The notes beneath the pieces were generated by a model that ran no database searches, had not been told where the DNA came from, and worked only from the letters and a program-made list of their open reading frames with translations. Source: Micromonospora cabrerizensis (GTDB lineage: Bacteria; Actinomycetota; Actinomycetes; Mycobacteriales; Micromonosporaceae). Taken from it: 64,000 nucleotides of DNA. The stretch lies in NCBI RefSeq assembly GCF_022230955.1, contig NZ_JAKKFI010000044.1, positions 17,475-81,474 on the forward strand. The letters are read 5' to 3'. Below, one piece after another: positions 1 to 64,000 of the stretch (its first letter is position 1; each line of letters begins with the position of its first letter). Both the position numbers and the translations under genes were made by a program.

Positions 1-152
1 GCGGAGTTGGTGGCGAAGTTGCCCGGGTCGACGTACGCCACGGCGGCGACGAACGCGGGGCCGAGCAGGATCAACCGCCCGCGTACGCGCCCCCGGGCGC
101 GGGCCACCTGTAGTGGAGTCGCCCTCGACGTCGTCAGTTCGTTGGTGACCAT
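1..152 (-). CDS. mntH: Nramp-family divalent metal importer MntH, N-terminal part only
   Basis: Proton-coupled Mn2+/Fe2+ importer of the cytoplasmic membrane (Nramp family). Only the first 50 codons lie in the window; the gene runs off the left edge. The ATG at 152 is preceded by GGGGAGG at a good distance. The visible N-terminus ends in GPAFVAAVAYVDPGNFATNS, the first transmembrane helix of Nramp transporters, with the DPGN motif (about residues 42-45) whose Asp and Asn coordinate the metal. It points away from the GntR gene and shares its upstream region. The family call rests on this one motif, which is highly diagnostic. Confidence 0.9.
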   Translation of the reverse strand, partial: MVTNELTTSRATPLQVARARGRVRGRLILLGPAFVAAVAYVDPGNFATNS

Positions 153-342
153 CGCACACCTCCCCGTCCACACGGATCGCTGCCGGTCCTTTCCCGTCCG
201 GCTGACCCGTCGGTGCCAACCTCTGGCCTGCTGGTGCCAGCACCGTCGACACGCCGGGACTCCCCCTGTGACGCGCCGTGCCGGAGCGGACTCGCCGCGC
301 CGGCCTTGACAGCAGGCCGGCCGCCGATGAAGCTGTCTACTA

Positions 343-360
343 GTCCTACTGTCGTAGGAC
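343..360. promoter_or_regulatory. Inverted-repeat operator in front of the GntR gene
   Basis: GTCCTAC-tgtc-GTAGGAC is a perfect 7-bp inverted repeat ending 20 bases before the GTG start at 381. YtrA-type GntR proteins usually repress their own operon, so this is the likely autoregulatory site. A TTGACA lies upstream at 306-311, but I see no convincing -10 at a standard distance. Confidence 0.55.
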
Positions 361-380
361 AACAGGAAGGATCATCACGA

Positions 381-788
381 GTGATCGAGTTCGTACTGGA
401 CAGCCGGTCGAAGGTGAACACCTACATGCAGCTCGTGCAGCAGGTGAAACAGGCTCTGCGGGTCGGCCTGCTGACGCCGGGCGACCAGCTGCCGAAGGTC
501 CGGGATGTCGCGCAATCCCTGGCGATCAACCCGAACACGGTGCTGAAGGCGTACCGGGAACTGGAGATCGAGGGTCTGGTCGGCGGCCGACCCGGGGTGG
601 GCACGTTCGTCCGGCGCACCCTGGCCGGCGCCTCCCTGCCCAACCAGGCCGAGCTACGCGACGACCTGGTCGCCTGGCTCGACCGGGCGCAGGCCGCCGG
701 TCTCACGGCGGAGGACGTCATCGCCCTGGTGGAGACCACCCTGCGCGCCACCCTCGCCGACGATGCCCCGCGCAAGGAGCACGCATGA
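381..788 (+). CDS. GntR family (YtrA-type) transcriptional regulator
   Basis: Cytoplasmic DNA-binding regulator of 135 residues. The winged helix-turn-helix spans about residues 13-78, with the typical GDQLPKVRDVAQSLAINPNT recognition region, followed by a short helical tail of about 50 residues instead of a large effector domain. This is the YtrA architecture, whose genes usually sit with ABC transporters and sense cell-envelope stress. GTG at 381 is chosen because AGGAAGG lies ten bases upstream and the frame gives the complete domain; an in-frame ATG at 213 would add unrelated sequence. The stop overlaps the ABC ATPase start as ATGA, so the three genes 381-2685 form one operon. Confidence 0.88.
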   Translation: MIEFVLDSRSKVNTYMQLVQQVKQALRVGLLTPGDQLPKVRDVAQSLAINPNTVLKAYRELEIEGLVGGRPGVGTFVRRTLAGASLPNQAELRDDLVAWLDRAQAAGLTAEDVIALVETTLRATLADDAPRKEHA

Positions 789-1699
789 GCGGAACGAGAG
801 GACAGAGAATGGACATGGTCTTGGAAGCCGACCGGCTGGGCAAGCGGTACGGCAGCACCTGGGCGTTGCGGGACTGCTCGTTACACCTGCCGGCCGGCCG
901 GATCGCCGCGCTGGTCGGGCCGAACGGCGCGGGAAAGAGCACCCTGCTGCACCTGGCCGTCGGCCTGCTCAAGCCCGACGCGGGCGCGGTCCGGGTCTTC
1001 GGCAGATCCCCCTACGGCGACACGGAGGGCCTGGCCGACATCGGGTTCGTCGCCCAGGACACCCCGCTGTACCGGGACTTCACCGCCGCCGAGCTGGTCA
1101 TCGCCGGCGGCAAGCTGAACAGGCGGTGGGACGCCGCGTTGGCCCGCCAGCGGTTGGCGCAGCTCGGCATCCCACCGGACAAGCCGGTCGGCAAGCTCTC
1201 CGGCGGGCAGCGGGCCCAGGTGGCGCTCGCCCTCGCGCTGGCCAAGCAGCCCCGGCTGCTGCTGCTCGACGAGCCGGTGGCCAGCCTCGACCCCCTGGCC
1301 CGACGGGAGTTCCTCCAGTCGCTGATGGGCAGCGTGGCGGACTCCGGCACCACCGTCCTGCTCTCCTCGCACCTGCTGGCCGACCTGGAACGGGTCTGCG
1401 ACTACCTGATCGTGCTCAACTCGGCCCAGGTGCAGCTCACCGGCCCGGTCGAGGACCTGGTTGCCGGGCACCGGCACCTGGTCGGCCCACGGCACGACGG
1501 CGGCGTCATCGGGGGCGTCGCCGCCGTGATCCGGGCCAGCCACACCGACCGGCAGTCCACGCTGCTGGTCCGCACCGACGGCCCGGTCACCGACCCGGCC
1601 TGGACGGTCCGCGAGGTCAGCCTGGAGGACGTCGTGCTGGCCTACCTGGCCGACGGCACCACGCAGACCAGTCACAGCGAGTGGGGAGTGGCAGCATGA
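785..1699 (+). CDS. ABC transporter ATP-binding protein
   Basis: ATPase subunit of an ABC exporter, 304 residues. Walker A GPNGAGKST is at about residues 45-53, the signature LSGGQ at about 138-142 and Walker B LLLLDEP just after, followed by a switch-type His in SSHLL. About 100 residues follow the nucleotide-binding domain, as in YtrB/CcmA-like exporters. The ATG at 785 overlaps the GntR stop and has AAGGAG five bases upstream; ATG 809 is a weaker alternative. It is translationally coupled to the permease gene at 1696. Together with the GntR regulator this suggests an envelope-stress or antimicrobial-peptide exporter (inference). Confidence 0.9.
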   Translation: MSGTRGQRMDMVLEADRLGKRYGSTWALRDCSLHLPAGRIAALVGPNGAGKSTLLHLAVGLLKPDAGAVRVFGRSPYGDTEGLADIGFVAQDTPLYRDFTAAELVIAGGKLNRRWDAALARQRLAQLGIPPDKPVGKLSGGQRAQVALALALAKQPRLLLLDEPVASLDPLARREFLQSLMGSVADSGTTVLLSSHLLADLERVCDYLIVLNSAQVQLTGPVEDLVAGHRHLVGPRHDGGVIGGVAAVIRASHTDRQSTLLVRTDGPVTDPAWTVREVSLEDVVLAYLADGTTQTSHSEWGVAA

Positions 1700-2685
1700 T
1701 CTGGCTGACCTGGCGGCAACACCGCAAGCAGGCGTTCTACACCCTGCTGGCGCTCACGGCGCTCGCCGCTCTGCTGGTGCCGATCGGCCTGTCGATGCGG
1801 CACACCTTCGCCGACCTCGGGCTGACGGACTGCGCACGCCAGCTCGCGGACGCCAATGTGGCGGCGGCGACCCGGGAGGCCTGCGACGCAGGCTTCCGGC
1901 GTTTCGGCAACCAGTACGGCGGCCTCAACCTGGTGGCCGTGCTGTTGATCACCCTGCCGGCGCTGGTCGGCCTGTTCTGGGGCGCCCCGCTGGTCGCCCG
2001 CGAGGTGGAGCACGGCACGCACCGGTTCGTCTGGACCCAGGGCGTCGGCCGGACCCGCTGGGCTCTGGTGAAGTTCGGGCTGGTGGGCGCAGCCGTCGTG
2101 ATCCTCGCGGCGGTCTACGGGCTCGGCATGTCGTGGTGGGTCGACCCGCTCACCCAGGTCGCGCACGAGGGTCGGCTCGGCATGATCGTCTTCGACCTTC
2201 AGGGCATCGTCCCGATCGGCTACACCCTGTTCGCCGTCGCGCTGGGCGTCTTCGCCGGCACCGTCTGGAAGCGGATGCTGCCCGCCATGGGCATCACCCT
2301 CGCCGGGTTCATCGGCGTACGGGCGGCGGTGGAGATCCTGGCTCGACGGCACTACCAGCCGGCCCGCACCCAGACCTTCCCCATCGAGGGGGAAGGGCCA
2401 CCGGAGATCAGCCGGGGGGACTGGATCCTCACCCAGGGCGTCCGAAACCCCGACGGGACGTTGATCGCGGAGGACACCCGGATCCAGTGTCCGCCGGGTG
2501 GAAAGGGGCCGGAGGGTCGGGCCTGCGGGGCGGAGCTCGGCATCGAGCCGGGCGCGTACAACTGGCAGTCGTACCAGCCGGCGGACCGGTTCTGGCTGTT
2601 CCAGGGCATCGAGACGGGCATCTTCGTCGCCCTCGCCCTGCTCCTGCTCTATCTCGCCGTGCGCCGGATCCGTCGGATCGCGTAG
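1696..2685 (+). CDS. ABC transporter permease, ABC-2 type
   Basis: Membrane subunit of 329 residues that pairs with the ATPase ending at 1699; the ATG overlaps that stop as ATGA. An N-terminal MIWLTWRQHRKQ is followed by a hydrophobic helix at about 13-32, helices at about 80-100, 130-150, 175-200 and 200-220, a roughly 80-residue extracytoplasmic segment, and a final helix at about 300-322 before RRIRRIA. This is the usual layout of small actinobacterial permeases found downstream of YtrA-type GntR regulators. The extracytoplasmic segment has two Cys residues that could form a disulfide. Substrate unknown. Confidence 0.85.
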   Translation: MIWLTWRQHRKQAFYTLLALTALAALLVPIGLSMRHTFADLGLTDCARQLADANVAAATREACDAGFRRFGNQYGGLNLVAVLLITLPALVGLFWGAPLVAREVEHGTHRFVWTQGVGRTRWALVKFGLVGAAVVILAAVYGLGMSWWVDPLTQVAHEGRLGMIVFDLQGIVPIGYTLFAVALGVFAGTVWKRMLPAMGITLAGFIGVRAAVEILARRHYQPARTQTFPIEGEGPPEISRGDWILTQGVRNPDGTLIAEDTRIQCPPGGKGPEGRACGAELGIEPGAYNWQSYQPADRFWLFQGIETGIFVALALLLLYLAVRRIRRIA

Positions 2686-2695
2686 CGGGCGACGG

Positions 2696-2729
2696 GTGCT
2701 CGTCGGGGGGCGGGGGCCTCGGCGAGCAC
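2696..2729 (+). terminator. Probable terminator of the GntR-ABC operon
   Basis: GTGCTCGTCG... pairs imperfectly with ...CGGCGAGCAC around a G-rich loop, eleven bases after the permease stop. There is no U tract, as is common in actinomycetes. Confidence 0.45.
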
Positions 2730-2855
2730 TCGTCAGCGGAGTCGGATTCCGGCCCGTCGCCAACGCGACTGAACGCATCCGTCCGATCACGATCAGTGCT
2801 CCGATGTGGACCGCGGAGCCCGTATCCGGCGGGTCGAAGCGATGGGAGCACACGC

Positions 2856-4466
2856 GTGAAGTCCAGAATCCTCCGTCGGGTCGCCGCGTCAGCCGTGGCC
2901 CTCGCCTGCGCCATGCTGGGCGCGGTGGCGTTGCCGGCCGCCCCGGCGACGGCCAGCCCCATCCGCAACGCGACCGCCTGGTCGGTGCTGCTGTGCAAGT
3001 TCAGCGACAAGCCAGCGGAGCCACAACCCCCGTCGCACTTCGCCAACTTCCTCACCGCGGCCGGGGTCGGCACCGGTGGGGTGGCGGACTACCTCGCCGA
3101 CCAGTCCGGCGGGCGGGTGTCGCTGGCCGGCTCGGTGGTGCGGGGCTGGTACACGATGCCGTACACGTTGGCGCAGTTCCAGTCGACCGACCGGTGGACC
3201 CGGATCCAGCGCTGCGTGGACACGGCGGCGACCGCCGGCTACGCGGTGCCTGCCGGCAACCGGATCGCGGTCATGCTCAACGACTGGGTGGATTCCGGCG
3301 CGGCCGGTGGCCGGGTGCTGCTCGACCCGGGCGCCTGGAACGTCGGCTTCGCCGCACACGAGATGCTGCACGGCTACAACCTGGGCCACTCGTTCTCCAA
3401 CGACACGACGTACCAGAACGCGCCGTGGTCCCAGCCGGGCGAGTACGACGACCCGTGGGACGAGATGAGCGCGATGAACATCTACGCGTTCAACACCGCG
3501 AACTACGGCACCAGCGCGGTCGGGCTCAACGGGCCGCACCGCGACGAGCTGGGCTGGCTGCCGAAGAACCGGATCTTCACCATGGGCGCCGACGGGGTCG
3601 GCTCGCGCGCCCTAACCCTGGCCCCGCTGGAGGTGCCCGCCGCGAGTGGCCCGCAGCTGATCCGGATCCCGTTCGACCCGGCCGACCTGTTCCGCTACTA
3701 CACCGTCGAGTTCCGCCGCAAGACCGGCTGGAGCGCCGCCATCCCCGCCGACACGGTGCTGCTGCACGAGGTCCGCAACGGCACGCCCACCCTGCTGCGT
3801 ACCGGGCCCGGCGGCGGGCCGGCCCAGTCGCTCAACGCCAACGGCGTGCAGATCGGCGTGAACTGGCTCTCCGGCAACGCCGCGTCGGTGACGGTGACCA
3901 CCGACGTGGTCAACCGCTGCCTCCAGGGCTACGTCTGGCGCGAGGCCCGCGCCGGCGACCGTGTCTGTGTCACCGGTGCGACCCGCAGCCAGGTGTGGGC
4001 GGACAACGCCGCCGCGGCGAGCCGCTGGGTGAACGGTCCGTACGGCCCGCACACCTGCGTCGCCGGCTACGTCTGGCGTGAGGCGTACGCCGGGGACGAC
4101 GTCTGTGTCACCGGTGCGCAGCGCAGCCAGGCCGCCGCCGACAACGCCGCCGCCGCGTCCCGGCGCAACCCGGCCCGGCTGGTGTCCGGCCCGAACACCT
4201 GCGTCAGCGGGTACGTCTGGCGCGACGCCGACCAGTCCGACTACGTCTGCGTCAGCGGCACGACCCGCTCGCAGGTGCTGGCGGACAACGCGGTCGCCGC
4301 AAGCCGCTGGGTCAGTGGCCCGTACGGCCCACACACCTGCGTCGCCGGCTACGTGTGGCGCGAGGCGTTCATCGGCGACGACGTCTGCGTCACCGGTGCG
4401 CAGCGCAGCCAGGCCGCCGCCGACAACGCCGCCGGCCCCGGCCGGGTGCTACGGCCGGGAGGCTGA
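2856..4466 (+). CDS. Secreted zinc metalloprotease with four C-terminal repeats
   Basis: Exported protease of 536 residues. The GTG at 2856 follows GGGAG and starts a Sec signal peptide (RRVAASAVALACAMLGAVAL, cleavage near residue 36). The catalytic region holds HEMLHGYNLGH at about residue 168: HExxH plus a third His ten residues on, the metzincin spacing, although Gly is replaced by Asn. The overall style resembles M6-like secreted peptidases. From about residue 355 there are four repeats of about 46 residues built on GYVWREA...VCVTG...RSQ..ADNA, each with a Cys pair, probably a wall- or substrate-binding tail. The last repeat loses its normal ending and finishes GPGRVLRPGG, which may be a small frameshift near the stop. 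Monocistronic between two hairpins. Confidence 0.8.
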   Translation: MKSRILRRVAASAVALACAMLGAVALPAAPATASPIRNATAWSVLLCKFSDKPAEPQPPSHFANFLTAAGVGTGGVADYLADQSGGRVSLAGSVVRGWYTMPYTLAQFQSTDRWTRIQRCVDTAATAGYAVPAGNRIAVMLNDWVDSGAAGGRVLLDPGAWNVGFAAHEMLHGYNLGHSFSNDTTYQNAPWSQPGEYDDPWDEMSAMNIYAFNTANYGTSAVGLNGPHRDELGWLPKNRIFTMGADGVGSRALTLAPLEVPAASGPQLIRIPFDPADLFRYYTVEFRRKTGWSAAIPADTVLLHEVRNGTPTLLRTGPGGGPAQSLNANGVQIGVNWLSGNAASVTVTTDVVNRCLQGYVWREARAGDRVCVTGATRSQVWADNAAAASRWVNGPYGPHTCVAGYVWREAYAGDDVCVTGAQRSQAAADNAAAASRRNPARLVSGPNTCVSGYVWRDADQSDYVCVSGTTRSQVLADNAVAASRWVSGPYGPHTCVAGYVWREAFIGDDVCVTGAQRSQAAADNAAGPGRVLRPGG

Positions 4467-4472
4467 CGGACC

Positions 4473-4503
4473 GCGCCCCCGGTGGGTCGACCACCGGGGG
4501 CGC
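4473..4503. terminator. Bidirectional terminator hairpin
   Basis: GCGCCCCCGGTGG-gtcga-CCACCGGGGGCGC is a perfect 13-bp stem placed between the convergent ends of the protease gene (4466) and the ABC permease gene (4518), so it can serve both. Confidence 0.8.
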
Positions 4504-4517
4504 ACCCGTCGGGCGGG

Positions 4518-5348
4518 TCAGCCGGCCAGTCGCCGGTAGCGGGCGACCGAGAGCGGCAGGAAGATCGCGACCAGGACGACCGGCCAGAGCACCGCCAGCC
4601 ACGGATAGTGCTGCGCCGCCCAGGAGTCGCCACCCCAACCGGGGTTGCCGAACAGCTCGCGGGTCGCGCCGACGGTCGCCGACAGCGGGTTCCAGGCGGC
4701 CACCGCGCCGAGCCACGCGGGCATGGTGGACGGTGCGACGAACGCGTTGGAGAGGAAGCCGAGCGGAAACTCCAGGGTCTGCACGGCCACCACGGCGGTC
4801 TGCCCGCGGGTGACCAACCCGAGGAAGATGCCGACCCAGATCAGGGCGAAGCGCAGCAGCAGGATCAGCCCCACCGCCGCGAGCGTGGCACCGCCCCCGC
4901 CGTGCGCCCGCCAGCCGATCGCGAGACCCGTCACCAGCAGGACCGCGAGGGTGACCACGGCGAACAGCAGGTCGGCCACGGCCCGGGCCACCAGCGGGGC
5001 CAGCGGTGAGACGGGCATCGACCGGAGCCGGTCGGTCATCCCTCGTTCCAGGTCCTCGGCGACGGCGATCGTGGTGAGGCTGATGCCGAACACCATGGTC
5101 ATCACGAACATGCCGGGCATCAGGAACTCCCGGTAGCTGCCACCGCCGGGCACCTGCAACGCGCCACCGAACAGATAGGCGAACATCAGCACGATCAGGA
5201 TGTTGAAGCCGAGCGAGGCGACCAGCGGGCCAGGGTCGCGTCGCCACCGGGCCAGGCCGCGCCAGATCAGGGTGCTGCTGTCGGCCAGGAGGGCCGGCCG
5301 ACCGGGCGTCAGGTCCACCACCGGGGTCGGGACGCTCGCCGCGCTCAT
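4518..5348 (-). CDS. ABC-2 type exporter permease (DrrB-like)
   Basis: Membrane subunit of 276 residues partnering the DrrA-like ATPase upstream on the same strand; ATG 5348 overlaps that gene's stop as ATGA. After a short cytoplasmic N-terminus, LIWRGLARWRRDP precedes six predicted helices (about 45-65, 80-100, 130-150, 160-190, 195-210, 245-265). The order and spacing match the ABC2_membrane family exemplified by the daunorubicin exporter subunit DrrB, with the conserved segment GMTDRLRSMP after helix two. Such pairs export hydrophobic drugs or lipids; the substrate here is unknown. Confidence 0.88.
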   Translation of the reverse strand: MSAASVPTPVVDLTPGRPALLADSSTLIWRGLARWRRDPGPLVASLGFNILIVLMFAYLFGGALQVPGGGSYREFLMPGMFVMTMVFGISLTTIAVAEDLERGMTDRLRSMPVSPLAPLVARAVADLLFAVVTLAVLLVTGLAIGWRAHGGGGATLAAVGLILLLRFALIWVGIFLGLVTRGQTAVVAVQTLEFPLGFLSNAFVAPSTMPAWLGAVAAWNPLSATVGATRELFGNPGWGGDSWAAQHYPWLAVLWPVVLVAIFLPLSVARYRRLAG

Positions 5349-6316
5349 GCCGCCACCTCCTCGGCGGTTCGTGTCGGGTGCCCGGTGAGGTGCAGGAACA
5401 CGTCGTCCAGGGTGGGGCGGCGCAACGCGACGTCCGCCACCGGGACGTTCACGGCGTCGAGCGCCCGCAACACGTCGACGAGCGCGCCGGCCTGGTGGCC
5501 GACCCGAACGCTGACCATCCGCCGGTCCACGTCGACCGTCGGCTCGCGGTCGGCCACCCGGCGTACCTGGGCGACGGCGGCGGCGAGGTCGGCCGGGGCC
5601 GCGACGACCACCTCGATCCGGTCGCCACCGAGTTGGGTCTTGAGGTCGTCCGGGGTTCCCTCGGCGATCACCCGGCCGGCCTCGACCACCGAGATCCGGT
5701 CGGCGAGTTGGTCGGCCTCGTCCAGGTGCTGGGTCGTGAGCAGCACGGTGGTGCCGGCGCGCACCAACTCCCGGACCGACTCCCACACCTCGTTGCGGCC
5801 ACGCGGGTCCAAACCCGTCGTCGGTTCGTCGAGGAAGAGGACCGCGGGAGCAAGGATCATCCCGGCCGCCAGGTCGAGCCGACGGCGCATACCTCCCGAG
5901 TACGTGCTGACCGGCTGCTCGGCCGCGTCGGCGAGACCGAAGCGTTCCAGCAACTCGACCGCCCGCTGGCGGGCCCGGCGGCGACCCAGGTGGAACAGCC
6001 GGCCGAAGAGCACCAGGTTCTGCCGACCGCTCAGCGCCTCGTCGAGCGCGGGATGCTGCCCCACCAGCCCGATGCGGTAGCGCACCTGGTCCGGCTGGCG
6101 GGACACGTCGAACCCGGCGACCTCGGCACGACCCTCGTCCAGTCGCAGCAGGGTGGACAGGATGCGTACCGAGGTGGTCTTGCCGGCCCCGTTCGGGCCG
6201 AGCAGGCCGCACACCGTCCCCTGCGGCACCCGCAGGTCGAAGCCGTCCAGCGCGGGGCGGTCCCGATACCGCTTACGCAGGCCTTCGGCCACTATCGCGT
6301 CACCTCTTGTCGTCAC
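5345..6316 (-). CDS. ABC exporter ATP-binding protein (DrrA-like)
   Basis: ATPase of 323 residues. Walker A GPNGAGKTT, the DrrA-family stretch GQHPALDEALSGRQNL, signature YSGGM and Walker B LFLDEPTTGLDP are all intact. A C-terminal domain of about 90 residues ending LRRPTLDDVFLHLTG is the usual DrrA tail. GTG 6316 is chosen because AGGAG lies four bases upstream; an ATG at 6361 would start inside the operator-like palindrome. Coupled to the permease by ATGA. Probably controlled through the inverted repeat at 6349-6367. Confidence 0.9.
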   Translation of the reverse strand: MTTRGDAIVAEGLRKRYRDRPALDGFDLRVPQGTVCGLLGPNGAGKTTSVRILSTLLRLDEGRAEVAGFDVSRQPDQVRYRIGLVGQHPALDEALSGRQNLVLFGRLFHLGRRRARQRAVELLERFGLADAAEQPVSTYSGGMRRRLDLAAGMILAPAVLFLDEPTTGLDPRGRNEVWESVRELVRAGTTVLLTTQHLDEADQLADRISVVEAGRVIAEGTPDDLKTQLGGDRIEVVVAAPADLAAAVAQVRRVADREPTVDVDRRMVSVRVGHQAGALVDVLRALDAVNVPVADVALRRPTLDDVFLHLTGHPTRTAEEVAA

Positions 6317-6348
6317 AGCGCTCCTCTCCCGCAACCACCAACGGCCGC

Positions 6349-6367
6349 TACCGTACAACATACGGTA
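6349..6367. promoter_or_regulatory. Palindromic operator candidate before the DrrAB-like genes
   Basis: TACCGTA-caaca-TACGGTA is a perfect 7-bp inverted repeat 33 bases before the GTG at 6316. It is of the size bound by TetR/PadR-type regulators. No such regulator gene lies next to it. Confidence 0.5.
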
Positions 6368-6404
6368 GGCAATACGGGAACGATGCGTCGACTAGTTTCG
6401 GGAC

Positions 6405-6749
6405 ATGACGATTTCCCTGGACGGGCGGCGGTTCCGCGCGGTGGCGGACGTGGTCGCCGGCGAGGTGGGCACGCAGACCGTGTTCGCGTACCACGAGCGG
6501 GCCGGCGAGGTGTGGGCCGAGTACGCCGGCGGGTCCATCCGACGCGGCCACCTCGTCGGCACCCGCGAGAACGACCGACTGGACTTCCGGTACGTCCAGC
6601 TCAACGCCGACGGGCAGACGTCCTCGGGGCACTGCGTCTCGGAGGTGTCGATGCTGCCCGACGGTCGGGTCCGGCTGCACGAGACCTGGTCGTGGGAGTC
6701 CCGGCCGGGCAACGGCAGCAGCGTGCTGGAGGAGGTGCCGACTCCCTGA
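6405..6749 (+). CDS. Conserved small protein, function unknown
   Basis: A 114-residue cytoplasmic protein with no signal or membrane segment. It begins MTISLDGRRFRAV and is rich in short beta-strand-like stretches with conserved FAYHERAGEVWAEYAGG and DGRVRLHETWSWES. Similar small actinobacterial proteins are often labelled n-acetylglutamate synthase in databases, but I see no acetyltransferase motif and regard that label as unsafe. The ATG at 6405 has only a weak Shine-Dalgarno. It is divergent from the DrrA-like gene and convergent with the ROK gene. Confidence 0.65.
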   Translation: MTISLDGRRFRAVADVVAGEVGTQTVFAYHERAGEVWAEYAGGSIRRGHLVGTRENDRLDFRYVQLNADGQTSSGHCVSEVSMLPDGRVRLHETWSWESRPGNGSSVLEEVPTP

Positions 6750-6768
6750 CGGGGGTCGGCAGTCGCGG

Positions 6769-8031
6769 CTACGCGGGCTCGGTGGTTGCGGCCTGGCCGG
6801 CCACGCCGACGTTGAGCGGATCGGCCAGGAGTTTGTCGAACGCCAACTCGGCGGCGCCGATCAGGACGGCGTCACGACCGAGGGCCGCCGCGCGCAGCCG
6901 CAGGTGCTCGCGGGAGGCCGGCAGCGGCATGGTCTCCAGTCGCTCGCGCACCACGTCGGCCCCGGCGGTGAAGATGTCGCGCAGGGTTCCCCCGAACACC
7001 ACGGCGTCCGGGTTGACCACGTTGACCAGGTTGGCGACACCGAAGCCCAGCCAGTCGGCGACCTGCTCGACCGCCTCCCGGGCGGTCCGGTCGCCGTCTG
7101 CGGCCGCGCGCAGCACCTCGGCCACCGCCCCGCGGTCGCTCGGGTCCCGGCCCGCATGCCGCAGCAACGCGGCTTCGGAGATCTCGGTTTCCCAACAGCC
7201 GCGTGAGCCGCAGCCGCAGGGCAGACCGTTCGGGTTGACGACCATGTGACCGACCTTGCCGCTGTGGCCGCGGTGACCGATGATCAGCCGGCCACCGACG
7301 ATGATGCCGGCACTGATGCCCAGGTCGCCGTGCAGGTAGATGACGTCGTCGATGCCCACCGCCACCCCGCGGACGTGCTCGGCGACGCCGGCGATGTCGG
7401 CCAGGTCTCCCGCCACGAAACCCGGGCCGGCGCGGAACTCCGCCTCGAGCGCGGGGCCGAGCGTCTCGTCCACGCTGGCGATCCGGATCCTGCCGTCCGG
7501 GTCGCGGGTGGTGTCGGTGACCGCGACCGCGCCGCCGACCAGCAGCGCGTCGGGGGCCACGGCGCGTTCCATGTCACGGACCAGGTCGGCGAGGGGCCTG
7601 ACGGCGTCGATCGCCGACATGCCACCGGGTCGAGGAATCTCCCGCAGATCGAGGATCTGCCCACCGAGACCGACCCGGGCGGCGCGCAGCCGGTCCGCGT
7701 CGATGCTCAGGGCGTGTGCGTAGACCCGGTCGGAGCGGGGGCTGACCACCAGAGAGGGCCGGCCGGCGCGGCGGGCGGTGGTCGGCGCCTCCTCGGTGAC
7801 CAACCCACTGGCCACCAGGTCGGCAGCCAGGGCGCCGATGGTGCTGCGATTGAGGCCGAGCCGACCGGTCAGCTCGGCCCGGGACGTCGGCCCGTGCAGG
7901 TGGACGTAGCGCAGCACGGCGCCGAGGTTCTGTCGCCGAATCTCCTCCTGGCTGGCGCCGGGAACGGACGGCAGCGGGGAGTCGGTGGTGCGGCCGACGC
8001 CGGCTGGCCTGGACCGGACGGGTGTCGCCAC
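6769..8031 (-). CDS. ROK family transcriptional repressor (XylR/NagC-type)
   Basis: Sugar-responsive repressor of 420 residues. A MarR-like winged helix-turn-helix is at about residues 25-85 (EIRRQNLGAVLRYVHLHGPT...LNRSTIGALAADL). The ROK sugar-binding fold follows, with GDLGISAGIIVGG and the zinc cluster: a His in GHMVVNPNG and CGCGSRGCWE. The Asn-Asp catalytic motif of ROK glucokinases is altered to GDLADIAGVAE, which fits a non-enzymatic repressor. GTG 8031 has GGAAGGAGGT upstream; longer readings from 8238 are unlikely. It follows a sugar ABC operon on the same strand after a strong terminator, and is the obvious candidate to control it with an imported monosaccharide as inducer. Confidence 0.88.
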   Translation of the reverse strand: MATPVRSRPAGVGRTTDSPLPSVPGASQEEIRRQNLGAVLRYVHLHGPTSRAELTGRLGLNRSTIGALAADLVASGLVTEEAPTTARRAGRPSLVVSPRSDRVYAHALSIDADRLRAARVGLGGQILDLREIPRPGGMSAIDAVRPLADLVRDMERAVAPDALLVGGAVAVTDTTRDPDGRIRIASVDETLGPALEAEFRAGPGFVAGDLADIAGVAEHVRGVAVGIDDVIYLHGDLGISAGIIVGGRLIIGHRGHSGKVGHMVVNPNGLPCGCGSRGCWETEISEAALLRHAGRDPSDRGAVAEVLRAAADGDRTAREAVEQVADWLGFGVANLVNVVNPDAVVFGGTLRDIFTAGADVVRERLETMPLPASREHLRLRAAALGRDAVLIGAAELAFDKLLADPLNVGVAGQAATTEPA

Positions 8032-8083
8032 GGTCAGACCTCCTTCCGGGTCGGTGCCGGGTGATGCGGGACTGTCAGGACGA

Positions 8084-8119
8084 CGATGGGTCCCGGAAGA
8101 GGAGACCCGGGACCCATCG
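8084..8119 (-). terminator. Terminator of the first sugar ABC operon
   Basis: CGATGGGTCCCGG-aagaggagac-CCGGGACCCATCG, a perfect 13-bp stem 25 bases after the binding-protein stop and before the ROK start. Confidence 0.8.
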
Positions 8120-8143
8120 GCGTTGCTGCCTACCGTGCGGTGA

Positions 8144-9247
8144 TTACTTGGTGAGCGGCGCGAGCTTCGGGTCGCTGGCGTACGCCTCAGCCGCGTTCGC
8201 CTTGGTGACGGCGACCGGCGGGAGCAGGTACGTGTCAACGACCTTGCTGCCGTTGTTGTAGGACTTGGTGTCGTTCACCTGCGGGGCGTTACCGGCCTGG
8301 AGAGCCTTGACCATGTTGATGGTCTCCTTCACCAGGTTGCGGGTGTCCTTGTTGATCGTCATGTACTGCTCGCCAGCGACGATCGACTTGACCGACTCGA
8401 CCTCGGAGTCCTGACCGGTGACGATCGGGGTCGGCTTGCCAGCACCCTTGACCGAGGTCAGGATGGCGCGGGCCAGAGTGTCGTTCGGGGAGAGGACACC
8501 GTCCAGCTCCTTGTTGCCGTAGGTCGAGGTCAGCAGCTGGTCCATGCGGGCCTGCGCACCCTCGGCCTTCCAGCCCTGGATGGCGGTCTGCTTGACGTCC
8601 TTCTGACCCGAGGCGACGACGACGTTGCCCTTGTCGATCTCCGGCTTGAGCACGTCCATCGCGCCGTTGAAGAAGACACCGGCGTTGTTGTCGTCCGGCG
8701 AGCCGGAGAACAGCTCGATGTTGTACGGGCCGTTCGGCTTCTTGGCCTTCATGCCGTCCAGCAGGGCCTGGCCCTGGAGCTGGCCGACCTTGAAGTTGTC
8801 GAACGCGACGTAGTAGTCGAGGTCCGGCGTGTTGGTGATGAGCCGGTCGTAGGCGATGACCTTCACGCCGGCCGTGTGGGCAGCCGCGACCTGGGTCGAC
8901 AGCTGCGCGGCGTCGGTCGCGCCGATGACGATGACCTTGGCGCCCTTGGTCACCATGGCGGTGATCTGAGCCTGCTGGTCGGCAACCGTGGTCGACGCGC
9001 CGGCGTACTGCACGTCACCCTGGAAGCCGGCCTCCTTGAGGCCGTTGGTGAACAGGTCACCGGCGAGAACCCAGTTCTCCGAGGTCTTGGCCGGGAGGGC
9101 CACGCCGATCAGCGAGTTCGCCGGGAAACCCTTGGCGGCCTCGCCACCGGAGTTGGAGTCGCCGTCACGGCCGGAGCCGCAGCCGGCGAGGGCCAGCATG
9201 GCGGCGGCGCTGATGGCCACCACCGACGTGCCGAAGAATTTACGCAT
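8144..9247 (-). CDS. chvE: Monosaccharide ABC transporter substrate-binding lipoprotein (ChvE-type), copy 1
   Basis: Extracellular lipid-anchored binding protein of 367 residues. The signal peptide ends in the lipobox LALAGC with Cys23 as lipid attachment site. The rest is a periplasmic-binding-protein type 1 fold close to ChvE/XylF: VKVIAYDRLI, YYVAFDNFKVG, IELFSGSPDDNNA, DGVLSPNDT and IVTGQDSEVESV. ChvE-type proteins bind aldoses such as xylose, glucose, galactose and arabinose; the exact sugar cannot be read here. It is the last gene of the minus-strand operon ATPase-permease-binding protein (12142 to 8144). It has a paralogue at 47279-48421. Confidence 0.9.
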   Translation of the reverse strand: MRKFFGTSVVAISAAAMLALAGCGSGRDGDSNSGGEAAKGFPANSLIGVALPAKTSENWVLAGDLFTNGLKEAGFQGDVQYAGASTTVADQQAQITAMVTKGAKVIVIGATDAAQLSTQVAAAHTAGVKVIAYDRLITNTPDLDYYVAFDNFKVGQLQGQALLDGMKAKKPNGPYNIELFSGSPDDNNAGVFFNGAMDVLKPEIDKGNVVVASGQKDVKQTAIQGWKAEGAQARMDQLLTSTYGNKELDGVLSPNDTLARAILTSVKGAGKPTPIVTGQDSEVESVKSIVAGEQYMTINKDTRNLVKETINMVKALQAGNAPQVNDTKSYNNGSKVVDTYLLPPVAVTKANAAEAYASDPKLAPLTK

Positions 9248-9299
9248 GGTGAGGACTTGCCTTTCTAGATGGTGAGGCGGGTGGAGAGGTCGGTGGCCG

Positions 9300-10598
9300 T
9301 CAGCCGGACACCGCTGCCTTGGCGGGCTCGCGCTCCGCGTCCGGCGGTGAGGCGGGTGGGGCGGAGTCGTCGCGGCGGAAGGGCCGCATCAGGCTCCCGA
9401 CGATCGAGAAGCGCCCCTGGCTCTTGTTGTAGACGTCGATCGCGACGGCCAGCAGCAGGACCAGGCCCTTGATGATCTGGACGCGGTCGGTGCCGACACC
9501 CATGAGCTGGAGGCCGTTGTTGAGCACGGCCATGACGAGACCACCGACGATGGAACCGCTGATGGTGCCGATACCACCGGCGACGGCCGCGCCACCGATG
9601 AAGACCGCGGCGATGGCGTCAAGCTCCCAGCCGTTGCCGTCCTGAGGGCCGGAGGCCGCCGAACGGGCCACGAAGATCATGCCGGCCAGCGCGGCCAGGA
9701 TGGACATGTTCATCATGACGAAGAAGTTGACCCGCTTGAGCTTCACGCCGGACAGCTCGGCCGCCCGGGAGTTGCCGCCCACCGCGTAGATGTGCCGGCC
9801 ACCGGCGGTGTTGCGGGTGTAGAAGGAGTACGCGATCACCAGGACCAGCAGGATGATGCCGGAGATCGGGAAGCTGGTGCCGACGCGACCGCTGGCGAAG
9901 CGCAGCGCCGCGAAGGCGATCACGCCGACCATGATGGCCATCCGCAGGATGGAGATCCACATCGGCGCCGGGTCGGCGTCCATCGCCCGTCGGGTCTTGC
10001 GGGCCTGGATCTCGCGCCACACCACCGCCACCGCAGCGATCAGACCGAGCAGCAACGTGGCGTTGTTGTAGCCCGTGTTCGGACCGAACTCGGGCAGGAA
10101 GCCGGAGCCGATCTCCCGGAAGCCCTCCGGCACCGGGACGGTGCTCGCGTTACCGATGAACTGGTTGCCGCCGCGGAACAGCAGCATGCCCGCCAGGGTG
10201 ACGATGAACGCCGGCACCCCGATGTAGGCCACCCAGAAGCCCTGCCAGGCGCCGATCACCGCGCCGATGGCGAGGCCGAACAGGATGGCGGCGGGCCAGG
10301 GCAGATCCCACTCGGTCATCGACTTGGCGACCAGGATGCCCGCGAAGGCCGCGACGGAGCCGACCGACAGGTCGATGTGCCCGGCGACGATCACCATGAG
10401 CATGCCGATGGCCAGAATCAGAATGTAGGAGTTCTGCTGGAACAGCGCGATCAGGTTGTCCGACCGCAGGGTGAGGCCATCGGTCAGGATCTGGAACAGG
10501 ACGACGATCGCCACCAAGGTGAAGATCATCCCGAACTGGCGAGCGTTGGAGGTGGTGCCTCCGAACAGGTTCTTCTGAAGGTCCTTCAATCGGCTCAT
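9300..10598 (-). CDS. mmsB: Monosaccharide ABC transporter permease (MmsB/GguB), copy 1
   Basis: Integral membrane subunit of 432 residues with about ten predicted helices. Typical BPD_transp_2 landmarks are present: [32 protein letters not shown], the cytoplasmic coupling loop with [12 protein letters not shown], and [20 protein letters not shown]. The start ATG 10598 overlaps the ATPase stop as ATGA; an upstream in-frame extension lies inside the ATPase gene and is rejected. Length and motifs match the MmsB (GguB) subgroup that works with ChvE proteins, longer than ribose/xylose permeases because of an extra segment around residues 200-245. Confidence 0.9.
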
Positions 10599-12142
10599 CG
10601 TGTGGCCATCTTCTTCGTCGAGGTCATCTGCTTCATGAGGTTTTCCGGGGTGGCGTCCGCCCGGGCGATCTCGCCCGTGATGGCACCTTCGAACACGGTG
10701 TAGATGCGGTCGCACAGCCCGATCAGCTCAGGCAGCTCCGAGGAGATGACGATGACGCCCTTCCCCTGGTCGGCGAGCCGCTGGATGATGCCGTAGATCT
10801 CGTACTTGGCACCCACGTCGATGCCGCGTGTCGGCTCGTCGAGGATCAGCAGGTCCGGGTCGGTGAACATCCACTTCGCCAGGACGACCTTCTGCTGGTT
10901 GCCGCCGGAGAGCTTGGAGACGCTCTCGTCGACCGTCGGGGCCTTGGTCCGCAACTCCTTGCGGTACGACTCGGCCGCCTGGTATTCCTCGACCTCGCTC
11001 AGGACGCCGTGGTGCGAGATCTTGGACAGCTTGGCCGCCACCGTCGAGGACTTGATGTCGTCGAGCAGGTTGAGGCCGATCGCCTTGCGGTCCTCGCTGA
11101 CGTACGCGAGCCCGTTGTCGATCGCGTCGGCGACCGACTTCAGGACGATCTCCTTGCCGTCCTTGATGATGGTGCCCGACTCGAACACCCCGTACGAGCG
11201 ACCGAAGATGCTCATCGCGAGTTCGGTACGGCCCGCGCCCATCAGACCGGCGAAGCCGACGATCTCGCCTCGGCGCACCACGAAGCTCTCGTTCTTGCAG
11301 ACCTGCCGGTCGGCGGAGATCGGGTGCCGGACGTTCCAGTTGCGGACCTCGAAGAAGACCTCACCGATCTTCGGGGTGTGGTCCGGGAACCGGCTGCTCA
11401 GCTCGCGGCCGACCATGCCCCGCACGATCCGGTCCTCGTCGACCCCGTCCGCCTTGACGTCGAGGGTCTCCACGGTCCGGCCGTCGCGCAGGATGGTGAT
11501 CTGGTCGGCGATCGCCTCGATCTCGTTGAGCTTGTGCGAGATCATGATCGAGGTGATGCCGCGGGAGCGGAACCCACGGAGCAGGTCCAGCAGGTGCTTG
11601 GAGTCGGCCTCGTTCAGCGCCGCGGTGGGCTCGTCCAGGATGAGCAGCTTCACGTCCTTGGCGAACGCCTTGGCGATCTCCACGAGCTGCTGCTTGCCGA
11701 CCCCGATGTCCTTGATCAGGGTGTCCGGGTCCTCTTGCAGACCGACCCGGGCCATCAGGTCCAGCGCCATCCGGTTCGCGGCCTTCCAGTCGATCGCGCC
11801 CCGCTTGCGCGGTTCGTTGCCGAGGAAGATGTTCTCGGCGATCGACATTCCGGGGATGAGCGCGAGCTCCTGGTGGATGATCACGATGCCGGCGTTCTCA
11901 CTGGCCCGGATGTCGGAGAACTTGCTCTCCGAACCCTGGTAGATGATCTGGCCGTCGTAGGTGCCGTGCGGGTAGACCCCGCTCAGCACCTTCATCAGCG
12001 TGGACTTGCCCGCGCCGTTCTCGCCGCAGATGGCATGGATCTCGCCGGCGCGAACCACCAGGTTGACGTCGGAGAGGGCCTTGACTCCAGGGAACTCCTT
12101 GGTGATGGAGCGCATCTCAAGGAGGATGGGCACGTCGCTCAT
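10595..12142 (-). CDS. mmsA: Monosaccharide ABC transporter ATP-binding protein (MmsA/GguA), copy 1
   Basis: Duplicated ATPase of 515 residues energising the importer. The first domain has Walker [10 protein letters not shown], signature [12 protein letters not shown] and Walker [12 protein letters not shown]. The second has a degenerate Walker [10 protein letters not shown], signature LSGGNQQKV and Walker [13 protein letters not shown], as usual for sugar ATPases of this class. ATG 12142 is preferred; a GTG at 12154 would add four residues. It is the first gene of the operon, so the promoter must lie in 12143-12674. Closely similar in layout to the ATPase at 45661-47199. Confidence 0.9.
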
Positions 12143-12674
12143 CGCTCGTACCACCTCGCCAACGTCATCGGTTGCCTCCGGAAGGTTGAACCTTCACTTG
12201 GTTTTGTTGTTGACGGCAACGTATTGCGGCCGGAGGGTCATCCGCAAGGCGAGGGCCTGTTGAAAATGTAACAATCCGGCAATATAGACGTCACGCTGTC
12301 TTCGCCCGTCACAGCCGCCCCCGCAGTCCCACCCGGCACCCTCGTGTGCCGGTGGCAACGTTGTCAAATGATAGCCACGCCGCCGTTGGCTCCAGCAGCC
12401 CTTGACAAGCCCCGCCACCAGGGGTGATTCACAACGACCGGACGAAGATCGACGCACCCGCGGGCCCCGCCACCATCGAAAGATCTTGATCGAGCCGCGA
12501 CGCCGACACTCCCTCGGGGACGCCGCGGCAACCCTCGACCAACGGTGTGACCCACGCCTCTACGGATGACCCGGATCGACGACGGTCGCCGTGACACGCC
12601 CGCCACCAGGAGAGGGATCCGCACCTTAACGCCCATTAAGGTCGATTCGCGGCCGTCGACCACGATCCGACCGG
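12143..12674 (-). other. Upstream region of the first sugar operon, no gene seen
   Basis: No convincing coding sequence in 532 bases. On the minus strand a GTGACG/TACATT pair with 18-bp spacing occurs near 12255-12290 as a possible promoter. Palindromic spots are GCAA-N4-TTGC at 12216-12227 and CAACGTTG within GGCAACGTTGTC at 12354-12365, possible ROK sites. ACCTTAA-cgccca-TTAAGGT at 12623-12642 lies just after the dehydrogenase stop and may be its terminator. Confidence 0.4.
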
Positions 12675-13853
12675 TCAGCTCGGGCGCAGCACCGCCTTGA
12701 TCACGCCGTCCTCCCGGCGGTCGAAGCGGCGATAGAGCTCGGGAGCGTCGGCGAGGGTGCCGTGGTGGGTGACGATCATGCTGGGCCGCGCCCGGCCCGC
12801 GACGACCAGGTCCCGCAGCAGGACGGTGTAGCGGCGGTCGTGGGTGCGACCGAACCGGACCGCCACTCCCTTGCTGAACAGCGCTCCCCACGGCGCGACC
12901 AGGTTCTCGTGGCCGTCCGCGCCAGGGCCGGGGTGCGGGTCCCGGTCCGGGTACACCCCGGCGACCGCGATCGCTCCAGCGGCATTGACCAGCCGGGCCG
13001 CGTCGGCGATGACCTGGTTGGGACGCTCCCGCTCGGGATGCTCGCGGTCGCGGGCCTGGAACCCGACCGCGTCGATGACCTTGTCCACCCCACCCAGCTT
13101 CTCCTCGCCGAGCGGCAGCCCGGCCCGGGACCGGTCGGCGCGGATCTGCTCGACCGGGTCGCCGTGGCGGAAGTCGATCGGCACGGCGCCGATCTCGCCG
13201 GCCTTGTCGAGCCGGGCGTCCACGCCGTCGACGCTGTACACGACCCGGGCGCCCCTGAGCAGCGCCGAGTAGGCGCCCAGCAGACCGATGGTCCCGGCAC
13301 CGAACACGGCGACCGTGTCACCCGCCTCGACCCCGGCGAGGGTCGCCGCGGCATGCCACCCGGTGACGAACGCGTCGGCGAGCAGCACGAAGTCGTCCTC
13401 GTACGCGTCCCCCGGCTCCCCGGGCACGGGTACGCAGTTGGCGTCGGCCCACGGCACCCGCAGCAGGTCGGCCTGGGCGCCCCGGTACGTGCCCATCCCG
13501 GCGTAGCCGTACGCCGCGCCCGGCCCCTCGGCCCGGGCCCGCAGACAGGCCGCCGAGAGCCCCCGCGCGCACATCACGCACGTCCCGCAGAACAGGTGCG
13601 TGGGGATCACCACCCGCGTGCCGGGCCGGACGGTCTGCACCGCGGCGCCCACCTCCTGCACCACACCCAACGGTTCGTGACCCAGCACCAGGCCGGGCTC
13701 GGCGCTGGTCCGTCCGTCGTACATGTGCAGGTCGGTGCCGCAGAGCGCGGTGGAGGTGATCCGCACGAGGGCGTCGGTCTCCGCCTCCAGCGTCGCGTCG
13801 GGCACCTCCCGCACGTCGACGGTCCGGACGTCCGCGTAGACGACGGCTCTCAT
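12675..13853 (-). CDS. Zinc-dependent alcohol dehydrogenase, formaldehyde-dehydrogenase-like
   Basis: Cytoplasmic NAD(P)-dependent medium-chain dehydrogenase of 392 residues. The GroES-like half holds the catalytic zinc ligands in TALCGTDLH and GHEPLG, and four structural zinc Cys in FCGTCVMCARGLSAAC. The Rossmann half carries VAVFGAGTIGLLGA. Insertions such as HPERERPNQV and the full length match the glutathione-independent formaldehyde dehydrogenase (FdhA-like) branch rather than simple ADH. ATG 13853 has AGGAG seven bases upstream; the longer frame to 13931 has no ribosome site. Aldehyde or polyol substrate is possible; no partner gene nearby settles it. Confidence 0.85.
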   Translation of the reverse strand: MRAVVYADVRTVDVREVPDATLEAETDALVRITSTALCGTDLHMYDGRTSAEPGLVLGHEPLGVVQEVGAAVQTVRPGTRVVIPTHLFCGTCVMCARGLSAACLRARAEGPGAAYGYAGMGTYRGAQADLLRVPWADANCVPVPGEPGDAYEDDFVLLADAFVTGWHAAATLAGVEAGDTVAVFGAGTIGLLGAYSALLRGARVVYSVDGVDARLDKAGEIGAVPIDFRHGDPVEQIRADRSRAGLPLGEEKLGGVDKVIDAVGFQARDREHPERERPNQVIADAARLVNAAGAIAVAGVYPDRDPHPGPGADGHENLVAPWGALFSKGVAVRFGRTHDRRYTVLLRDLVVAGRARPSMIVTHHGTLADAPELYRRFDRREDGVIKAVLRPS

Positions 13854-13950
13854 CCCGGCACTCCTGTTCGACAGCGGAAAGCCGGTCTTCCCCCGACTGC
13901 GCCGTTCATGCCCCTGGACGGCTTCGGGCATCCCCGACGGCGACAGCCCG

Positions 13951-14260
13951 TCAGCCCATCGAGTGCACCCGCTCGGGCTCGATGGTCAGGATGATCCGGA
14001 CCTGGGCTCGGCTTCTGCGGATCCGAGATCGCCACCGCCACCCGGGGGTCACGCCGGACGTTCCGCGTCTTCTGGTGGGTCTCCACCGTGTTGATCAGGA
14101 TGTGGGTGCCGTCGGTGTCCGCCCAGGTCTGGGTGAGCTGCGGCGAGCCGTCGGGCATCAGGGTGGTCAGGTAGCAGGTGCTCGGCTGAGCCACCACCAC
14201 CGACCGGGCGGGCAGGCAGGCGGGCGGGCAGGCCGGCACGGTCCACACCGGACGTAGCAT
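13951..14260 (-). pseudogene. Degraded PPOX-class (F420/FMN) oxidoreductase gene
   Basis: From ATG 14260 the minus strand reads a split-barrel flavin-binding N-terminus: YLTTLMPDGSPQLTQTWADT, then NTVETHQKTRNVRRDPRVA and VAISDPQ. After DPQ the frame changes: VRIILTIEPERVHSMG followed by a stop (TGA, 13953-13951) is in another frame and matches the C-terminal strand of the same family. About 50-70 middle residues are missing. So the gene has an internal deletion plus frameshift and cannot make a full barrel. The N-terminus also contains a GGCR tetranucleotide run (14207-14233). Intact relatives reduce or oxidise small substrates with F420 or FMN. Confidence 0.7.
14207..14233. repeat. GGCR tetranucleotide simple repeat
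   Basis: Almost seven units of GGCG/GGCA in a row inside the N-terminal codons of the broken PPOX gene; it gives the odd peptide ACPPACLPA. A likely site of slippage. Confidence 0.7.
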
Positions 14261-14314
14261 CGGCGGTGCACGATGTTCAGGCGGACCACTCACCCACCGG
14301 ATCGGGCACTCGAC

Positions 14315-16000
14315 ATGACGACCGAGCAGACCACGTCTCCCCCGCGTACCGGCGTCGGCATCACGGCCACCGGTCTGGGCCGCACCGTCCCTGGCGGCCG
14401 CCGGATCCTGGACGACATCTCGCTGACCATCCAGCCCGGCGAGGTCGCCGCCGTCATCGGCGTCAGCGGCGCCGGCAAGACCAGCCTGTTGGAGACGCTC
14501 GCCCGGGTACGGCGGCCGGCGACGGGCACCGTGGCCCACGACGGGGCCGACGCGGTCCGCGCGATCGGCTTCGTGCCGCAGGACGACATCATCCACCGCG
14601 AGCTGCCACTGGCCCGCACCCTGCGGTACGCGGCCCGGCTACGCCTCCCGTCCGCGACCGGACCGACCGAGATCAGCGACCGGGTCGCCGAGGTGCTCGA
14701 CGAGCTACGGCTCACCGAGCGGGCCGCAGTGCCGGTGGGCCGGCTCAGCGGTGGTGAGCGCAAGCGCGCCAGCATCGCCGTCGAGCTGCTCGACCGGCCC
14801 GGCGTGTTCTTCCTGGACGAGCCCACCTCCGGGCTGGACCCGGCGATCGCCGTGGAGTTGCTCCGGGTGCTGCGGACCCTCGCCGACGCGGGGACCACCG
14901 TCGTGCTCACCACCCACCAGATCACCGACGTGGACCACTGCGACCGGGTCGTGGTGCTGACCCGCCAGGGCCGCCTGGCGTTCTCCGGCACACCTGCCGC
15001 CGCCCGGGAGTTCTTCGGCCTGCGGTCCCTCGCGGAGGTGCACCTGTGCCTCGACGAGGAATCCGACCCGGCCGCCTGGCCCGACCGCTTCGCCGCGTAC
15101 CGCGACAGCGCCCCGCCGGCCCGCGCGACCGATCATGGTGACGTCTCCGCGCCAGCGCCCCGGCGGATCGGCCGGCTGCGTCAGTGGGCCGTCCTCACCG
15201 CGCGCAACGCGGAGATCGTCGTCCGCAACCGGCTGACCCTGGCGATCCTGCTCGGCTCGCCGCTGATGGTGCTCGGCATGTTCGCCCTGCTGTTCCGCCC
15301 GGGGGCTTTCGACCCGACCCGGCCGAGCCCCACGGTGACCGTGATGATCCTGTTCTGGATCGCGTTCGGCGGCTTCTTCTTCGGGCTGACCTACGGGCTG
15401 TTGCAGATCTGCACCGAGTCACCGATCCTGCGCCGCGAACGGCTGGCGGGCGTCCGGCTGGTGCCGTACCTGATGGGGAAGGTCGCGGTGCTGCTGCCGC
15501 TGCTGGCCCTGGTGGACCTGGCCCTGCTCGGGGTGTTGCGCGGCATCGACCGGCTCCCACCGGTCGACGGCGCGGACTTCGCCGCCCTGTACGCGACCCT
15601 GCTGCTCTCCTCGGCGGCGGCGCTCGCCCTCGGTCTGCTGTGCTCCGCGGCCGTCTCCGACCCGGCCCAGGCGACGCTCATGCTGCCGATGCTCTGCTTC
15701 CCGCAGGTGCTGTTCGTCGGCGCGATCCTGCCGGTGCCCGCCATGGCGACCGGCGGTCAGTGGCTCAGCTACGCGATGTCGAACCGGTGGGCGTTCGAGG
15801 GTTTGGGGCACACCGCCGGGGTGGAGCGACTCTGGCGGGAGGGCGGTTCCCCGCTCGGCCCGCCGCTGCTCGCCACGTACGGTGACAGCTTCTCCCGGCC
15901 GGTGTGGGTCAACTGGCTGGTGCTCGGCGGCTTCGCGGTGCTCTTCCTGGGCGCCACCTGGGCGGTGCTGGCACGACGGGGCTCCCGTGCCGCGGCCTGA
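14315..16000 (+). CDS. ABC exporter with fused ATPase and permease (ABCG-type)
   Basis: Half-size ABC exporter of 561 residues. The ATPase comes first: Walker A GVSGAGKTS, Q-loop GFVPQDDII, signature LSGGERKRASIA, Walker B FFLDEPTSGLDP, switch His in TTHQ. From about residue 300 an ABC-2 membrane domain has six helices with the loop ESPILRRERLAGVRLVPYL, typical of White/ABCG proteins. These dimerise and export lipids or hydrophobic compounds. ATG 14315 is chosen over 14273 because homologous sequence begins around residue 15 from here; the ribosome site is weak. Its last 14 bases overlap the next gene, so the two are co-translated. Confidence 0.88.
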   Translation: MTTEQTTSPPRTGVGITATGLGRTVPGGRRILDDISLTIQPGEVAAVIGVSGAGKTSLLETLARVRRPATGTVAHDGADAVRAIGFVPQDDIIHRELPLARTLRYAARLRLPSATGPTEISDRVAEVLDELRLTERAAVPVGRLSGGERKRASIAVELLDRPGVFFLDEPTSGLDPAIAVELLRVLRTLADAGTTVVLTTHQITDVDHCDRVVVLTRQGRLAFSGTPAAAREFFGLRSLAEVHLCLDEESDPAAWPDRFAAYRDSAPPARATDHGDVSAPAPRRIGRLRQWAVLTARNAEIVVRNRLTLAILLGSPLMVLGMFALLFRPGAFDPTRPSPTVTVMILFWIAFGGFFFGLTYGLLQICTESPILRRERLAGVRLVPYLMGKVAVLLPLLALVDLALLGVLRGIDRLPPVDGADFAALYATLLLSSAAALALGLLCSAAVSDPAQATLMLPMLCFPQVLFVGAILPVPAMATGGQWLSYAMSNRWAFEGLGHTAGVERLWREGGSPLGPPLLATYGDSFSRPVWVNWLVLGGFAVLFLGATWAVLARRGSRAAA

Positions 16001-17453
16001 GCCGCCGCGCACCTCCCCGACCGGGCTGCCGGGTTACGCCGCCACCGGGCGGATCGACGACCTGCGTGCCACCGAGTACCGCCACCTGGACACCGACGGT
16101 CAGGTGTACCTCGACTACGCCGGGGCCGGGGTGGCGGCGCAGACCCAGGTACGCGAACATCACGACCGGTTGCTGGCCGGCCTGTACGGCAACCCACACT
16201 CGGAGAGCCCCACCAGCGCGGCGGCAGGTTCGCTGGTGGACTCGGCGCGACGTGCGGTGCTCGACTTCTTCCACGCCGACCCGGCCGAGTACGCGGTCGT
16301 CTTCACCCCGAACGCCAGCGGCGCCTGCCGGCTGGTCGGCGAGGCGTACCGCTTCGGCCGGGCCGCGCCGCTGGTGCTGACCTGGGACAACCACAACTCG
16401 GTCAACGGCATCCGGGAGTACGCGCGGGCGGCCGGCGCGTCCGTGCGCTACGTACCGCTGAGCGGGCCGGAGCTGCGGGTCGCGGAATCGGACCTGACCA
16501 CGATGCTCGACGCCGGCCGGCGCGGGCTGGCCGGGCGGTGGGGCCGTGTCGGTGGTCGCGGCCTTTTCGCCTACCCGGCGCAGAGCAACTTCTCGGGCGT
16601 GCAGCACCCGCTGGGCTGGGTGGAGCTGGCCCACCAGCACGGGTACGACGTGCTGCTCGACGCCGCCGCCTTCGCGCCGACGAACCGGTTGGACCTCGGC
16701 GTCGTCCGACCGGAATTCGTGTGCCTGAGCTGGTACAAGCTCTTCGGCTACCCCACCGGGGTCGGCGCGCTGCTGGCCCGGCGCGACGCGCTGGCCCGAC
16801 TGCGCCGGCCGTGGTTCGCCGGGGGCACGATCCGCGCGGTCAGCGTGCAGGGCGACTGGCACCGGTCGATGGATGACGAGTCGGCGTTCGAGGACGGCAC
16901 GCTCAACTTCCTGAGCATCCCGGACGTGGAGTTCGGGTTGCGCTGGCTCGACTCGATCGGCGTCGATCTCGTGCACTCCCGCGTCAGTCTGCTCACCGAA
17001 TGGCTGCTGGAGCGGCTGGTCACCCTGCGGCACGACACCGGTGGGCCGCTGGTCCAGGTGTACGGGCCGACGACGGGTGCGGCCCGCGGCGCGACGGTGA
17101 CCTTCAACCTCCGCCAGCCGGACGGCACCCTGGTCGACGAGCGGTTGGTCGCACGGGAAGCCGCAGCGGCCGGCTTCTCCCTGCGTACCGGCTGTTTCTG
17201 CAACCCGGGCGCGGGTGAGGGCGCGTTCGGGATCGGGCGGGAGTCGCTGCGGCGGCGACTGTTGGCGCGGGTCGACACGATCGACGATTACCTCGCCGCG
17301 TTGCGGCTGCCGACGGGCGGCGCGGTCCGCGTCTCGTTCGGACTGGCCTCCACCGCGACCGACGCGGAACGCTTCGTCGCCTTCGTCCAGTCGACCTACC
17401 TGAACCGTGACGTCGGCGTCGACGCTGCTCTGCCGCCCCGGCTGCGCTGCTGA
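15987..17453 (+). CDS. PLP-dependent Moco-sulfurase-like cysteine desulfurase, without MOSC domain
   Basis: Class V aminotransferase-fold enzyme of 488 residues, close to the N-terminal domain of eukaryotic molybdenum cofactor sulfurase. Diagnostic parts: LDYAGAGVAA, FTPNASGACRLVGEAY, YPAQSNFSGVQHPL, DAAAFAPTNRLDL, the PLP-lysine segment CLSWYKLFGYPTGVGALL, FEDGTLNFLSIP, and RTGCFCNPGA carrying the active Cys that would bear persulfide. The MOSC domain that binds Moco in MOCOS is absent. GTG 15987 overlaps the end of the ABC exporter gene by 14 bases. Function could be sulfuration of a cofactor or sulfur delivery to a metabolite; the ABC overlap suggests a shared pathway (inference). Confidence 0.8.
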   Translation: MPRPEPPRTSPTGLPGYAATGRIDDLRATEYRHLDTDGQVYLDYAGAGVAAQTQVREHHDRLLAGLYGNPHSESPTSAAAGSLVDSARRAVLDFFHADPAEYAVVFTPNASGACRLVGEAYRFGRAAPLVLTWDNHNSVNGIREYARAAGASVRYVPLSGPELRVAESDLTTMLDAGRRGLAGRWGRVGGRGLFAYPAQSNFSGVQHPLGWVELAHQHGYDVLLDAAAFAPTNRLDLGVVRPEFVCLSWYKLFGYPTGVGALLARRDALARLRRPWFAGGTIRAVSVQGDWHRSMDDESAFEDGTLNFLSIPDVEFGLRWLDSIGVDLVHSRVSLLTEWLLERLVTLRHDTGGPLVQVYGPTTGAARGATVTFNLRQPDGTLVDERLVAREAAAAGFSLRTGCFCNPGAGEGAFGIGRESLRRRLLARVDTIDDYLAALRLPTGGAVRVSFGLASTATDAERFVAFVQSTYLNRDVGVDAALPPRLRC

Positions 17454-17471
17454 CCTGCCCGGCGACGCGCG

Positions 17472-17870
17472 CTAGCTGACCTGGGCCACGGGCGCCGGGC
17501 GGTGCTTGATCTCCTCCATGAAGGGGAACTGGGCGGTCAGCTCGGCGATCGTCAGCCCGGCCTGCCAGGCCGCCGCGACCTTGGCGACCTGCAACAGGTC
17601 CATCACGTCGCCGCGCGCGAGGACCTCGCCCGAGACCCGCAGATCGATCATGAAGTATCGGGCCTGCGATCCCAGCTTCACGCAGACCACACCCTGCTCG
17701 GAGTGCAGCTCGGCACAGGTGAACCGGCTGCGCCCCTGCTCGGGAGAGGTGACCCGGCCGAGATCGAGCCCATGGCGGGCCGCGGTTTCGATGAGCGCGG
17801 GGGCCAGGCCACCCCGCTCGACCAGATCCGGGTAGAGGCGCACACCCAGCGCCGTCGACGCGTCGCTCAT
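17472..17870 (-). CDS. DUF6193-family small protein
   Basis: A 132-residue soluble protein. It begins with GVRLYPDLVERGGLAPALIE and ends with VAKVAAAWQAGLTIAELTAQFPFMEE, the pattern I associate with DUF6193, a family found near actinobacterial biosynthetic genes; molecular role unknown. Between them is a beta-rich core with one Cys pair (FTCAELHS, GVVCVKL). ATG 17870 has GGGAG upstream. Its stop is only 18 bases from the convergent end of the sulfurase-like gene. Family recognition is from memory of sequence style and should be tested by a profile search. Confidence 0.7.
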   Translation of the reverse strand: MSDASTALGVRLYPDLVERGGLAPALIETAARHGLDLGRVTSPEQGRSRFTCAELHSEQGVVCVKLGSQARYFMIDLRVSGEVLARGDVMDLLQVAKVAAAWQAGLTIAELTAQFPFMEEIKHRPAPVAQVS

Positions 17871-18154
17871 GACTGACTCCCACTTCCTTGTGACAGAGAC
17901 CAGCAGCGCGCAGGTTACGGGGAGGTTTCCCGCACGCCTCGCCATCCTGTCCCGGGTGGACGCCTCACGGCAATAGGAAGGGTCGATTCGACCGCTATCG
18001 AGTAGCACTCGGCCACGGCGACCTGCTTCGATGGGATCACCGCCGTCCACCTCGGAGACATCGACCGGTCTCGTGTTTCGGCCGCGCGCCGACCCTCCAC
18101 CGCTCACCGCGCAGCATCGGGCGGTAACGGACGGTTGGCATATTGGAAACAGTC

Positions 18155-18184
18155 TTGACAGAAAAGCATGATATCGACATGCTT
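18155..18184 (+). promoter_or_regulatory. GH16 promoter with overlapping inverted repeat
   Basis: TTGACA at 18155-18160 is a consensus -35 box; CATGCT at 18178-18183 is 17 bases on. AAGCATG-atatcga-CATGCTT (18164-18184) is a perfect 7-bp inverted repeat lying across the spacer and -10 region, so a regulator bound here would block the promoter. Confidence 0.5.
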
Positions 18185-18191
18185 CATTCTA

Positions 18192-18203
18192 GAGAGCGCT
18201 CTC
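18192..18203. promoter_or_regulatory. CebR/LacI-type operator GAGAGCGCTCTC
   Basis: A perfect 12-bp palindrome GAGAGCGCTCTC 51 bases before the GH16 start. Streptomyces CebR, a cello-oligosaccharide-responsive LacI repressor, binds TGGGAGCGCTCCCA; the centre is identical. It differs from the seven operators of the arabinose island. Confidence 0.6.
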
Positions 18204-18253
18204 CGCCCTCTCCGGCACGCAGCCTCCGCCACCCCCTCGCTGAGGAGCCTCCC

Positions 18254-19513
18254 GTGTTCACAGCCCGTCCCACCCTCCGCTTCCGTCCCCTCGTACTCAT
18301 GGCGGTCGCCCTCGTCGCGACCGCCGCGGCACTCGTCGTCCCGCCGCATCCCGACCGGGCCGAGGCCGCCATCGGCCCGATCAGCTGGCAGGACGAGTTC
18401 AACTCCCCCGCCGGCACGCCTGTCGACCAGAACAAGTGGCGGTTCGACATCGGCGGCAGCGGTTGGGGCAACAACGAGCGGCAGTACTACACGAACAGCA
18501 CCAGCAACGCCGTCCACGACGGCCAGGGCAACCTCGTCATCACGGCCCGCCGGGACAACCCCGCCAACTACCAGTGCCACTACGGGCGCTGCGAGTACAC
18601 GTCGGCCCGGCTGCTCTCGGCGGCCACCTTCACCCAGACGTACGGTCGGTTCGAGGCTCGGATCAAGATCCCGCGTGGTCAGGGCATCTGGCCGGCATTC
18701 TGGATGCTCGGCACCGGCGGCGGGTGGCCCGACGCCGGCGAGATCGACATCATGGAGAACATCGGCCGGGAGCCCAACACCGTGTACGGCACCGTGCACG
18801 GACCCGGCTACTCCGGCGGCGGCGGCATCACCGGCAGCCGCACCCTCGGGGCACCGCTCGCCGACGGCTTCCACACCTACCGGGTCGACTGGGAGCCGAA
18901 CGTGATCACCTGGTACCTGGACGGGGTGCAGTTCCACCGGGTCGACCCCGCCCGCCTCGGCGGCAACCGCTGGGTGTTCGACCACCCCTTCTTCATGATC
19001 CTCAACGTGGCGGTCGGCGGCAACTGGCCCGGCTACCCGGACGGCTCCACCCAGTTCCCCCAGCAGATGCTCGTCGACTACGTCCGCGTGTCCAGCTACA
19101 CCTCCGGCGGTGGTGGCGACCCGGCTCCCGGCACCAGCCGGATCCGCGGGGCACAGAGCGGTCGCTGCATCGACATCCCCGGCGCCAACCCGGTCGAGGG
19201 CGCCAAGTTGCAGATCTGGGACTGCAACACCAGCGCCGCCCAGAGCTGGACCTTCGCCACCGACGGCACCGTCCGCGCGATGGGCAAGTGCATGGACCCC
19301 GCCTGGGCCGGCACCGCCAACGGCACCGAGGTCAACCTGGTCAGCTGCAATGGCAACACCGCGCAACGCTTCACCCTCAACGCGTCCGGTGACCTGGTCA
19401 ACCTCAACGCCAACAAGTGCGTGGACGTGCGGGAGGCCAACCCCAACAACGGTGGCAAGCTGCACCTCTGGGACTGCCTCGGCGCCGCCAACCAGAAGTG
19501 GTCCCGCGTCTGA
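18254..19513 (+). CDS. Secreted GH16 endo-beta-1,3-glucanase with ricin-type CBM13
   Basis: Exported glycoside hydrolase of 419 residues. GTG 18254 follows GAGGAG and starts a signal peptide cleaved near residue 38 (AEA-A). The GH16 domain (about 42-280) includes the catalytic motif GEIDIMENIG near residues 160-170, with the nucleophile and acid/base Glu residues, and IWPAFWMLG before it, as in laminarinases. A Gly-rich linker leads to a ricin-B trefoil (about 295-419) with QxW motifs in AAQSWTF, TAQRFTL and NQKWSRV. Likely hydrolyses beta-1,3-glucan of fungi or plants. An ATG at 18143 in frame would put the promoter inside the gene and is rejected. Confidence 0.9.
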   Translation: MFTARPTLRFRPLVLMAVALVATAAALVVPPHPDRAEAAIGPISWQDEFNSPAGTPVDQNKWRFDIGGSGWGNNERQYYTNSTSNAVHDGQGNLVITARRDNPANYQCHYGRCEYTSARLLSAATFTQTYGRFEARIKIPRGQGIWPAFWMLGTGGGWPDAGEIDIMENIGREPNTVYGTVHGPGYSGGGGITGSRTLGAPLADGFHTYRVDWEPNVITWYLDGVQFHRVDPARLGGNRWVFDHPFFMILNVAVGGNWPGYPDGSTQFPQQMLVDYVRVSSYTSGGGGDPAPGTSRIRGAQSGRCIDIPGANPVEGAKLQIWDCNTSAAQSWTFATDGTVRAMGKCMDPAWAGTANGTEVNLVSCNGNTAQRFTLNASGDLVNLNANKCVDVREANPNNGGKLHLWDCLGAANQKWSRV

Positions 19514-19531
19514 CGACACCAGCACCGACGA

Positions 19532-19565
19532 GTGGGCCGTCCGAGCACAGCTTCGGGCGGCCCAC
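19532..19565 (+). terminator. Terminator after GH16 gene
   Basis: GTGGGCCGTCCGA pairs with TCGGGCGGCCCAC with one G-T wobble around an 8-base loop, 19 bases after the stop. The motif GCGGCCCAC recurs at 19574 and 19621. Confidence 0.65.
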
Positions 19566-19749
19566 CGCCGTGTGCGGCCCACCATCGCGGGCCGCCCACC
19601 GCCGCAAAGGGCCCGGATGTGCGGCCCACGCAGCGTCCGACTCCTCCCATCACCCGGGCGAATCCGAATTCAGCCGATGGCGCAGCAGGTTGACTTCTGC
19701 CCGCTATGTTCGGATTAATCCAGATACCGGCCGCTCCGGGAGTGAACTC

Positions 19750-20772
19750 ATGTCGCACCACCTCGACACCCCCCTCGCCGCCCAGGGCGGCCAGCTCTAC
19801 ATCGACGACCTGTACGTCTTCAACGGCAACCGCGCGACCGTCTTCGTGATGGACGTCAACAGCTCGGTGACCAAGGCGGACATCAAGCGCGGCTTCCACG
19901 CCGAGGGCCGTTACGAGATCAAGATTCACGTCAACGGCGCCGAGATGGAGGATCTGACCTACCGGTTCGCCTTCGGCGAGCTCGACGGCGACAACAGGCA
20001 GACCCTCCAGTTGTACGAGCTGACCGGCGCGGACGCCCGCGACGACGCCGCGATGGGCACCCCCATCGCGGAGGGACGCACCGGCGAGGTGACGACCGGC
20101 GGCAACGTGCGGATCTGGGCCGGGCGGATCACCGACCCGTTCTACGTCGACCTCGACGAACTCGCCACCATCAACGGCGCGGTGAAGAACGGGTCGAGGG
20201 TGGACCGCTCGGCGTGGCGCGTCGACCAGGCCAAGAACAGCTTCGACGACACCACCGTCGAGTCGATCGTCCTCGAGGTCTCCCACGACGAACCGTTGCT
20301 GCGCGACGGCACCGAGATCGGCGTGTGGTGTCGCACCCTGCTGGCGACCGACGCCGGTGGCTGGCGCCAGATCAACCGCGCCGGCCACCCCATGATGTGG
20401 CCGATCTTCTGGCCGCACGACACCGACTTCTCGGATCCCGCCAACTTCCGCCACCCCAGTCGCGACCTCACCGAGGACGGCGAGGAGATCGCCAACGCCG
20501 TCGCGGGTGTCGTCGCGGCGAACGGGACCGCGCCCGACCCCCAGGCGTACGGCTGGAGCGTCGCCCGGCAGCTCTATCCCGACGTGGTGTCGTACAAGGT
20601 CGGCACGGCCGCCAACTTCGGCTTCGCGATCCGCAACGGGCGCACCATGGCCGACAACGTGCCCGAGGTGATGTTCTCACTGGTCCTGAACACGGGCACC
20701 ACCTCCGGGCTCACCCCGGAGGTCACCAAGGCGGCTCGCGCCGCCTCCTTCCCCTACGTGGTCCCGGCCTGA
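19750..20772 (+). CDS. DUF4331 family protein
   Basis: A 340-residue protein of the DUF4331 family, recognised by its opening SHHLDTPLAAQGGQLYIDDL and the segment TVFVMDVNSSVTKADIKRGF. There is no signal peptide or membrane helix, although many relatives are exported. The family has a beta-sandwich look with acidic loops (DPFYVDLDEL, PHDTDFSDP) that may bind metal ions; biochemical role unknown. ATG 19750 has GGGAG eight bases upstream. Monocistronic: a hairpin precedes it and another follows the stop. The nearby glucanase is not obviously related. Confidence 0.8.
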   Translation: MSHHLDTPLAAQGGQLYIDDLYVFNGNRATVFVMDVNSSVTKADIKRGFHAEGRYEIKIHVNGAEMEDLTYRFAFGELDGDNRQTLQLYELTGADARDDAAMGTPIAEGRTGEVTTGGNVRIWAGRITDPFYVDLDELATINGAVKNGSRVDRSAWRVDQAKNSFDDTTVESIVLEVSHDEPLLRDGTEIGVWCRTLLATDAGGWRQINRAGHPMMWPIFWPHDTDFSDPANFRHPSRDLTEDGEEIANAVAGVVAANGTAPDPQAYGWSVARQLYPDVVSYKVGTAANFGFAIRNGRTMADNVPEVMFSLVLNTGTTSGLTPEVTKAARAASFPYVVPA

Positions 20773-20842
20773 GGGGATCCGCAAAGCCCGTCCCACGACG
20801 CGGCACCTCCCGCTTTCGCTCGATCCACTCGTCTTCCTTGGA

Positions 20843-20875
20843 GTCGGGGTATCCGGAACGTTCGGATACCCCGAC
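20843..20875 (+). terminator. Terminator after DUF4331 gene
   Basis: GTCGGGGTATCCG-gaacgtt-CGGATACCCCGAC, a perfect 13-bp stem 70 bases after the stop. Confidence 0.8.
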
Positions 20876-21050
20876 TTCGCTGAAAGGCGAGTCGATCAAC
20901 CATGCCCAGCGCCGTCCCGCGACGACCCGGCGCGGGAGATTCACGATCACCCAGCAGGGGTGACGCTGCCACATTCGCCCCTTAATGGGTATTTTGCGTA
21001 GTTACGCTCGAACTGCTTCTCATGGGCGCTTTAGGACAGAAGGAGACTCG

Positions 21051-21596
21051 ATGCGTAGAAAGATTCTCGCGGGCCTGGCCGGCATTGCCGCCGTCGTCGC
21101 GCTCGCCGGACCAGCCGCCGCGGACACGACGGGCGACACGATCGTGACCCTCACCGTCGACGCGGCCGGCGGTCTGTCGATCACGGTGCCGGCAACGGCG
21201 AACATCGGGCACGGCGTGGAGGGCTCGACCATCTCCGGTCAGCTCGGCCCGGTCACCGTGCTGGACCAGCGCGGGTCGCTCACCCCCAACTGGACCGCCA
21301 ACGTCATCTCGACCGACTTCGTCACCGGCGGCGGCAGCTCCGGTGAGACGATCCCCAACATCAACGTCCTGTACTGGTCCGGCCCCGCAACGGCGACCGC
21401 CGGTAGCGGCACCTTCACGCCGGGCCAACCCACCGCCGCCCAAGCAGTGATCATCAACGTTCCCCGGACGGCGATGACCCACACCGGCGGCACGGGCAAC
21501 AACTTCGCCACCTGGAACCCCACCCTGGTGGTGAACGTGCCCCTCGGCACCGTCCAGGGTGTCTACACGGGGACGGTGACACATTCGGTGTTCTGA
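21051..21596 (+). CDS. Small secreted WxL-like surface protein
   Basis: Exported protein of 181 residues with signal peptide ILAGLAGIAAVVALAGPAAA (cleavage near residue 24). The mature part is one WxL-like beta domain: GGLSITVPA, SGQLGPVTVLDQRG, NWTANVISTDF, SGETIPN, and near the end TWNPTLVVNVP then GVYTGTVTHSV. The same set of motifs forms the last 135 residues of the 1002-residue protein encoded at 22858-25866. In Firmicutes WxL domains bind peptidoglycan non-covalently and work with DUF916 proteins, and a DUF916 gene follows 16 bases downstream. ATG 21051 has AAGGAG six bases upstream. Good evidence for a surface complex; exact role unknown. Confidence 0.75.
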   Translation: MRRKILAGLAGIAAVVALAGPAAADTTGDTIVTLTVDAAGGLSITVPATANIGHGVEGSTISGQLGPVTVLDQRGSLTPNWTANVISTDFVTGGGSSGETIPNINVLYWSGPATATAGSGTFTPGQPTAAQAVIINVPRTAMTHTGGTGNNFATWNPTLVVNVPLGTVQGVYTGTVTHSVF

Positions 21597-21612
21597 CCCG
21601 CTCGGCCGGCTG

Positions 21613-22596
21613 GTGCTGCTGGCCTCGGTCGCCCTCGTGGCGCTCGGGGTTTCGGCGGCACCAGCCGCTGCCGTGCGGGAGCAGCGACAGGAGCCCGCCG
21701 AGGATGCCGCGATCAGCATCCGGATGCTGGACATCCCCGCCAGTCGGGTGCAGGACCCGCGGGCCCAGGTCTACATCGTGGATCACCTGAAGCCCGGGAC
21801 GACGATCAACCGTCGGGTCGAGGTGCAGAACACCTCGGGTGAGACGCAGAAGATCGAGTTCTATTCCGGAGCGGCGTCGGTCGAGAACAACGCCTTCACC
21901 GTTCCCGAGGGCCGCACGGACAACGAACTCAGCGGTTGGATCCGGCTGAAGACCGCCGGGATCGAGCTGGACCCAGGCGAGCGACGGCCGGTCGACGTCG
22001 AGATCGCCGTGCCGAAGAAGGCGTCCAAGGGCGAGCGGTACGGGGCGATCTGGGCGCAGGTCACCAGCGCGAAGGAGCGCACCGGCAACGTCACCCAGAT
22101 CCACCGGGTCGGCATCCGGGTCTACCTCGACATCGGTCCGGGCGGTGAGCCGCCGACGGACTTCCGCATCGACGGGCTGGCCGCGGAACCCGGATCCGGC
22201 GAGTTTCCGGTGGTCACCGCGAACGTCACCAACACCGGTCAACGCGCGCTGGACATGACCGGCACCCTGTCGCTGACCAAGGCGGCGGTCAAAGCCGGCC
22301 CGTTCAAGGTGACCAACGGCGTGACGATCCTGCCCGGCCAGAGCGGCCAGGTCCGGATCGAGGTCAACCAGGCCCTGCCCGCGGGCACCTGGGACGTCCA
22401 CGCGAAGCTCGCAAGCGGCATCGTCGAGCGCACCGCGACCGGGAAGATCAGCCTGCCCGTCGCGGCGCCGATGACCGTAGCGACGTCTGCCGGGCCGAGC
22501 TGGTTGGTCTACGCCGTCGGCGGGATCGCCCTGCTGGTGCTGGTCACCTTCGCCGGCTGGTACGTCGTCCGCCGACAACGCACCCGGCTGACCTGA
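21613..22596 (+). CDS. DUF916 (WxL-interacting) membrane-anchored protein
   Basis: About 327 residues: signal peptide (LLASVALVALGVSAAPAAA), an Ig-like DUF916/WxLIP region with FYSGAASVENNAF, GWIRLKTAGIELDPGERR and RYGAIWAQVTS, a second beta domain (about 185-280, VTANVTNTGQRALDMTGTLS), one transmembrane helix (about 298-318) and a basic tail RRQRTRLT. It is thus anchored in the membrane with its bulk outside. In Firmicutes such proteins bind WxL proteins and host or wall ligands. The start is uncertain: GTG 21613 lacks a clear ribosome site and lacks N-terminal positive charges, so translation is probably coupled to the gene ending at 21596. Confidence 0.8.
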   Translation: MLLASVALVALGVSAAPAAAVREQRQEPAEDAAISIRMLDIPASRVQDPRAQVYIVDHLKPGTTINRRVEVQNTSGETQKIEFYSGAASVENNAFTVPEGRTDNELSGWIRLKTAGIELDPGERRPVDVEIAVPKKASKGERYGAIWAQVTSAKERTGNVTQIHRVGIRVYLDIGPGGEPPTDFRIDGLAAEPGSGEFPVVTANVTNTGQRALDMTGTLSLTKAAVKAGPFKVTNGVTILPGQSGQVRIEVNQALPAGTWDVHAKLASGIVERTATGKISLPVAAPMTVATSAGPSWLVYAVGGIALLVLVTFAGWYVVRRQRTRLT

Positions 22597-22613
22597 CCTC
22601 CCAGTCCACACAG

Positions 22614-22650
22614 ACTGCCCGGCCGTTCCCGCAAGGAACGGCCGGGCAGT
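22614..22650 (+). terminator. Strong terminator after the WxL/DUF916 pair
   Basis: ACTGCCCGGCCGTTCC-cgcaa-GGAACGGCCGGGCAGT: a perfect 16-bp stem 17 bases after the DUF916 stop, followed by a short T-containing run (gatgttgtc). Confidence 0.9.
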
Positions 22651-22706
22651 GATGTTGTCAGGCCCACCCCGTTCCCCACGCCCCCGGCGCTCGGGTCCGA
22701 TCCCCG

Positions 22707-22779
22707 TCGATCATGGAGTTATGGTGCCCGATTGGCACCGGGTGGGCTGCTTTGTCGCCCACCACAACTCCATGATCGA
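22707..22779. repeat. Intergenic inverted repeat, 20-bp arms
   Basis: TCGATCATGGAGTTATGGTG (22707-22726) pairs with CACCACAACTCCATGATCGA (22760-22779) with one mismatch, around a 33-base loop. It lies between the terminator of the DUF916 gene and the end of the convergent adhesin gene, and is too long for a normal terminator. It has the look of a dispersed REP/MITE-like element; no second copy is in this window. Confidence 0.65.
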
Positions 22780-22857
22780 TGAGCCGGGGTGGGGGCAGGG
22801 TGGGGGTGGGGCGGGTTGCCGAGCAACCTGTTGCCCTGGACGGGCATGGTCCTGGGA

Positions 22858-25800
22858 CTAGATGACCGAGTGGGTCACGACGGCCGTGTAGTCGCCGGCC
22901 ACCACCCCGGTGGGGAGTGTGACCCACAGGGTCGGGTTCCAGGTGACGGAGTTCGGGCCGCCGGTCTGGCCGGACCAACCAGCGGCCGTCTGCGGGGTGT
23001 CCAGCACCGCGCCGGGCTGCGGGACGAAGGTGCCGACGCCGGTGATGGCGAGGGCCGCCCCGGAGGCGTACGTGATGCTGCTGTTGGGGATCGTCTCGCC
23101 GGGCGACCCGGCGCCGGTGGTGAAGCTCGTGCTGGAGACGACGGTGACCCAGTTTCCGGAGAACGGCCCCCGGTCGTCGGTCACGGTCACCGGGCCGAGT
23201 TGGCCTGAGAGGCCGGTCGTGCCCGCGGTGGCGGCGCCGAGCGGGGAGATCGCCGGGACGGTGATGGAGAGCCCACCGAGCGGGCTGATGACCAGCTCGA
23301 CCGGCCGGGTCGCCGACTGGTTGAACGAGTCGGTCACCCGGACGGTGAACGGGAACGTTCCGGACACGGTGGGCGTACCGGAGAGCAGACCGGTGGCCGG
23401 GTCGAGGGCCAGCCCGGCGGGCAGGCTCCCGGCGCTCACCGCCCAGCCGAAGGGACCCGTCCCGCCGGTCACCGTGAACTGGTACTGGTACGGGTCGTAC
23501 GCCTTGCCGGGCGGCGGCGGCGCGAAGGTCAGCGTCGGTGCCGCGTTGACCGTCACCGACCCGGAGGCGGCCGACTGTGGGCCGGTCCCGGCGGCGTTGG
23601 TCGCGGCCACCCGGAAGGTGTACGTGGCGCCGGCGGTCAGCCCGGTGACGATCTGGGTCGTGGCGGTCCCGGTGAAGATCTGGGGCGTCTGCGCCACGCC
23701 GTTGAGGTACGGCGTCACGGTGTAGCCGGTGATCGGCGAGCCCCCGTTGGCCGGGGCGGTCCAGGTCACCGTGGCGGCGTTGGTCCCCGCCGTGGCCGAG
23801 GTGATCGTCGGCGCTCCGGGCAGGGTGTACGGGACCACCGCCGCCGAGGGCGGGCTGGCCGCGCCGGTGCCGAACGCGTTCACCGCCGCCACCCGGAAGG
23901 TGTACGAGGCCCCCGCGGTCAGCCCGGTCAACGTGCGACTGGTGGTGGAGGCGTCGAAGGAGAGGGTCGCCTGGGTGACCCCGTCGCGGATCGGAGTGAT
24001 CAGGTACCCGGTGATCGGGCTGCCGTTGTTCGCCGGCGCGACCCAGCTCACGGTGGCGCTGGTGACGCCCGCGACGGCGGTCGGCGCGGCCGGGGTGCCC
24101 GGCGTGGACGCGTAGACGTAGTTCGCCGACCCTGCCGAGCCTCGGGTGACGACGCTGACGGTGACCGTCGCCGGGCTGGACCGGGCCGGCATGGAGGAGA
24201 TGGCGAGCGTGCCGTTGGGGTTCACCGTGAAGCAGCCGGCGGCCGGGCCGGAGGTGCACGGCAACAGCAGCACCGACGTGCCCGCCTGCTGTTCGGCGGC
24301 CGTACCGATGGTGATCGCGGTCGCTCCGGTGAGGTTGCTGCCGCCCACGGTGACCGCGATGCCTCCGGAGACCGAACTCTGGGCCGGGGTGACGGTCACG
24401 CCGCTGGGTGCGGTGGCCGGCACGGCGGGTGTGGTGACGGTGGAGAAACCGGGGTTCGCGTCGATCGAGGACGAGGTCGCCACCGTCGTGGTCTGGATCA
24501 GCGTCGGCGTCACCGTGGTGCCGGTGACGGACGCCACGACCGTGATCGGCGGCAGGGAGGTGCCGCCGGCGAACGGGCCGTTGCTGTTGGTGCAGCTGAT
24601 GGTCTGCCCGGACGGGGCGCCGCAGACCCACCCCGAGCCGTACGCGCCGCGCGGCACGACACCGGCGGGCACGGTCTGGGTGACCGTGATGGGCGCTGTC
24701 TCGGTGGCCCCGGCGTCGACCCCGGCTGTGATCGAGTAGGTGACCGGGTCACCGGGCTGCGGGTTGGCCCCGACGGCGCTGGTCTGTGACACGTTCAGGT
24801 CCGGCACCGGGTTGAAGCTGACCGCGCGGGCGTTGTCGACCTCGTGGAAGTCGGTGACGGAGCCGGTCGAGGCGACCCAGCCGAAGGCGAGCTGCCGGGG
24901 GTAACCGCTGGCGTTCAGCCAGGTCGGCGACGGGTACAGGCTGGGTGCCACGACCGGGAGTTCGCCCGCCAGCGTGCGGGCCGATCCTCCGACCGGGGTG
25001 AACCTGACCCGGTACTGACCGGCCGGAACGGTGATGCCGGTGTCGGTGGTGAACGGGGACGCGGTGGTGTTGGCGACCACCTCGACCGGCACCACCGAGG
25101 CGGCCCGGGTGGCGGCCCGCAGCGGCAGGGCGGGAGTCGACGTGCTTGCGGCGGTGCTGTTGATCGCGCAGTAGCCGACACCGTTGCGGCCCGGTCCGCG
25201 AACCACGACCTGGCCGGGGACCCGGCCGTTGGTGGTCGAGATGTACGGCGGGTTCGTGCAGCCGGTGCCCTGGTACGTGCTGTTGCTGAAGTTGCCGAAG
25301 ACGTCCAGCCCGATGCCGAGGTAGCCGTTGGAGAGGCCTGCCGATGCGCCGTTGAACGCTGCCGAGTAGCCCAGCGAACCTCCCGGCTGACCGAGGGTGG
25401 ACGGGGGTCGCGGGTTGGCCGGGTCGACGGCGGCCAGCACGAAGGCGAGGCCGTCCGCACCCGGGTTGATGCCGCCGTACTGGTAGGTGTTGAAGGTGAC
25501 GTGCAGGCCCTGCGAGGTCGGCACGCTCACCGCACCCACCACCCCACCCTGCCGGGTGATGGTGGCGGGCGTGAGGCGCAGCTTGCCCGAGCCCTGCGGG
25601 TCGGTGGAGGTGAGACAACTGAACAGGGGCCCGGTCGTCGAGTTGCCGGCCGCGCTGAGACAGGCGGCGTTGCTGGCGAGAATCCCGGGCACGCCGGGCA
25701 CCGCCACGGCGCCGATGCCGTTCGCGGTGTTGTTGCGGAACGGCTGGTCGAAGAGGACGGACCCGGCCGCCCGTGCCGGTTGTGGTGCGAACGCGAGGAC

Positions 25801-25866
25801 CCCCGCAATCATGACGACCGCCAGTGCTGCGGTGCTGATCGGACGACGCCGGTCCCAAAACGACAT
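22858..25866 (-). CDS. Large secreted adhesin: lectin-like, DUF11, IPT, two fibronectin III, WxL-like domains
   Basis: Exported protein of 1002 residues. ATG 25866 has GGGAG five bases upstream; signal peptide to about residue 34 (QPARAA). Domains in order: L-type-lectin-like region (about 35-345, GLHVTFNTYQYGG, GADGLAFVLAAVDP, LGIGLDVFGNF); a DUF11-like repeat (about 355-470); an IPT/TIG-like domain (about 485-590); two fibronectin type III domains (about 595-785, each with SPITGY and GLTAGA.YTFRVAA); a putative Ig domain (about 790-870, GLALDPATGLLSGTPTVSGT); and a WxL-like end (about 870-1002, SGETIPN, TWNPTLWVTLP, VVTHSV). No LPXTG or membrane anchor, so attachment probably uses the WxL-like domain. 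Likely carbohydrate-binding adhesin. Confidence 0.82.
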   Translation of the reverse strand: MSFWDRRRPISTAALAVVMIAGVLAFAPQPARAAGSVLFDQPFRNNTANGIGAVAVPGVPGILASNAACLSAAGNSTTGPLFSCLTSTDPQGSGKLRLTPATITRQGGVVGAVSVPTSQGLHVTFNTYQYGGINPGADGLAFVLAAVDPANPRPPSTLGQPGGSLGYSAAFNGASAGLSNGYLGIGLDVFGNFSNSTYQGTGCTNPPYISTTNGRVPGQVVVRGPGRNGVGYCAINSTAASTSTPALPLRAATRAASVVPVEVVANTTASPFTTDTGITVPAGQYRVRFTPVGGSARTLAGELPVVAPSLYPSPTWLNASGYPRQLAFGWVASTGSVTDFHEVDNARAVSFNPVPDLNVSQTSAVGANPQPGDPVTYSITAGVDAGATETAPITVTQTVPAGVVPRGAYGSGWVCGAPSGQTISCTNSNGPFAGGTSLPPITVVASVTGTTVTPTLIQTTTVATSSSIDANPGFSTVTTPAVPATAPSGVTVTPAQSSVSGGIAVTVGGSNLTGATAITIGTAAEQQAGTSVLLLPCTSGPAAGCFTVNPNGTLAISSMPARSSPATVTVSVVTRGSAGSANYVYASTPGTPAAPTAVAGVTSATVSWVAPANNGSPITGYLITPIRDGVTQATLSFDASTTSRTLTGLTAGASYTFRVAAVNAFGTGAASPPSAAVVPYTLPGAPTITSATAGTNAATVTWTAPANGGSPITGYTVTPYLNGVAQTPQIFTGTATTQIVTGLTAGATYTFRVAATNAAGTGPQSAASGSVTVNAAPTLTFAPPPPGKAYDPYQYQFTVTGGTGPFGWAVSAGSLPAGLALDPATGLLSGTPTVSGTFPFTVRVTDSFNQSATRPVELVISPLGGLSITVPAISPLGAATAGTTGLSGQLGPVTVTDDRGPFSGNWVTVVSSTSFTTGAGSPGETIPNSSITYASGAALAITGVGTFVPQPGAVLDTPQTAAGWSGQTGGPNSVTWNPTLWVTLPTGVVAGDYTAVVTHSVI

Positions 25867-25989
25867 GCCCACTCCCAGCTTTCACTCCAGTACCGATCTG
25901 GACTATATCCCCCCAAAACACCCACAGTTTCCGTACGACGGAGATCGCCGGATGGCCCCGGCCGGCGGCCGACAGGCGCAGAAGCCAAC

Positions 25990-26019
25990 TGACCTCCTCG
26001 GCCGTGGCCGAGGAGGTCA
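25990..26019 (-). terminator. Terminator after DUF2188 gene
   Basis: TGACCTCCTCGGCC-gt-GGCCGAGGAGGTCA, a 14-bp self-complementary stem 23 bases downstream of the small gene's stop (inner pairs probably open to form the loop). Confidence 0.75.
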
Positions 26020-26041
26020 GTGGACGGAGTGCGAAGAGCCG

Positions 26042-26272
26042 TCAGCCCTCGATGTCCCGGGGGTCGCGGCTGCGGGGGTAGGTGTTCTTCTCCCCGATCG
26101 TGCCGTCCTGCTTCTTGATCACGTGTTCGACGCCACGGTCGGCCGCCATCTCACGGCCCTGGGCCTGCGCGTCGGCCTTCACGTCATGCGTGCTGCTGGC
26201 CCGCTCGTGACCCTCCGGCTTGTTCTTCCACTGCCCGTCCTCGTGGTACGTCTCGACGTCACCCTTGGCCAT
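26042..26272 (-). CDS. DUF2188 family small protein
   Basis: A 76-residue, very hydrophilic protein: WKNKPEGHERASSTHDVKAD, QGREMAADRGVEHVI, then GTIGEKNTYPRSRDPRD. This is the DUF2188 pattern of repeated short strands with a KxDGxIxExxTY ending, common in actinobacteria and sometimes linked to general stress; function unproven. ATG 26272 follows a very strong GGGAGGGAG. It is monocistronic, ending before its own hairpin. Confidence 0.78.
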   Translation of the reverse strand: MAKGDVETYHEDGQWKNKPEGHERASSTHDVKADAQAQGREMAADRGVEHVIKKQDGTIGEKNTYPRSRDPRDIEG

Positions 26273-26335
26273 GGCCGGCTCCCTCCCTGCGTCTGAACTG
26301 TCCCCCGAATCAGTGCCCCCCGGCGCACCGGGGCA

Positions 26336-26368
26336 AACTGCCCGTCCTCAGGAGACGGCCGGGCAGTT
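26336..26368 (-). terminator. Hairpin over the 3' end of the M23 peptidase gene
   Basis: AACTGCCCG (26336-26344) pairs with CGGGCAGTT (26360-26368); the stop codon lies in the loop. A possible terminator that overlaps the coding end. Confidence 0.45.
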
Positions 26369-27007
26369 GTTGCTCACCCGCCGGAGGATCTGTTCGCGTT
26401 CGTCGGTGGTGATGCCCGACGGGACCCCGTCGAAGTGGGTCTCCACCTTGTCCCAGCCGCGCCGCTGCTCGTAGTGCAGGTGGGGCGCCCCGGAGTTGCC
26501 GGTGCTGCCGAGCCGCCCGATCTGGTCCCCCTGTGCGACCTTCTGACCGACCGTCACCAGTGGCGGTTCGAGCATGTGCAGGTACTGCGTCTCCCACTTG
26601 CCCCCGTGGTCGATCTTCACCCAGTAGCCCCCACCGCGCCCCCGTGGGCCGTCCGGCTTGTCCGGGGTACGCCCACCCAGCGATCCGTTGACGCCCGCCA
26701 CGGTGACCGTGCCGGCGTACGACGCCAGCACCGGCCGCCCCCACGTCTCGCCCTCGGTCGGGAAGAAGTCGACGTCGTAGTCGTCGTGCCCGGGGTAGGT
26801 GCTCAGTTGCCACGTCTCGCCGCAGGTCACCGGCATCTGGAAGAGCGGACGCGGCCCCGCCGGTCGCAGCATCGGCACCACGACCAGCGCGACGCCGAGG
26901 ACGGCAGCCACGGCGACGAGCGCGAGGAGGACCCGGAGTGTGCGGCTTCGGGGGCGGCGGTGGGAGCGGGCTGTGGTGGGGCGGCCGGTCGTCACCGACC
27001 CGAGCAT
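26348..27007 (-). CDS. Membrane-anchored M23 (LytM) family peptidase
   Basis: About 219 residues: a basic N-terminus (RSHRRPRSR), one membrane helix (about 25-46) and an extracytoplasmic LytM domain. Zinc ligands are visible: His and Asp in HDDYDVDFF and HxH in APHLHYE, with YLHML between, plus GSTGNSGAP. LytM enzymes cut peptidoglycan cross-bridges or act as activators. The domain opens with MPVTCGETWQLSTYPGHDD, seen in a subgroup of actinobacterial peptidases. The start is uncertain: ATG 27007 and GTG 26995 are both possible and neither has a strong ribosome site. Divergent from the PEP-utilising enzyme gene. Confidence 0.8.
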   Translation of the reverse strand: MLGSVTTGRPTTARSHRRPRSRTLRVLLALVAVAAVLGVALVVVPMLRPAGPRPLFQMPVTCGETWQLSTYPGHDDYDVDFFPTEGETWGRPVLASYAGTVTVAGVNGSLGGRTPDKPDGPRGRGGGYWVKIDHGGKWETQYLHMLEPPLVTVGQKVAQGDQIGRLGSTGNSGAPHLHYEQRRGWDKVETHFDGVPSGITTDEREQILRRVSNNCPAVS

Positions 27008-27062
27008 GGCAGACGCCGGCAACGCCTCGACTCCGGGCCGCCCGCCCGCCGAGGGGAGACAT

Positions 27063-27114
27063 TGCAGTCGCATCGTGAACGAGGTACGGTCGAATGCAAT
27101 GCAGTCGTATTGCA
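27063..27114. promoter_or_regulatory. Repeated operator-like sequence before the PEP-utilising enzyme gene
   Basis: TGCAGTCGCAT (27063-27073) and TGCAGTCGTAT (27100-27110) are direct repeats 37 bases apart, and TGCAAT-N8-ATTGCA (27095-27114) is an inverted repeat over the second copy, ending 15 bases before the ATG at 27130. Likely binding site for the TetR regulator encoded three genes downstream (inference). Confidence 0.5.
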
Positions 27115-27129
27115 ACGAGAGTGGGTCCG

Positions 27130-29532
27130 ATGCACGTGATCGCGTTGTCCGAGGCCACCAGCGAACTGCTCGACCTGGTCGGCGGCAAGGCCGCCGGGTT
27201 GGGTGAGCTGATCCGGCGCGGCGAGCGGGTCCCCGAGGGCTTCTGCGTCACCACCGAGGCCCACCGGGTCGGCGTCATCCCCACCGACGAGGTCGTCGCC
27301 GCGTACCAGCGGCTCGGGGCGGGCCCGGTGGCGGTGCGTTCCAGCGCCACCGCGGAGGACCTGCCCGACGCCAGCTTCGCCGGGCAGCAGGACACCGTCC
27401 TGAACGTCACGGGCACCACCGAGCTGATCGCCGCCATCCAGACCTGCTGGGATTCGCTGCACAGCGACCGCGCGACCGCCTACCGCGACGCCCGCCAGAT
27501 CGATCACCAGGCGGTGCGGATGGCCGTCGTCGTGCAACGCATGATCACGCCCACCGTGGCGGGGGTGCTGTTCACCGCGAACCCGCTGACCGGGCGTCGC
27601 GACGAGATGGCGGTCGACGCCGCCGCGGGCCTCGGCACGACAGTGGTGGACGGCGCGGCGGCCGTCGACCACTACGTCCTCGACGGCGTCGCACGGGACA
27701 ACACGGGATGCCTGACGTCCGCCCACCTGGCCGAACTGCGCGCCACGGGCGAGCGGTTGCAGGCCCACTTCGGCTCCCCCCAGGACGTGGAGTGGGCGAT
27801 CGACGCCGACGACGTCCTGTGGCTCCTGCAGTCCCGGCCGATCACCAGCCTGTTCCCCCTCCCACCACGGACCGGCGAGCCACTCCCCCGGGTCTACCTG
27901 GAGTTCGGTCACGTCCAGGGCATGGTGCAACCGGTCACCCCGATGGGCATGTCCACCCTGCGGACGCAGATCACCGCGATGCTCGCCGCGCTCGGCGTAC
28001 GGGTCGAGATCGTCGACATCGGCGGCCGGCTCTACGGCGACCTGACCGACCTGGCGCGGGACAGGTCGTCCCGCAAACGGCTGGTGAAGCTCCTGGCGGT
28101 CGACTTCGGGCCACGGGCCCAGGCGGTGATGCAGCACGTGCTGGCCGACCCCCGGTTCGCACCGACCAGTGATGGCACCAGGCGCGGCGGGGCACAGGGG
28201 GCCGCGTCGCTGCGGACGGCCGGCCGCGCGGTGGTGGGGATCGTGCGGGCTCTGACCCGACCGGAGGCAGCGCGGATCCGGATGTTCGAGGCGATCGAGC
28301 AGATGAAGGTGCGCTCGGCCGCACCCGCCGACCTGCGGACCGCCGCCGACCGACTGCGATTCGTGCAGGCGCAGGACCCCGACGACAGCGCGGACGCCAT
28401 CATGTGGCCGATCGTCGCGGGGATGCTCGCCGCCGCGCTGCCGACCGCGCTGCTCAAGGGAGTCGCCGGCCCAGACGAGATCCACAGCGTGCTGGGCGGT
28501 ATGCCGCACAACGTCACCATCGAGATGGACCTGGCCCTGTGGCGGCTCGCCCAGGGCGCGGGCGACCACCATCAGCTCCTCCTCGACACCCCGCCCGCCG
28601 AGCTGGCCGCACGGCATCTGCGCGGGACGCTGCCCGACATCGGCATGACCACCTTCCTCGACGTCTACGGTCACCGGGGCGTCGCCGAGGTCGACCTCGG
28701 CGTGCCCCGCTGGGTGGAGGACCCCACGCCGGTGTTCGCCGCCGTCGCCAACTACCTACGGGTCACCGATCCGCGGCAGGGCCCCGACCAGCGCTTCCAG
28801 CGGGCCGCGGCCGCAGCGGAGGCGTCGTTGGCGGAGCTGGTCACCCGAGCACGCCGCCGGCGGCCGGTGCGGGGCCGCCTCGCCGGCTTCCTGCTGCGCC
28901 GGGCGCGGTCGTTGGCCGGCCTGCGCGAGGCCGGCAAGTTCGCCGGGCTGTACCCGCTGCGCGAGACGCGCCGCCAACTGCTGCTCATCGGCGCCGACCT
29001 GCACGGCTGCGGGTTGCTGGACCAGCCCGACGACATCATGTTCCTGACCCTCGACGAGGTGCACGCCGCCGTACACCAGGGTGTCGACCCACGCGGGACG
29101 GTCACCTCCCGGCGGGCCGTGCACCGCCGGGAGCTGCGTCGCCGGACGGTGCCGGTGGCGCTACTCTCCGACGGCACGGACGTCGAGAGCGTCCTGCCGG
29201 CGGTGCCCGCCCGCGACGGGACGCTCGCCGGCGTGGGCGCGTCGGCGGGTCGGGTGACCGGCCCGGCCCGGGTCGTCCACGACCCGGGCACCGCCCACAT
29301 CGAGCCCGGCGACGTCCTGGTGGCCGCGACCACGGACCCCGGCTGGACCCCGCTCTTCCTCACCGCCGCGGCGCTGGTCACCGAGACCGGCGCGATCATG
29401 GCGCACGGCCCGACGGTGGCCCGCGAGTACGGCATTCCCGCCGTCATCTGCGTGCCCGGCGCCACCCGGGCGATCTCCACCGGCCAGCTCGTCACCGTGG
29501 ACGGTGGCGCCGGGACCGTCACGGTCCACTGA
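27130..29532 (+). CDS. PEP-utilising phosphotransferase, rifampicin phosphotransferase-like
   Basis: Cytoplasmic three-part enzyme of 800 residues. The N-terminal ATP-grasp domain (about 1-240) shows LVGGKAAGLGEL, VAVRSSATAEDLP, FAGQQDT, GVLFTANPLTG and WLLQSRPIT. A long middle domain (about 250-690) would bind the acceptor substrate. The C-terminal swivelling domain (about 715-800) has TTDPGWTPLF and the phospho-His segment TGAIMAHGPTVAREYGIPAV. This order matches rifampicin phosphotransferase (RPH) rather than PEP synthase. The acceptor is unknown: the middle domain is what differs, and I see no rifamycin-associated promoter element. ATG 27130 fits the family start. First gene of an operon with 29561 and 30279. 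Confidence 0.8.
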   Translation: MHVIALSEATSELLDLVGGKAAGLGELIRRGERVPEGFCVTTEAHRVGVIPTDEVVAAYQRLGAGPVAVRSSATAEDLPDASFAGQQDTVLNVTGTTELIAAIQTCWDSLHSDRATAYRDARQIDHQAVRMAVVVQRMITPTVAGVLFTANPLTGRRDEMAVDAAAGLGTTVVDGAAAVDHYVLDGVARDNTGCLTSAHLAELRATGERLQAHFGSPQDVEWAIDADDVLWLLQSRPITSLFPLPPRTGEPLPRVYLEFGHVQGMVQPVTPMGMSTLRTQITAMLAALGVRVEIVDIGGRLYGDLTDLARDRSSRKRLVKLLAVDFGPRAQAVMQHVLADPRFAPTSDGTRRGGAQGAASLRTAGRAVVGIVRALTRPEAARIRMFEAIEQMKVRSAAPADLRTAADRLRFVQAQDPDDSADAIMWPIVAGMLAAALPTALLKGVAGPDEIHSVLGGMPHNVTIEMDLALWRLAQGAGDHHQLLLDTPPAELAARHLRGTLPDIGMTTFLDVYGHRGVAEVDLGVPRWVEDPTPVFAAVANYLRVTDPRQGPDQRFQRAAAAAEASLAELVTRARRRRPVRGRLAGFLLRRARSLAGLREAGKFAGLYPLRETRRQLLLIGADLHGCGLLDQPDDIMFLTLDEVHAAVHQGVDPRGTVTSRRAVHRRELRRRTVPVALLSDGTDVESVLPAVPARDGTLAGVGASAGRVTGPARVVHDPGTAHIEPGDVLVAATTDPGWTPLFLTAAALVTETGAIMAHGPTVAREYGIPAVICVPGATRAISTGQLVTVDGGAGTVTVH

Positions 29533-29560
29533 CCGTCGCCCCCCACCGAGAAGGACGACC

Positions 29561-30226
29561 ATGACCGACACGAAGGCACCAACCAGGGCGCGGGTGGGCC
29601 CACTGCTGCGCCGGGCGGCCGAGGCCGAGGCCGCGACCTGGCGCAGCCTGTACGTGTGGGCCCGACGCCGCCCGCTGCCGCTGGGGCCCGGTGACGAGCC
29701 GTTCGGCTACCTCGGCGTGGTCAAGCCGATCCTGGGCATCTTCATCGGCCTGTCGGTCGTGGAGATCCCCATCTTCGATGTCGTCGTCACCCACGTGGTG
29801 CCGTGGCGGCCCGCCCGCTGGATCGTGCTCGGCCTCGGCATCTGGGGTCTGCTCTGGATGATCGGGCTGTATGCCAGCATGACGATCCATCCGCACGTCG
29901 TGGGTGACCGGGGTCTGCGGGTGCGGCTCAGCTGGGGCATCGACGTCTTCATCCCGTGGACCGACATCGAGGCGCTGCGCAAGCGTTACCGCTCGCTGCC
30001 GTCGAGCAGATCGGTGCAGGTCGAGCAGGAAGGTGACCGTCGGGTGGTGTCCGTCTCCGTGGGCAGCCAGACGAGCATCGACGTCCTGCTGCGTCGGCCG
30101 CTGACCGTCGACCTGGCGAAGACCGGGTCCACCCCGATCCACGAGCTGCGCCTGTACGCCGACGACCCGGACGACCTGTTGCGCAGTGCGCGGGGCGCCC
30201 CCGCGAGCACCACCGTCAGCCGGTAA
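29561..30226 (+). CDS. Membrane protein of unknown function
   Basis: A 221-residue protein with a charged N-terminus, two predicted membrane helices (about 53-78, PILGIFIGLSVVEIPIFDVV, and about 86-107, WIVLGLGIWGLLWMIGLYA) and a soluble C-terminal half. That half resembles a PH-like region: GLRVRLSWGIDVFIPWTDIE and RSVQVEQEGDRRVVSVSVGS. ATG 29561 follows GAGAAGGA and lies 28 bases after the phosphotransferase stop, so it is co-transcribed. I do not recognise a named family with certainty. Context suggests a partner in whatever the phosphotransferase modifies or senses. Confidence 0.72.
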   Translation: MTDTKAPTRARVGPLLRRAAEAEAATWRSLYVWARRRPLPLGPGDEPFGYLGVVKPILGIFIGLSVVEIPIFDVVVTHVVPWRPARWIVLGLGIWGLLWMIGLYASMTIHPHVVGDRGLRVRLSWGIDVFIPWTDIEALRKRYRSLPSSRSVQVEQEGDRRVVSVSVGSQTSIDVLLRRPLTVDLAKTGSTPIHELRLYADDPDDLLRSARGAPASTTVSR

Positions 30227-30278
30227 CCGCCGTCGCTGGCGGGGTGTCCGGGTCACCCACTGTGAAACGATCGAGGCC

Positions 30279-30845
30279 ATGCCCAAGAAGGTCGATCACC
30301 AGGAGCGACGCACCCTCATCGCGGACGCGCTGATGCGGGTCGCCGCGGATCAGGGCCTGGAGGCCGTCAGCCTGCGTCACGTGGCCGCCGAGGCGGGTGT
30401 CTCCGCCGGGATGGTCCAGCACTACTTCCGGACCAAGGACGAGATGATGGCGTTCGCGTTGAGCGTGGTGCGTGAACGCAGCCAGCTTCGGGTCACCGAG
30501 GCGGTGGCACGACTGGGCGAGACGCCGTCGCCTCGGCTGCTGCTGCGCACGATGCTCGCCGCGCTGCTGCCGCTCGACGACCGGACCCGTGACGACGGGC
30601 GGGTGGCACTCGCGTTCCTCGCCTACACGGCGGTGCGACCGTCGGCCGCGCCCAGCCTGCACGAGGACACCGCCCAGTTCACCGGGTTCATCGCCAGCGT
30701 CCTGCCCGACCGCCACGGCGCCGCCGCCGCGGCCGGCCTGCTGGCGCTGATGGAGGGGCTCGGTGTCTACCTGCTGGGCGGGCAGTACACCGCCGAGCAG
30801 GCGCTGGGCGCGCTGGACGCCCACCTCGACCTGCTCTTCGACTGA
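30279..30845 (+). CDS. TetR family transcriptional regulator
   Basis: Dimeric repressor type, 188 residues. The N-terminal helix-turn-helix is at about residues 8-55: RRTLIADALMRVAADQGLEA and AAEAGVSAGMVQHYFRTKDE. The C-terminal helical domain (about 75-188) resembles the BetI/AcrR C-terminal family with RVALAFLAYTAVRPSAAP and GLLALMEGLGVYLL, which forms the ligand pocket. ATG 30279 is preceded by a weak GAGG. It is the third gene after the phosphotransferase and the likely controller of the repeats at 27063-27114. Ligand unknown. Confidence 0.85.
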   Translation: MPKKVDHQERRTLIADALMRVAADQGLEAVSLRHVAAEAGVSAGMVQHYFRTKDEMMAFALSVVRERSQLRVTEAVARLGETPSPRLLLRTMLAALLPLDDRTRDDGRVALAFLAYTAVRPSAAPSLHEDTAQFTGFIASVLPDRHGAAAAAGLLALMEGLGVYLLGGQYTAEQALGALDAHLDLLFD

Positions 30846-30904
30846 TCCCGTCGTAGCTGGCCGTTGGCCCCCGGACACGGGGCGGCACCGACCAGGATGG
30901 GCGG

Positions 30905-32089
30905 ATGAGCCGCTTCCCTCGGTCCCGGCCGGTGCTGGTCGAGGAGGCGCACCGGGCCACGACCTTCGAGATCTTCTTCGACCTGGTCCTGGTGTTCGCG
31001 CTGACGCGGCTCATCGGATTCATGGCGGACTCCCTGGGGCCACTCACCCTGTACCAGGGGCTGCTGCTCCTGCTCTGGTTCTGGTACGCGTGGAGCTGCT
31101 ACGCGTGGCTGAGCAATCAGGTCCGCGCGGACACCGGCCTCGTGCTCGCCGGGATGACCGCGGCGATGGCCGCCATCTTCGTGGCCGCGCTGGTGATCCC
31201 GGGGGCTTGGCAGCGCGACGAGGGCGCCCTGAGCCCACCACTCACCCTGGCCGTCGCCTACATCCTCGTCCGAGGGCTGCATCTCGCCCTGATGCTCCAC
31301 GCCTCGTCGGGCAACCCGCGGTACCGCCTGCAGACCCTGCGCTTCGCGGTGTCCACCACACTCGCCTGGGCCCCGCTGCTCGTGGGAGCCGTCCTCGGCG
31401 GAACGGCGCAGACGGTGCTGTGGACCGTGGCGTTCCTCGTCGACTACGGCGGCGGCCGGATCACCACCGCCGCCAGCTTCGGCGAGGTCCGCAGCGGCGC
31501 CCACTTCGCCGAACGTCACGGCCTGGTGCTGATCATCGTGCTCGGTGAGTCCCTGCTGTCGGCCGGGGCCGGTGCGGGCCTGACCCCGTTCGGCTGGCAG
31601 GTTCTGCTGGCCGCGGTGTTCGGCTTCGCCGCGACCGTGTGCCTGTGGTGGCTCTACTTCGTGGGCGTCGCCCCGGCAGCCGCCAAGGCGCTGACCTCGG
31701 CCTCGCCGCAATCCCGTCGTCGCCAACAGTTGGCGTCGGACGCGTACACGCTGGCGCATCTGCCAATGGTCGCCGGCGTCGTCTACGTCGCCCTCGGCAT
31801 CCACCTGATCCTCGCGAGCCTGACGGATCAGCCCCCGCGTGCGGCCGGAGAGCCGATGGGGTGGTCGGCGGCGACCGTGCTCTACGGCGGGGCCGCGCTC
31901 TACCTCATCGGCCGCCTGCTGTTCCTCCGGCTGAGCGTACGCGGCTCGCCGGGTCAGCTCGTCGCGATCGGCGTCGTCCTCCTGCTGCTACCCGTGGCCC
32001 GGGTCCTGCCCGGGCTGACCGCTCTCGGGCTACTCGCCGCCTTCCTCACCGCCCTGGTCCTGCACGAGCGGCTGAAGCGGGTCGACTGA
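30905..32089 (+). CDS. Low temperature requirement protein A family membrane protein
   Basis: Polytopic membrane protein of 394 residues with about eleven predicted helices. The N-terminus has the LtrA hallmark RATTFEIFFDLVLVFALTRL, and the middle has HFAERHGLVLIIVLGESLLS, both diagnostic for the family. LtrA was named from a cold-sensitive Listeria mutant; the molecular function is still unclear. ATG 30905 follows AGGATGGGCGG, a mediocre ribosome site. It stands alone between the TetR gene and an ABC system on the same strand. Confidence 0.9.
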   Translation: MSRFPRSRPVLVEEAHRATTFEIFFDLVLVFALTRLIGFMADSLGPLTLYQGLLLLLWFWYAWSCYAWLSNQVRADTGLVLAGMTAAMAAIFVAALVIPGAWQRDEGALSPPLTLAVAYILVRGLHLALMLHASSGNPRYRLQTLRFAVSTTLAWAPLLVGAVLGGTAQTVLWTVAFLVDYGGGRITTAASFGEVRSGAHFAERHGLVLIIVLGESLLSAGAGAGLTPFGWQVLLAAVFGFAATVCLWWLYFVGVAPAAAKALTSASPQSRRRQQLASDAYTLAHLPMVAGVVYVALGIHLILASLTDQPPRAAGEPMGWSAATVLYGGAALYLIGRLLFLRLSVRGSPGQLVAIGVVLLLLPVARVLPGLTALGLLAAFLTALVLHERLKRVD

Positions 32090-32184
32090 CCCCTGGTGGC
32101 AGGGCCGCAGATCGACGGGGATTGTGCACGTTCCGCTGGCCGTGGCAGTCTGCGGATCGTCGGAGCCGGAGGGGGCGGTGGCAC

Positions 32185-32832
32185 ATGGTGAGCATGCACG
32201 GGGTGTCGGTCGGCTACGGCGACGCGCCCGCCGTCCTCCGGGACGTGTCGGTGACGGTCCGTCCGGGTCGGGTGCTGGCGTTGACCGGTTCGTCGGGTGC
32301 CGGCAAGACCACCCTGCTCCACGCGATGGCCGGGCTGCTGCGCCCACGAGACGGCACGGTGACGATCGACGGGCAGGCGCTACGCGGCCGAGACCACGCG
32401 GTCGAGCACCGGATCGTCCTCATCCCGCAGGACAACGGTCTGGCCCCCATCCTGACCGCGACCGAGAACGTGCAGGTGGCACTGGTCGCCGGGGGCGTGA
32501 CAGCGACGGAGGCCCGCCAGCAGACCGCCGCGATGTTGGATCGGCTGGGTCTGTCCGGCCAGGCCGACCAGTTGGTCGAGGAGCTGTCCGGCGGCCAGCA
32601 GCAGCGTACGGCCATCGCTCGCGGCCTGGCGCTGCGCGGCGGCGTGCTGCTGGCCGACGAGGTGACCAGCGAACTGGACGCGGGCAATCGGCAGCGGGTT
32701 CTGGATCTGCTGCACGACGAGGCCAGCCGGGGCGTGGCCGTCGTCTTCGCCACCCACGACCCCGAGGTGGCCGCCGCCTGCGAGGCGGAGCTGCACCTCG
32801 TCGAGGGACGGGCGGAGACCGTCCGCGGTTGA
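32185..32832 (+). CDS. ABC transporter ATP-binding protein (LolD/MacB-type), first of two
   Basis: Compact ATPase of 215 residues. Walker A GSSGAGKTT, Q-loop VLIPQDNGLAPILTATENV, signature LSGGQQQRTAIARGLAL, then an atypical Walker B LLADEVTSELD in which the usual Pro after DE is Val, and switch His in ATHDPE. The compact size and ATENV segment match the MacB/LolD class that drives FtsX-like permeases. ATG 32185 has GGAGGGGG upstream. The long FtsX-like permease gene starts 80 bases later and a second ATPase gene follows it. Confidence 0.88.
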   Translation: MVSMHGVSVGYGDAPAVLRDVSVTVRPGRVLALTGSSGAGKTTLLHAMAGLLRPRDGTVTIDGQALRGRDHAVEHRIVLIPQDNGLAPILTATENVQVALVAGGVTATEARQQTAAMLDRLGLSGQADQLVEELSGGQQQRTAIARGLALRGGVLLADEVTSELDAGNRQRVLDLLHDEASRGVAVVFATHDPEVAAACEAELHLVEGRAETVRG

Positions 32833-32912
32833 GGGACATGCCGTAACCGGCAGGTCTCAGTCCGCCCGCAGGGGACAGTGGGCGCAAGGGCCCGTCGATA
32901 CCATCACCGTCA

Positions 32913-35900
32913 ATGCTGACCATCATCTGGGCAGCGCTGGCGGCCCGCCGGGCGCAGGCCATGGCCGTGCTCCTGCTCGCGTTGCTCGCCAGTGCCGCCG
33001 CCGCGGCGGCACCAACCTACGTCGCCGCGGCCGGGCAGGCCCTGTGGCGCTACGAACTGTCCACCGCGCCGCCGAGCGAGCTTCGGCTGCGATTCGCCGC
33101 TGCTGTCGAATATCCGGGGATGCCCGGCGATCCCACCGGGACGGCGTCGGTGTTCGTGGACAAGGTCCGGCAGTTGACGCCGGCCGGGTTCGACGTCGTC
33201 CTGGGCGCCCAGAGCGGCGGTGTCGCCGCCAGTCGTGCCGGCACGGTGACCTCGAACCTGAACTATCGGGCGGGGGTCTGCGAGCGGGTCACCGTGACCG
33301 GAGCCTGCCCCCGGGCCACCTCGAGGGGTCAGCTCCCCGAGGTGATGGTCAGCACGCACACCGCGGCGCGGCTCGGTGTCGCCGTCGGGGACCAGTTCAC
33401 ATTCGGCGCGGTGCCGGTGCGGGTGGCCGGCGTCTACCAACCGCTCGACGTGCGGGACCCGTTCTGGCTCGGCCAGGAGTTCATCCGGCCACCGGCGAGC
33501 GGCTCGGGTAGCACGTCGATCCCGGGGAGCGCCGAGGACGCCATCTTCAGCGCCAATGCCTCGCCCCTCGTCGACGATCAGGTGATCCTGTTCCGGCCGA
33601 CGGCCGATCTCTATGCCACCGAGCAGTTGTTGGACAACCAATCGATGGAGGACCTGCGGGCGGCGGTCGCCGTGGTGCAGCGCGACGGGGAGCGTGAAAG
33701 TTTCGGGGCCGGCACCAGCCTGCCCAGTCTGTTGGACCGCGTCACGCTGCAGCGCGGGCAGCTGGCCGACGGCGTGACGCTGGGCGCGGGGCTGCTCGTC
33801 CTGCTCTGCTGGCTGGTCCTCTTCGTCGCGGTTGGTTCGGCGGCGGACCAGCGGCGACCGGAGCAGGGTCTGCTCCTGCTCCGCGGGGTGCAACGCCGAC
33901 GACTGTGGGCGCTGGCGGTCGGCGAGCACGCCGTGCCGGTGCTGGTCGCGATTCCCCTCGGCTGCCTGGCCGGTCTGGCGGCTGCCAAACTGCTCGCCGC
34001 GCACACTCTTCCGGCCCGCGCCGACGTCGCGGTGGACGCCACCACGATCGGCTTCGCCACCATCGGCGCCGTCGGCGCACTCGCCGCGGTGCTGCTGGCC
34101 CAGGTGCGGATGATGTCCGCGCCGGTCGTCGACCTGCTGCGTCGGGTGCCGGCACGGGTACGAGGGTGGCGGGCGACCATCGGTGACGTCGTCGCGGTGT
34201 CCATCGCCGTGGCCGCCGTGGTGCAGGTGCGCTCCGGCGGATCGCCCAGTGGCCTGGCGTTGGTGGCGCCGGTCGCCGGAGCGCTCGCCGCAGGTGTGCT
34301 GCTGGCGCGGATCGCGATGATCGCCGGCGCCGCGGTGGGTGCGGCGCTGCTTGCGCGCGGCCGGACGGCGGTCGGCCTCGCCCTGGTGCAGGTCGCCCGG
34401 CAACCGCGGTTCCGGCCCCTGATCGCCCTGCTCACCGTGGTCGTCGCCATGCTCGCCTTCACCGTCGCGACGAGTGAGATCGCCTCGGCCGCCTACCGGG
34501 ACCGGGCAATGGTCGAGGTCGGCGCGCCCCGCGTCGTCGAGGTCGACGCGACGTCCCGTTCACACCTGTTGACAGCCGTGCGGGCGGTGGATCCCGAAGG
34601 CGGGTTCGCGATGGCCGCGGTGGTGTCGGGTACGCCCGACGCGGCCGGCACACCGCTGCTGGCCGTGGACTCCGACCGGCTGGCGACGGTGGCCGCGCCG
34701 CATCCGTCCTACGGCGTGCCCCTGGCGGACGTCGCACGAGACATCCGCCCGGCCGCACCGGGAACACCGGTGCAGTTCCGAGGACAACAGCTCATCATGG
34801 CTGCCTCCGCCGACTTCGACGCCGAGATCTTCGCCGGAAATCGGGTCCGCCTGGCCATCACGATCTCCGCAAGGAACGGCACCCGGGTGGTCCTCGCCCG
34901 CGAGGACATCAAGCCCGGCCAGAGGGATTACGACCTCCAGGTGCCCGAGTGCGCGCAGGATTGCCGGATTGCCAAGATCGAAGTTGATGCTCCAGTGGTG
35001 GCCCGGCCACTCAAGGTCCACTTCGAGGAGCTGCGCACCGCCCAAGCCGACGGCGAAGGCGAGGCTGTCGTGCTGACCGGCGCGCAGCTCGCCGATCTGC
35101 AACGGTGGCGGCTGCTCGACACGGACAGCACGCGTCTCAGCGCCGGGAGCGGAAAGAAGGCGGGACTGGTCCTCGATGTCGAGGAGAACCGGCGGGCAAG
35201 GCCGGCCGGCGTCGCTGTCGTCGATGCGCCGTTCCCGCTGCCGGTCTACCTGACCCGCTCGAAGGGGACGGCGCTGGGCGGGTCCCATCCGTACGACGGT
35301 GTCGACGGGACACCGACCAACGGCTCGGTTCGCGGCCTGGCCGATCATTTGCCGCGGCTCGGTGGCTCCGGCCTGATCGCCGACCTGGAGTACGCGGATC
35401 GACTCGCCGTCGCCAGCCAGAACGGCAACGAGGAGGTCTGGTTGGCGCGGTCGGCTCCCGCCGACGTCCTCGACCGGCTTCGCGCCCAGGGTCTGGTCGT
35501 GCGGGGTGAGAAGACGATCAGTCAGGTACGAGAGGATTTCGATCGGCAGGGAGCGGCGTTGGCACTGCGCTTCAACATGTTCGCCGCGCTGGCCGGGGTG
35601 CTGATCGGGGCGGCCGGCCTGGTGGCGACGGCTTCCGCCGAGCAACGCGCCCGGGTGGCCATGCTGGTGGCGCTCCGCCGGCAGGGGCTGCCACCACGTG
35701 CCGTGCGTGGCGGTTACGGCTGGCCGGTCGCGTTCGCGGCCGGGTCCGGCGCTCTCGTCACGCTGCTGATCTGGCTTCTCACCCGCAGCGGGCAGCGTCT
35801 GTTCAGTGACGGCCGCTCGCCCGTCCCGTTACCCGAGTGGCCGGACCTCGGCCGGCTGCTGTTGTTCGTGGTGCCGGCGGTCGCCCTGTTCGCCCTCACG

Positions 35901-35957
35901 GCGGTCGTGCTCGGTCGGCTCGTCGCCGCCTCGGTGGCCCGCCGGAGCGGTCGATGA
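32913..35957 (+). CDS. Large FtsX-like ABC transporter permease
   Basis: Membrane protein of 1014 residues. An N-terminal helix (about 10-35, AMAVLLLALLASAAAAAAP) leads to a roughly 250-residue extracytoplasmic domain, a block of four helices (about 285-500), a second extracytoplasmic domain (about 535-870) and a final three-helix FtsX block (about 885-1005, FNMFAALAGVLIGAAGLVATA). This duplicated FtsX arrangement is typical of MacB-like mechanotransmission permeases that act on envelope lipids, lipoproteins or peptides rather than pumping through a channel. Two Cys pairs in the exposed domains may form disulfides (VCERVTVTGAC; CAQDC). Coupled to the next ATPase by ATGA. Confidence 0.85.
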   Translation: MLTIIWAALAARRAQAMAVLLLALLASAAAAAAPTYVAAAGQALWRYELSTAPPSELRLRFAAAVEYPGMPGDPTGTASVFVDKVRQLTPAGFDVVLGAQSGGVAASRAGTVTSNLNYRAGVCERVTVTGACPRATSRGQLPEVMVSTHTAARLGVAVGDQFTFGAVPVRVAGVYQPLDVRDPFWLGQEFIRPPASGSGSTSIPGSAEDAIFSANASPLVDDQVILFRPTADLYATEQLLDNQSMEDLRAAVAVVQRDGERESFGAGTSLPSLLDRVTLQRGQLADGVTLGAGLLVLLCWLVLFVAVGSAADQRRPEQGLLLLRGVQRRRLWALAVGEHAVPVLVAIPLGCLAGLAAAKLLAAHTLPARADVAVDATTIGFATIGAVGALAAVLLAQVRMMSAPVVDLLRRVPARVRGWRATIGDVVAVSIAVAAVVQVRSGGSPSGLALVAPVAGALAAGVLLARIAMIAGAAVGAALLARGRTAVGLALVQVARQPRFRPLIALLTVVVAMLAFTVATSEIASAAYRDRAMVEVGAPRVVEVDATSRSHLLTAVRAVDPEGGFAMAAVVSGTPDAAGTPLLAVDSDRLATVAAPHPSYGVPLADVARDIRPAAPGTPVQFRGQQLIMAASADFDAEIFAGNRVRLAITISARNGTRVVLAREDIKPGQRDYDLQVPECAQDCRIAKIEVDAPVVARPLKVHFEELRTAQADGEGEAVVLTGAQLADLQRWRLLDTDSTRLSAGSGKKAGLVLDVEENRRARPAGVAVVDAPFPLPVYLTRSKGTALGGSHPYDGVDGTPTNGSVRGLADHLPRLGGSGLIADLEYADRLAVASQNGNEEVWLARSAPADVLDRLRAQGLVVRGEKTISQVREDFDRQGAALALRFNMFAALAGVLIGAAGLVATASAEQRARVAMLVALRRQGLPPRAVRGGYGWPVAFAAGSGALVTLLIWLLTRSGQRLFSDGRSPVPLPEWPDLGRLLLFVVPAVALFALTAVVLGRLVAASVARRSGR

Positions 35958-36892
35958 CCGCCGCGCGGCAGGACGAGCCGGTGACCGCCACACCGTCGGC
36001 CGGCGGTGTGGCCGTCACGTGCCACCGGCTGATTCACATCTACCCCACCGCCACCGGTGACGTCGTCGCTCTCTCCGGGGTGGATCTGACCATCGCGGCC
36101 GGCGAGATGCTGGCGCTGGTGGGCCCGTCCGGCTCTGGCAAGTCCACGTTGGTGGCGATCCTCGGCGGGCTCATGCAACCCTCCGCCGGACGGGTCCACG
36201 TGGGCGACCACGAGCTGTCCCGACTCCCCTCCAAGGGCCTGGCCGCCCTTCGCGGGGCCACGGTCGGCACGGTGCTCCAGGGCGCCGAACGCAACCTGCT
36301 GCCGTACCTGTCGCTGTCGCGCAACATCTGGTTGGCGCAGCGACCCGCGGCGCGCCTCTCCGGGCGCCGGCTCGACCCGCCGGAGGCGATCCTGGACCTG
36401 GTCGGTCTCGCCGGTGCCGGCGCACGGCGGGTGGGCGACCTGACCCCGGGGCAGCGTCAACGGGCCGCTCTGGCGCAGGGGCTCGCCGCCGGGCCCGGCC
36501 TGCTCCTGGTCGACGAGCCGACCAGTCAGCTCGACGTGGCCGGTCGCGACGAGGTGCTCGCGGCACTGGCCACCGTCAACGCGCAGCGGGGCACCACGGT
36601 GGTCGTGGTGACCCATGACGGCGAGGTGGGTGCCCAGCTCGGCCGAGCGGTCACCATCCGCGACGGCCGGGTCGGCGCCGAGGGGCGTGACGGCCGGGAC
36701 TTCGCCGTGGTGGCCGGCGACGGCACGATCCAGTTGCCGCCGGAGACGTCGGCGGCCTTCCCGGCCGGGACGTTGTTCGAGGTCGACCACACCGACCGGT
36801 CGATCACTCTGCGCGCCGTGGCCACCCCGTCGTCCCTGGGCGGGAACGACGGGGTGGCTAGCGTCAGCGGTGAGCCTGACCACGCCGCCTGA
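35954..36892 (+). CDS. ABC transporter ATP-binding protein, second of two, with C-terminal extension
   Basis: ATPase of 312 residues, coupled by ATGA to the permease gene. Walker A GPSGSGKST and Walker B LLLVDEPTSQLD are standard, but the signature reads LTPGQRQR instead of LSGGQ. About 80 residues follow the nucleotide-binding domain (DFAVVAGDGTIQLPPETSAA and onwards), a short beta-type extension. It probably pairs with the 215-residue ATPase at 32185 as an asymmetric heterodimer under the single permease; each partner has one irregular motif. ATG 35954 is chosen for the overlap. Confidence 0.86.
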   Translation: MTAARQDEPVTATPSAGGVAVTCHRLIHIYPTATGDVVALSGVDLTIAAGEMLALVGPSGSGKSTLVAILGGLMQPSAGRVHVGDHELSRLPSKGLAALRGATVGTVLQGAERNLLPYLSLSRNIWLAQRPAARLSGRRLDPPEAILDLVGLAGAGARRVGDLTPGQRQRAALAQGLAAGPGLLLVDEPTSQLDVAGRDEVLAALATVNAQRGTTVVVVTHDGEVGAQLGRAVTIRDGRVGAEGRDGRDFAVVAGDGTIQLPPETSAAFPAGTLFEVDHTDRSITLRAVATPSSLGGNDGVASVSGEPDHAA

Positions 36893-36906
36893 AGGGCCCG
36901 GACGGC

Positions 36907-38220
36907 TCAGTTCACCGTCGCGGCGGCCCGCGCCTTCAGCCGGCGCAGCTCGTCGGCGGACATCAACCAGGTGGAGTTCGTCGTGCCCAGACCGAGGAGC
37001 ACCTGGTCGAACGCGTTGCCGTCGTTGTCGTCGGTGTAGCAGACGCTCACCTCACCCCAGGGCGACGCGGCGACGGCGAAGTGCTCCTGACGACCGGTCG
37101 TGGTCTGGCTCAACGCCTGGGCGGCCAGCCGGCCCGTGGACGTGCCGTCCGGGTTGAGGCCGCGCGCCCAGACGTCCGGGTTGGCACCCGACACCGTCCA
37201 GCCCACCACGACGTTGTCCTGGTCGTCGATGCCGACCCCCGGAGCGATGGCGCCGGCCCCGCTGGAGACCTCGACCTCACCGTGCCGGGCGGTGCCGGCC
37301 GTGGTGAACGAACGCGCCCAGACACCCCGTGCGCCGGTGTGGTCGGATTCCCAGCCGACGGTGAAGTCACCGGCGAAGTTCGCCGCGACCGAGGCGCGCT
37401 GCTGCTGCCCCCCGCTCTGCGCGTTGGCCGTCCGCCGCGAGAGCACCACCGCACCGTTGGCGCGGGCCAGCCGGGTCAGACCGATGTTGTACGACCCGTT
37501 CGCGTCGGCGTCCTCGTCCCAGACCACCAGCGCCTCGCCGGACGCCGACACGGCCACGTCGGGGCGGTGGTGCGCGCCCGTGGTCTGCGAGGCCGTCACC
37601 TCGTACCCCTTGGTGGTGGGCCCGGTGAAGCCGGCGGCCTTGACGGTGGCGGGAGCGGTGCCCTGCACGTCCTCCCACACCACGGCGAACCCGACAGCGG
37701 CGGTGGTCGGCGCGCCGTCGGGGTCGACAGCGACCTTCGGCCAGATCTGCTGCCCGGCGTCGCTGGCGTTGGCCTGCCCCGAGCCGAGCACGGCGCCGGT
37801 GGGCGAGACCACGCGGTACTGGATGTTGTAGACGCCGTTGCCGTCCCCGTCGGCGGCCCAGACGACAACGGCGTTGCCCCGGTCGTCGAGCCCGACGTCG
37901 GGGCTGATGTGCCGCCAGGCGGCCCCACTGGTGCCGCCGGTGGAGAGCTTCAGCTCGTAGCCGGGCGTCCCGTCGCGGAACAACCGCAGGTAGATCTCAC
38001 TGTGCGTGTCGTCCTCGGGGGCGGTGCTGTCCCGGTCGTCCTCCCACGCCACCGCGACCTGACCGTTGCGGTTCATGGCGATGGCGGGCAGGTCCTGGTC
38101 GCCGGTGGCCACGCTGTTCGCGGTGGCCCAGGTGACCGCCTCGGCGGTCATGGCGGTCGGAGCTGGCACGACGTTCGGCACCAGCAGGGAGGCGGTGAGC
38201 AGTGCGGCGATTGCGGTCAT
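36907..38220 (-). CDS. Secreted seven-repeat protein, predicted beta-propeller
   Basis: Exported protein of 437 residues with a short signal-like N-terminus (AIAALLTASLLVPNVVPAPT). The body has seven repeats of about 50 residues, each with a core like PDVGLDDRGNAVVVWAADGD: acidic residues, a Gly, then a VVW strand (LPAIAMNRNGQVAVAWEDDR; RPDVAVSASGEALVVWDEDA; RASVAANFAGDFTVGWESDH; APGVGIDDQDNVVVGWTVSG; and others). Seven such units suggest a seven-bladed propeller, possibly calcium-binding. It follows phoD after 12 bases on the same strand, so they are co-transcribed. No enzymatic motif seen; role unknown. Confidence 0.72.
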   Translation of the reverse strand: MTAIAALLTASLLVPNVVPAPTAMTAEAVTWATANSVATGDQDLPAIAMNRNGQVAVAWEDDRDSTAPEDDTHSEIYLRLFRDGTPGYELKLSTGGTSGAAWRHISPDVGLDDRGNAVVVWAADGDGNGVYNIQYRVVSPTGAVLGSGQANASDAGQQIWPKVAVDPDGAPTTAAVGFAVVWEDVQGTAPATVKAAGFTGPTTKGYEVTASQTTGAHHRPDVAVSASGEALVVWDEDADANGSYNIGLTRLARANGAVVLSRRTANAQSGGQQQRASVAANFAGDFTVGWESDHTGARGVWARSFTTAGTARHGEVEVSSGAGAIAPGVGIDDQDNVVVGWTVSGANPDVWARGLNPDGTSTGRLAAQALSQTTTGRQEHFAVAASPWGEVSVCYTDDNDGNAFDQVLLGLGTTNSTWLMSADELRRLKARAAATVN

Positions 38221-38232
38221 CGTGGTTCTCCT

Positions 38233-39759
38233 TTACCCGGCCTGGAGGCCGGGCTGGCCGTCGAGGATGACGAACGAGCGCACGGTGGACGCCGCGGCGC
38301 CGTGCTCGGTCACCGTGTTGAGCGCGCGGAAGTCCGCGCGGACCTGGCTGCGGCTGATCGTGGTACGCACGTATCCGCGCCGGTCCGAGTGGAACCTCAG
38401 GTGCGGGTTGGTCGCCGCGTTCGGGATGGTGGTGCTGCCGGTGCCGTTGCCGGCGGAGGTGATCGAGGTGCAGACCAGCTCGGTGCCGATGGTGGCGGAC
38501 GACGGGTTGGCGTAGTCGGCCTTGAGGTCGTTGGCCCACGACTTGTGCACGTCCCCGGTGAGCACCAGCGGGTTACGCACCCCGCGCTGCTGCCATCCGG
38601 TCTGGATCCGGCTGCGGGAGGCCCGGTAGCCGTCCCACGCGTCCATGCTCGCCGCCCCGGCCGCGTCGAACTGGCGGGCGAAGAAGACCTGCTGGCCGAG
38701 GATGTCCCAGGTGCCGTAGCGCTGGGCCAGCCCGTCGAGCAGCCACGCCTCCTGGGTCGCCCCGGTCAGGGACCGCGAGGCCAGGTCGGCGTCGGCGCAG
38801 ACCTTCCAGCCGTCACCGCACGCCTGGTCGTCGCGGAACTGCCGGGTGTCGAGCATGTGGAACGTCGCGAGCTGTCCCCACCGGACACGCCGGTACAGCG
38901 GGATGCTGTTGCCGCTCGCGGCGGAGGCCGGCCGCAGGGGCATGTTCTCGTAGTAGGCCTTGTACGCGGCGGCGCGTCGGGCGGTCCACTGCGCGGCGGT
39001 CAACGTGGGGCTGCTGTCGTTGCGGACCATGTTGGCGTAGTTGTTCTCCACCTCGTGGTCGTCCGGCACGACGAGCCAGGGTGCCGCGGCGTGCGCCGCC
39101 TGGAGGTCGGGGTCGGACTTGTAGAGCGCGTACCGGCGGCGGTAGTCGGCGAGCGACACGATCTCCGCACCGACGTGCTGCCGTACGGCGGAGGTGTTGA
39201 CGCCACCCTCGTAGATATAGTCGCCCAGGTGCAGGATGAGCCCGGGGTTGTCCTCGGCCATCCGCCGATACGCCGTGTAGTAGCCGGCCTCGTAGTGGGC
39301 GCAGGAGGCGAAGGCCATCACCAGGTCACGGCCGAAGCTGCCCGGCGCCGGGGCGGTCCGGGTCCGCCCGACCGGGGAGATCTGGCCCTGGGCCCGGAAC
39401 CGGTAGTAGTAGTCGGAGTCGGCGGCGAGCCCGCCCGCGATCGCGTGCACCGAGTGGGCGTCCGCGTAGCGGGCGACCACCGACCCCGAGGCGACCAGCG
39501 AGGTGAACCGGTCGGTGGTGGACACCTGCCACTCGACGGTCACATCGGCGTTGGCCATGCCGCCCTGACCGTCGGCGTTGAGCGGAGAGGGTGCCAGCCG
39601 GGTCCAGAGGACCACGCTGTCGGGCGTCGGGTCACCGGACGCCACACCGAGCTTGAAGGGGTACGGCACCGCGGCGTGGGCACCCTGGCGGGGTGTCACC
39701 GCGACACCGGCGGCCACGAGTCCACTGAGGACGAAGATGCGACGGCTCAGCCTTGTCAT
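38233..39759 (-). CDS. phoD: Secreted alkaline phosphatase D (PhoD-type)
   Basis: Tat-exported metallo-phosphodiesterase/phosphatase of 508 residues. The N-terminus has twin arginines (LSRRIFVLSGLVAAGVAV). A short Ig-like domain (PYPFKLGVASGDPTPDSVVL) precedes the catalytic domain with FASCAHYEAGYYTAYRRMAE, LHLGDYIYEGG, PDDHEVENNYAN and LTGDVHKSW, the Ca/Fe-binding motifs of PhoD. ATG 39759 is preferred to the TTG six bases upstream because CGAGG then lies at a usable distance. PhoD frees phosphate from phosphomonoesters and diesters such as teichoic acids. Downstream repeat protein likely co-transcribed. Confidence 0.92.
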   Translation of the reverse strand: MTRLSRRIFVLSGLVAAGVAVTPRQGAHAAVPYPFKLGVASGDPTPDSVVLWTRLAPSPLNADGQGGMANADVTVEWQVSTTDRFTSLVASGSVVARYADAHSVHAIAGGLAADSDYYYRFRAQGQISPVGRTRTAPAPGSFGRDLVMAFASCAHYEAGYYTAYRRMAEDNPGLILHLGDYIYEGGVNTSAVRQHVGAEIVSLADYRRRYALYKSDPDLQAAHAAAPWLVVPDDHEVENNYANMVRNDSSPTLTAAQWTARRAAAYKAYYENMPLRPASAASGNSIPLYRRVRWGQLATFHMLDTRQFRDDQACGDGWKVCADADLASRSLTGATQEAWLLDGLAQRYGTWDILGQQVFFARQFDAAGAASMDAWDGYRASRSRIQTGWQQRGVRNPLVLTGDVHKSWANDLKADYANPSSATIGTELVCTSITSAGNGTGSTTIPNAATNPHLRFHSDRRGYVRTTISRSQVRADFRALNTVTEHGAAASTVRSFVILDGQPGLQAG

Positions 39760-39839
39760 GGTCAACAGCCTCGGGAACGTCGATGAACGGCGATGGGTTC
39801 GGCGCGGAATCCCGCGTGACGGGATGCTGTCCGCACCAA

Positions 39840-39862
39840 GGCGGTCAGGTGTCCTGACCGCC
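39840..39862 (-). terminator. Terminator after the MFS/TolB-like pair
   Basis: GGCGGTCAGG-tgt-CCTGACCGCC, a perfect 10-bp stem 14 bases after the stop of the gene ending at 39877. Confidence 0.75.
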
Positions 39863-39876
39863 GGGGGCCGTTTCCG

Positions 39877-40860
39877 TCAGGTGAGCGGGGACGGCGACTC
39901 GGCGCCGGGGATGACCAGCCTCGGGGTGCCGGACCCGTCCGCCGGGACGCTCCACACGTCCGGACGACCGTCGCTCTGCCGCAGGGTGTAGGCCAGCGTG
40001 GACCCGTCGAGCCAGGCTGCCTGGTCGTCGACGCTGGTCGTCTCGGCCGTCGCGGTGACCCGCATGGTCGTCAGGTCGAGGACCGACAGACGCCACCCCT
40101 TCGCCGGGTCGGCGTCGATCGCCTCCTTGAACGCGAGCCGGGTGCCGTCCGGTGACAGCGACGGGCACTCGACGTTCTCCTTCAGTGTCTCGACCGTGCG
40201 AGCCGCGAGGTCACCCCGGACGAGGTACCTCCTGCCCCCGGTCGACAGGGTCGCGTAGAAGCGGTTGTCGTCGGCGGTGAAGGTGACACCCCAGTAGTTG
40301 ACGTCCGGGTGACGGTAGCTGCGGCCGTTCAGCGTGACCGCGAACTCCTCGAGTGAGGCCACGGTGACCCCGGTGGTGGTGTCGAGGATGCCGGTGCGGG
40401 TGGAGAAGCCGCTGGAGGTGTACGAGTCGCCACCGACGAACGTCGTCCAGGAGACCATCCGGCCGGAGGCCGAGACCCGGGCCCGGTTCGGCAGGCCCGG
40501 CACGCTGATCGCCCGCGTCTGGCGCAGCGCCACGTCGAGCACGACCATCTGGTACGACCACGCGGTCTCCGGCTTCAGGCAGACACCGGTGCCGGCGGCG
40601 GCGTACACCCGGAGGCATTCCAGGCCGGAGACCGTACGCGACCCGGCGGGGTCGGCCGTCGCGACGGTGGACACGTACCGGTCGGTGATCGCCAACAGGC
40701 GCGGGCCGGGTGTCAGGGTGACCGCCTGGTCGCCGGTGGCGGGAGGCGGCGGCGGGGCGGGCTCCGCCGCCATGGCCACGTAGCCGGCCGCCACGCTGCC
40801 CAGCAGCACGGCCGAGGCGACCACCACGCCGATCTTGGCTCGGGTCGAAATCGCGGTCAT
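39877..40860 (-). CDS. Exported TolB/WD40-like beta-propeller protein
   Basis: A 327-residue protein with an N-terminal helix (about 8-31, KIGVVVASAVLLGSVAAGYV) that is a signal anchor or signal peptide, then a proline-rich stretch and a propeller-like body: RARVSASGRMVSWTTFV, YWGVTFTADDNRFYATLSTG, CPSLSPDGTRLAFKEAID and AAWLDGSTLAYTLRQSDGRP. The SPDGTRLAF and DG..LAY motifs are those of TolB-type propellers. ATG 40860 overlaps the MFS stop as ATGA, so the pair is co-translated. Two Cys (LECLRVY, GVCLKPE) may pair. Possibly a partner or sensor for the transporter (inference). Confidence 0.75.
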   Translation of the reverse strand: MTAISTRAKIGVVVASAVLLGSVAAGYVAMAAEPAPPPPPATGDQAVTLTPGPRLLAITDRYVSTVATADPAGSRTVSGLECLRVYAAAGTGVCLKPETAWSYQMVVLDVALRQTRAISVPGLPNRARVSASGRMVSWTTFVGGDSYTSSGFSTRTGILDTTTGVTVASLEEFAVTLNGRSYRHPDVNYWGVTFTADDNRFYATLSTGGRRYLVRGDLAARTVETLKENVECPSLSPDGTRLAFKEAIDADPAKGWRLSVLDLTTMRVTATAETTSVDDQAAWLDGSTLAYTLRQSDGRPDVWSVPADGSGTPRLVIPGAESPSPLT

Positions 40861-42137
40861 CGGGGCACCTTCCGGTTGATCAGACGGGACGGGGAGGCCA
40901 GCAGGAGGAGCGTGCCGACCAGGACCCCGGCGACGGCGACGGCCGCCGCGCGGATCGCGTTCTCCGGTCCCCACGCCTGCCAGGCGAGACCGAACAGAAC
41001 GGAGGAGACGAGGTACGCCAGTGCCTGCCCGGTCTGCACGAGCGCGATCCCGGTGGTCCGCAGCCGCGCCGGCAGCACCGGGCCGGCGAGCGCGATGAGC
41101 ACGCCGTCGGTGGCCGCGTAGAAGGCGCCGTACAGCGCCAGCGTCAGCGCGATCAGGGGCCAACCGTCGACCGGGCCGGCCAGCAGCAGGTACGTCACAC
41201 CGAGGGCGGTGTAGCCGCCGATCACCACGGGCAGACGGCCGATCCGGTCGGCGAGTACGCCGAGCGGGGCGGCGAGCAGCAGGTAGGCCAGGCTGGTCCC
41301 CACTGCGAGCAGCGGAAACCAGCGCAGGCCGAGGTCCTCCCGGCGTTGCAGCAACAAGTAGACGAAGCCGTCGCCGATGGTGGCCAACCCGAGCATCGCC
41401 GCGGCCAGCACCAGGCGGCGGGCGGGTTTACTGCGCAGCAGGCCGAAGGCCTCGCGGACGGAGACGGTCGGTTCGCTCGGCCCCTCCGTCGGCCCGCCGT
41501 CCGGACGCTCGCGGACGAAGAGCACGAGCACGACCACGGCCAGGGCGGCGACGCAGAAGCTGGTGACGAAGACCGCGTCGTAGGACTGCCCGACGACCAG
41601 CAGGACCGCGAACGCGGCGAGCGGCCCGAGGAACGCTCCGACGCTGTCCATCGCCCGGTGCACCCCGAATGCCCGACCCAGCGCCTCCGGTGGGGTAGAG
41701 AGCGTGATCAGCGCGTCGCGCGGCGCGCTGCGTACACCCTTGCCGAGCCGGTCGACGGCGATGACGGCGCCGATCGCCGGAATCGACCGGCCGGCGAGCA
41801 GCAGGCCGAGTTTCGCGACCGCCGAGAGCGTGTAGCCGATGCCGGCGATCAGCTTTCGCCGCCGGAACCGGTCGGCGGCGAAACCACCGACGACCCGCAG
41901 CAACGCGGTGGCGCCGGTGTGGACGCCGTCGAGCACGCCGAAGGCCACCGGGCTGAGTTGCAGGCCCAGCACCAGATAGAGGGGCAGGACGGCGGCTACC
42001 ATCTCGGCCGAGACGTCGGTGATCAGGCTGACCGTGCCGAGTGCGACGACGTTGCCGCTGACCAACGCGAACCGTCGGCGCCGTGGCCCGGGCCCGGGTG
42101 GGTCGGCGGCCGGCCGGGAGACGGTCGACAGGTACAC
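40857..42137 (-). CDS. Major facilitator superfamily transporter
   Basis: Twelve-helix membrane transporter of about 426 residues. MFS landmarks include GGFAADRFRRRKLIAGIGYT (motif A between helices 2 and 3), DRLGKGVRSAPRDALI, and the second-half copy GVLADRIGRLPVV. The segment RLGKGVRSAPRDAL is typical of a subfamily often annotated as multidrug or metal-resistance transporters. For the start, GAGGAG directly abuts the ATG at 42141-42143, leaving no spacer, whereas GTG 42137 sits six bases after it, so I prefer GTG 42137. Co-transcribed with the propeller gene. Substrate unknown. Confidence 0.85.
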   Translation of the reverse strand: MYLSTVSRPAADPPGPGPRRRRFALVSGNVVALGTVSLITDVSAEMVAAVLPLYLVLGLQLSPVAFGVLDGVHTGATALLRVVGGFAADRFRRRKLIAGIGYTLSAVAKLGLLLAGRSIPAIGAVIAVDRLGKGVRSAPRDALITLSTPPEALGRAFGVHRAMDSVGAFLGPLAAFAVLLVVGQSYDAVFVTSFCVAALAVVVLVLFVRERPDGGPTEGPSEPTVSVREAFGLLRSKPARRLVLAAAMLGLATIGDGFVYLLLQRREDLGLRWFPLLAVGTSLAYLLLAAPLGVLADRIGRLPVVIGGYTALGVTYLLLAGPVDGWPLIALTLALYGAFYAATDGVLIALAGPVLPARLRTTGIALVQTGQALAYLVSSVLFGLAWQAWGPENAIRAAAVAVAGVLVGTLLLLASPSRLINRKVPR

Positions 42138-42253
42138 GAGCATCTCCTCGGGTCGACGACTGACGGTCAGCCATCGTGGCGACCGGGTCGCGAGGGCCGC
42201 AAGGGACAGTGGCGGTCAAGCAGACATGCGACGGATGAACAAGCGACAAACAT

Positions 42254-42314
42254 CGAAAAGTTTCGCTGCTTGAGCGTACTGTTCATCTGGCGGCAGTGCG
42301 TCGGTTCATCGGCC
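42254..42314 (+). promoter_or_regulatory. Upstream region of the metallophosphoesterase gene with PHO-box-like units
   Basis: CGAAA-ag-TTTCG (42254-42265) is an inverted repeat. Downstream are GTTCATCTGGC (42281-42291) and GTTCATCGGCC (42304-42314), 23 bases apart, resembling 11-bp GTTCA units bound by actinobacterial PhoP. The match is partial. Confidence 0.35.
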
Positions 42315-42359
42315 TTCCTACATTCCTTGCGCTCTTCACCCGCAGAGAAGGAGTCCTGG

Positions 42360-43736
42360 ATGGACACTCGATTCGCCCGCCCACCGCTGACGCTGGGGTC
42401 GGTCGCGGTGCTCGTCGTCGCCAGCGCCGCCGTCGTCCTCACCGGCTCGGTCGCGGCCTCGGCGGCGAGCGTGACGTTCACGCCGGTCGCCGACACCTAC
42501 GTCCAGAGCGACACGGCCTCCACCAACTACGGCACGTCCACGCAGATCGTGGTCGACAACTCGCCGGTGCGCCGCTCCTTTCTCCGCTTCACGGTGAGCG
42601 GTGTCAGCGGCACGGTGACCACCGCCAAGCTGCGACTGCGCACGATCAGCGGCAACAGCGGCAGTCCCGTCGGCGGCACGTTCCGCCGGATGTCCAACAC
42701 GACCTGGTCGGAGACCGGCACGACCTGGAACAACCAGCCGGCCATCGACGGGGCCACGCTCGGCACGGTGGGCGCGGTCAGCGGCAACACCTGGTACGAG
42801 ATCGACGTCACGGCCGCCGTCACCGGCAACGGCACGTACAGCTTCGGCGCGACCTCGACCAACGGTGACGGCGCCTACTACGACACGCGCGAGAGTGGCG
42901 CCGACGCCCCGCAGTTGGTGGTCACCACCGGGACCACGCCGCCCCCGTCCGGGGACCCGGTGTTCGTCGGCGCCGGCGACATCGCCGACTCCGGTTCCGG
43001 TGACAGCGCCACCGCGGCGCTGCTCGACACCATCCCGGGGACGGTCTTCACCACCGGCGACAACGTCTACGACAGCGGCACCGCGTCGCAGTTCAGCAGC
43101 TACTACGAGCCCACCTGGGGTCGACACAAGTCGCGCACCCGCCCGTCGCCGGGCAACCACGACTACAACACGTCGGGAGCGACCGGCTACTACAACTACT
43201 TCGGTACGTCCGCCGGCCCGAGCGGCCGCGGCTACTACTCGTTCGACCTCGGCAACTGGCACGTCGTGTCGCTGAACTCGAACATCAGCATGTCCGCCGG
43301 CTCGACGCAGGAGCAGTGGCTGCGGGCGGACCTGGCGGCCAGCAGCAAGCCGTGCACCCTCGCGTACTGGCACCACCCGCTGTTCACGTCCAGCTCCAAC
43401 CACGCGCCGTCGACGTCGACGCGTCCGCTGTACCAGGCGCTCTACGACTACAACGCCGACGTCGTGGTGTGGGGGCACAACCACGTGTACGAACGGTTCG
43501 CACCGATGAACCCCTCCGGTGGCGCGGACGCCAGCCGGGGTATGCGCAGCTTCGTCGCCGGCATGGGCGGTGCGAGCCACTACGGCTTCGGCACCATCCA
43601 GCCCAACAGCGAGGCGCGCAACAGCTCGGCGTGGGGTGTCCTGAAGTTCACCCTGCACTCCGGCAGCTACGACTGGCAGTTCGTGCCGGTGGCCGGGCAG
43701 ACCTACAACGACAGCGGCACCGCCGCCTGCCACTGA
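42360..43736 (+). CDS. Secreted metallophosphoesterase with N-terminal DNRLRE/CBM96-like domain
   Basis: Exported phosphoesterase of 458 residues. ATG 42360 follows GAGAAGGAG. A signal peptide (about 1-36) leads to a beta-sandwich DNRLRE/CBM96-like domain (about 38-190: ADTYVQSDTASTNYGTSTQI, SFLRFTVSGV, WYEIDVTAAV). After a PPPSGDP linker comes the calcineurin-like domain (about 200-458) with VGAGDIAD, TTGDNVYDSG, SPGNHDYN, YWHHPLFTS and WGHNHVYERFAP, a complete two-metal site. The layout resembles purple-acid-phosphatase-like secreted esterases. Divergent from the MFS operon and close to phoD, suggesting a phosphate-scavenging group. Confidence 0.9.
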   Translation: MDTRFARPPLTLGSVAVLVVASAAVVLTGSVAASAASVTFTPVADTYVQSDTASTNYGTSTQIVVDNSPVRRSFLRFTVSGVSGTVTTAKLRLRTISGNSGSPVGGTFRRMSNTTWSETGTTWNNQPAIDGATLGTVGAVSGNTWYEIDVTAAVTGNGTYSFGATSTNGDGAYYDTRESGADAPQLVVTTGTTPPPSGDPVFVGAGDIADSGSGDSATAALLDTIPGTVFTTGDNVYDSGTASQFSSYYEPTWGRHKSRTRPSPGNHDYNTSGATGYYNYFGTSAGPSGRGYYSFDLGNWHVVSLNSNISMSAGSTQEQWLRADLAASSKPCTLAYWHHPLFTSSSNHAPSTSTRPLYQALYDYNADVVVWGHNHVYERFAPMNPSGGADASRGMRSFVAGMGGASHYGFGTIQPNSEARNSSAWGVLKFTLHSGSYDWQFVPVAGQTYNDSGTAACH

Positions 43737-43742
43737 CCGCGC

Positions 43743-43778
43743 GGATCCCGCCACGCCGTTCGCGGCGCGGCGGGATCC
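43743..43778 (+). terminator. Terminator after the metallophosphoesterase gene
   Basis: GGATCCCGCCACGCCG-ttcg-CGGCGCGGCGGGATCC, a 16-bp stem with one mismatch and a stable tetraloop, six bases after the stop. Confidence 0.85.
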
Positions 43779-43913
43779 TCACGCCGGCATCGGTGGCCGT
43801 CGTTGCTGGTGCGGCTCGCTGTAGAGCTGCCCCAGCGATGGGGCAGCGCGGGGTGCGCCTCGGCGAAGGCCCGCGCGGGGCCGGCAAACCGCCGCTCCGC
43901 TACGTCCCCAATC

Positions 43914-43964
43914 CAGATCTTGGACAGTTTCCGTTACGCGTGAACGGAAACTGTCCAAGATCTG
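43914..43964. repeat. Long perfect intergenic palindrome, 22-bp arms
   Basis: The arm 43914-43935 (containing AGATCTTGGACAGTTTCCG) pairs perfectly with 43943-43964 around the 7-base centre ACGCGTG. It is much longer than the terminators here and AT-richer than its surroundings. It looks like a member of a dispersed palindromic repeat family of Micromonospora-type genomes (inference). Confidence 0.75.
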
Positions 43965-44068
43965 CGGGTATCGCCAACGGACGACGCCGTTCGAGTCCCT
44001 CGGACGGCCGGGCGGCTGTTCGTCGACCGACGGCGACCAGGAACGGCGCCCACCACACCCCGATCTGC

Positions 44069-44230
44069 GCCACCGCAGGCTCGCGGAAGCGGCGATTCAC
44101 ATCCGGCCCCAGCACGAACGCCGCCACCGCAGGCTCGCGGAAGCGGCGATTCGCAGCCGGCTTCAGCGCGAGCGCTGCCACCGCGGGCTCGCGGAAGCGG
44201 CGATTCGCAGCCGGCTTCGCGAGCCCGGAA
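44069..44230. repeat. Three tandem copies of a 54-bp repeat
   Basis: Units start at 44069, 44123 and 44177, each opening GCCACCGC(A/G)GGCTCGCGG. The first 30 bases are identical in copies 1 and 2, and copies 2 and 3 differ at one of the first 43 bases; the last 12 bases vary. Fifty-four is a multiple of three, so frames stay open through it, but no gene is supported. Confidence 0.8.
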
Positions 44231-44358
44231 CGCCCTGTCGCGCCCGTGCAGGTGCCGGTCCATCTCTGGGGCAGCTCGACAGTGCCGCGAACAGATGGGT
44301 CGACGCCGGCGGTCATTTCCGCCAACGGCGCGGACTCAACGATCGGCACCACGGAGCG

Positions 44359-44397
44359 ACGTGTGCCCCTGCCCGTAGGACGGGCAGGGGCACACGT
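44359..44397 (-). terminator. Terminator of the second monosaccharide ABC operon
   Basis: ACGTGTGCCCCTGCCCG-tagga-CGGGCAGGGGCACACGT, a perfect 17-bp stem 17 bases after the permease stop. Confidence 0.9.
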
Positions 44398-44413
44398 GCG
44401 TACTGTCCAGGCG

Positions 44414-45664
44414 TCAGCGGGCCGTGCCGGCGCGGCGCTTGTTGTAGACGTCGAAGGCCACGGCGACGAGCAGGACGAGGCCCTTCACGACCGACTGGGT
44501 CGACTGGTCGATACCCATCAGCTGCATGCCGTTGCTCATCACCGCCATGATCAGACCGCCGACCATCGCGCCCACGACGGTGCCGACCCCACCGGTGACC
44601 GCCGCGCCACCGATGAAGGCCGCGGCGATCGCGTCCAGCTCGAACATGTTGCCGGCCGCGGGCTGGGCGCCGTTGGACCGCGACGAGTAGATGACGCCGG
44701 CCACCGCGGCCAGGAAGCCCATGTTGACGAACATCCAGAAGTTGACGGTCCGCACCTTGACGCCGGACAGTGCCGCCGCCGACAGGTTGCCGCCGATCGC
44801 GTAGACCTGGCGGCCGAAGACCGTACGCCGGGTGAGCAGGCCGTAGATCAGCACGAGGACCGCGAGGATGATCAGCACGATCGGCAGCCCGCGGGCGTGC
44901 GCCAACTGCCAGGCGAAGTACATGATGACCGCGCCGACCACCACGACCCGGGCGACGAACAGCGGGAACGACTCGACGGGCTGCTGGTAGCGGATGCGGG
45001 CCACCCGGGTACGGAAGCCACTGACCGCGTAACCGGCCACCGCGACGGCGCCGATCAGCAGCGTGAAGGCGTCAAAACCGTTGCCGCCGAGCAGGCCGTT
45101 GAGGAAGCCCGCCGCGACCTGCTGGTATTCCGACGGGAACGGCGACAGCGAGATGTTGTCCAGCACCCGCAGGGTGAGGCCCCGGAACAGCAGCATGCCG
45201 GCCAGGGTCACGATGAAGGCCGGGATGCCGGCGTACGCCACCCAGAAGCCGTGCCAGGCACCGACCGCGACACCGACGGCGAGCGCGGCCAGGACGCCCA
45301 CCCACCAGGGGTAGCCCTGTTGGATCACCAGGACGGCGGACACCGCTCCGGTCAGCGCGACGACCGATCCGACCGACAGGTCGATGTGCCCGCCGATGAT
45401 CAGGATGACCATCCCGATCGCCAGCACCAGGATGTACGAGTACTGGAGGACGATGTTGGTGATGTTGCCGGGGCTCAGCAGCACCCCGTCGGTCAGGATC
45501 GCGAAGAGCCCGACGATGACGACCAGCGCGACGTAGATCCCGCTCTGCCGCAGGTTGTTCAACACCAGCGCCCGCAGGTCGCTCGTCCCGCTGTGCAGGG
45601 CGGCGGCGGGCGTGCTGTCCGGGGGCGTCGGGCGCTCCGTCGAAGGGGTCTTGATGCTGGTCAT
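44414..45664 (-). CDS. mmsB: Monosaccharide ABC transporter permease (MmsB/GguB), copy 2
   Basis: Membrane subunit of 416 residues, paralogue of the permease at 9300-10598. Shared landmarks are [49 protein letters not shown] and [20 protein letters not shown]. The N-terminal 30 residues are Pro/Thr-rich and cytoplasmic. ATG 45664 overlaps the ATPase stop as ATGA. Here the permease ends the operon, unlike copy 1 where the binding protein is last. Controlled with the other two genes by the LacI-type operator at 48481. Confidence 0.9.
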
Positions 45665-47199
45665 CCGACGAGCTCCTTGTCCTTGGTCATCAGCTCCATG
45701 AGGCTCTCCTGAGTCGCCTCGGCCACCGGCATCTCACCGGTGATCCGGCCGGCGGCGAGGGTGTAGATGCGATCGCACATCCCGAGCAGCTCCGGCAGCT
45801 CGGAGGAGATGACGATCACCGCCTTGCCGGCGGCCACCAGCCGATTGATGATCGTGTAGATCTCGAACTTGGCACCGACGTCGATCCCTCGGGTGGGTTC
45901 GTCGAGGATCAGCACGTCCGGGTCGGTGAACAGCCACTTCGACAGCACGACCTTCTGCTGGTTGCCGCCGGAGAGCTTCCCGACCACCGCCATGACGCTG
46001 GTGGTCCTGATGTTCATCTCCCGCCGGCTCGCCTCGGCGACCTTGATCTCCTCGTTGCCGTTGACCCAGCCCAGCTTGGACAACCGGTCCAGCGCGGCGG
46101 CGGAGACGTTGCGGCGAACGTCGTCGATGAGGTTGAGGCCGTACCGCTTGCGGTCCTCGGTGACGTACGCGATGCCGTTGTCGATCGCCTCGGCGACGGT
46201 ACGCGCCTGCACTTCGCGCCCGCGCACGAACAGCCGGCCGCTGATGTCCCGCCCGTACGACCGACCGAACACGCTCATCGCCAGCTCGGTGCGCCCGGCG
46301 CCCATCAGACCCGCGATGCCGACGACCTCACCGGCGCGGACGGACAGGCCGACGCCCTCGACGACCCGCCGGTCCTGCACCGGGTGGCGCACCGTCCAGT
46401 CCTCGATCCGGAGGACCTCCTCGCCGGGGGACGACTCGCGGTCGGGGTAGAAGCTGTCCAGGTCGCGCCCGACCATGCCCCGGATGATCCGCTGCTGGGT
46501 CACCTCGTCGGACCTCATGTCCAGGGTCTCGACCGCGCGCCCGTCCCGGATGACGGTCGTCGAGTCGGCGATGGCGGTGATCTCGTTGAGCTTGTGCGAG
46601 ATCATGATGCAGGTGATGCCCTGCTCCTTGAGGGCCCGCAACAGGTCGAGCAGGTGAGCCGAGTCGATGTCGTTGAGCGCGGCGGTCGGCTCGTCCAGGA
46701 TGAGCAGGCGCACCTTCTTCGACAGCGCCTTGGCGATCTCCACCAGCTGCTGCTTGCCGACGCCGAGCTGGATGACCGGGGTGACGGGGTTCTCGTGCAG
46801 CCCGACGGACGCCAGCAGCTTCGCCGCTTCGGCGTTGGCGAAGTTCCAGTCGATGAGCCCGCTGCGGCCGCGACGCTCGTTGCCGAGGAAGATGTTCTCC
46901 GCGATCGACAGGTACGGCACCAGGGCGAGTTCCTGGTGGATGATGACGATGCCGTTGGCCTCGCTGTCGCGGATGCCACGGAACTGCATCGGTTTGCCGT
47001 CGAAGAGGATCTCACCGTCGTACGAGCCGGACGGGTGGACGCCGGACAGCACCTTCATCAGGGTGGACTTGCCGGCGCCGTTCTCCCCGCAGATGGCGTG
47101 GATCTCCCCGCGACGCACCGCGAGGGTGACGTCCTCCAGCGCGGTCACGCCGGGGAAGGTCTTGGTGATGCCGCGCATCTCCAGGATGGTGTCGTCCAT
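45661..47199 (-). CDS. mmsA: Monosaccharide ABC transporter ATP-binding protein (MmsA/GguA), copy 2
   Basis: Duplicated sugar ATPase of 512 residues. First domain: [52 protein letters not shown]. Second domain: degenerate Walker [47 protein letters not shown] 47199 is preferred because AGAGGA lies eight bases upstream; the GTG at 47205 is too close to it. It begins 80 bases after the binding-protein stop, across the strong hairpin at 47240-47272, so it is probably made in smaller amounts than the binding protein. Confidence 0.9.
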
Positions 47200-47239
47200 G
47201 GTCACTGTCCTCTGTCAGGTCGGACGCGGTACACCACAG

Positions 47240-47272
47240 CGTCGGGCCCGGCGATGATCGCCGGGCCCGACG
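47240..47272 (-). terminator. Intra-operon attenuating hairpin
   Basis: CGTCGGGCCCGGCGA-tga-TCGCCGGGCCCGACG, a perfect 15-bp stem six bases after the binding-protein stop and before the ATPase gene. Typical of binding-protein-first sugar operons, where it lets only part of the transcripts continue and protects the upstream mRNA. Confidence 0.7.
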
Positions 47273-47278
47273 GGTGGA

Positions 47279-48421
47279 TTACTTCTTGGCCTGACCGGCG
47301 GCGACCTCTTCCGCCGTCCAGTAGCCGGAGTCGATCAGCGTCGCCTTGATGTCGTCCTTGTAGACGGTCGCGATCGGCAGCAGGTACGCCGGGACGACCT
47401 TGACGCCGTTGTTGTACGTCTGGGTGTCGTTGGCCTGCGGCTGCTTCTTCTGCAGGAACGCCTCGGCGGCGTTGACGGCCTGGTCGGCCAGCAGACGGGT
47501 GTCCTTGAAGACCGTGGAGCTCTGCACGCCGTCGTTGATCAGCTTGATCGAGGCGATCTCCGCGTCCTGCCCGGTCACGACCGGGAGCTTCTTCGCGCCG
47601 CTGCCGTAGCCGGCGTTCTGCAGGGCGGTGATGATGCCCCGGGAGATGCCGTCGTACGGCGACAGCACCCCGTCGACCTTCGAGCCGTCGTTGTAGCTGG
47701 AGGTGAGCAGGTTCTCCATCCGCTTCTGCGCGGTCTCCTGCTGCCACCGCAGGATGGCAACCTGCTCGGGGGTGGTCTGCTTGGACTTGACGACCAGCGT
47801 GCCGTCCGCGATGAACGGCTTCAGCGTGTCCATCGCGCCACCGAAGAAGTACTGGGTGTTGTTGTCGTCCAGCGACCCGGCGAAGAGCTCGACGTTCAGC
47901 GGCCCCTTGGCCGTGCCCTTCGAGCCGTCCTTGTTGAGCAGGCCGAGACCGACGAGCAGGGCGGTGCCCTGGGCGACGCCGACCTTGTAGTTGTCGAAGC
48001 TGACGTAGAAGTCGACGTCCTTGCTGCCACGGATCAGCCGGTCGTAGGAGATGACCGGGATCTTCGCGGCCGCGGCGGCCTGGAGCTGGCTGCTGAGCGC
48101 GGTGCCGTCGATCGCCGCGAGGATCAGGACGTCCGCACCGCGGGTGATCATCTGGTCGACCTGCTGCGACTGCGTGGGGATGTCGTCACCCGCGTACTGG
48201 AGGTCGACCTTGTAGCCCTTGGCCTCAAGCTTCGACTTCACGGCGTTGCCGTCGGCGATCCACCGCTCCGAGGTCTGGGTCGGCATCGACACGCCGATGG
48301 TCAGGTCGCTGGGCTTCTCACCCCCGCTGCTGCCGTTGCTGCCCGCACCCTCGCCACTGCACGCCGCCAGGCTCAACGCCAGTGCCGCGCTGCCCAGAGC
48401 AACCAGGAATTTCCTGCCCAC
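47279..48421 (-). CDS. chvE: Monosaccharide ABC transporter substrate-binding lipoprotein (ChvE-type), copy 2
   Basis: Lipid-anchored sugar-binding protein of 380 residues. GTG 48421 has AGGAG six bases upstream; a longer frame from 48493 would begin inside the operator and is rejected. The signal peptide ends in the lipobox LSLAAC (Cys about 21). The type-1 binding fold shows ISYDRLIRGSKDVDFYVSFD, VELFAGSLDDNNTQYF, DGVLSPYDG and VVTGQDAEI. These align position by position with the protein at 8144-9247, so the two systems are paralogues. Location in an arabinose/galactoside island suggests arabinose or galactose as ligand (inference). Confidence 0.9.
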   Translation of the reverse strand: MGRKFLVALGSAALALSLAACSGEGAGSNGSSGGEKPSDLTIGVSMPTQTSERWIADGNAVKSKLEAKGYKVDLQYAGDDIPTQSQQVDQMITRGADVLILAAIDGTALSSQLQAAAAAKIPVISYDRLIRGSKDVDFYVSFDNYKVGVAQGTALLVGLGLLNKDGSKGTAKGPLNVELFAGSLDDNNTQYFFGGAMDTLKPFIADGTLVVKSKQTTPEQVAILRWQQETAQKRMENLLTSSYNDGSKVDGVLSPYDGISRGIITALQNAGYGSGAKKLPVVTGQDAEIASIKLINDGVQSSTVFKDTRLLADQAVNAAEAFLQKKQPQANDTQTYNNGVKVVPAYLLPIATVYKDDIKATLIDSGYWTAEEVAAGQAKK

Positions 48422-48478
48422 GGGCTTCTCCTCTCTGGACTCCCCGTGACTGCCGGGGCCAACTGTCATCTTTCGGGT

Positions 48479-48507
48479 AGTGTTAGCGCTCACATAGGTT
48501 GCGTCAA
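48479..48507 (-). promoter_or_regulatory. Promoter and LacI-type operator of the second monosaccharide operon
   Basis: The operator TGTTAGCGCTCACA spans 48481-48494. On the minus strand TTGACG (48507-48502) and TAACAC (48485-48480) are spaced by 16 bases, so the operator covers the -10 and part of the spacer. This is site 1 of seven similar operators. Confidence 0.7.
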
Positions 48508-48633
48508 CACCAGAGCCGAAATACCGGTGTCACGGTCTCGTAACGGAGCATCCAGGCGAGCGTAGTCATGTGTTCGATCAGCGGGAAGTGGTGGACACGA
48601 CGACTCACCGTCATCGGCGCGACGCCGGACAGA

Positions 48634-48673
48634 CCGGTGCCCGCCGACGACGACTGTCGTCAGCGGGCACCGG
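48634..48673 (-). terminator. Terminator after GH27 gene
   Basis: CCGGTGCCCGCCGACGAC-gact-GTCGTCAGCGGGCACCGG, 18-bp arms with one mismatch, 58 bases after the GH27 stop. Confidence 0.8.
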
Positions 48674-48730
48674 CACGTCCGAGGGATCAGGTGGGCTGCC
48701 GCGACCCGGTCGGTCGGCGGACCCGGTCGG

Positions 48731-50377
48731 CTACCGTCGCGTCCACCGCTGGTTCGCCGCGCCGGTGCAGGTCCAGAGAAGCACCGTGGTGCCGTTGGCC
48801 GTGCCATTGTTGTTGACGTCCAGGCAGAGCCCGGACTGCGCGCCGCTGATCGTGCCGTTGGCGTTGATCGTCCACCGCTGGTTGGCCCCGCCGTTGCAGT
48901 CCCAGATCTGCACCTTGGTGCCGGCCGTGGCGTTGGGGGGTGCGTCCAGGCACTTGCCGAGAGCCTGCAGGGTCTGACCGTTGAGGGTCCAGTTCTGGTT
49001 GGCGGCGCCGTTGCAGTCCCAGATCACCGGCTGGGTGCCGTTGGTGGTGTTGCTGGCCGGAACGTCCAGGCAGCGGCCGGAGGCGGCGCTAGCGAACGCG
49101 CCCGACGTGGTCGGCGGCGGAGTCGTCGTCCCGCCACCGCTGACCCGGAACACCACCGTGCCGTGCGCGGGGACGCTGGCACTGATCGTCCCGCTGCTGG
49201 AGCTGGTGCCGCCCGTCCACGCGTCCACCAGCGTGAACGAGGAGCCGGACTTGCCGATGGCCGCGGCCGTGGTCGAGATCGTCGTCGTCGAGCCGCCCTG
49301 GTTGAACAGGGCGACGGCGACGTCACCGTTGGCGAGCCGCTTGGCCAGCACCCGACGGGTGCCGTCGAAGGACACCTGCGTCCCCTGCAACCCGAGCGAG
49401 TCCTGGTTGATCGCGATCAGGTTGGCGTTCTTGAGGATGGTCTGCGTGGCGGAGTCCATGTTCCGCACGTCGTTGCCGGCGATCAGCGGAGAGGCCATGA
49501 TCGCCCACATCGCGAAGTGGCTGCGCATCTCCGTGTCGTTCATGCCGCCCCGGCCGACCTCCATCATGTCCGGGTCGTTGAACCCACCCGGCCTCGCGTA
49601 GGACGCCAGCGGGACGGTGACGTTGATGATGTTCTGGATGCCCATCGGGTAGCCGTTGCTCTGGCCGGTGTCCCACGCGTTGGTGATGTCCTCGGTGGTA
49701 CGCCACATGTTCGCCACGTCGCCCCAGTTGCGCTGCGGGCCGGTCTTGGCGTGGATGCTGTTGGAGTTGATGCTGTAGACGATCGGTCGACCGGTGGCGG
49801 CCAGCGCGTCACGCATCTTGGCGAAGGTGGCCACCTGGTCGTTGATGCTGCCCTCGGGCGAGCACCAGTCGTACTTGAGGAAGTCGACACCCCAGGCGGC
49901 GAACTGGCGCGCGTCCTGCACCTCGTGGCCCCGGCTGCCGGTCGCGCCGGGGTAGGCGCCGAAGTACTGTGCGCAGGTCTTGTCGACCGGCACCTGGTAC
50001 AGGCCGAACTTCAGGTTGCGGGCGTGCAGGTAGTCGCCGAGCGCCTTCATCCCGCTGGGGAACCGGCCGGGGTCGCCCTGGATGTTGCCGGAGCTGTCCC
50101 GGTTGGGGTTGAACCAGCAGTCGTCGACCACGACGTAGTTGTAGCCCAGGTCCCGCATACCGCTGCTGACGATCGCATCCGCCGTCTGCCGGATCAGGGC
50201 CTCGTTGATGTTGCAGCCGAACGAGTTCCACGAATTCCAACCCATGGGGGGAGTACGCGCCACCCCGTTGTCCAGTGCCTGCGCCGCGGGGGCGCGCAGG
50301 CCGACCAGAGCGCCGGCGAGCAGCACTCCGACCGCCAGTACGCTCCCCCAGCGACGACCTCGGGTGATGCGGTTCAT
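48731..50377 (-). CDS. Secreted GH27 glycoside hydrolase (alpha-galactosidase type) with CBM13
   Basis: Exported enzyme of 548 residues. ATG 50377 follows AAGGAGG. Signal peptide to about residue 34 (AAQALDNG). The GH27 barrel (about 36-320) has TPPMGWNSWNSFGCN, VVVDDCW, KYDWC with the nucleophile Asp, and GGFNDPDMMEVG with the acid/base Asp. A beta domain follows, then a ricin trefoil (about 425-548) with three GxxxRxLD..QxW repeats. Most relatives cut alpha-galactosides. The stretch that reads SDAG in many alpha-galactosidases is QVPVDKTC here, and some GH27 members are beta-L-arabinopyranosidases, so substrate needs testing. Operator 50452-50465 puts it in the arabinose regulon. Confidence 0.88.
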   Translation of the reverse strand: MNRITRGRRWGSVLAVGVLLAGALVGLRAPAAQALDNGVARTPPMGWNSWNSFGCNINEALIRQTADAIVSSGMRDLGYNYVVVDDCWFNPNRDSSGNIQGDPGRFPSGMKALGDYLHARNLKFGLYQVPVDKTCAQYFGAYPGATGSRGHEVQDARQFAAWGVDFLKYDWCSPEGSINDQVATFAKMRDALAATGRPIVYSINSNSIHAKTGPQRNWGDVANMWRTTEDITNAWDTGQSNGYPMGIQNIINVTVPLASYARPGGFNDPDMMEVGRGGMNDTEMRSHFAMWAIMASPLIAGNDVRNMDSATQTILKNANLIAINQDSLGLQGTQVSFDGTRRVLAKRLANGDVAVALFNQGGSTTTISTTAAAIGKSGSSFTLVDAWTGGTSSSSGTISASVPAHGTVVFRVSGGGTTTPPPTTSGAFASAASGRCLDVPASNTTNGTQPVIWDCNGAANQNWTLNGQTLQALGKCLDAPPNATAGTKVQIWDCNGGANQRWTINANGTISGAQSGLCLDVNNNGTANGTTVLLWTCTGAANQRWTRR

Positions 50378-50701
50378 CGAGCCTCCTTGTCGGTGGCGCC
50401 CGCCCCTGACTACGATCTTGGGTCGGAGGGCCGATTGCTGGACGCCAATATTGTTAGCGTTAACAGAGACGCCCATCATGTTACGGCGACATTTCATGAG
50501 GTTCAATACCTTGCTCTTGATGCATTGCCGAACATCGATAGCGGTGTTCTACGGCGATCGAACGGCCTCCCGTCGACGGCAAGCAGCCGGGCTCTGCGGC
50601 AAGCAGCCGGGCATCGCGGCGGGCGGGTCCCACGCATCGCGCGTCGACCGCCGCACCGAGGGCGACGAGGAGTCGGGGCCGCCTGCTGGTCGGCCCGGGC
50701 G
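50378..50701. other. Intergenic region between GH27 and LacI genes
   Basis: 324 bases with no supported gene. Apart from the operator at 50452 it contains a 15-bp direct repeat GGCAAGCAGCCGGGC at 50578-50592 and 50598-50612, downstream of the LacI gene, of unknown meaning. Confidence 0.5.
50452..50465. promoter_or_regulatory. LacI-type operator TGTTAGCGTTAACA (site 2)
   Basis: Near-perfect palindrome TGTTAGCGTTAACA 75 bases before the GH27 start, matching the island consensus. On the minus strand AT-rich TAACAATATT follows, a likely -10 area. Confidence 0.7.
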
Positions 50702-51709
50702 TCAGCGACGCGGAGGGGCGACGCTCTCGCGGGAGACCAGGGTCGGGGCGACGGTCTGTCGTAGCGCCCCGCCGGTGCCCGACTCGATCTGGGTCAGCAG
50801 CATCTGCAGGCTCGCCCGCGCCACCGCGTCGAAGTCCGGGCGAACGGTGGTCAGCGGTGGGATGAAGTACGCCGCCTCCGGCACGTCGTCGAAGCCGACG
50901 ACGCTGATGTCGTCCGGCACCCGCTTGCCGAACTCGTGCAACGCCCGCAGCACGCCCAGCGCGAGATGGTCGTTGGCGGTGAACACCGCGGTGACCTCCG
51001 GCATCCGCGCCAACATCTGCCCGCACCGGTAACCCGAGGCCGCGGACCAGTCCCCCGGCATCAGCGGCGGCGGAACCAGCCCGGCGGCCAGCAGAGCCTC
51101 CCGCCAGCCGTCGATGCGACCGACGCTGTCGAACCAGTCGGACGGCCCCGAGACGTGCCAGACGGTGCGGTGCCCCGCGTCGAGCAGATGTTGCGTCGCC
51201 GCCCGGGCGCCCGCCACCTGGTCGACCGTCACCAGTGGCACCGGTCGGCTCGGGTCACCGTCGACCGTGACCAGTGGGACATCCTTCGGCAGGCGTTCCA
51301 GCGCCTCACCGGCCGACTCGACCGGCGCGATGACCACGATGCCGGCGACGCGGTGCGACAGGTGCCGCTCGACGGCCGCCGAGATGGACCGGTGGTCCAG
51401 GTTGCGGACGCTGCCGACACTCACCGCGAAACCCTCTTCGGCGGCGGTCTGCTCCAACGCCGCCAGCAGTGACGCGGGACCGTAGAGCGTCGTGTTCTGT
51501 GCGACCACGCCGATGACCTGCGACCGACCGGTCACCAGCGCGCGTGCCGCGCCGTTCGGGCGGTAACCGAGTTCGGCGATCGCCGCGCGCACCCGGAGCC
51601 GGGTCTGCTCACGGACGTTGGGGTGCCCGTTGAGCACCCGCGACACCGTCTGATGGGAGACACCGGCGAGACGAGCAACGTCCGTCATCGCGGGACCGTG
51701 GACGGCCAT
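50702..51709 (-). CDS. LacI family transcriptional repressor
   Basis: Sugar-responsive repressor of 335 residues. The N-terminal helix-turn-helix and hinge helix are at about residues 7-60 (MTDVARLAGVSHQTVSRVLN, LGYRPNGAARALVTG). The core is the type-1 periplasmic-binding fold with VVAQNTTLYGP, GIVVIAPVES, WHVSGPSDWFDS, VFTANDHLALGVLRALHEFG and VVGFDDVPEAAYF. WFDSVGRIDGW matches LacI members that bind galactosides, arabinosides or related sugars. ATG 51709 follows GGGGGAG. It lies amid seven similar operators and is the obvious regulator of the GH27, GH43, ChvE and ara transcription units; no such operator precedes its own gene. Confidence 0.9.
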   Translation of the reverse strand: MAVHGPAMTDVARLAGVSHQTVSRVLNGHPNVREQTRLRVRAAIAELGYRPNGAARALVTGRSQVIGVVAQNTTLYGPASLLAALEQTAAEEGFAVSVGSVRNLDHRSISAAVERHLSHRVAGIVVIAPVESAGEALERLPKDVPLVTVDGDPSRPVPLVTVDQVAGARAATQHLLDAGHRTVWHVSGPSDWFDSVGRIDGWREALLAAGLVPPPLMPGDWSAASGYRCGQMLARMPEVTAVFTANDHLALGVLRALHEFGKRVPDDISVVGFDDVPEAAYFIPPLTTVRPDFDAVARASLQMLLTQIESGTGGALRQTVAPTLVSRESVAPPRR

Positions 51710-52103
51710 TTCGCTCCCCCCGCTACATCTCCGGCCCGCAGCCCGTCGACGTCGACTGGAGCGGCCCGGCCCGATCCCCCTCGCTCAGTCACCACGCCGG
51801 TGCTGAATCCCAGGTGACCAGCGCTGGATCGCCGACAGTCTACGCCAGCCACCGCCCCGAACACGGGACGGCGGTAGGGGGTCCGCGCAACGCGCCGAGC
51901 CGCACAACGCAGCCCCCACCTGGAGTACGCCGCCAAGCGGCGTACGCCGTCGATCCCCGACGCCACGCCGGCCCGCCCCACGCTCCGTGGACAGAGCGTG
52001 GAGCAGGCCGGCGAGGGCGTCACGCGGTGGCGCGGGCTCGACGAGCCGGCGGGCACGTCCGGGCCGGCGCCACCGGATCAGCCCGATCCTGGTGTGACTG
52101 GTG
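51710..52103. other. Intergenic region between LacI and GH43 genes, with hairpins
   Basis: 394 bases, no gene supported. GTACGCCGC-caa-GCGGCGTAC (51925-51945) and CCACGCTC-N8-GAGCGTGG (51978-52001) are inverted repeats downstream of the GH43 gene; the second may be its terminator. The LacI promoter must lie in 51710-51850, but I see no clear boxes. Confidence 0.5.
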
Positions 52104-54200
52104 TCACGGCGTTGTCAGGTCGAACCTGCGAACGGTGACCGCGCCACCGAGCGCCTGGGTTGCGTGGTTGAAGATGGCGAACCGGTAGCCCATGAAGAAC
52201 TGCCAGTTGTTCGCCAGGGTGAGGGCATTGCCGAACGAGGTGAAGTTGACCCCGTCCGTGCTGTACGAGAACCGCGCCTGCCGACCGGACCCGGGTCTGA
52301 TGTCGGCGTTGGCCCGCAACCAGATCCGACCACCCGAGACGGGGGTGCTCGCCACCTCGCTGCCGGTGCTGGTGGTGTTCCAGCTGCCGTCCATCGTCAG
52401 GCCGTTCTGCATGACCAGACGGGTCGACCCGTTGTCCCGCCGGACGCCGATCCAGGCCGACGAGTTGCGCAGCACCGCCAGGCCGGTGCGGTCACCGTCG
52501 CGCATCGTGGAGTAGTCCAACTCGATCGTCGCCGTCGAGGTGGGGCCCTGGATGCGGTGGGTCAGCGTGTTGCGTGCCTTGTACAGGTCGCCGGTGACGG
52601 TGGCGGCCTGGAGGTTCAGCCCGTTGTTGACCGACCACTTGCTGTTGTCCGGGTTGTGGTTCCACTCCCACTGTGGTCCGAGAGTGGTGCCGGCGAACGT
52701 GTCGGTGCCGGTCAGCGGCTTGACCGCGCGCGGTGGCGCGGGCAGGTTCGGCTTCGGGTACGAGGCGCCCCAGGCGCCGTTGACCGTCTGCAGCACCGGC
52801 CAGCCGTCGCTGCTCCAGGTGATCGGGGCCATCGCCGGCATCCGACCACCGGGGTACGCGTCGACGAAGGACATGTAGTACCAGTCGCCGTTCTGGGTCT
52901 GCACCAGCCCACCCTGGTGCGGCACGCCGCCGCCGGAGATCGGGCCGGGCAGGTTGAGCAGCACCTGCCGCTGCTCGTACGGGCCGAACGGGCCGTTGGT
53001 CGACTTCAGCACGTACTGGCCGTTGGCGGGGCGGGTGAGCCAGATGTAGTAGGCGCCGTTGCGCTTGTAGAACCGGGCGCCCTCCAGCGTGCCGATGCTC
53101 GACGGGGTGGTGTACACCTGCTGGGCGCGAACCTGCGACTTCCCGTCCGCGGACAACTGCGCGACGCTGATGGTGCCGTTGCCGTACGCCACGTACATGG
53201 TGTCGTTGTCGTCGACCAGCAAGCCGGCGTCGTAGTAGCAGTTCGGGATGGTGGTGTGCTTGCTCCACGCGCCGTCGACTGCGGACGCGGTGTAGATGTG
53301 GGTCTGCGCGAAGTCGATGCACCCCGCCCAGTAGTACGTCTTGTTGCTCGGTCGGTAGTTCAGCGTCGACGCCCAGATCCCGTCGACGTACGCGTTGCCG
53401 CCGCTCATGTCGTACTTCGCGCCGAAGTCGAGCCTGGGCACGGAGTGACCGGCGAACTCCCAGTTCACCAGGTCGTACGAGCGCAGCACCGGCGCTCCCG
53501 GCGAGTAGTGCATGGTCGACGCCGACATGTAGTAGGCGTTGTCGACCCGGATGATGTCGACGTCGGCGAAGTCCTGCCAGACCACCGGGTTCGGGTACGA
53601 CGTGCCGGGGTTGCCGGGGTTGCTGCCGCCGACCTGGACGAGTTGCCACTGCTGGTTGGTGCCGCCCCAGTCGGCGTACTGCACGACGTTCCCGCCGTCG
53701 GCGGTGGACGCGCCCTGCACCTCGGCGGCCTTGTTGCTGTTGCGGTTGATCAGCCGCACGAAGCCACCGTCCGAGTCGGCCAGCCGGAACTGCTGGTTCG
53801 TCCCGTTGAGATCGGCCCACTGCACGATCGCGGCACCGTCGGCGGTGGAGAAGCCACTGACGTCGAGCACCTTGCCCGAGTGGCGCGACTTGATCCGGTA
53901 GTAGCCACCCCCGGAGTCCACGAACTGCCACTGCTGGTTCACGCCGTTGTTACGCGTCCACTGGCTGATCCGCGCCCCGTCGTTGGTGGCCGAGGCGTAC
54001 AGGTCCAACGCCTTACCACTGTTGCGGTTCACCAGCACGTAGTAGGCGTTGGTGTCGACAGTCGCCGCTGACGCGGCGGTCGGCGCGACAGCCGCCAGAG
54101 CCCCGCCGACGACCACCGCGACCGCGGCGGCGACGAGTCGCGACAGCCGACCGCGCCCTCGCGCTGGTGTTGTCCAGGGAACCCGACCGATGGCAACCAT
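52104..54200 (-). CDS. Secreted GH43 arabinofuranosidase/xylosidase-type hydrolase with CBM13
   Basis: Exported enzyme of 698 residues. ATG 54200 follows AAAGGAGG; signal peptide to about residue 46 (TAASAAT). A ricin-type trefoil comes first (about 48-185; NQQWQFVD, NQQFRLAD, NQQWQLVQ). The GH43 five-bladed propeller (about 196-500) shows the three acidic residues in FADVDIIRVD, GLLVDDND and LEGARFYKR. A C-terminal beta-sandwich (about 510-698, WNHNPDNSKWSV) is typical of large GH43 enzymes that trim arabinoxylan or arabinan side chains. It releases sugars that the downstream-encoded transporters and Ara enzymes can use. Two operators lie upstream (54286, 54397). Confidence 0.88.
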   Translation of the reverse strand: MVAIGRVPWTTPARGRGRLSRLVAAAVAVVVGGALAAVAPTAASAATVDTNAYYVLVNRNSGKALDLYASATNDGARISQWTRNNGVNQQWQFVDSGGGYYRIKSRHSGKVLDVSGFSTADGAAIVQWADLNGTNQQFRLADSDGGFVRLINRNSNKAAEVQGASTADGGNVVQYADWGGTNQQWQLVQVGGSNPGNPGTSYPNPVVWQDFADVDIIRVDNAYYMSASTMHYSPGAPVLRSYDLVNWEFAGHSVPRLDFGAKYDMSGGNAYVDGIWASTLNYRPSNKTYYWAGCIDFAQTHIYTASAVDGAWSKHTTIPNCYYDAGLLVDDNDTMYVAYGNGTISVAQLSADGKSQVRAQQVYTTPSSIGTLEGARFYKRNGAYYIWLTRPANGQYVLKSTNGPFGPYEQRQVLLNLPGPISGGGVPHQGGLVQTQNGDWYYMSFVDAYPGGRMPAMAPITWSSDGWPVLQTVNGAWGASYPKPNLPAPPRAVKPLTGTDTFAGTTLGPQWEWNHNPDNSKWSVNNGLNLQAATVTGDLYKARNTLTHRIQGPTSTATIELDYSTMRDGDRTGLAVLRNSSAWIGVRRDNGSTRLVMQNGLTMDGSWNTTSTGSEVASTPVSGGRIWLRANADIRPGSGRQARFSYSTDGVNFTSFGNALTLANNWQFFMGYRFAIFNHATQALGGAVTVRRFDLTTP

Positions 54201-54285
54201 GATCCTCCTTTGACGTTGCGAACCGAACGGCCTGGGCCGGTATCCAGGGCACCGGGCGGTGCGCCGAACTGACCCGATCGCCGAA

Positions 54286-54299
54286 TGTGATCGCTAACA
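54286..54299. promoter_or_regulatory. LacI-type operator TGTGATCGCTAACA (site 3)
   Basis: Matches the island consensus in reverse orientation, 86 bases before the GH43 start. Its partner site lies 111 bases further upstream, a spacing that would allow DNA looping. Confidence 0.65.
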
Positions 54300-54396
54300 T
54301 CACTCACCGTGCTTCACGGCGCTGATTCGCGCGCGCGGGTGAGGGACGTGATCGCGGCCGGGCCAGCCACAGACATCGACCGTCTTAGTTATAGAC

Positions 54397-54410
54397 TGTG
54401 AGCGATAACA
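54397..54410. promoter_or_regulatory. LacI-type operator TGTGAGCGATAACA (site 4)
   Basis: Second site upstream of the GH43 gene. It resembles the left part of the E. coli lac operator (TGTGAGCGGATAACA) without one base. Confidence 0.7.
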
Positions 54411-54466
54411 CGCCCTTAGTCAAGACGTAACCCAATCGGCTCGCGGTCGTGCTAGCGCGCACGCGA

Positions 54467-54519
54467 ACGGGTGGCCCAGCCCCTGCCCGAGGGATGCGGG
54501 CAGGGACGGGACCACCCGT
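54467..54519 (-). terminator. Terminator of the ara operon
   Basis: A long hairpin with ACGGGTGGCCC...CCTGCCCG pairing with CGGGCAGG...GACCACCCGT around agggatg, 23-bp arms with three mismatches, 26 bases after the araA stop. Confidence 0.8.
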
Positions 54520-54545
54520 CGCGTGACGCGGCTCAGCCGCCCGGC

Positions 54546-56048
54546 TCAGAAGCCGCGCGCCAACCGGTAGTAGGCCTGGTTCCAGCGGATCTCGTCGGCG
54601 AAACGACGCGGCTGGGTGTCGGCGTCGATGACGACCAGTTCGGTGCGGCTCATCTCGGCCAGGTCGTGCAACTCCTCCACCCCCACCGCCTGCGACAGAA
54701 CGGTGTGGTGCGGCGCGCCCGCGGTGATCCACGACTCCGCCGAGACCGGCAGGTCAGGTCGCGGACGCCAGACCGCGCGGGCCACCGGCAGCCGGCGCAG
54801 CGGCTGCGGCGGGGCGACGACGTCGATCTCGTTGGCGACGAGCCGGAAGCGCTCCCCCATGTCGGCCAACCCGAGCACCACCGCCGGGCCGGGCGCGGCG
54901 TCGAAGACCAGCCGGACCGGGTCCTCCCGCCCGCCGATGCTCAGCGGGTGGATCTCCACGTTCGGCACGCCGGACGCGATGGTCGGGCAGACCTCCAGCA
55001 TGTGGGCGCCGAGCACCAGCTCCTCACCCGGGGTGAGGTCGTAGGTGTAGTCCTCCATGAACGACGTGCCGCCGTCCACGCCCACCGACATCGCCTTGAG
55101 GGTCCGGACCAGCACCGAGGTCTTCCAGTCACCCTCGCCACCGAAGCCGTAGCCGTCGGCCATCAGCCGCTGCACGGCGATGCCGGGCAGCTGACGCAGG
55201 CCACCGAGGTCCTCGAAGTTCGTGGTGAAGGCCCGGAACCCGCCCTCGTCCAGGAAGGTACGCATGCCCAGCTCCAGGCGGGCCGCATACCGCAGGGAGT
55301 CGTGCCGCTCACCCCCGGAGAGCAGGTCCGCGACGACCCGGTACGTGTCCTCGTACTCCTTGACGAGGTCGTCCACCTGCGCGTCGGTGACCTCGCCGAC
55401 CACCTCGACCAGGTCGTTGACCCCGTAGGTGTTGACCGACACCCCGAACCGCAGCTCCGCCTCGACCTTGTCGCCCTCGGTCACCGCCACGTCGCGCATG
55501 TTGTCGCCGAAGCGGGCCAGGCGCAGCGACCGCATCGCCGACCAACCGAGCGCGGCGCGGGCCCACGCCCCGACCCGGGCACTCACCCGCGGGTCGCTGA
55601 CGTGCCCGGCCACCGTCTTGCGGGCCACACCGAGACGGGTCTGGATGTACCCGAACTCGCGGTCGCCGTGCGCGGCCTGGTTCAGGTTCATGAAGTCCAT
55701 GTCGATGTCGTTCCACGGCAACAGGACGTTGGCCTGCGTGTGCAGGTGCAGCAGCGGGGTCTGCAGCGCGTCCAGACCGGCGATCCACATCTTCGCCGGT
55801 GAGAAGGTGTGCATCCACGCGATGACCCCGATGGCGCCCTGGGCCGCGGCCTCCCGGCAGACCTGCAGGATCTCGCTGCTGTTGGTCAGGACGGGCTTCC
55901 AGACCACCCGGGCGGGAATCTGCGGCGAGTCGTCGAGCGCGGCCGCGATCTGGCGAGACTGCTCGGCGACCTGCCGGAGCGTCTCCTCGCCGTACATGCC
56001 TTGGCTGCCGGTGAGGAACCAGATCTCGGGTTCGGTGTGTGGTGCCAT
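54546..56048 (-). CDS. araA: L-arabinose isomerase
   Basis: Cytoplasmic Mn2+-dependent isomerase, L-arabinose to L-ribulose, 500 residues, the normal length of bacterial AraA. It starts [20 protein letters not shown], the family N-terminus. Active-site regions are intact: [34 protein letters not shown] and GAPHHTVLS hold the metal-binding Glu and His residues. Also typical are [14 protein letters not shown] and [16 protein letters not shown] 56048 is chosen for the family start. It is the last gene of the seven-gene minus-strand operon beginning with araB, separated from araB and araD by the four transporter genes. Confidence 0.95.
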
Positions 56049-56074
56049 GGGGTTGCCTTCCGCGAGAGGGGCGG

Positions 56075-57064
56075 TCACTTGTAACGGATTCCGATGAGGC
56101 GTTGGAGGAGGATGAACGCGAAGAGCAGACCGCCGATCACGATCTTGGTCCACCAGGAGTTGAGACTCCCGTCGAAGGTGATGAGGGTCTGGATCACGCC
56201 CAGCACCAGGACGCCGAGCACCGTGCCGAACACGTAACCCGAGCCGCCGGTGAGCACCGTGCCTCCGATGACGACGGCGGCGATGACGTCCAGCTCCATC
56301 CCGACGGCGATCAACGGTGCGCCGGAGAGGGTGTAGAAGGACAGCAGGATCCCACCGATCGCGGAGCACAGACCGCTGATGGTGTAGACGGCGATCCTGG
56401 TCCGCCCCACCGGCAGACCCATCAGCAGGGCCGACTGTGGGTTGCCGCCGATGGCGTACACGTTGCGTCCCAGCCGGGTGTAGGCCAGCACGTACGCGGC
56501 GACGGCGACCACGACGAAGGCGATCAGCACGCTGATCGAGACGAAGTTGCCTCGGGGATCGCCGATCCGTTCCTGCGACATCCTGGTCCAGAACCCGTCG
56601 GTGATCGGGATGGACGAGCCGGAGATGAACGTGCACATCCCCCGGGCGAAGAACATCCCGGCGAGCGTGACGATGAACGGCTGGATCTCGAAGAAGTGGA
56701 TGGCGCAGCCCATCAGCAGACCGAGCGTCGGCCCGATGAGCAGGGCGATGACGAGCACCAGGGCCGCCGGCAGGCCTTCCTGGAGCAGCCAGGCCGACAC
56801 CATCGCCGTCATCGCCACGACCGACCCGACCGACAGGTCGATGCCGCCGGTGAGGATCACGAAGGTCATCCCGATCGCGACCACGAGCAGGAAACCGTTG
56901 TCGATGAAGACGTTGAAGATGACCTGCACGTTCGAGAACGCCTGGTACTGGGACACCCCGATGCCGTACATCACCAGCAGGAGGACGAGCGTGGCCAGCA
57001 CCGGTATCTGCCGCCTCGGCAGCCGGAACCGGGCACGACCAGCGGTGAGCGATCCAGTGGTCAT
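56075..57064 (-). CDS. yjfF: Sugar ABC transporter permease (YjfF-like)
   Basis: Membrane subunit of 329 residues with eight to ten helices. YjfF-type landmarks: [75 protein letters not shown] and [20 protein letters not shown]. In E. coli YjfF pairs with YtfT and the YtfR ATPase to import galactofuranose delivered by YtfQ. In this ara operon the natural cargo would be L-arabinose or arabinofuranose (inference). ATG 57064 overlaps the preceding permease stop as ATGA. Confidence 0.88.
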
Positions 57065-58127
57065 GCCGGTACCTGCTCCTTCGGCTTGTCGGCGATGGTG
57101 TCGGGCTTCGGGGCGCTGCGCCTGCGGCGGGCGAACCGGGCCCGGAAGGCCGGCGCCTGGATCAGGCAGACGGCGATGACGACGACCGCTTTGAACAGCA
57201 GCGAGGTCTGCGGTGAGATGTCCATGGCGTACACCGTGGTGGTCAGCGTCTGGATGATCAGCGCGCCGAGGATCGTGCCACTGAGGAAGAACCGACCACC
57301 GGCGAGCGACGTACCGCCGATGACGACGGCGAGGATGGCGTCCAGCTCCACCCAGAGGCCGACCGCGTTGCCGTCGGCACTGGAGACGTTGGCCGTCATC
57401 ATGAAACCGGCGATCGCGGCACAGGCGGCGCTGAGCACGTACGCGAGGAAGATGACCCGGCCGGAGCGGATGCCGGCCAACCGGCTCGCCTCGGCGTTAC
57501 CACCCACCGACTCGACGATCATCCCGAGTGCGGTGCGCCGGGTGAACGCGGCGACGAGCAGAGCCGCGGCGAGGGCGATGAAGATGGCCAGCGGCAGGGT
57601 GAACAGGTGGCCCAGCCCGATCGCCCGGAACGGCTCGGAGTTGATGGTGATGATCTGACCCTGGGTGATCAGCTGGGCGAGACCCCGGCCGGCCACCATC
57701 AGGATCAGGGTGGCGATGATCGGTTGGATCCCGATCACGGCCACCAGCACTCCGTTCCAGGCCCCGAGCACGAGCGCGACCCCCAGCGCCATCGCGAGGG
57801 CGGTCAGCACCACGACAAGGCTGTTCTGGTCGGACTGCTTGCTGATGTACATGCAGGCGATCGCGCCGCTGATCGCACAGACCGACCCCACCGACAGGTC
57901 GATGCCGCCGGTCGAGATGACGAGGGTCATCCCCAGCGCGACGAGGATCAGCGGTGCGCTCAGCCGCAGGATGTCGATCGGCGAGCCGTACAGGTGCCCG
58001 TCCTTGAGCTCGATCGACAGGAACCCGGGCCGGTAGATCGTGTTCGCGGCGAGCATGACGACCAGCACGGCGGCGGGCCAGAACAGCCGGTGACCGGTCA
58101 CCGCCCGGTAGCGGCCCATGGTGGCGT

Positions 58128-58131
<4 letters not shown>
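57061..58131 (-). CDS. Sugar ABC transporter permease (YtfT-like)
   Basis: Partner permease of 356 residues. It begins [19 protein letters not shown] and contains [60 protein letters not shown] and [20 protein letters not shown]. The C-terminal 25 residues are basic and cytoplasmic ([10 protein letters not shown]). Together with YjfF it forms a heterodimeric channel. ATG 58131 overlaps the ATPase stop as ATGA; an upstream in-frame reading to 58416 lies inside the ATPase gene and is rejected. Confidence 0.88.
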
Positions 58132-59669
<1,538 letters not shown>

Positions 59670-59722
59670 CCCATCAGACCTCTTCTGGGTTGTCGACACG
59701 GAAGGGCCGCCACCGCCCCGTG

Positions 59723-59835
59723 CGCCCGCCCGGTCGTCCCTGCGGGTCGTCCGGGCGGGCGTGTTGCCACGGGGTGGTCGCGGGCCGAGCCCGGTCCGTT
59801 GCGGGTAGGGGGACGGCGCGGCGGGGCCGCCGCGC
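59723..59835 (-). terminator. Intra-operon hairpins after the YtfQ-like gene
   Basis: GCGCGGCGG-gg-CCGCCGCGC (59816-59835) lies 24 bases after the binding-protein stop, and CGCCCGCCCGG pairs with CCGGGCGGGCG (59723-59761) further on. They may attenuate transcription into the ATPase gene and stabilise the binding-protein message. Confidence 0.5.
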
Positions 59836-59858
59836 GAGCGCGGCGACCCCGGCGTCGA

Positions 59859-60863
59859 TCAGTACTTGCGGTTGGGCAGTGCTTCCTTGGCCTGCGCCTG
59901 GGTGAAGGTGGTCTCCTCGGTCTCGATCCGAGGCGCCACCTGCTCGCCGGCGTGCACCTTCTTGGCGAGGTCCATCAGCTGCGGGCCGAGCAGCGGGCTG
60001 CACTCCGCGATGAAGTTGAACTTCCCGTCGGCGAGAGCCTGCATACCGTCCTTGACAGCGTCGACCGTGATGATGGTGATGTCCTTGCCGGGAACCTTGC
60101 CGGCAGCGGTGATCGCCTCGAGCGCGCCCAGGCCCATGTCGTCGTTGTGCGCGAACAACACGTCGATCTTCGGGTTGGCCTTGAGGAACTGCTCCATGAC
60201 CTGCTTGCCGCCGGCGCGGGTGAAGTCACCCGGCTGGGAGGCGATGACCTTCAGGTTCGGGTTGGCGGCGATCGCCTCGGCGAAGCCCTTCTTACGGTCG
60301 TTCGCCGGCGCCGCACCGGTGTTGCCCTGCAGCTCGACGATGTTCACCGGGCCCGAGGCGGTCTTCTTCTGCTCGACCAGCCACTCACCGGCGAGCCGAC
60401 CCTCCTTGACGAAGTCCGAGCCGAGGAAGGTCTTGTACAGGCTCTTGTCGGCCGAGTCCACCGAGCGGTCGGTCAGGATGACCGGGATGTCGGCGTCCTT
60501 GGCCTCCTTGAGCACGGTGTCCCACCCGGACTCCACCACCGGCGAGAAGGCGATCACGTCGACCTTCTGCTGGATGTAGTTGCGGATCGCCTTGATTTGG
60601 TTTTCCTGCTTCTGCTGAGCGTCGTCGAACTTCAGCTCGACTCCGGCCGCAGCGGCGGCCTCCTTGATCGAGGTGGTGTTCGCGGTACGCCAGCCGCTCT
60701 CCGCGCCGACCTGGGAGAAGCCCATCGTGATCTTGCCGTCGTCCTTGGAACCGCCACCGCCGGTGTCGCTGTTGCCGCAGGCCGCCACGCCGCCGACGAG
60801 CAGCACGCTGGCGAGGACCGCGGCAGCGCGCCACGGAGCGGACTGCGTTCGCATCTTTCTCAT
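59859..60863 (-). CDS. Sugar ABC transporter substrate-binding lipoprotein (YtfQ-like)
   Basis: Lipid-anchored binding protein of 334 residues. ATG 60863 follows AAGGAG. The signal peptide ends in the lipobox VGGVAAC. The mature N-terminus carries the YtfQ signature MGFSQVGAESGWRTANTTSI; further on are VDVIAFSPVVESGWD, VILTDRSVDSADKSLY, FLGSDFVKEGR and VLFAHNDDMGLGALEAI. YtfQ of E. coli binds galactofuranose; in actinobacterial ara operons the related proteins probably bind L-arabinose (inference from context). Third gene of the operon, 139 bases after araD; that gap holds two copies of a 10-bp direct repeat CGTGCTGGTG (60941-60960). Confidence 0.9.
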   Translation of the reverse strand: MRKMRTQSAPWRAAAVLASVLLVGGVAACGNSDTGGGGSKDDGKITMGFSQVGAESGWRTANTTSIKEAAAAAGVELKFDDAQQKQENQIKAIRNYIQQKVDVIAFSPVVESGWDTVLKEAKDADIPVILTDRSVDSADKSLYKTFLGSDFVKEGRLAGEWLVEQKKTASGPVNIVELQGNTGAAPANDRKKGFAEAIAANPNLKVIASQPGDFTRAGGKQVMEQFLKANPKIDVLFAHNDDMGLGALEAITAAGKVPGKDITIITVDAVKDGMQALADGKFNFIAECSPLLGPQLMDLAKKVHAGEQVAPRIETEETTFTQAQAKEALPNRKY

Positions 60864-61002
60864 CGGATCTCCTTGGCTCAGTGTGGTGGGGAACCGCGCC
60901 AACCGCCGAGGTGCGAAAAGAGCGGCGTACGCGGGTGGTGCGTGCTGGTGCGTGCTGGTGCGTCGGTGGTGCAGACCAGCGGGCTTCGGCCTGGCCGAAC
61001 GG

Positions 61003-61695
61003 TCAGGAACCCGCGGGTGGGACTGGTTGTTGACCGTAGACGTTCTGGTAACGGTCATAAAGAGCATCGATGTCTGCCTGCGCCATCGGCACGGGCTGCC
61101 CCAGTGCGTGGGCCAGATGTGCCGTACGGGCCACGTCCTCGCACATGACCGCGGCCTTGACCGCAGCGCGGGCGTCCCGGCCGATGGTGAAGACGCCGTG
61201 GTTGCGCATCAGCACCGCGGGTGAGCGGTGACCGGCGAGCGTGGCGACGATGCCCTTGCCGATGTCATCGCCGCCGATCAGAGCGAACGGGCCGATCGGG
61301 ATCTCCCCGCCGAACTCGTCGGCCTGCGCGGTGAGGTGGCACGGGATCGCCTCGCCGCAGGCGGCCCACGCGGTGGCGTACGAGCTGTGCGTGTGCACGA
61401 CCCCACCAACCTCGGGCATGGCCCGGTAGACGTAGGCGTGCGCGGCGGTGTCACTGGACGGGGCGAAGTCGCCCTCGACGAGAGCGCCGTCGAGGTCACA
61501 CACCACCATGGTGTCCGCGGTGAGGTCGTCGTAGCTGACGCCGCTCGGCTTGATGACCAGCAGATCCTGGCCGGGGACCCGCGCGGAGACGTTGCCGGAG
61601 GTCCAGGCGACCAGGCCGTACCGGGTCAGCTCGGAGTGCAGGCGGGCGACGGTCTCGCGCAGCTCGCGGATCTGTCGGGTCACCTCGGTGCTCAT
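61003..61695 (-). CDS. araD: L-ribulose-5-phosphate 4-epimerase
   Basis: Cytoplasmic zinc enzyme of 230 residues, the normal AraD length, converting L-ribulose 5-phosphate to D-xylulose 5-phosphate. Class II aldolase/epimerase motifs are clear: LVAWTSGNVSARVPG, IKPSGVSYDDL, SSDTAAHAYVYRAMPEVGGV, zinc ligands in VVHTHSSYATAWA (His-x-His) and RNHGVFTIG (third His). Tyr and acidic residues near the C-terminus (DIDALYDRYQNVYGQ) fit the AraD end. ATG 61695 overlaps the araB stop as ATGA. Second gene of the operon. Confidence 0.94.
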   Translation of the reverse strand: MSTEVTRQIRELRETVARLHSELTRYGLVAWTSGNVSARVPGQDLLVIKPSGVSYDDLTADTMVVCDLDGALVEGDFAPSSDTAAHAYVYRAMPEVGGVVHTHSSYATAWAACGEAIPCHLTAQADEFGGEIPIGPFALIGGDDIGKGIVATLAGHRSPAVLMRNHGVFTIGRDARAAVKAAVMCEDVARTAHLAHALGQPVPMAQADIDALYDRYQNVYGQQPVPPAGS

Positions 61696-63374
61696 GCGAC
61701 CACCTCCAACGCGGCCTCGGGTGCGGCCGCAGCGGTTCCGGCTGCCGCGTTGCGGATCGCCCGCAGGCGGAGCATGACGTCGTTGCCGCCGCGACCGAAG
61801 TGGTCGTGCAGCGTCCGGTACTCGGCGTAGAGGGCGTCGTACGCGCGCGCCCGCTCGGGGTCCGGTCGGTAGACGGCCTCGTGCACGCGGCCCATCGCCT
61901 GCGACGCCTCGTGGACCGAGGGGAACTCACCGGCGGCCACGGCGGCGTGGATCGCCGATCCCAGCGCCGGCCCCTGCGCCGAGGCGATGATGTTCAGTGG
62001 CCGCCTGGTCACGTCGGCGTAGATCTGCATCAGCAGCGCGTTGTTGGTGAGACCGCCGGCGATCACGAGGTCGTTCACCGCGACTCCGGCCTCGACGAAC
62101 GCCTCGATGATCATCCGAGTGCCGTACGCGGTGGACTCCAGCAGCGCCCGGTAGACGTCCTGCGGCCGGGTGGCCAGGGTCATCCCGACGATCATCCCGC
62201 TGAGGTCGTGGTTGACCAGCAGGGAACGGTTGCCGTTCCACCAGTCCAGGGCGACCAGACCGTGTGCGCCGACCGGCTGGCTCGCGGCCAGCTCGGTGAG
62301 GCGCTCGTGCGAGTCGACGCCGGCCGGAGCCGCGTGCTCGACGAACCAGCCGAAGATGTCGCCGACACCGCTCTGCCCGGCCTCGTAACCCCACGCACCG
62401 GGGCTGATGCCGCCGTCCACGACACCGCACATCCCGGCCACCTCGGCGACCTGGGCGCCGTTGACCACGTGGCAGGTCGAGGTGCCCATGATGGCGACGA
62501 GCCGGCCGGGCTCCACGGCCTGGGCGGACGCCGCGGTGACGTGGGCGTCGACGTTGCCGACGGCGACCGCGATCCCCTCCGGCAGGCCGGTCCAGGCGGC
62601 AGCCTGCGCGGTGAGCGAGCCGGCCCGGGCGCCCAGCGGCAGCAACGGACCGTCCAGCTTGGTCACGAAGTCGCCGAACCCGGGGTTGAGCGAGGTCAGG
62701 AAGTCCGCACTCGGGTACTGGCCGTCCTGAAGGATGCCCTTGTAGCCGGCCGTGCAGACGTTGCGGGTCTCGGTGCCGCAGAGCTGCCAGACGATCCAGT
62801 CGGCCGCCTCGATGAAACGCTCCGCGCGGTGGTAGACCTCGGGGTCCTCCTCCAGCATCTGGAGCCCCTTGGCGTACTGCCACTCGGCGGAGATCTTGCC
62901 GCCGTACCGGCCGATCCACGGCTCGGCCCGCTCGTGGGCCAGCGCGTTGATCCGGTCGGCGTGCGTCTGCGCCGCGTGGTGCTTCCACAGCTTGACCCAG
63001 GCGTGCGGTCGGTCGCGCAGCTCCGGATCCTCGCAGAGCGGGACGCCGTCGGCGTTCGTCGGCAGCACCGTGCAGGCGGTGAAGTCGATGCCGATGCCGA
63101 CGACCGCGGCCGGATCCACGCCCGCGGCGGACACCGCCGCCGGGACGGCGTACCGCAGCACGTCGCGGTAGTCCTCCGGGTTCTGCAGGGCCCAGTCCGG
63201 GGGAAGCGCTCGACCTCCCGGAAGCGCCGTGCTGATCACTGCGTCGCCGTACTCGTGCACCGCGGTCCCCAACTCGGCACCATCACCGACACGGACCACC
63301 AGAGCGCGCCCGGACAGGGTGCCGTAGTCGACACCGACGACATAGCGGTCGCCTGCTCCGTCCACACGGTTCAT
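61692..63374 (-). CDS. araB: Ribulokinase
   Basis: ATP-dependent L-ribulose kinase of 560 residues, FGGY family. N-terminal phosphate-binding motif YVVGVDYGTLSGRALVVR; then GIGIDFTACTVLPTN, KLWKHHAAQTHADRINALAH, the AraB-typical AEWQYAKGLQMLEED, MGTSTCHVV, and the C-terminal FGGY signature region GLTNNALLMQIYADVTRRPL. This length and the WKHHAAQ segment separate AraB from xylulokinase. ATG 63374 has GGAGG five bases upstream; the GTG at 63386 is too far forward. First gene of the araB-araD-transporter-araA operon, controlled by the operator and promoter at 63401-63429. Confidence 0.95.
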   Translation of the reverse strand: MNRVDGAGDRYVVGVDYGTLSGRALVVRVGDGAELGTAVHEYGDAVISTALPGGRALPPDWALQNPEDYRDVLRYAVPAAVSAAGVDPAAVVGIGIDFTACTVLPTNADGVPLCEDPELRDRPHAWVKLWKHHAAQTHADRINALAHERAEPWIGRYGGKISAEWQYAKGLQMLEEDPEVYHRAERFIEAADWIVWQLCGTETRNVCTAGYKGILQDGQYPSADFLTSLNPGFGDFVTKLDGPLLPLGARAGSLTAQAAAWTGLPEGIAVAVGNVDAHVTAASAQAVEPGRLVAIMGTSTCHVVNGAQVAEVAGMCGVVDGGISPGAWGYEAGQSGVGDIFGWFVEHAAPAGVDSHERLTELAASQPVGAHGLVALDWWNGNRSLLVNHDLSGMIVGMTLATRPQDVYRALLESTAYGTRMIIEAFVEAGVAVNDLVIAGGLTNNALLMQIYADVTRRPLNIIASAQGPALGSAIHAAVAAGEFPSVHEASQAMGRVHEAVYRPDPERARAYDALYAEYRTLHDHFGRGGNDVMLRLRAIRNAAAGTAAAAPEAALEVVA

Positions 63375-63400
63375 GTTCACCTCCACCGTTAACGGGGATA

Positions 63401-63429
63401 GTGTTAACGCTCACATCCAGCCTCGTCAA
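63401..63429 (-). promoter_or_regulatory. ara operon promoter with LacI-type operator (site 5)
   Basis: On the minus strand TTGACG (63429-63424) and TAACAC (63406-63401) are 17 bases apart. The operator TGTTAACGCTCACA (63402-63415) covers the -10 and spacer, the same layout as at 48479-48507. A further palindrome CCGTTAACGG lies at 63386-63395, close to the start codon. Confidence 0.75.
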
Positions 63430-63664
63430 GACATCTGCCCGCAACAGCTCCGTAACGGAACGCCAAGGACGGGCCGACTCGGGAGCGTCGATAACGGACC
63501 AGCGCAAAAGGCGCGAATCCGGTTCCGCACGCTGCCGCCGCACTCCGGACGGGGTTGTCGCACGGACCGACCACCGCCCGGACGCCCCCCAGCGGGCACG
63601 ACGACAAGGTCCCACCCTCCGCCACCACGAGACGGCTACCCGACGGCGACCGCGTGCCGGTCGC

Positions 63665-63690
63665 CGATGATGTTGGCGATAACATCATCG
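63665..63690. promoter_or_regulatory. LacI-type operator inside a 10-bp-arm palindrome (site 6)
   Basis: CGATGATGTT-ggcgat-AACATCATCG has perfect 10-bp arms; its core TGTTGGCGATAACA (63671-63684) matches the island consensus with one departure. Confidence 0.65.
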
Positions 63691-63804
63691 ACGCGTTGCG
63701 ATCTCTTGGTCGGATCTATGGAACCGCCGACGACCGCCGCACGGGCACCCGGGTGAGCGCCCCGGCGAGTGACCGGTGCATCTCGCGGCGGTTTGCGTTG
63801 CGGG

Positions 63805-63818
63805 TGTTATCGATAACA
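63805..63818. promoter_or_regulatory. LacI-type operator TGTTATCGATAACA (site 7)
   Basis: A perfect 14-bp palindrome, 134 bases from site 6. Both sites are far from araB (about 300-430 bases), so they more likely serve a rightward gene near or beyond the window end. Confidence 0.65.
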
Positions 63819-63903
63819 TTCGACGTTTGGGTGCTGCCTGCGGCGGCCCGTGTGCGCGCGGTTCGGCCGGACGGCTCACCGCCGGGGCTCCCGGGCCTGG
63901 GGC

Positions 63904-64000
63904 GTGCCGGAGTGGACGCCCGCCGAAGCACCGCGACGCACCCCCGGCGGGCGCACCGCGCCCCGCGCCAGCGCCGTGGCGCGACACGGCCGGGTGACGT
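63904..64000 (+). CDS. Possible 5' end of a LacI-type regulator gene, cut by the window
   Basis: From GTG 63904 the plus strand reads an uninterrupted 32 codons ending ASAVARHGRVT. Basic, disordered starts followed by GRVT and then a helix-turn-helix (such as TLADVA...) are common in LacI-type proteins, and two operators lie just upstream, as expected for an autoregulated repressor. No domain is visible inside the window, there is no strong ribosome site and the start could be another GTG, so this is a guess from context. Confidence 0.3.
   Translation, partial: MPEWTPAEAPRRTPGGRTAPRASAVARHGRVT

What the first reader, a model, noticed from the sequence alone, without database searches (positions are those of the whole stretch)
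48481..63818. Seven copies of one LacI-type operator define an arabinose/galactoside regulon
TGTTAGCGCTCACA (48481), TGTTAGCGTTAACA (50452), TGTGATCGCTAACA (54286), TGTGAGCGATAACA (54397), TGTTAACGCTCACA (63402), TGTTGGCGATAACA (63671) and TGTTATCGATAACA (63805) share the pattern TGTTARCGNTMACA or its reverse. They precede the ChvE importer, GH27, GH43 (two), the ara operon, and the right-edge gene (two). I saw none in the first 48 kb. One LacI gene (50702-51709) sits among them. This predicts a single sugar-responsive regulon joining secreted enzymes, uptake and catabolism, and assigns an operator to an undescribed LacI protein.
Basis: partly seen in the sequence, partly recalled or inferred. 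Interest (0 to 1): 0.75.

Follow-up and report, generated by a model that had tools for sequence, protein, structure and literature searches.

The report
Arabinose regulon built on lac-type operators
In this Micromonospora-type genome, 18 exact copies of one lac-operator-like 14-letter palindrome stand in front of genes for arabinose breakdown, sugar uptake and plant-fibre enzymes or binding proteins, and a nearby close relative of the E. coli lac repressor likely binds them and would release the whole set when arabinose is present.

Summary
In detail: all seven sites exist, none in the first 48 kb, 0.08 expected by chance. Six fit TGTKANCGNTMACA exactly. The genome has 18 exact copies, 12 outside the window, before GH10, GH43, GH62, GH127, esterase, CBM2 and sugar-ABC genes; the reversed pattern gives none.

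The window LacI is the likely reader. It alone of 23 LacI has an HQTVSR helix. Of 121 family genomes, 91 with a homologue average 11.7 sites, 30 without 0.3. Orthologues in other genera carry the site before their own gene. TTGAC lies 13-14 bp before the operator in 84 of 191 orthologue-locus sites, so the operator fills the promoter spacer.

One claim fails: 63671 and 63805 most likely belong to araB, not to a right-edge gene.

The kind is known: Bifidobacterium AraQ uses TGTGAGCGCTCACA (PMC4746261, PMC6882875). New are the genome-wide spread to secreted enzymes and the grouping of E. coli LacI with this partly arabinose-linked clade (100/99). Binding and effector are untested; L-arabinose is inferred.

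The parts
50702..51709 (-). LacI-family repressor, AraQ-like, HQTVSR recognition helix; predicted reader of the operators
   Evidence: Pfam LacI 73.9 bits and Peripla_BP_3 120.5 bits; only one of 23 LacI in the genome with this helix; grouped with E. coli LacI 100/99; phylogenetic profile
48481..48494 (-). operator of the ChvE-type importer, 60 bp before the likely start at 48421
   Evidence: exact match
48503..48507 (-). TTGAC box (-35-like), 13 bp before the operator
47279..48421 (-). ChvE sugar-binding protein
   Evidence: NCBIfam ChvE 514.7 bits, cut-off 460 (run on the longer frame 47279-48493)
45661..47199 (-). sugar ABC ATPase (GguA position)
   Evidence: Pfam ABC_tran (run on 45661-47205)
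44414..45664 (-). sugar ABC permease GguB
   Evidence: NCBIfam GguB 532.1 bits, cut-off 450
50452..50465 (-). operator of GH27, 75 bp before the start at 50377
48731..50377 (-). GH27 with ricin-B-type lectin domain, probably secreted; alpha-galactosidase-like
   Evidence: Pfam Melibiase_2 and Ricin_B_lectin (run on 48731-50506); best PDB match 3a21, DDCW where 3a21 has DEGW
54286..54299 (-). operator of GH43, 86 bp before the start
54397..54410 (-). operator of GH43 lying in the promoter spacer; equals the E. coli lac O1 core without its central G
54419..54423 (-). TTGAC box, 13 bp before the operator
52104..54200 (-). GH43 with ricin-B-type lectin domain, probably secreted
   Evidence: Pfam Glyco_hydro_43, GH43_C2, RicinB_lectin_2
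63402..63415 (-). proximal operator of the ara operon
63425..63429 (-). TTGAC box, 14 bp before the operator
63671..63684 (-). weaker operator (1 mismatch), upstream araB region
63805..63818 (-). distal ara operator, 403 bp from the proximal one
   Evidence: exact; spacing 403-405 bp in L154 and L188-L192
61692..63386 (-). araB ribulokinase
   Evidence: TIGR01234 744.9 bits, cut-off 583.25
61003..61695 (-). araD L-ribulose-5-phosphate 4-epimerase
   Evidence: NF005123 374.1 bits, cut-off 251
59859..61067 (-). sugar-binding protein of the ara ABC importer (YtfQ-like; start probably further in)
   Evidence: Peripla_BP_4; YtfQ 344.7 bits, below cut-off 510
58128..59669 (-). sugar ABC ATPase of the ara operon
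   Evidence: frame and position; not family-scanned
57061..58131 (-). sugar ABC permease of the ara operon
   Evidence: frame and position; not family-scanned
56075..57064 (-). second sugar ABC permease of the ara operon
   Evidence: frame and position; not family-scanned
54546..56048 (-). araA L-arabinose isomerase
   Evidence: NF002795 791.5 bits, cut-off 622

Best explanation
The LacI-family protein encoded at 50702-51709 likely is an AraQ-type repressor that binds the 14-bp lac-like palindrome TGTKANCGNTMACA and would let go when L-arabinose enters the cell, opening together the araBDA operon, sugar importers and predicted arabinan- and arabinoxylan-degrading enzymes. Shown by calls: the 18 exact sites and their genes; the co-occurrence of LacI and sites; an operator before lacI in part of the orthologues; the grouping with E. 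coli LacI; and the TTGAC box 13-14 bp before the operator in part of the sites, which puts the operator in the promoter spacer. Inferred: physical binding, repression by keeping RNA polymerase off the promoter, the dimeric state (the protein lacks the C-terminal tail of E. coli LacI), and L-arabinose as inducer. The sugar inference rests on three points: araBDA is in the regulon and xylA is not, many target families release arabinose, and L-arabinopyranose is D-galactose without C6 (textbook), which suits the retained LacI pocket.
For: Sites. Targets: GH10 x3, GH43-AbfB, GH43-CBM6, GH62 x2, GH127, esterase/CBM2, sugar ABC; 2 of 2 GH62, 3 of 5 GH10 and 2 of 3 AbfB genes have a site in front, one AbfB site with a mismatch. 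Reader: 1 of 23 LacI with HQTVSR. Profile: 91 LacI+ genomes mean 11.7 sites (80 of 91 with 3 or more), 30 LacI- mean 0.3 (0 of 30 with 3 or more), Mann-Whitney p 4e-15, not corrected for kinship. Orthologues: 70 of 80 loci carry a site, 206 sites against 0 reversed in 1.56 Mb; 17 of 80 have one within 500 bp before the start of the LacI match, at -42 to -93 in two Umezawaea and five Saccharothrix. Promoter: TTGAC at -14..-7 of the operator in 6 of 18 genome sites (control windows 1, 0, 0) and 85 of 191 orthologue-locus sites (0, 2, 2), 84 of the latter at -13 or -14. Saccharothrix: 20 of 20 scanned neighbours, chosen by me, are carbohydrate-active, carbohydrate-binding or sugar-dehydrogenase-like. 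Streptomyces L197 (49% identity) has sites before lacI/araD and araB. Known twin: gel shifts put AraQ on 47-48-bp segments holding TGTGAGCGCTCACA (PMC6882875, passages). xylA, TIGR02631 627 bits, has no site on its contig.
Against: No binding or expression data. Eleven of 91 LacI+ genomes have 2 or fewer sites, three of them none. The control repressor L028 also co-occurs with the sites (97 genomes, mean 11.0; 24 without, mean 0.25); only 8 genomes separate the two in my favour, and the 2 LacI+ genomes without L028 have 2 or fewer sites. The C106 site lies about 4.8 kb from the L028 gene. Ten of 80 orthologue loci show no site within the fetched stretch. The window lacI has no operator directly in front. 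In Saccharothrix only 1 of 30 sites has the TTGAC spacing, no more than its controls. Three targets are GH10 xylanases and two other GH10 genes (C97, C15) have no site. The effector of AraQ was sought and not found, and MalR1 bound the same operators as AraQ (PMC6882875). Many genomes hold several 50-58% paralogues, so the one-reader view is cleanest only in genomes like this one.
Confidence: 0.78

Rival explanations
1. Same regulon and same LacI, but the effector is not L-arabinose: an arabino-oligosaccharide, D-galactose, or an intermediate such as D-xylulose 5-phosphate.
For: AraQ was tested against several compounds without consistent effect and D-xylulose 5-phosphate was proposed for it (PMC6882875, PMC4746261, passages). 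The regulon holds an alpha-galactosidase-like GH27 and ChvE. The E. coli pocket residues D149, R197, W220, N246, D274 and F293 are kept (their ligand roles are recalled).
Against: Arabinofuranosidase-type families are frequent among the targets. xylA is outside the regulon. Effector binding was not tested in any call.
Confidence: 0.35
2. A different regulator, or several LacI paralogues, reads these sites.
For: The genome has 23 LacI proteins; paralogues in other genomes seem to carry sites beside their own genes (places compared); L028 co-occurs with the sites; in B. breve two LacI proteins, AraQ and MalR1, bound the same operators (PMC6882875, passages).
Against: None of the other 22 has the HQTVSR helix. 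The 8 genomes with L028 but no window-type LacI average 0.6 sites. L028 has no exact site in its 3.1-kb locus.
Confidence: 0.1
3. The sites belong to a xylose/xylan regulon like the Xanthomonas and Caulobacter xyl-box (Xanthomonas TGGTAGCGCTAACA, XylR).
For: The box differs from TGTTAGCGCTAACA in one letter; three GH10 xylanases carry exact sites and a GH30 a one-mismatch site.
Against: XylR itself was not put in the tree.
Confidence: 0.08
4. Chance or a repeat element.
For: Five of the 16 one-mismatch hits are one identical 14-mer, TGCGACCGGTCACA, so some near matches are something else.
Against: 0.08 expected in the window; 1071 exact sites against 20 reversed over 121 genomes (tables, summed); each of the 18 exact sites of this genome lies before a carbohydrate-related gene by my gene calls.
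Confidence: 0.01

Closest known systems
AraQ of Bifidobacterium (LacI family)
   Same: Palindrome TGTGAGCGCTCACA, linkage to araBDA, predicted control of arabinose genes; AraQ binding shown by gel shift at eno and pyk segments (PMC4746261, PMC6882875, passages). A PF07944 (GH127-type)-aga operon belongs to the B. adolescentis regulon (PMC4746261, passage).
   Different: Bifidobacterial AraQ spread to central glycolysis. Here none of 18 exact sites precedes a glycolytic gene by my gene calls; they precede carbohydrate-enzyme, importer and ara genes. The 2016 paper reported no distant sites in other Actinomycetales; here 12 exact ones lie outside the window.
E. coli LacI and lac operator
   Same: Grouped together 100/99; Q18, R22, L56 and several pocket residues kept; TGTGAGCGATAACA equals lac O1 TGTGAGCGGATAACA without the central G (O1 read at L153).
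   Different: 36% identity; Y17 is H; no C-terminal tail (335 against 360 aa); even 14-bp palindrome; operator in the promoter spacer (the lac O1 position downstream of the start site is recalled); arabinose genes.
AraR (LacI type) of Corynebacterium glutamicum ATCC 31831
   Same: LacI-family repressor of L-arabinose utilization with L-arabinose as ligand (table and reference list of PMC13056197, passages).
   Different: Its operator and sequence were not seen here (Kuge 2014 not held); orthology not tested.
XylR / xyl-box of Xanthomonas and Caulobacter
   Same: LacI-type repressor; the Xanthomonas box TGGTAGCGCTAACA is near-identical, and the regulon covers xylan degradation and xylose use (PMC10380989, passages).
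   Different: Xylose and xylA; here araBDA and not xylA.
AauR, AbfR, BauR of Bifidobacterium
   Same: LacI regulators of alpha- and beta-arabino-oligosaccharide enzymes (PMC5928203, abstract and passages).
   Different: Presumed local repressors, apart from araBDA control; here one operator covers enzymes, uptake and catabolism.

Membership tests
LacI/GalR family | LacI-type helix-turn-helix plus periplasmic-binding-protein-like domain | tested here: met
   PF00356 73.9 bits, PF13377 120.5 bits, both over cut-off
E. coli-type LacI (NCBIfam subfamily PRK09526) | score over the curated cut-off of 340 | tested here: not met
   289.4 bits, the best NCBIfam match
E. coli-type LacI (NCBIfam subfamily PRK09526) | C-terminal tetramerization tail (recalled) | tested here: not met
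   the protein ends near LacI residue 334 in the alignment; 335 against 360 aa
AraQ | palindrome of the class TGTGAGCGCTCACA | tested here: met
   window sites share its arms; the exact string occurs in M. lupini; consensus from PMC4746261
AraQ | linked to and preceding araBDA | tested here: met
   araB, araD, araA identified over cut-off, operators before araB
AraQ | orthology with bifidobacterial AraQ protein | not tested
AraQ | control of central glycolytic genes (bifidobacterial form) | tested here: not met
   none of the 18 exact sites lies before a glycolytic gene by my gene calls
AraQ | physical binding to the operator | not testable with these tools
   needs gel shift
XylR / xyl-box | operator before xylA | tested here: not met
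   xylA at C76:66752; no site on C76 even with 1 mismatch
AraR of C. glutamicum | same operator and orthologous protein | not tested
   primary papers not held

The most novel reading that the evidence does not exclude
The lac operator is older than the lac operon: E. coli LacI is a branch of a repressor family, found in Actinomycetota and Deinococcota and in several members tied to arabinose genes, that already read TGTGAGC/TGTTATC half-sites. It kept the operator and pocket while its genes changed from L-arabinose (galactose without C6) to beta-galactosides. In Micromonosporaceae and Saccharothrix the same regulon became a genome-wide arabino-polysaccharide programme.
Probability: 0.4. Interest if true: 0.68.

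Novelty: new variant of a known kind. Interest (0 to 1): 0.48.

Why it matters
It gives one predicted switch for plant-polysaccharide use in a large family of soil and plant-associated actinomycetes, and names its operator, promoter layout and 14 target regions in this genome. It makes the unsolved AraQ effector testable in a protein whose regulon points to one sugar. It also links the best-studied operator in biology to a natural arabinose regulon, which bears on where the lac system came from and on building arabinose-responsive lac-operator circuits.

Tried and rejected
Right-edge gene as target: rejected; in 7 of 8 relatives examined (L154, L187-L192) the nearest gene beyond the sites ends toward them; only L193 has a divergent gene. 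The DNA search matched 25 of 31 genomes including this one; I fetched six of them and took two more from named relatives.

GH27 as a beta-L-arabinopyranosidase: considered because the best PDB match is 3a21; the window has DDCW where 3a21 has DEGW, so it looks like an alpha-galactosidase (the role of that residue and the activity of 3a21 are recalled).

Xylose reading: disfavoured on xylA. TIGR02630 alone did not reach its cut-off; TIGR02631 did.

Looping like lac: the 403-405 bp araB spacing is conserved in near relatives, but M. lupini has 459 and L193 has 154, and the tetramer tail is absent, so looping is not claimed.

E. coli LacI nested inside the group: the best tree pairs it with a Deinococcus relative (99/93), but the tree with it outside all relatives is not rejected (p-AU 0.084). 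LacI is a long branch with unlike composition. The second tree left out six long-branch rows (five of this genome's LacI and EbgR); the first kept all 22 paralogues. Two members of the group, L194 and L196, are not beside arabinose genes and L195 is unannotated.

Literature: 'TGTTAGCGCTAACA' in 0 papers; six variants in 3 papers, two with the Xanthomonas xyl-box string and one Lactobacillus paper not read; Micromonospora + LacI + arabinoxylan + arabinose in 0. One search for the 'ancestral LacI' structure 9nt3 found nothing relevant.
Full report
What was checked. The seven sites exist at the stated places. In the self-complementary form TGTKANCGNTMACA six are exact and 63671 has one mismatch. 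Shuffles give 0.08 matches for the window pattern. The first 48 kb has no exact copy. The window ends at the end of contig C73, so nothing right of 64000 is visible.

Genome-wide sites. The assembly (6.92 Mb, 133 contigs) has 18 exact sites and 16 with one mismatch; the reversed pattern gives 9 at up to one mismatch and none exact. My gene calls place all 18 exact sites, in 14 regions, upstream of carbohydrate-related genes. In the window: chvE, GH27, GH43 (two sites) and the ara operon (63402 and 63805). Outside: GH10 (C72), GH43-AbfB and GH10 (C75), a sugar ABC permease (C77, two sites; a divergent CbtA-type cobalt gene lies on the other side), GH62 (C84), GH62 (C86), a CBM2 protein without a recognised catalytic domain (C100), a divergent pair of esterase and CBM2-fn3 protein (C106), and GH10, GH43-CBM6 and GH127 (C109, three sites). 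Of the 16 one-mismatch sites, four pair with an exact site (C72, C73, C75, C86), two precede GH43-AbfB and GH30-CBM2 (C40), and two precede an SGL-domain gene (C81) and a sugar-binding protein (C83). The other eight are not explained by this regulon; five are one identical 14-mer, whose surroundings I did not fetch.

Organism. LacI orthologues at 96-98% identity are all Micromonospora. One same-genus genome holds a contig of 103,274 bases, the length of the M. chokoriensis contig. I take the host as Micromonospora by inference.

Which LacI. The genome has 23 LacI proteins. Only the window's has GVSHQTVSR. In 121 Micromonosporaceae-type genomes, 91 with a homologue (E<=1e-60) average 11.7 exact sites and 30 without average 0.3; none without it has three or more (10 of the 30 were not listed by the tool and were filled in by elimination). 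The test is not corrected for kinship. A control, the paralogue L028, is found in 97 genomes, so it co-occurs too. The 8 genomes with L028 but no window-type LacI average 0.6 sites, which favours the window LacI, while the 2 with LacI but no L028 also have few. Eleven LacI+ genomes have two or fewer sites.

Orthologue loci. Of 80 fetched orthologue loci (one search found 106 relatives and kept 80), 70 carry at least one site: 206 sites against 0 reversed in 1.56 Mb. In 17 of 80 a site lies within 500 bp before the start of the LacI match; in two Umezawaea and five Saccharothrix it is at -42 to -93. Those matches begin at query residue 6, so true distances to the start codon are somewhat shorter. 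The window's own lacI lacks one; it follows the GH43 gene and may share its promoter.

Promoter architecture. In the window, TTGAC lies 13 bp (chvE, GH43) or 14 bp (araB) before the operator's first base. Within -14 to -7 it occurs in 6 of 18 genome sites (control windows 1, 0, 0) and 85 of 191 distinct orthologue-locus sites (controls 0, 2, 2), which come from related genomes. A -35 there with a 16-17-bp spacer puts the -10 on the operator's far arm. Repression by blocking polymerase is the natural reading (inferred). The Saccharothrix sites do not show this spacing (1 of 30).

The ara upstream region. Sites 63671 and 63805 were ascribed to a gene beyond the edge. In 7 of 8 relatives examined, M. 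saelicesensis (L154), M. lupini (L187) and L188-L192, the next gene looks like an ABC-2-type permease (by sequence appearance, not scanned) running toward the sites; only L193 has a divergent gene. Both sites are therefore best read as ara operators. The 63402-63805 spacing of 403 bp is 403-405 bp in L154 and L188-L192.

Conservation in other genera. Saccharothrix sp. ALI-22-I (G124) has 40 exact sites; the listing was cut, and I examined 30 of them in 19 stretches. I scanned 20 neighbouring proteins of my choice and all 20 matched carbohydrate-active, carbohydrate-binding or sugar-dehydrogenase-like domains: GH127, GH43, AbfB, GH62, GH27, GH31, GH3, GH30, GDSL-lectin and others. Four stretches had no protein scanned: L156, whose gene resembles the GH127 ones, and L166, L168 and L169, where no target is evident. 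In a Streptomyces plasmid (L197, 49% identity) sites lie before lacI/araD and araB; in Deinococcus (L198, 44%) between araB and an arabinofuranosidase. Two Streptomyces relatives (L194, L196) have none within 17 kb.

Sugar. araA, araB and araD are identified over curated cut-offs. xylA is present elsewhere without a site. GH62 2 of 2, GH10 3 of 5, AbfB 2 of 3 have sites. E. coli LacI residues D149, R197, W220, N246, D274 and F293 are kept; N125, S191 and Q291, among others, are changed (their roles are recalled). L-arabinose is the best inference, galactose or an oligosaccharide the nearest rival.

Relation to LacI. In two trees E. coli LacI falls with the window clade (100/99), apart from PurR, RbsR, GalR, CytR and the other LacI of this genome. 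EbgR was in the first tree only; GalS, AscG, MalI, GntR and Cra in the second only. In the second tree it pairs with the Deinococcus arabinose-linked LacI (99/93), but placing it outside all relatives is not rejected (p-AU 0.084). The group also holds two Streptomyces LacI without arabinose neighbours. TGTGAGCGATAACA is the lac O1 core without its central base (O1 read).

Known work. Bifidobacterium AraQ has consensus TGTGAGCGCTCACA and distant homologues beside ara operons in Actinomycetales, for which no distant sites were found (PMC4746261, passages). Gel shifts show AraQ, and also MalR1, on such palindromes; the AraQ effector was sought without success (PMC6882875, passages). AraQ relatives with araFGH were listed for Arthrobacter, Geodermatophilus and Stackebrandtia (PMC5928203, abstract and passages). 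The present regulon is therefore an AraQ-type regulon of a wider, polysaccharide-directed scope; protein orthology with AraQ was not tested.

Verdict. Real, conserved and mechanistically coherent; the kind was known. The extension and the link to LacI did not appear in my searches, which cover open-licence papers only.

Noticed in passing
G000 C6:95481, C83:137141, C95:41754, C114:112272, C114:122337: Five copies of one identical asymmetric 14-mer TGCGACCGGTCACA (either strand) appear among the one-mismatch hits; probably a different element.
   Followed up: no
window 63402-63818; L154, L188-L192: Distal and proximal ara operators keep a 403-405 bp spacing in close relatives; the 401 bp lac O1-O2 spacing (recalled) is similar, but the tetramer tail is missing.
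   Followed up: partly
L043 (G000 C77:2000-18000): Two exact operators lie between a third sugar ABC transporter (permease, binding protein, ATPase) and divergent cobalt-transporter-type genes; the transporter's sugar is unknown.
   Followed up: partly
tables: Other genera hold several 50-58% LacI paralogues, some apparently with operators beside their own genes (for example in G029, G102, G111, G119), suggesting paralogues that share one operator.
   Followed up: partly
L195, NZ_LT559118.1: The Nonomuraea gerenzanensis record filed as a plasmid is 11.85 Mb long, so it is probably the chromosome; three exact operators flank its LacI relative.
   Followed up: no
L198, Deinococcus sp. KNUC1210 plasmid: Sites TGTGAACGTTCACA and TGTGAACGATCACA lie between araB and an arabinofuranosidase gene, and TGTGAGCGTTCACA precedes a sugar ABC gene, so the regulon type seems to reach Deinococcota.
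   Followed up: partly
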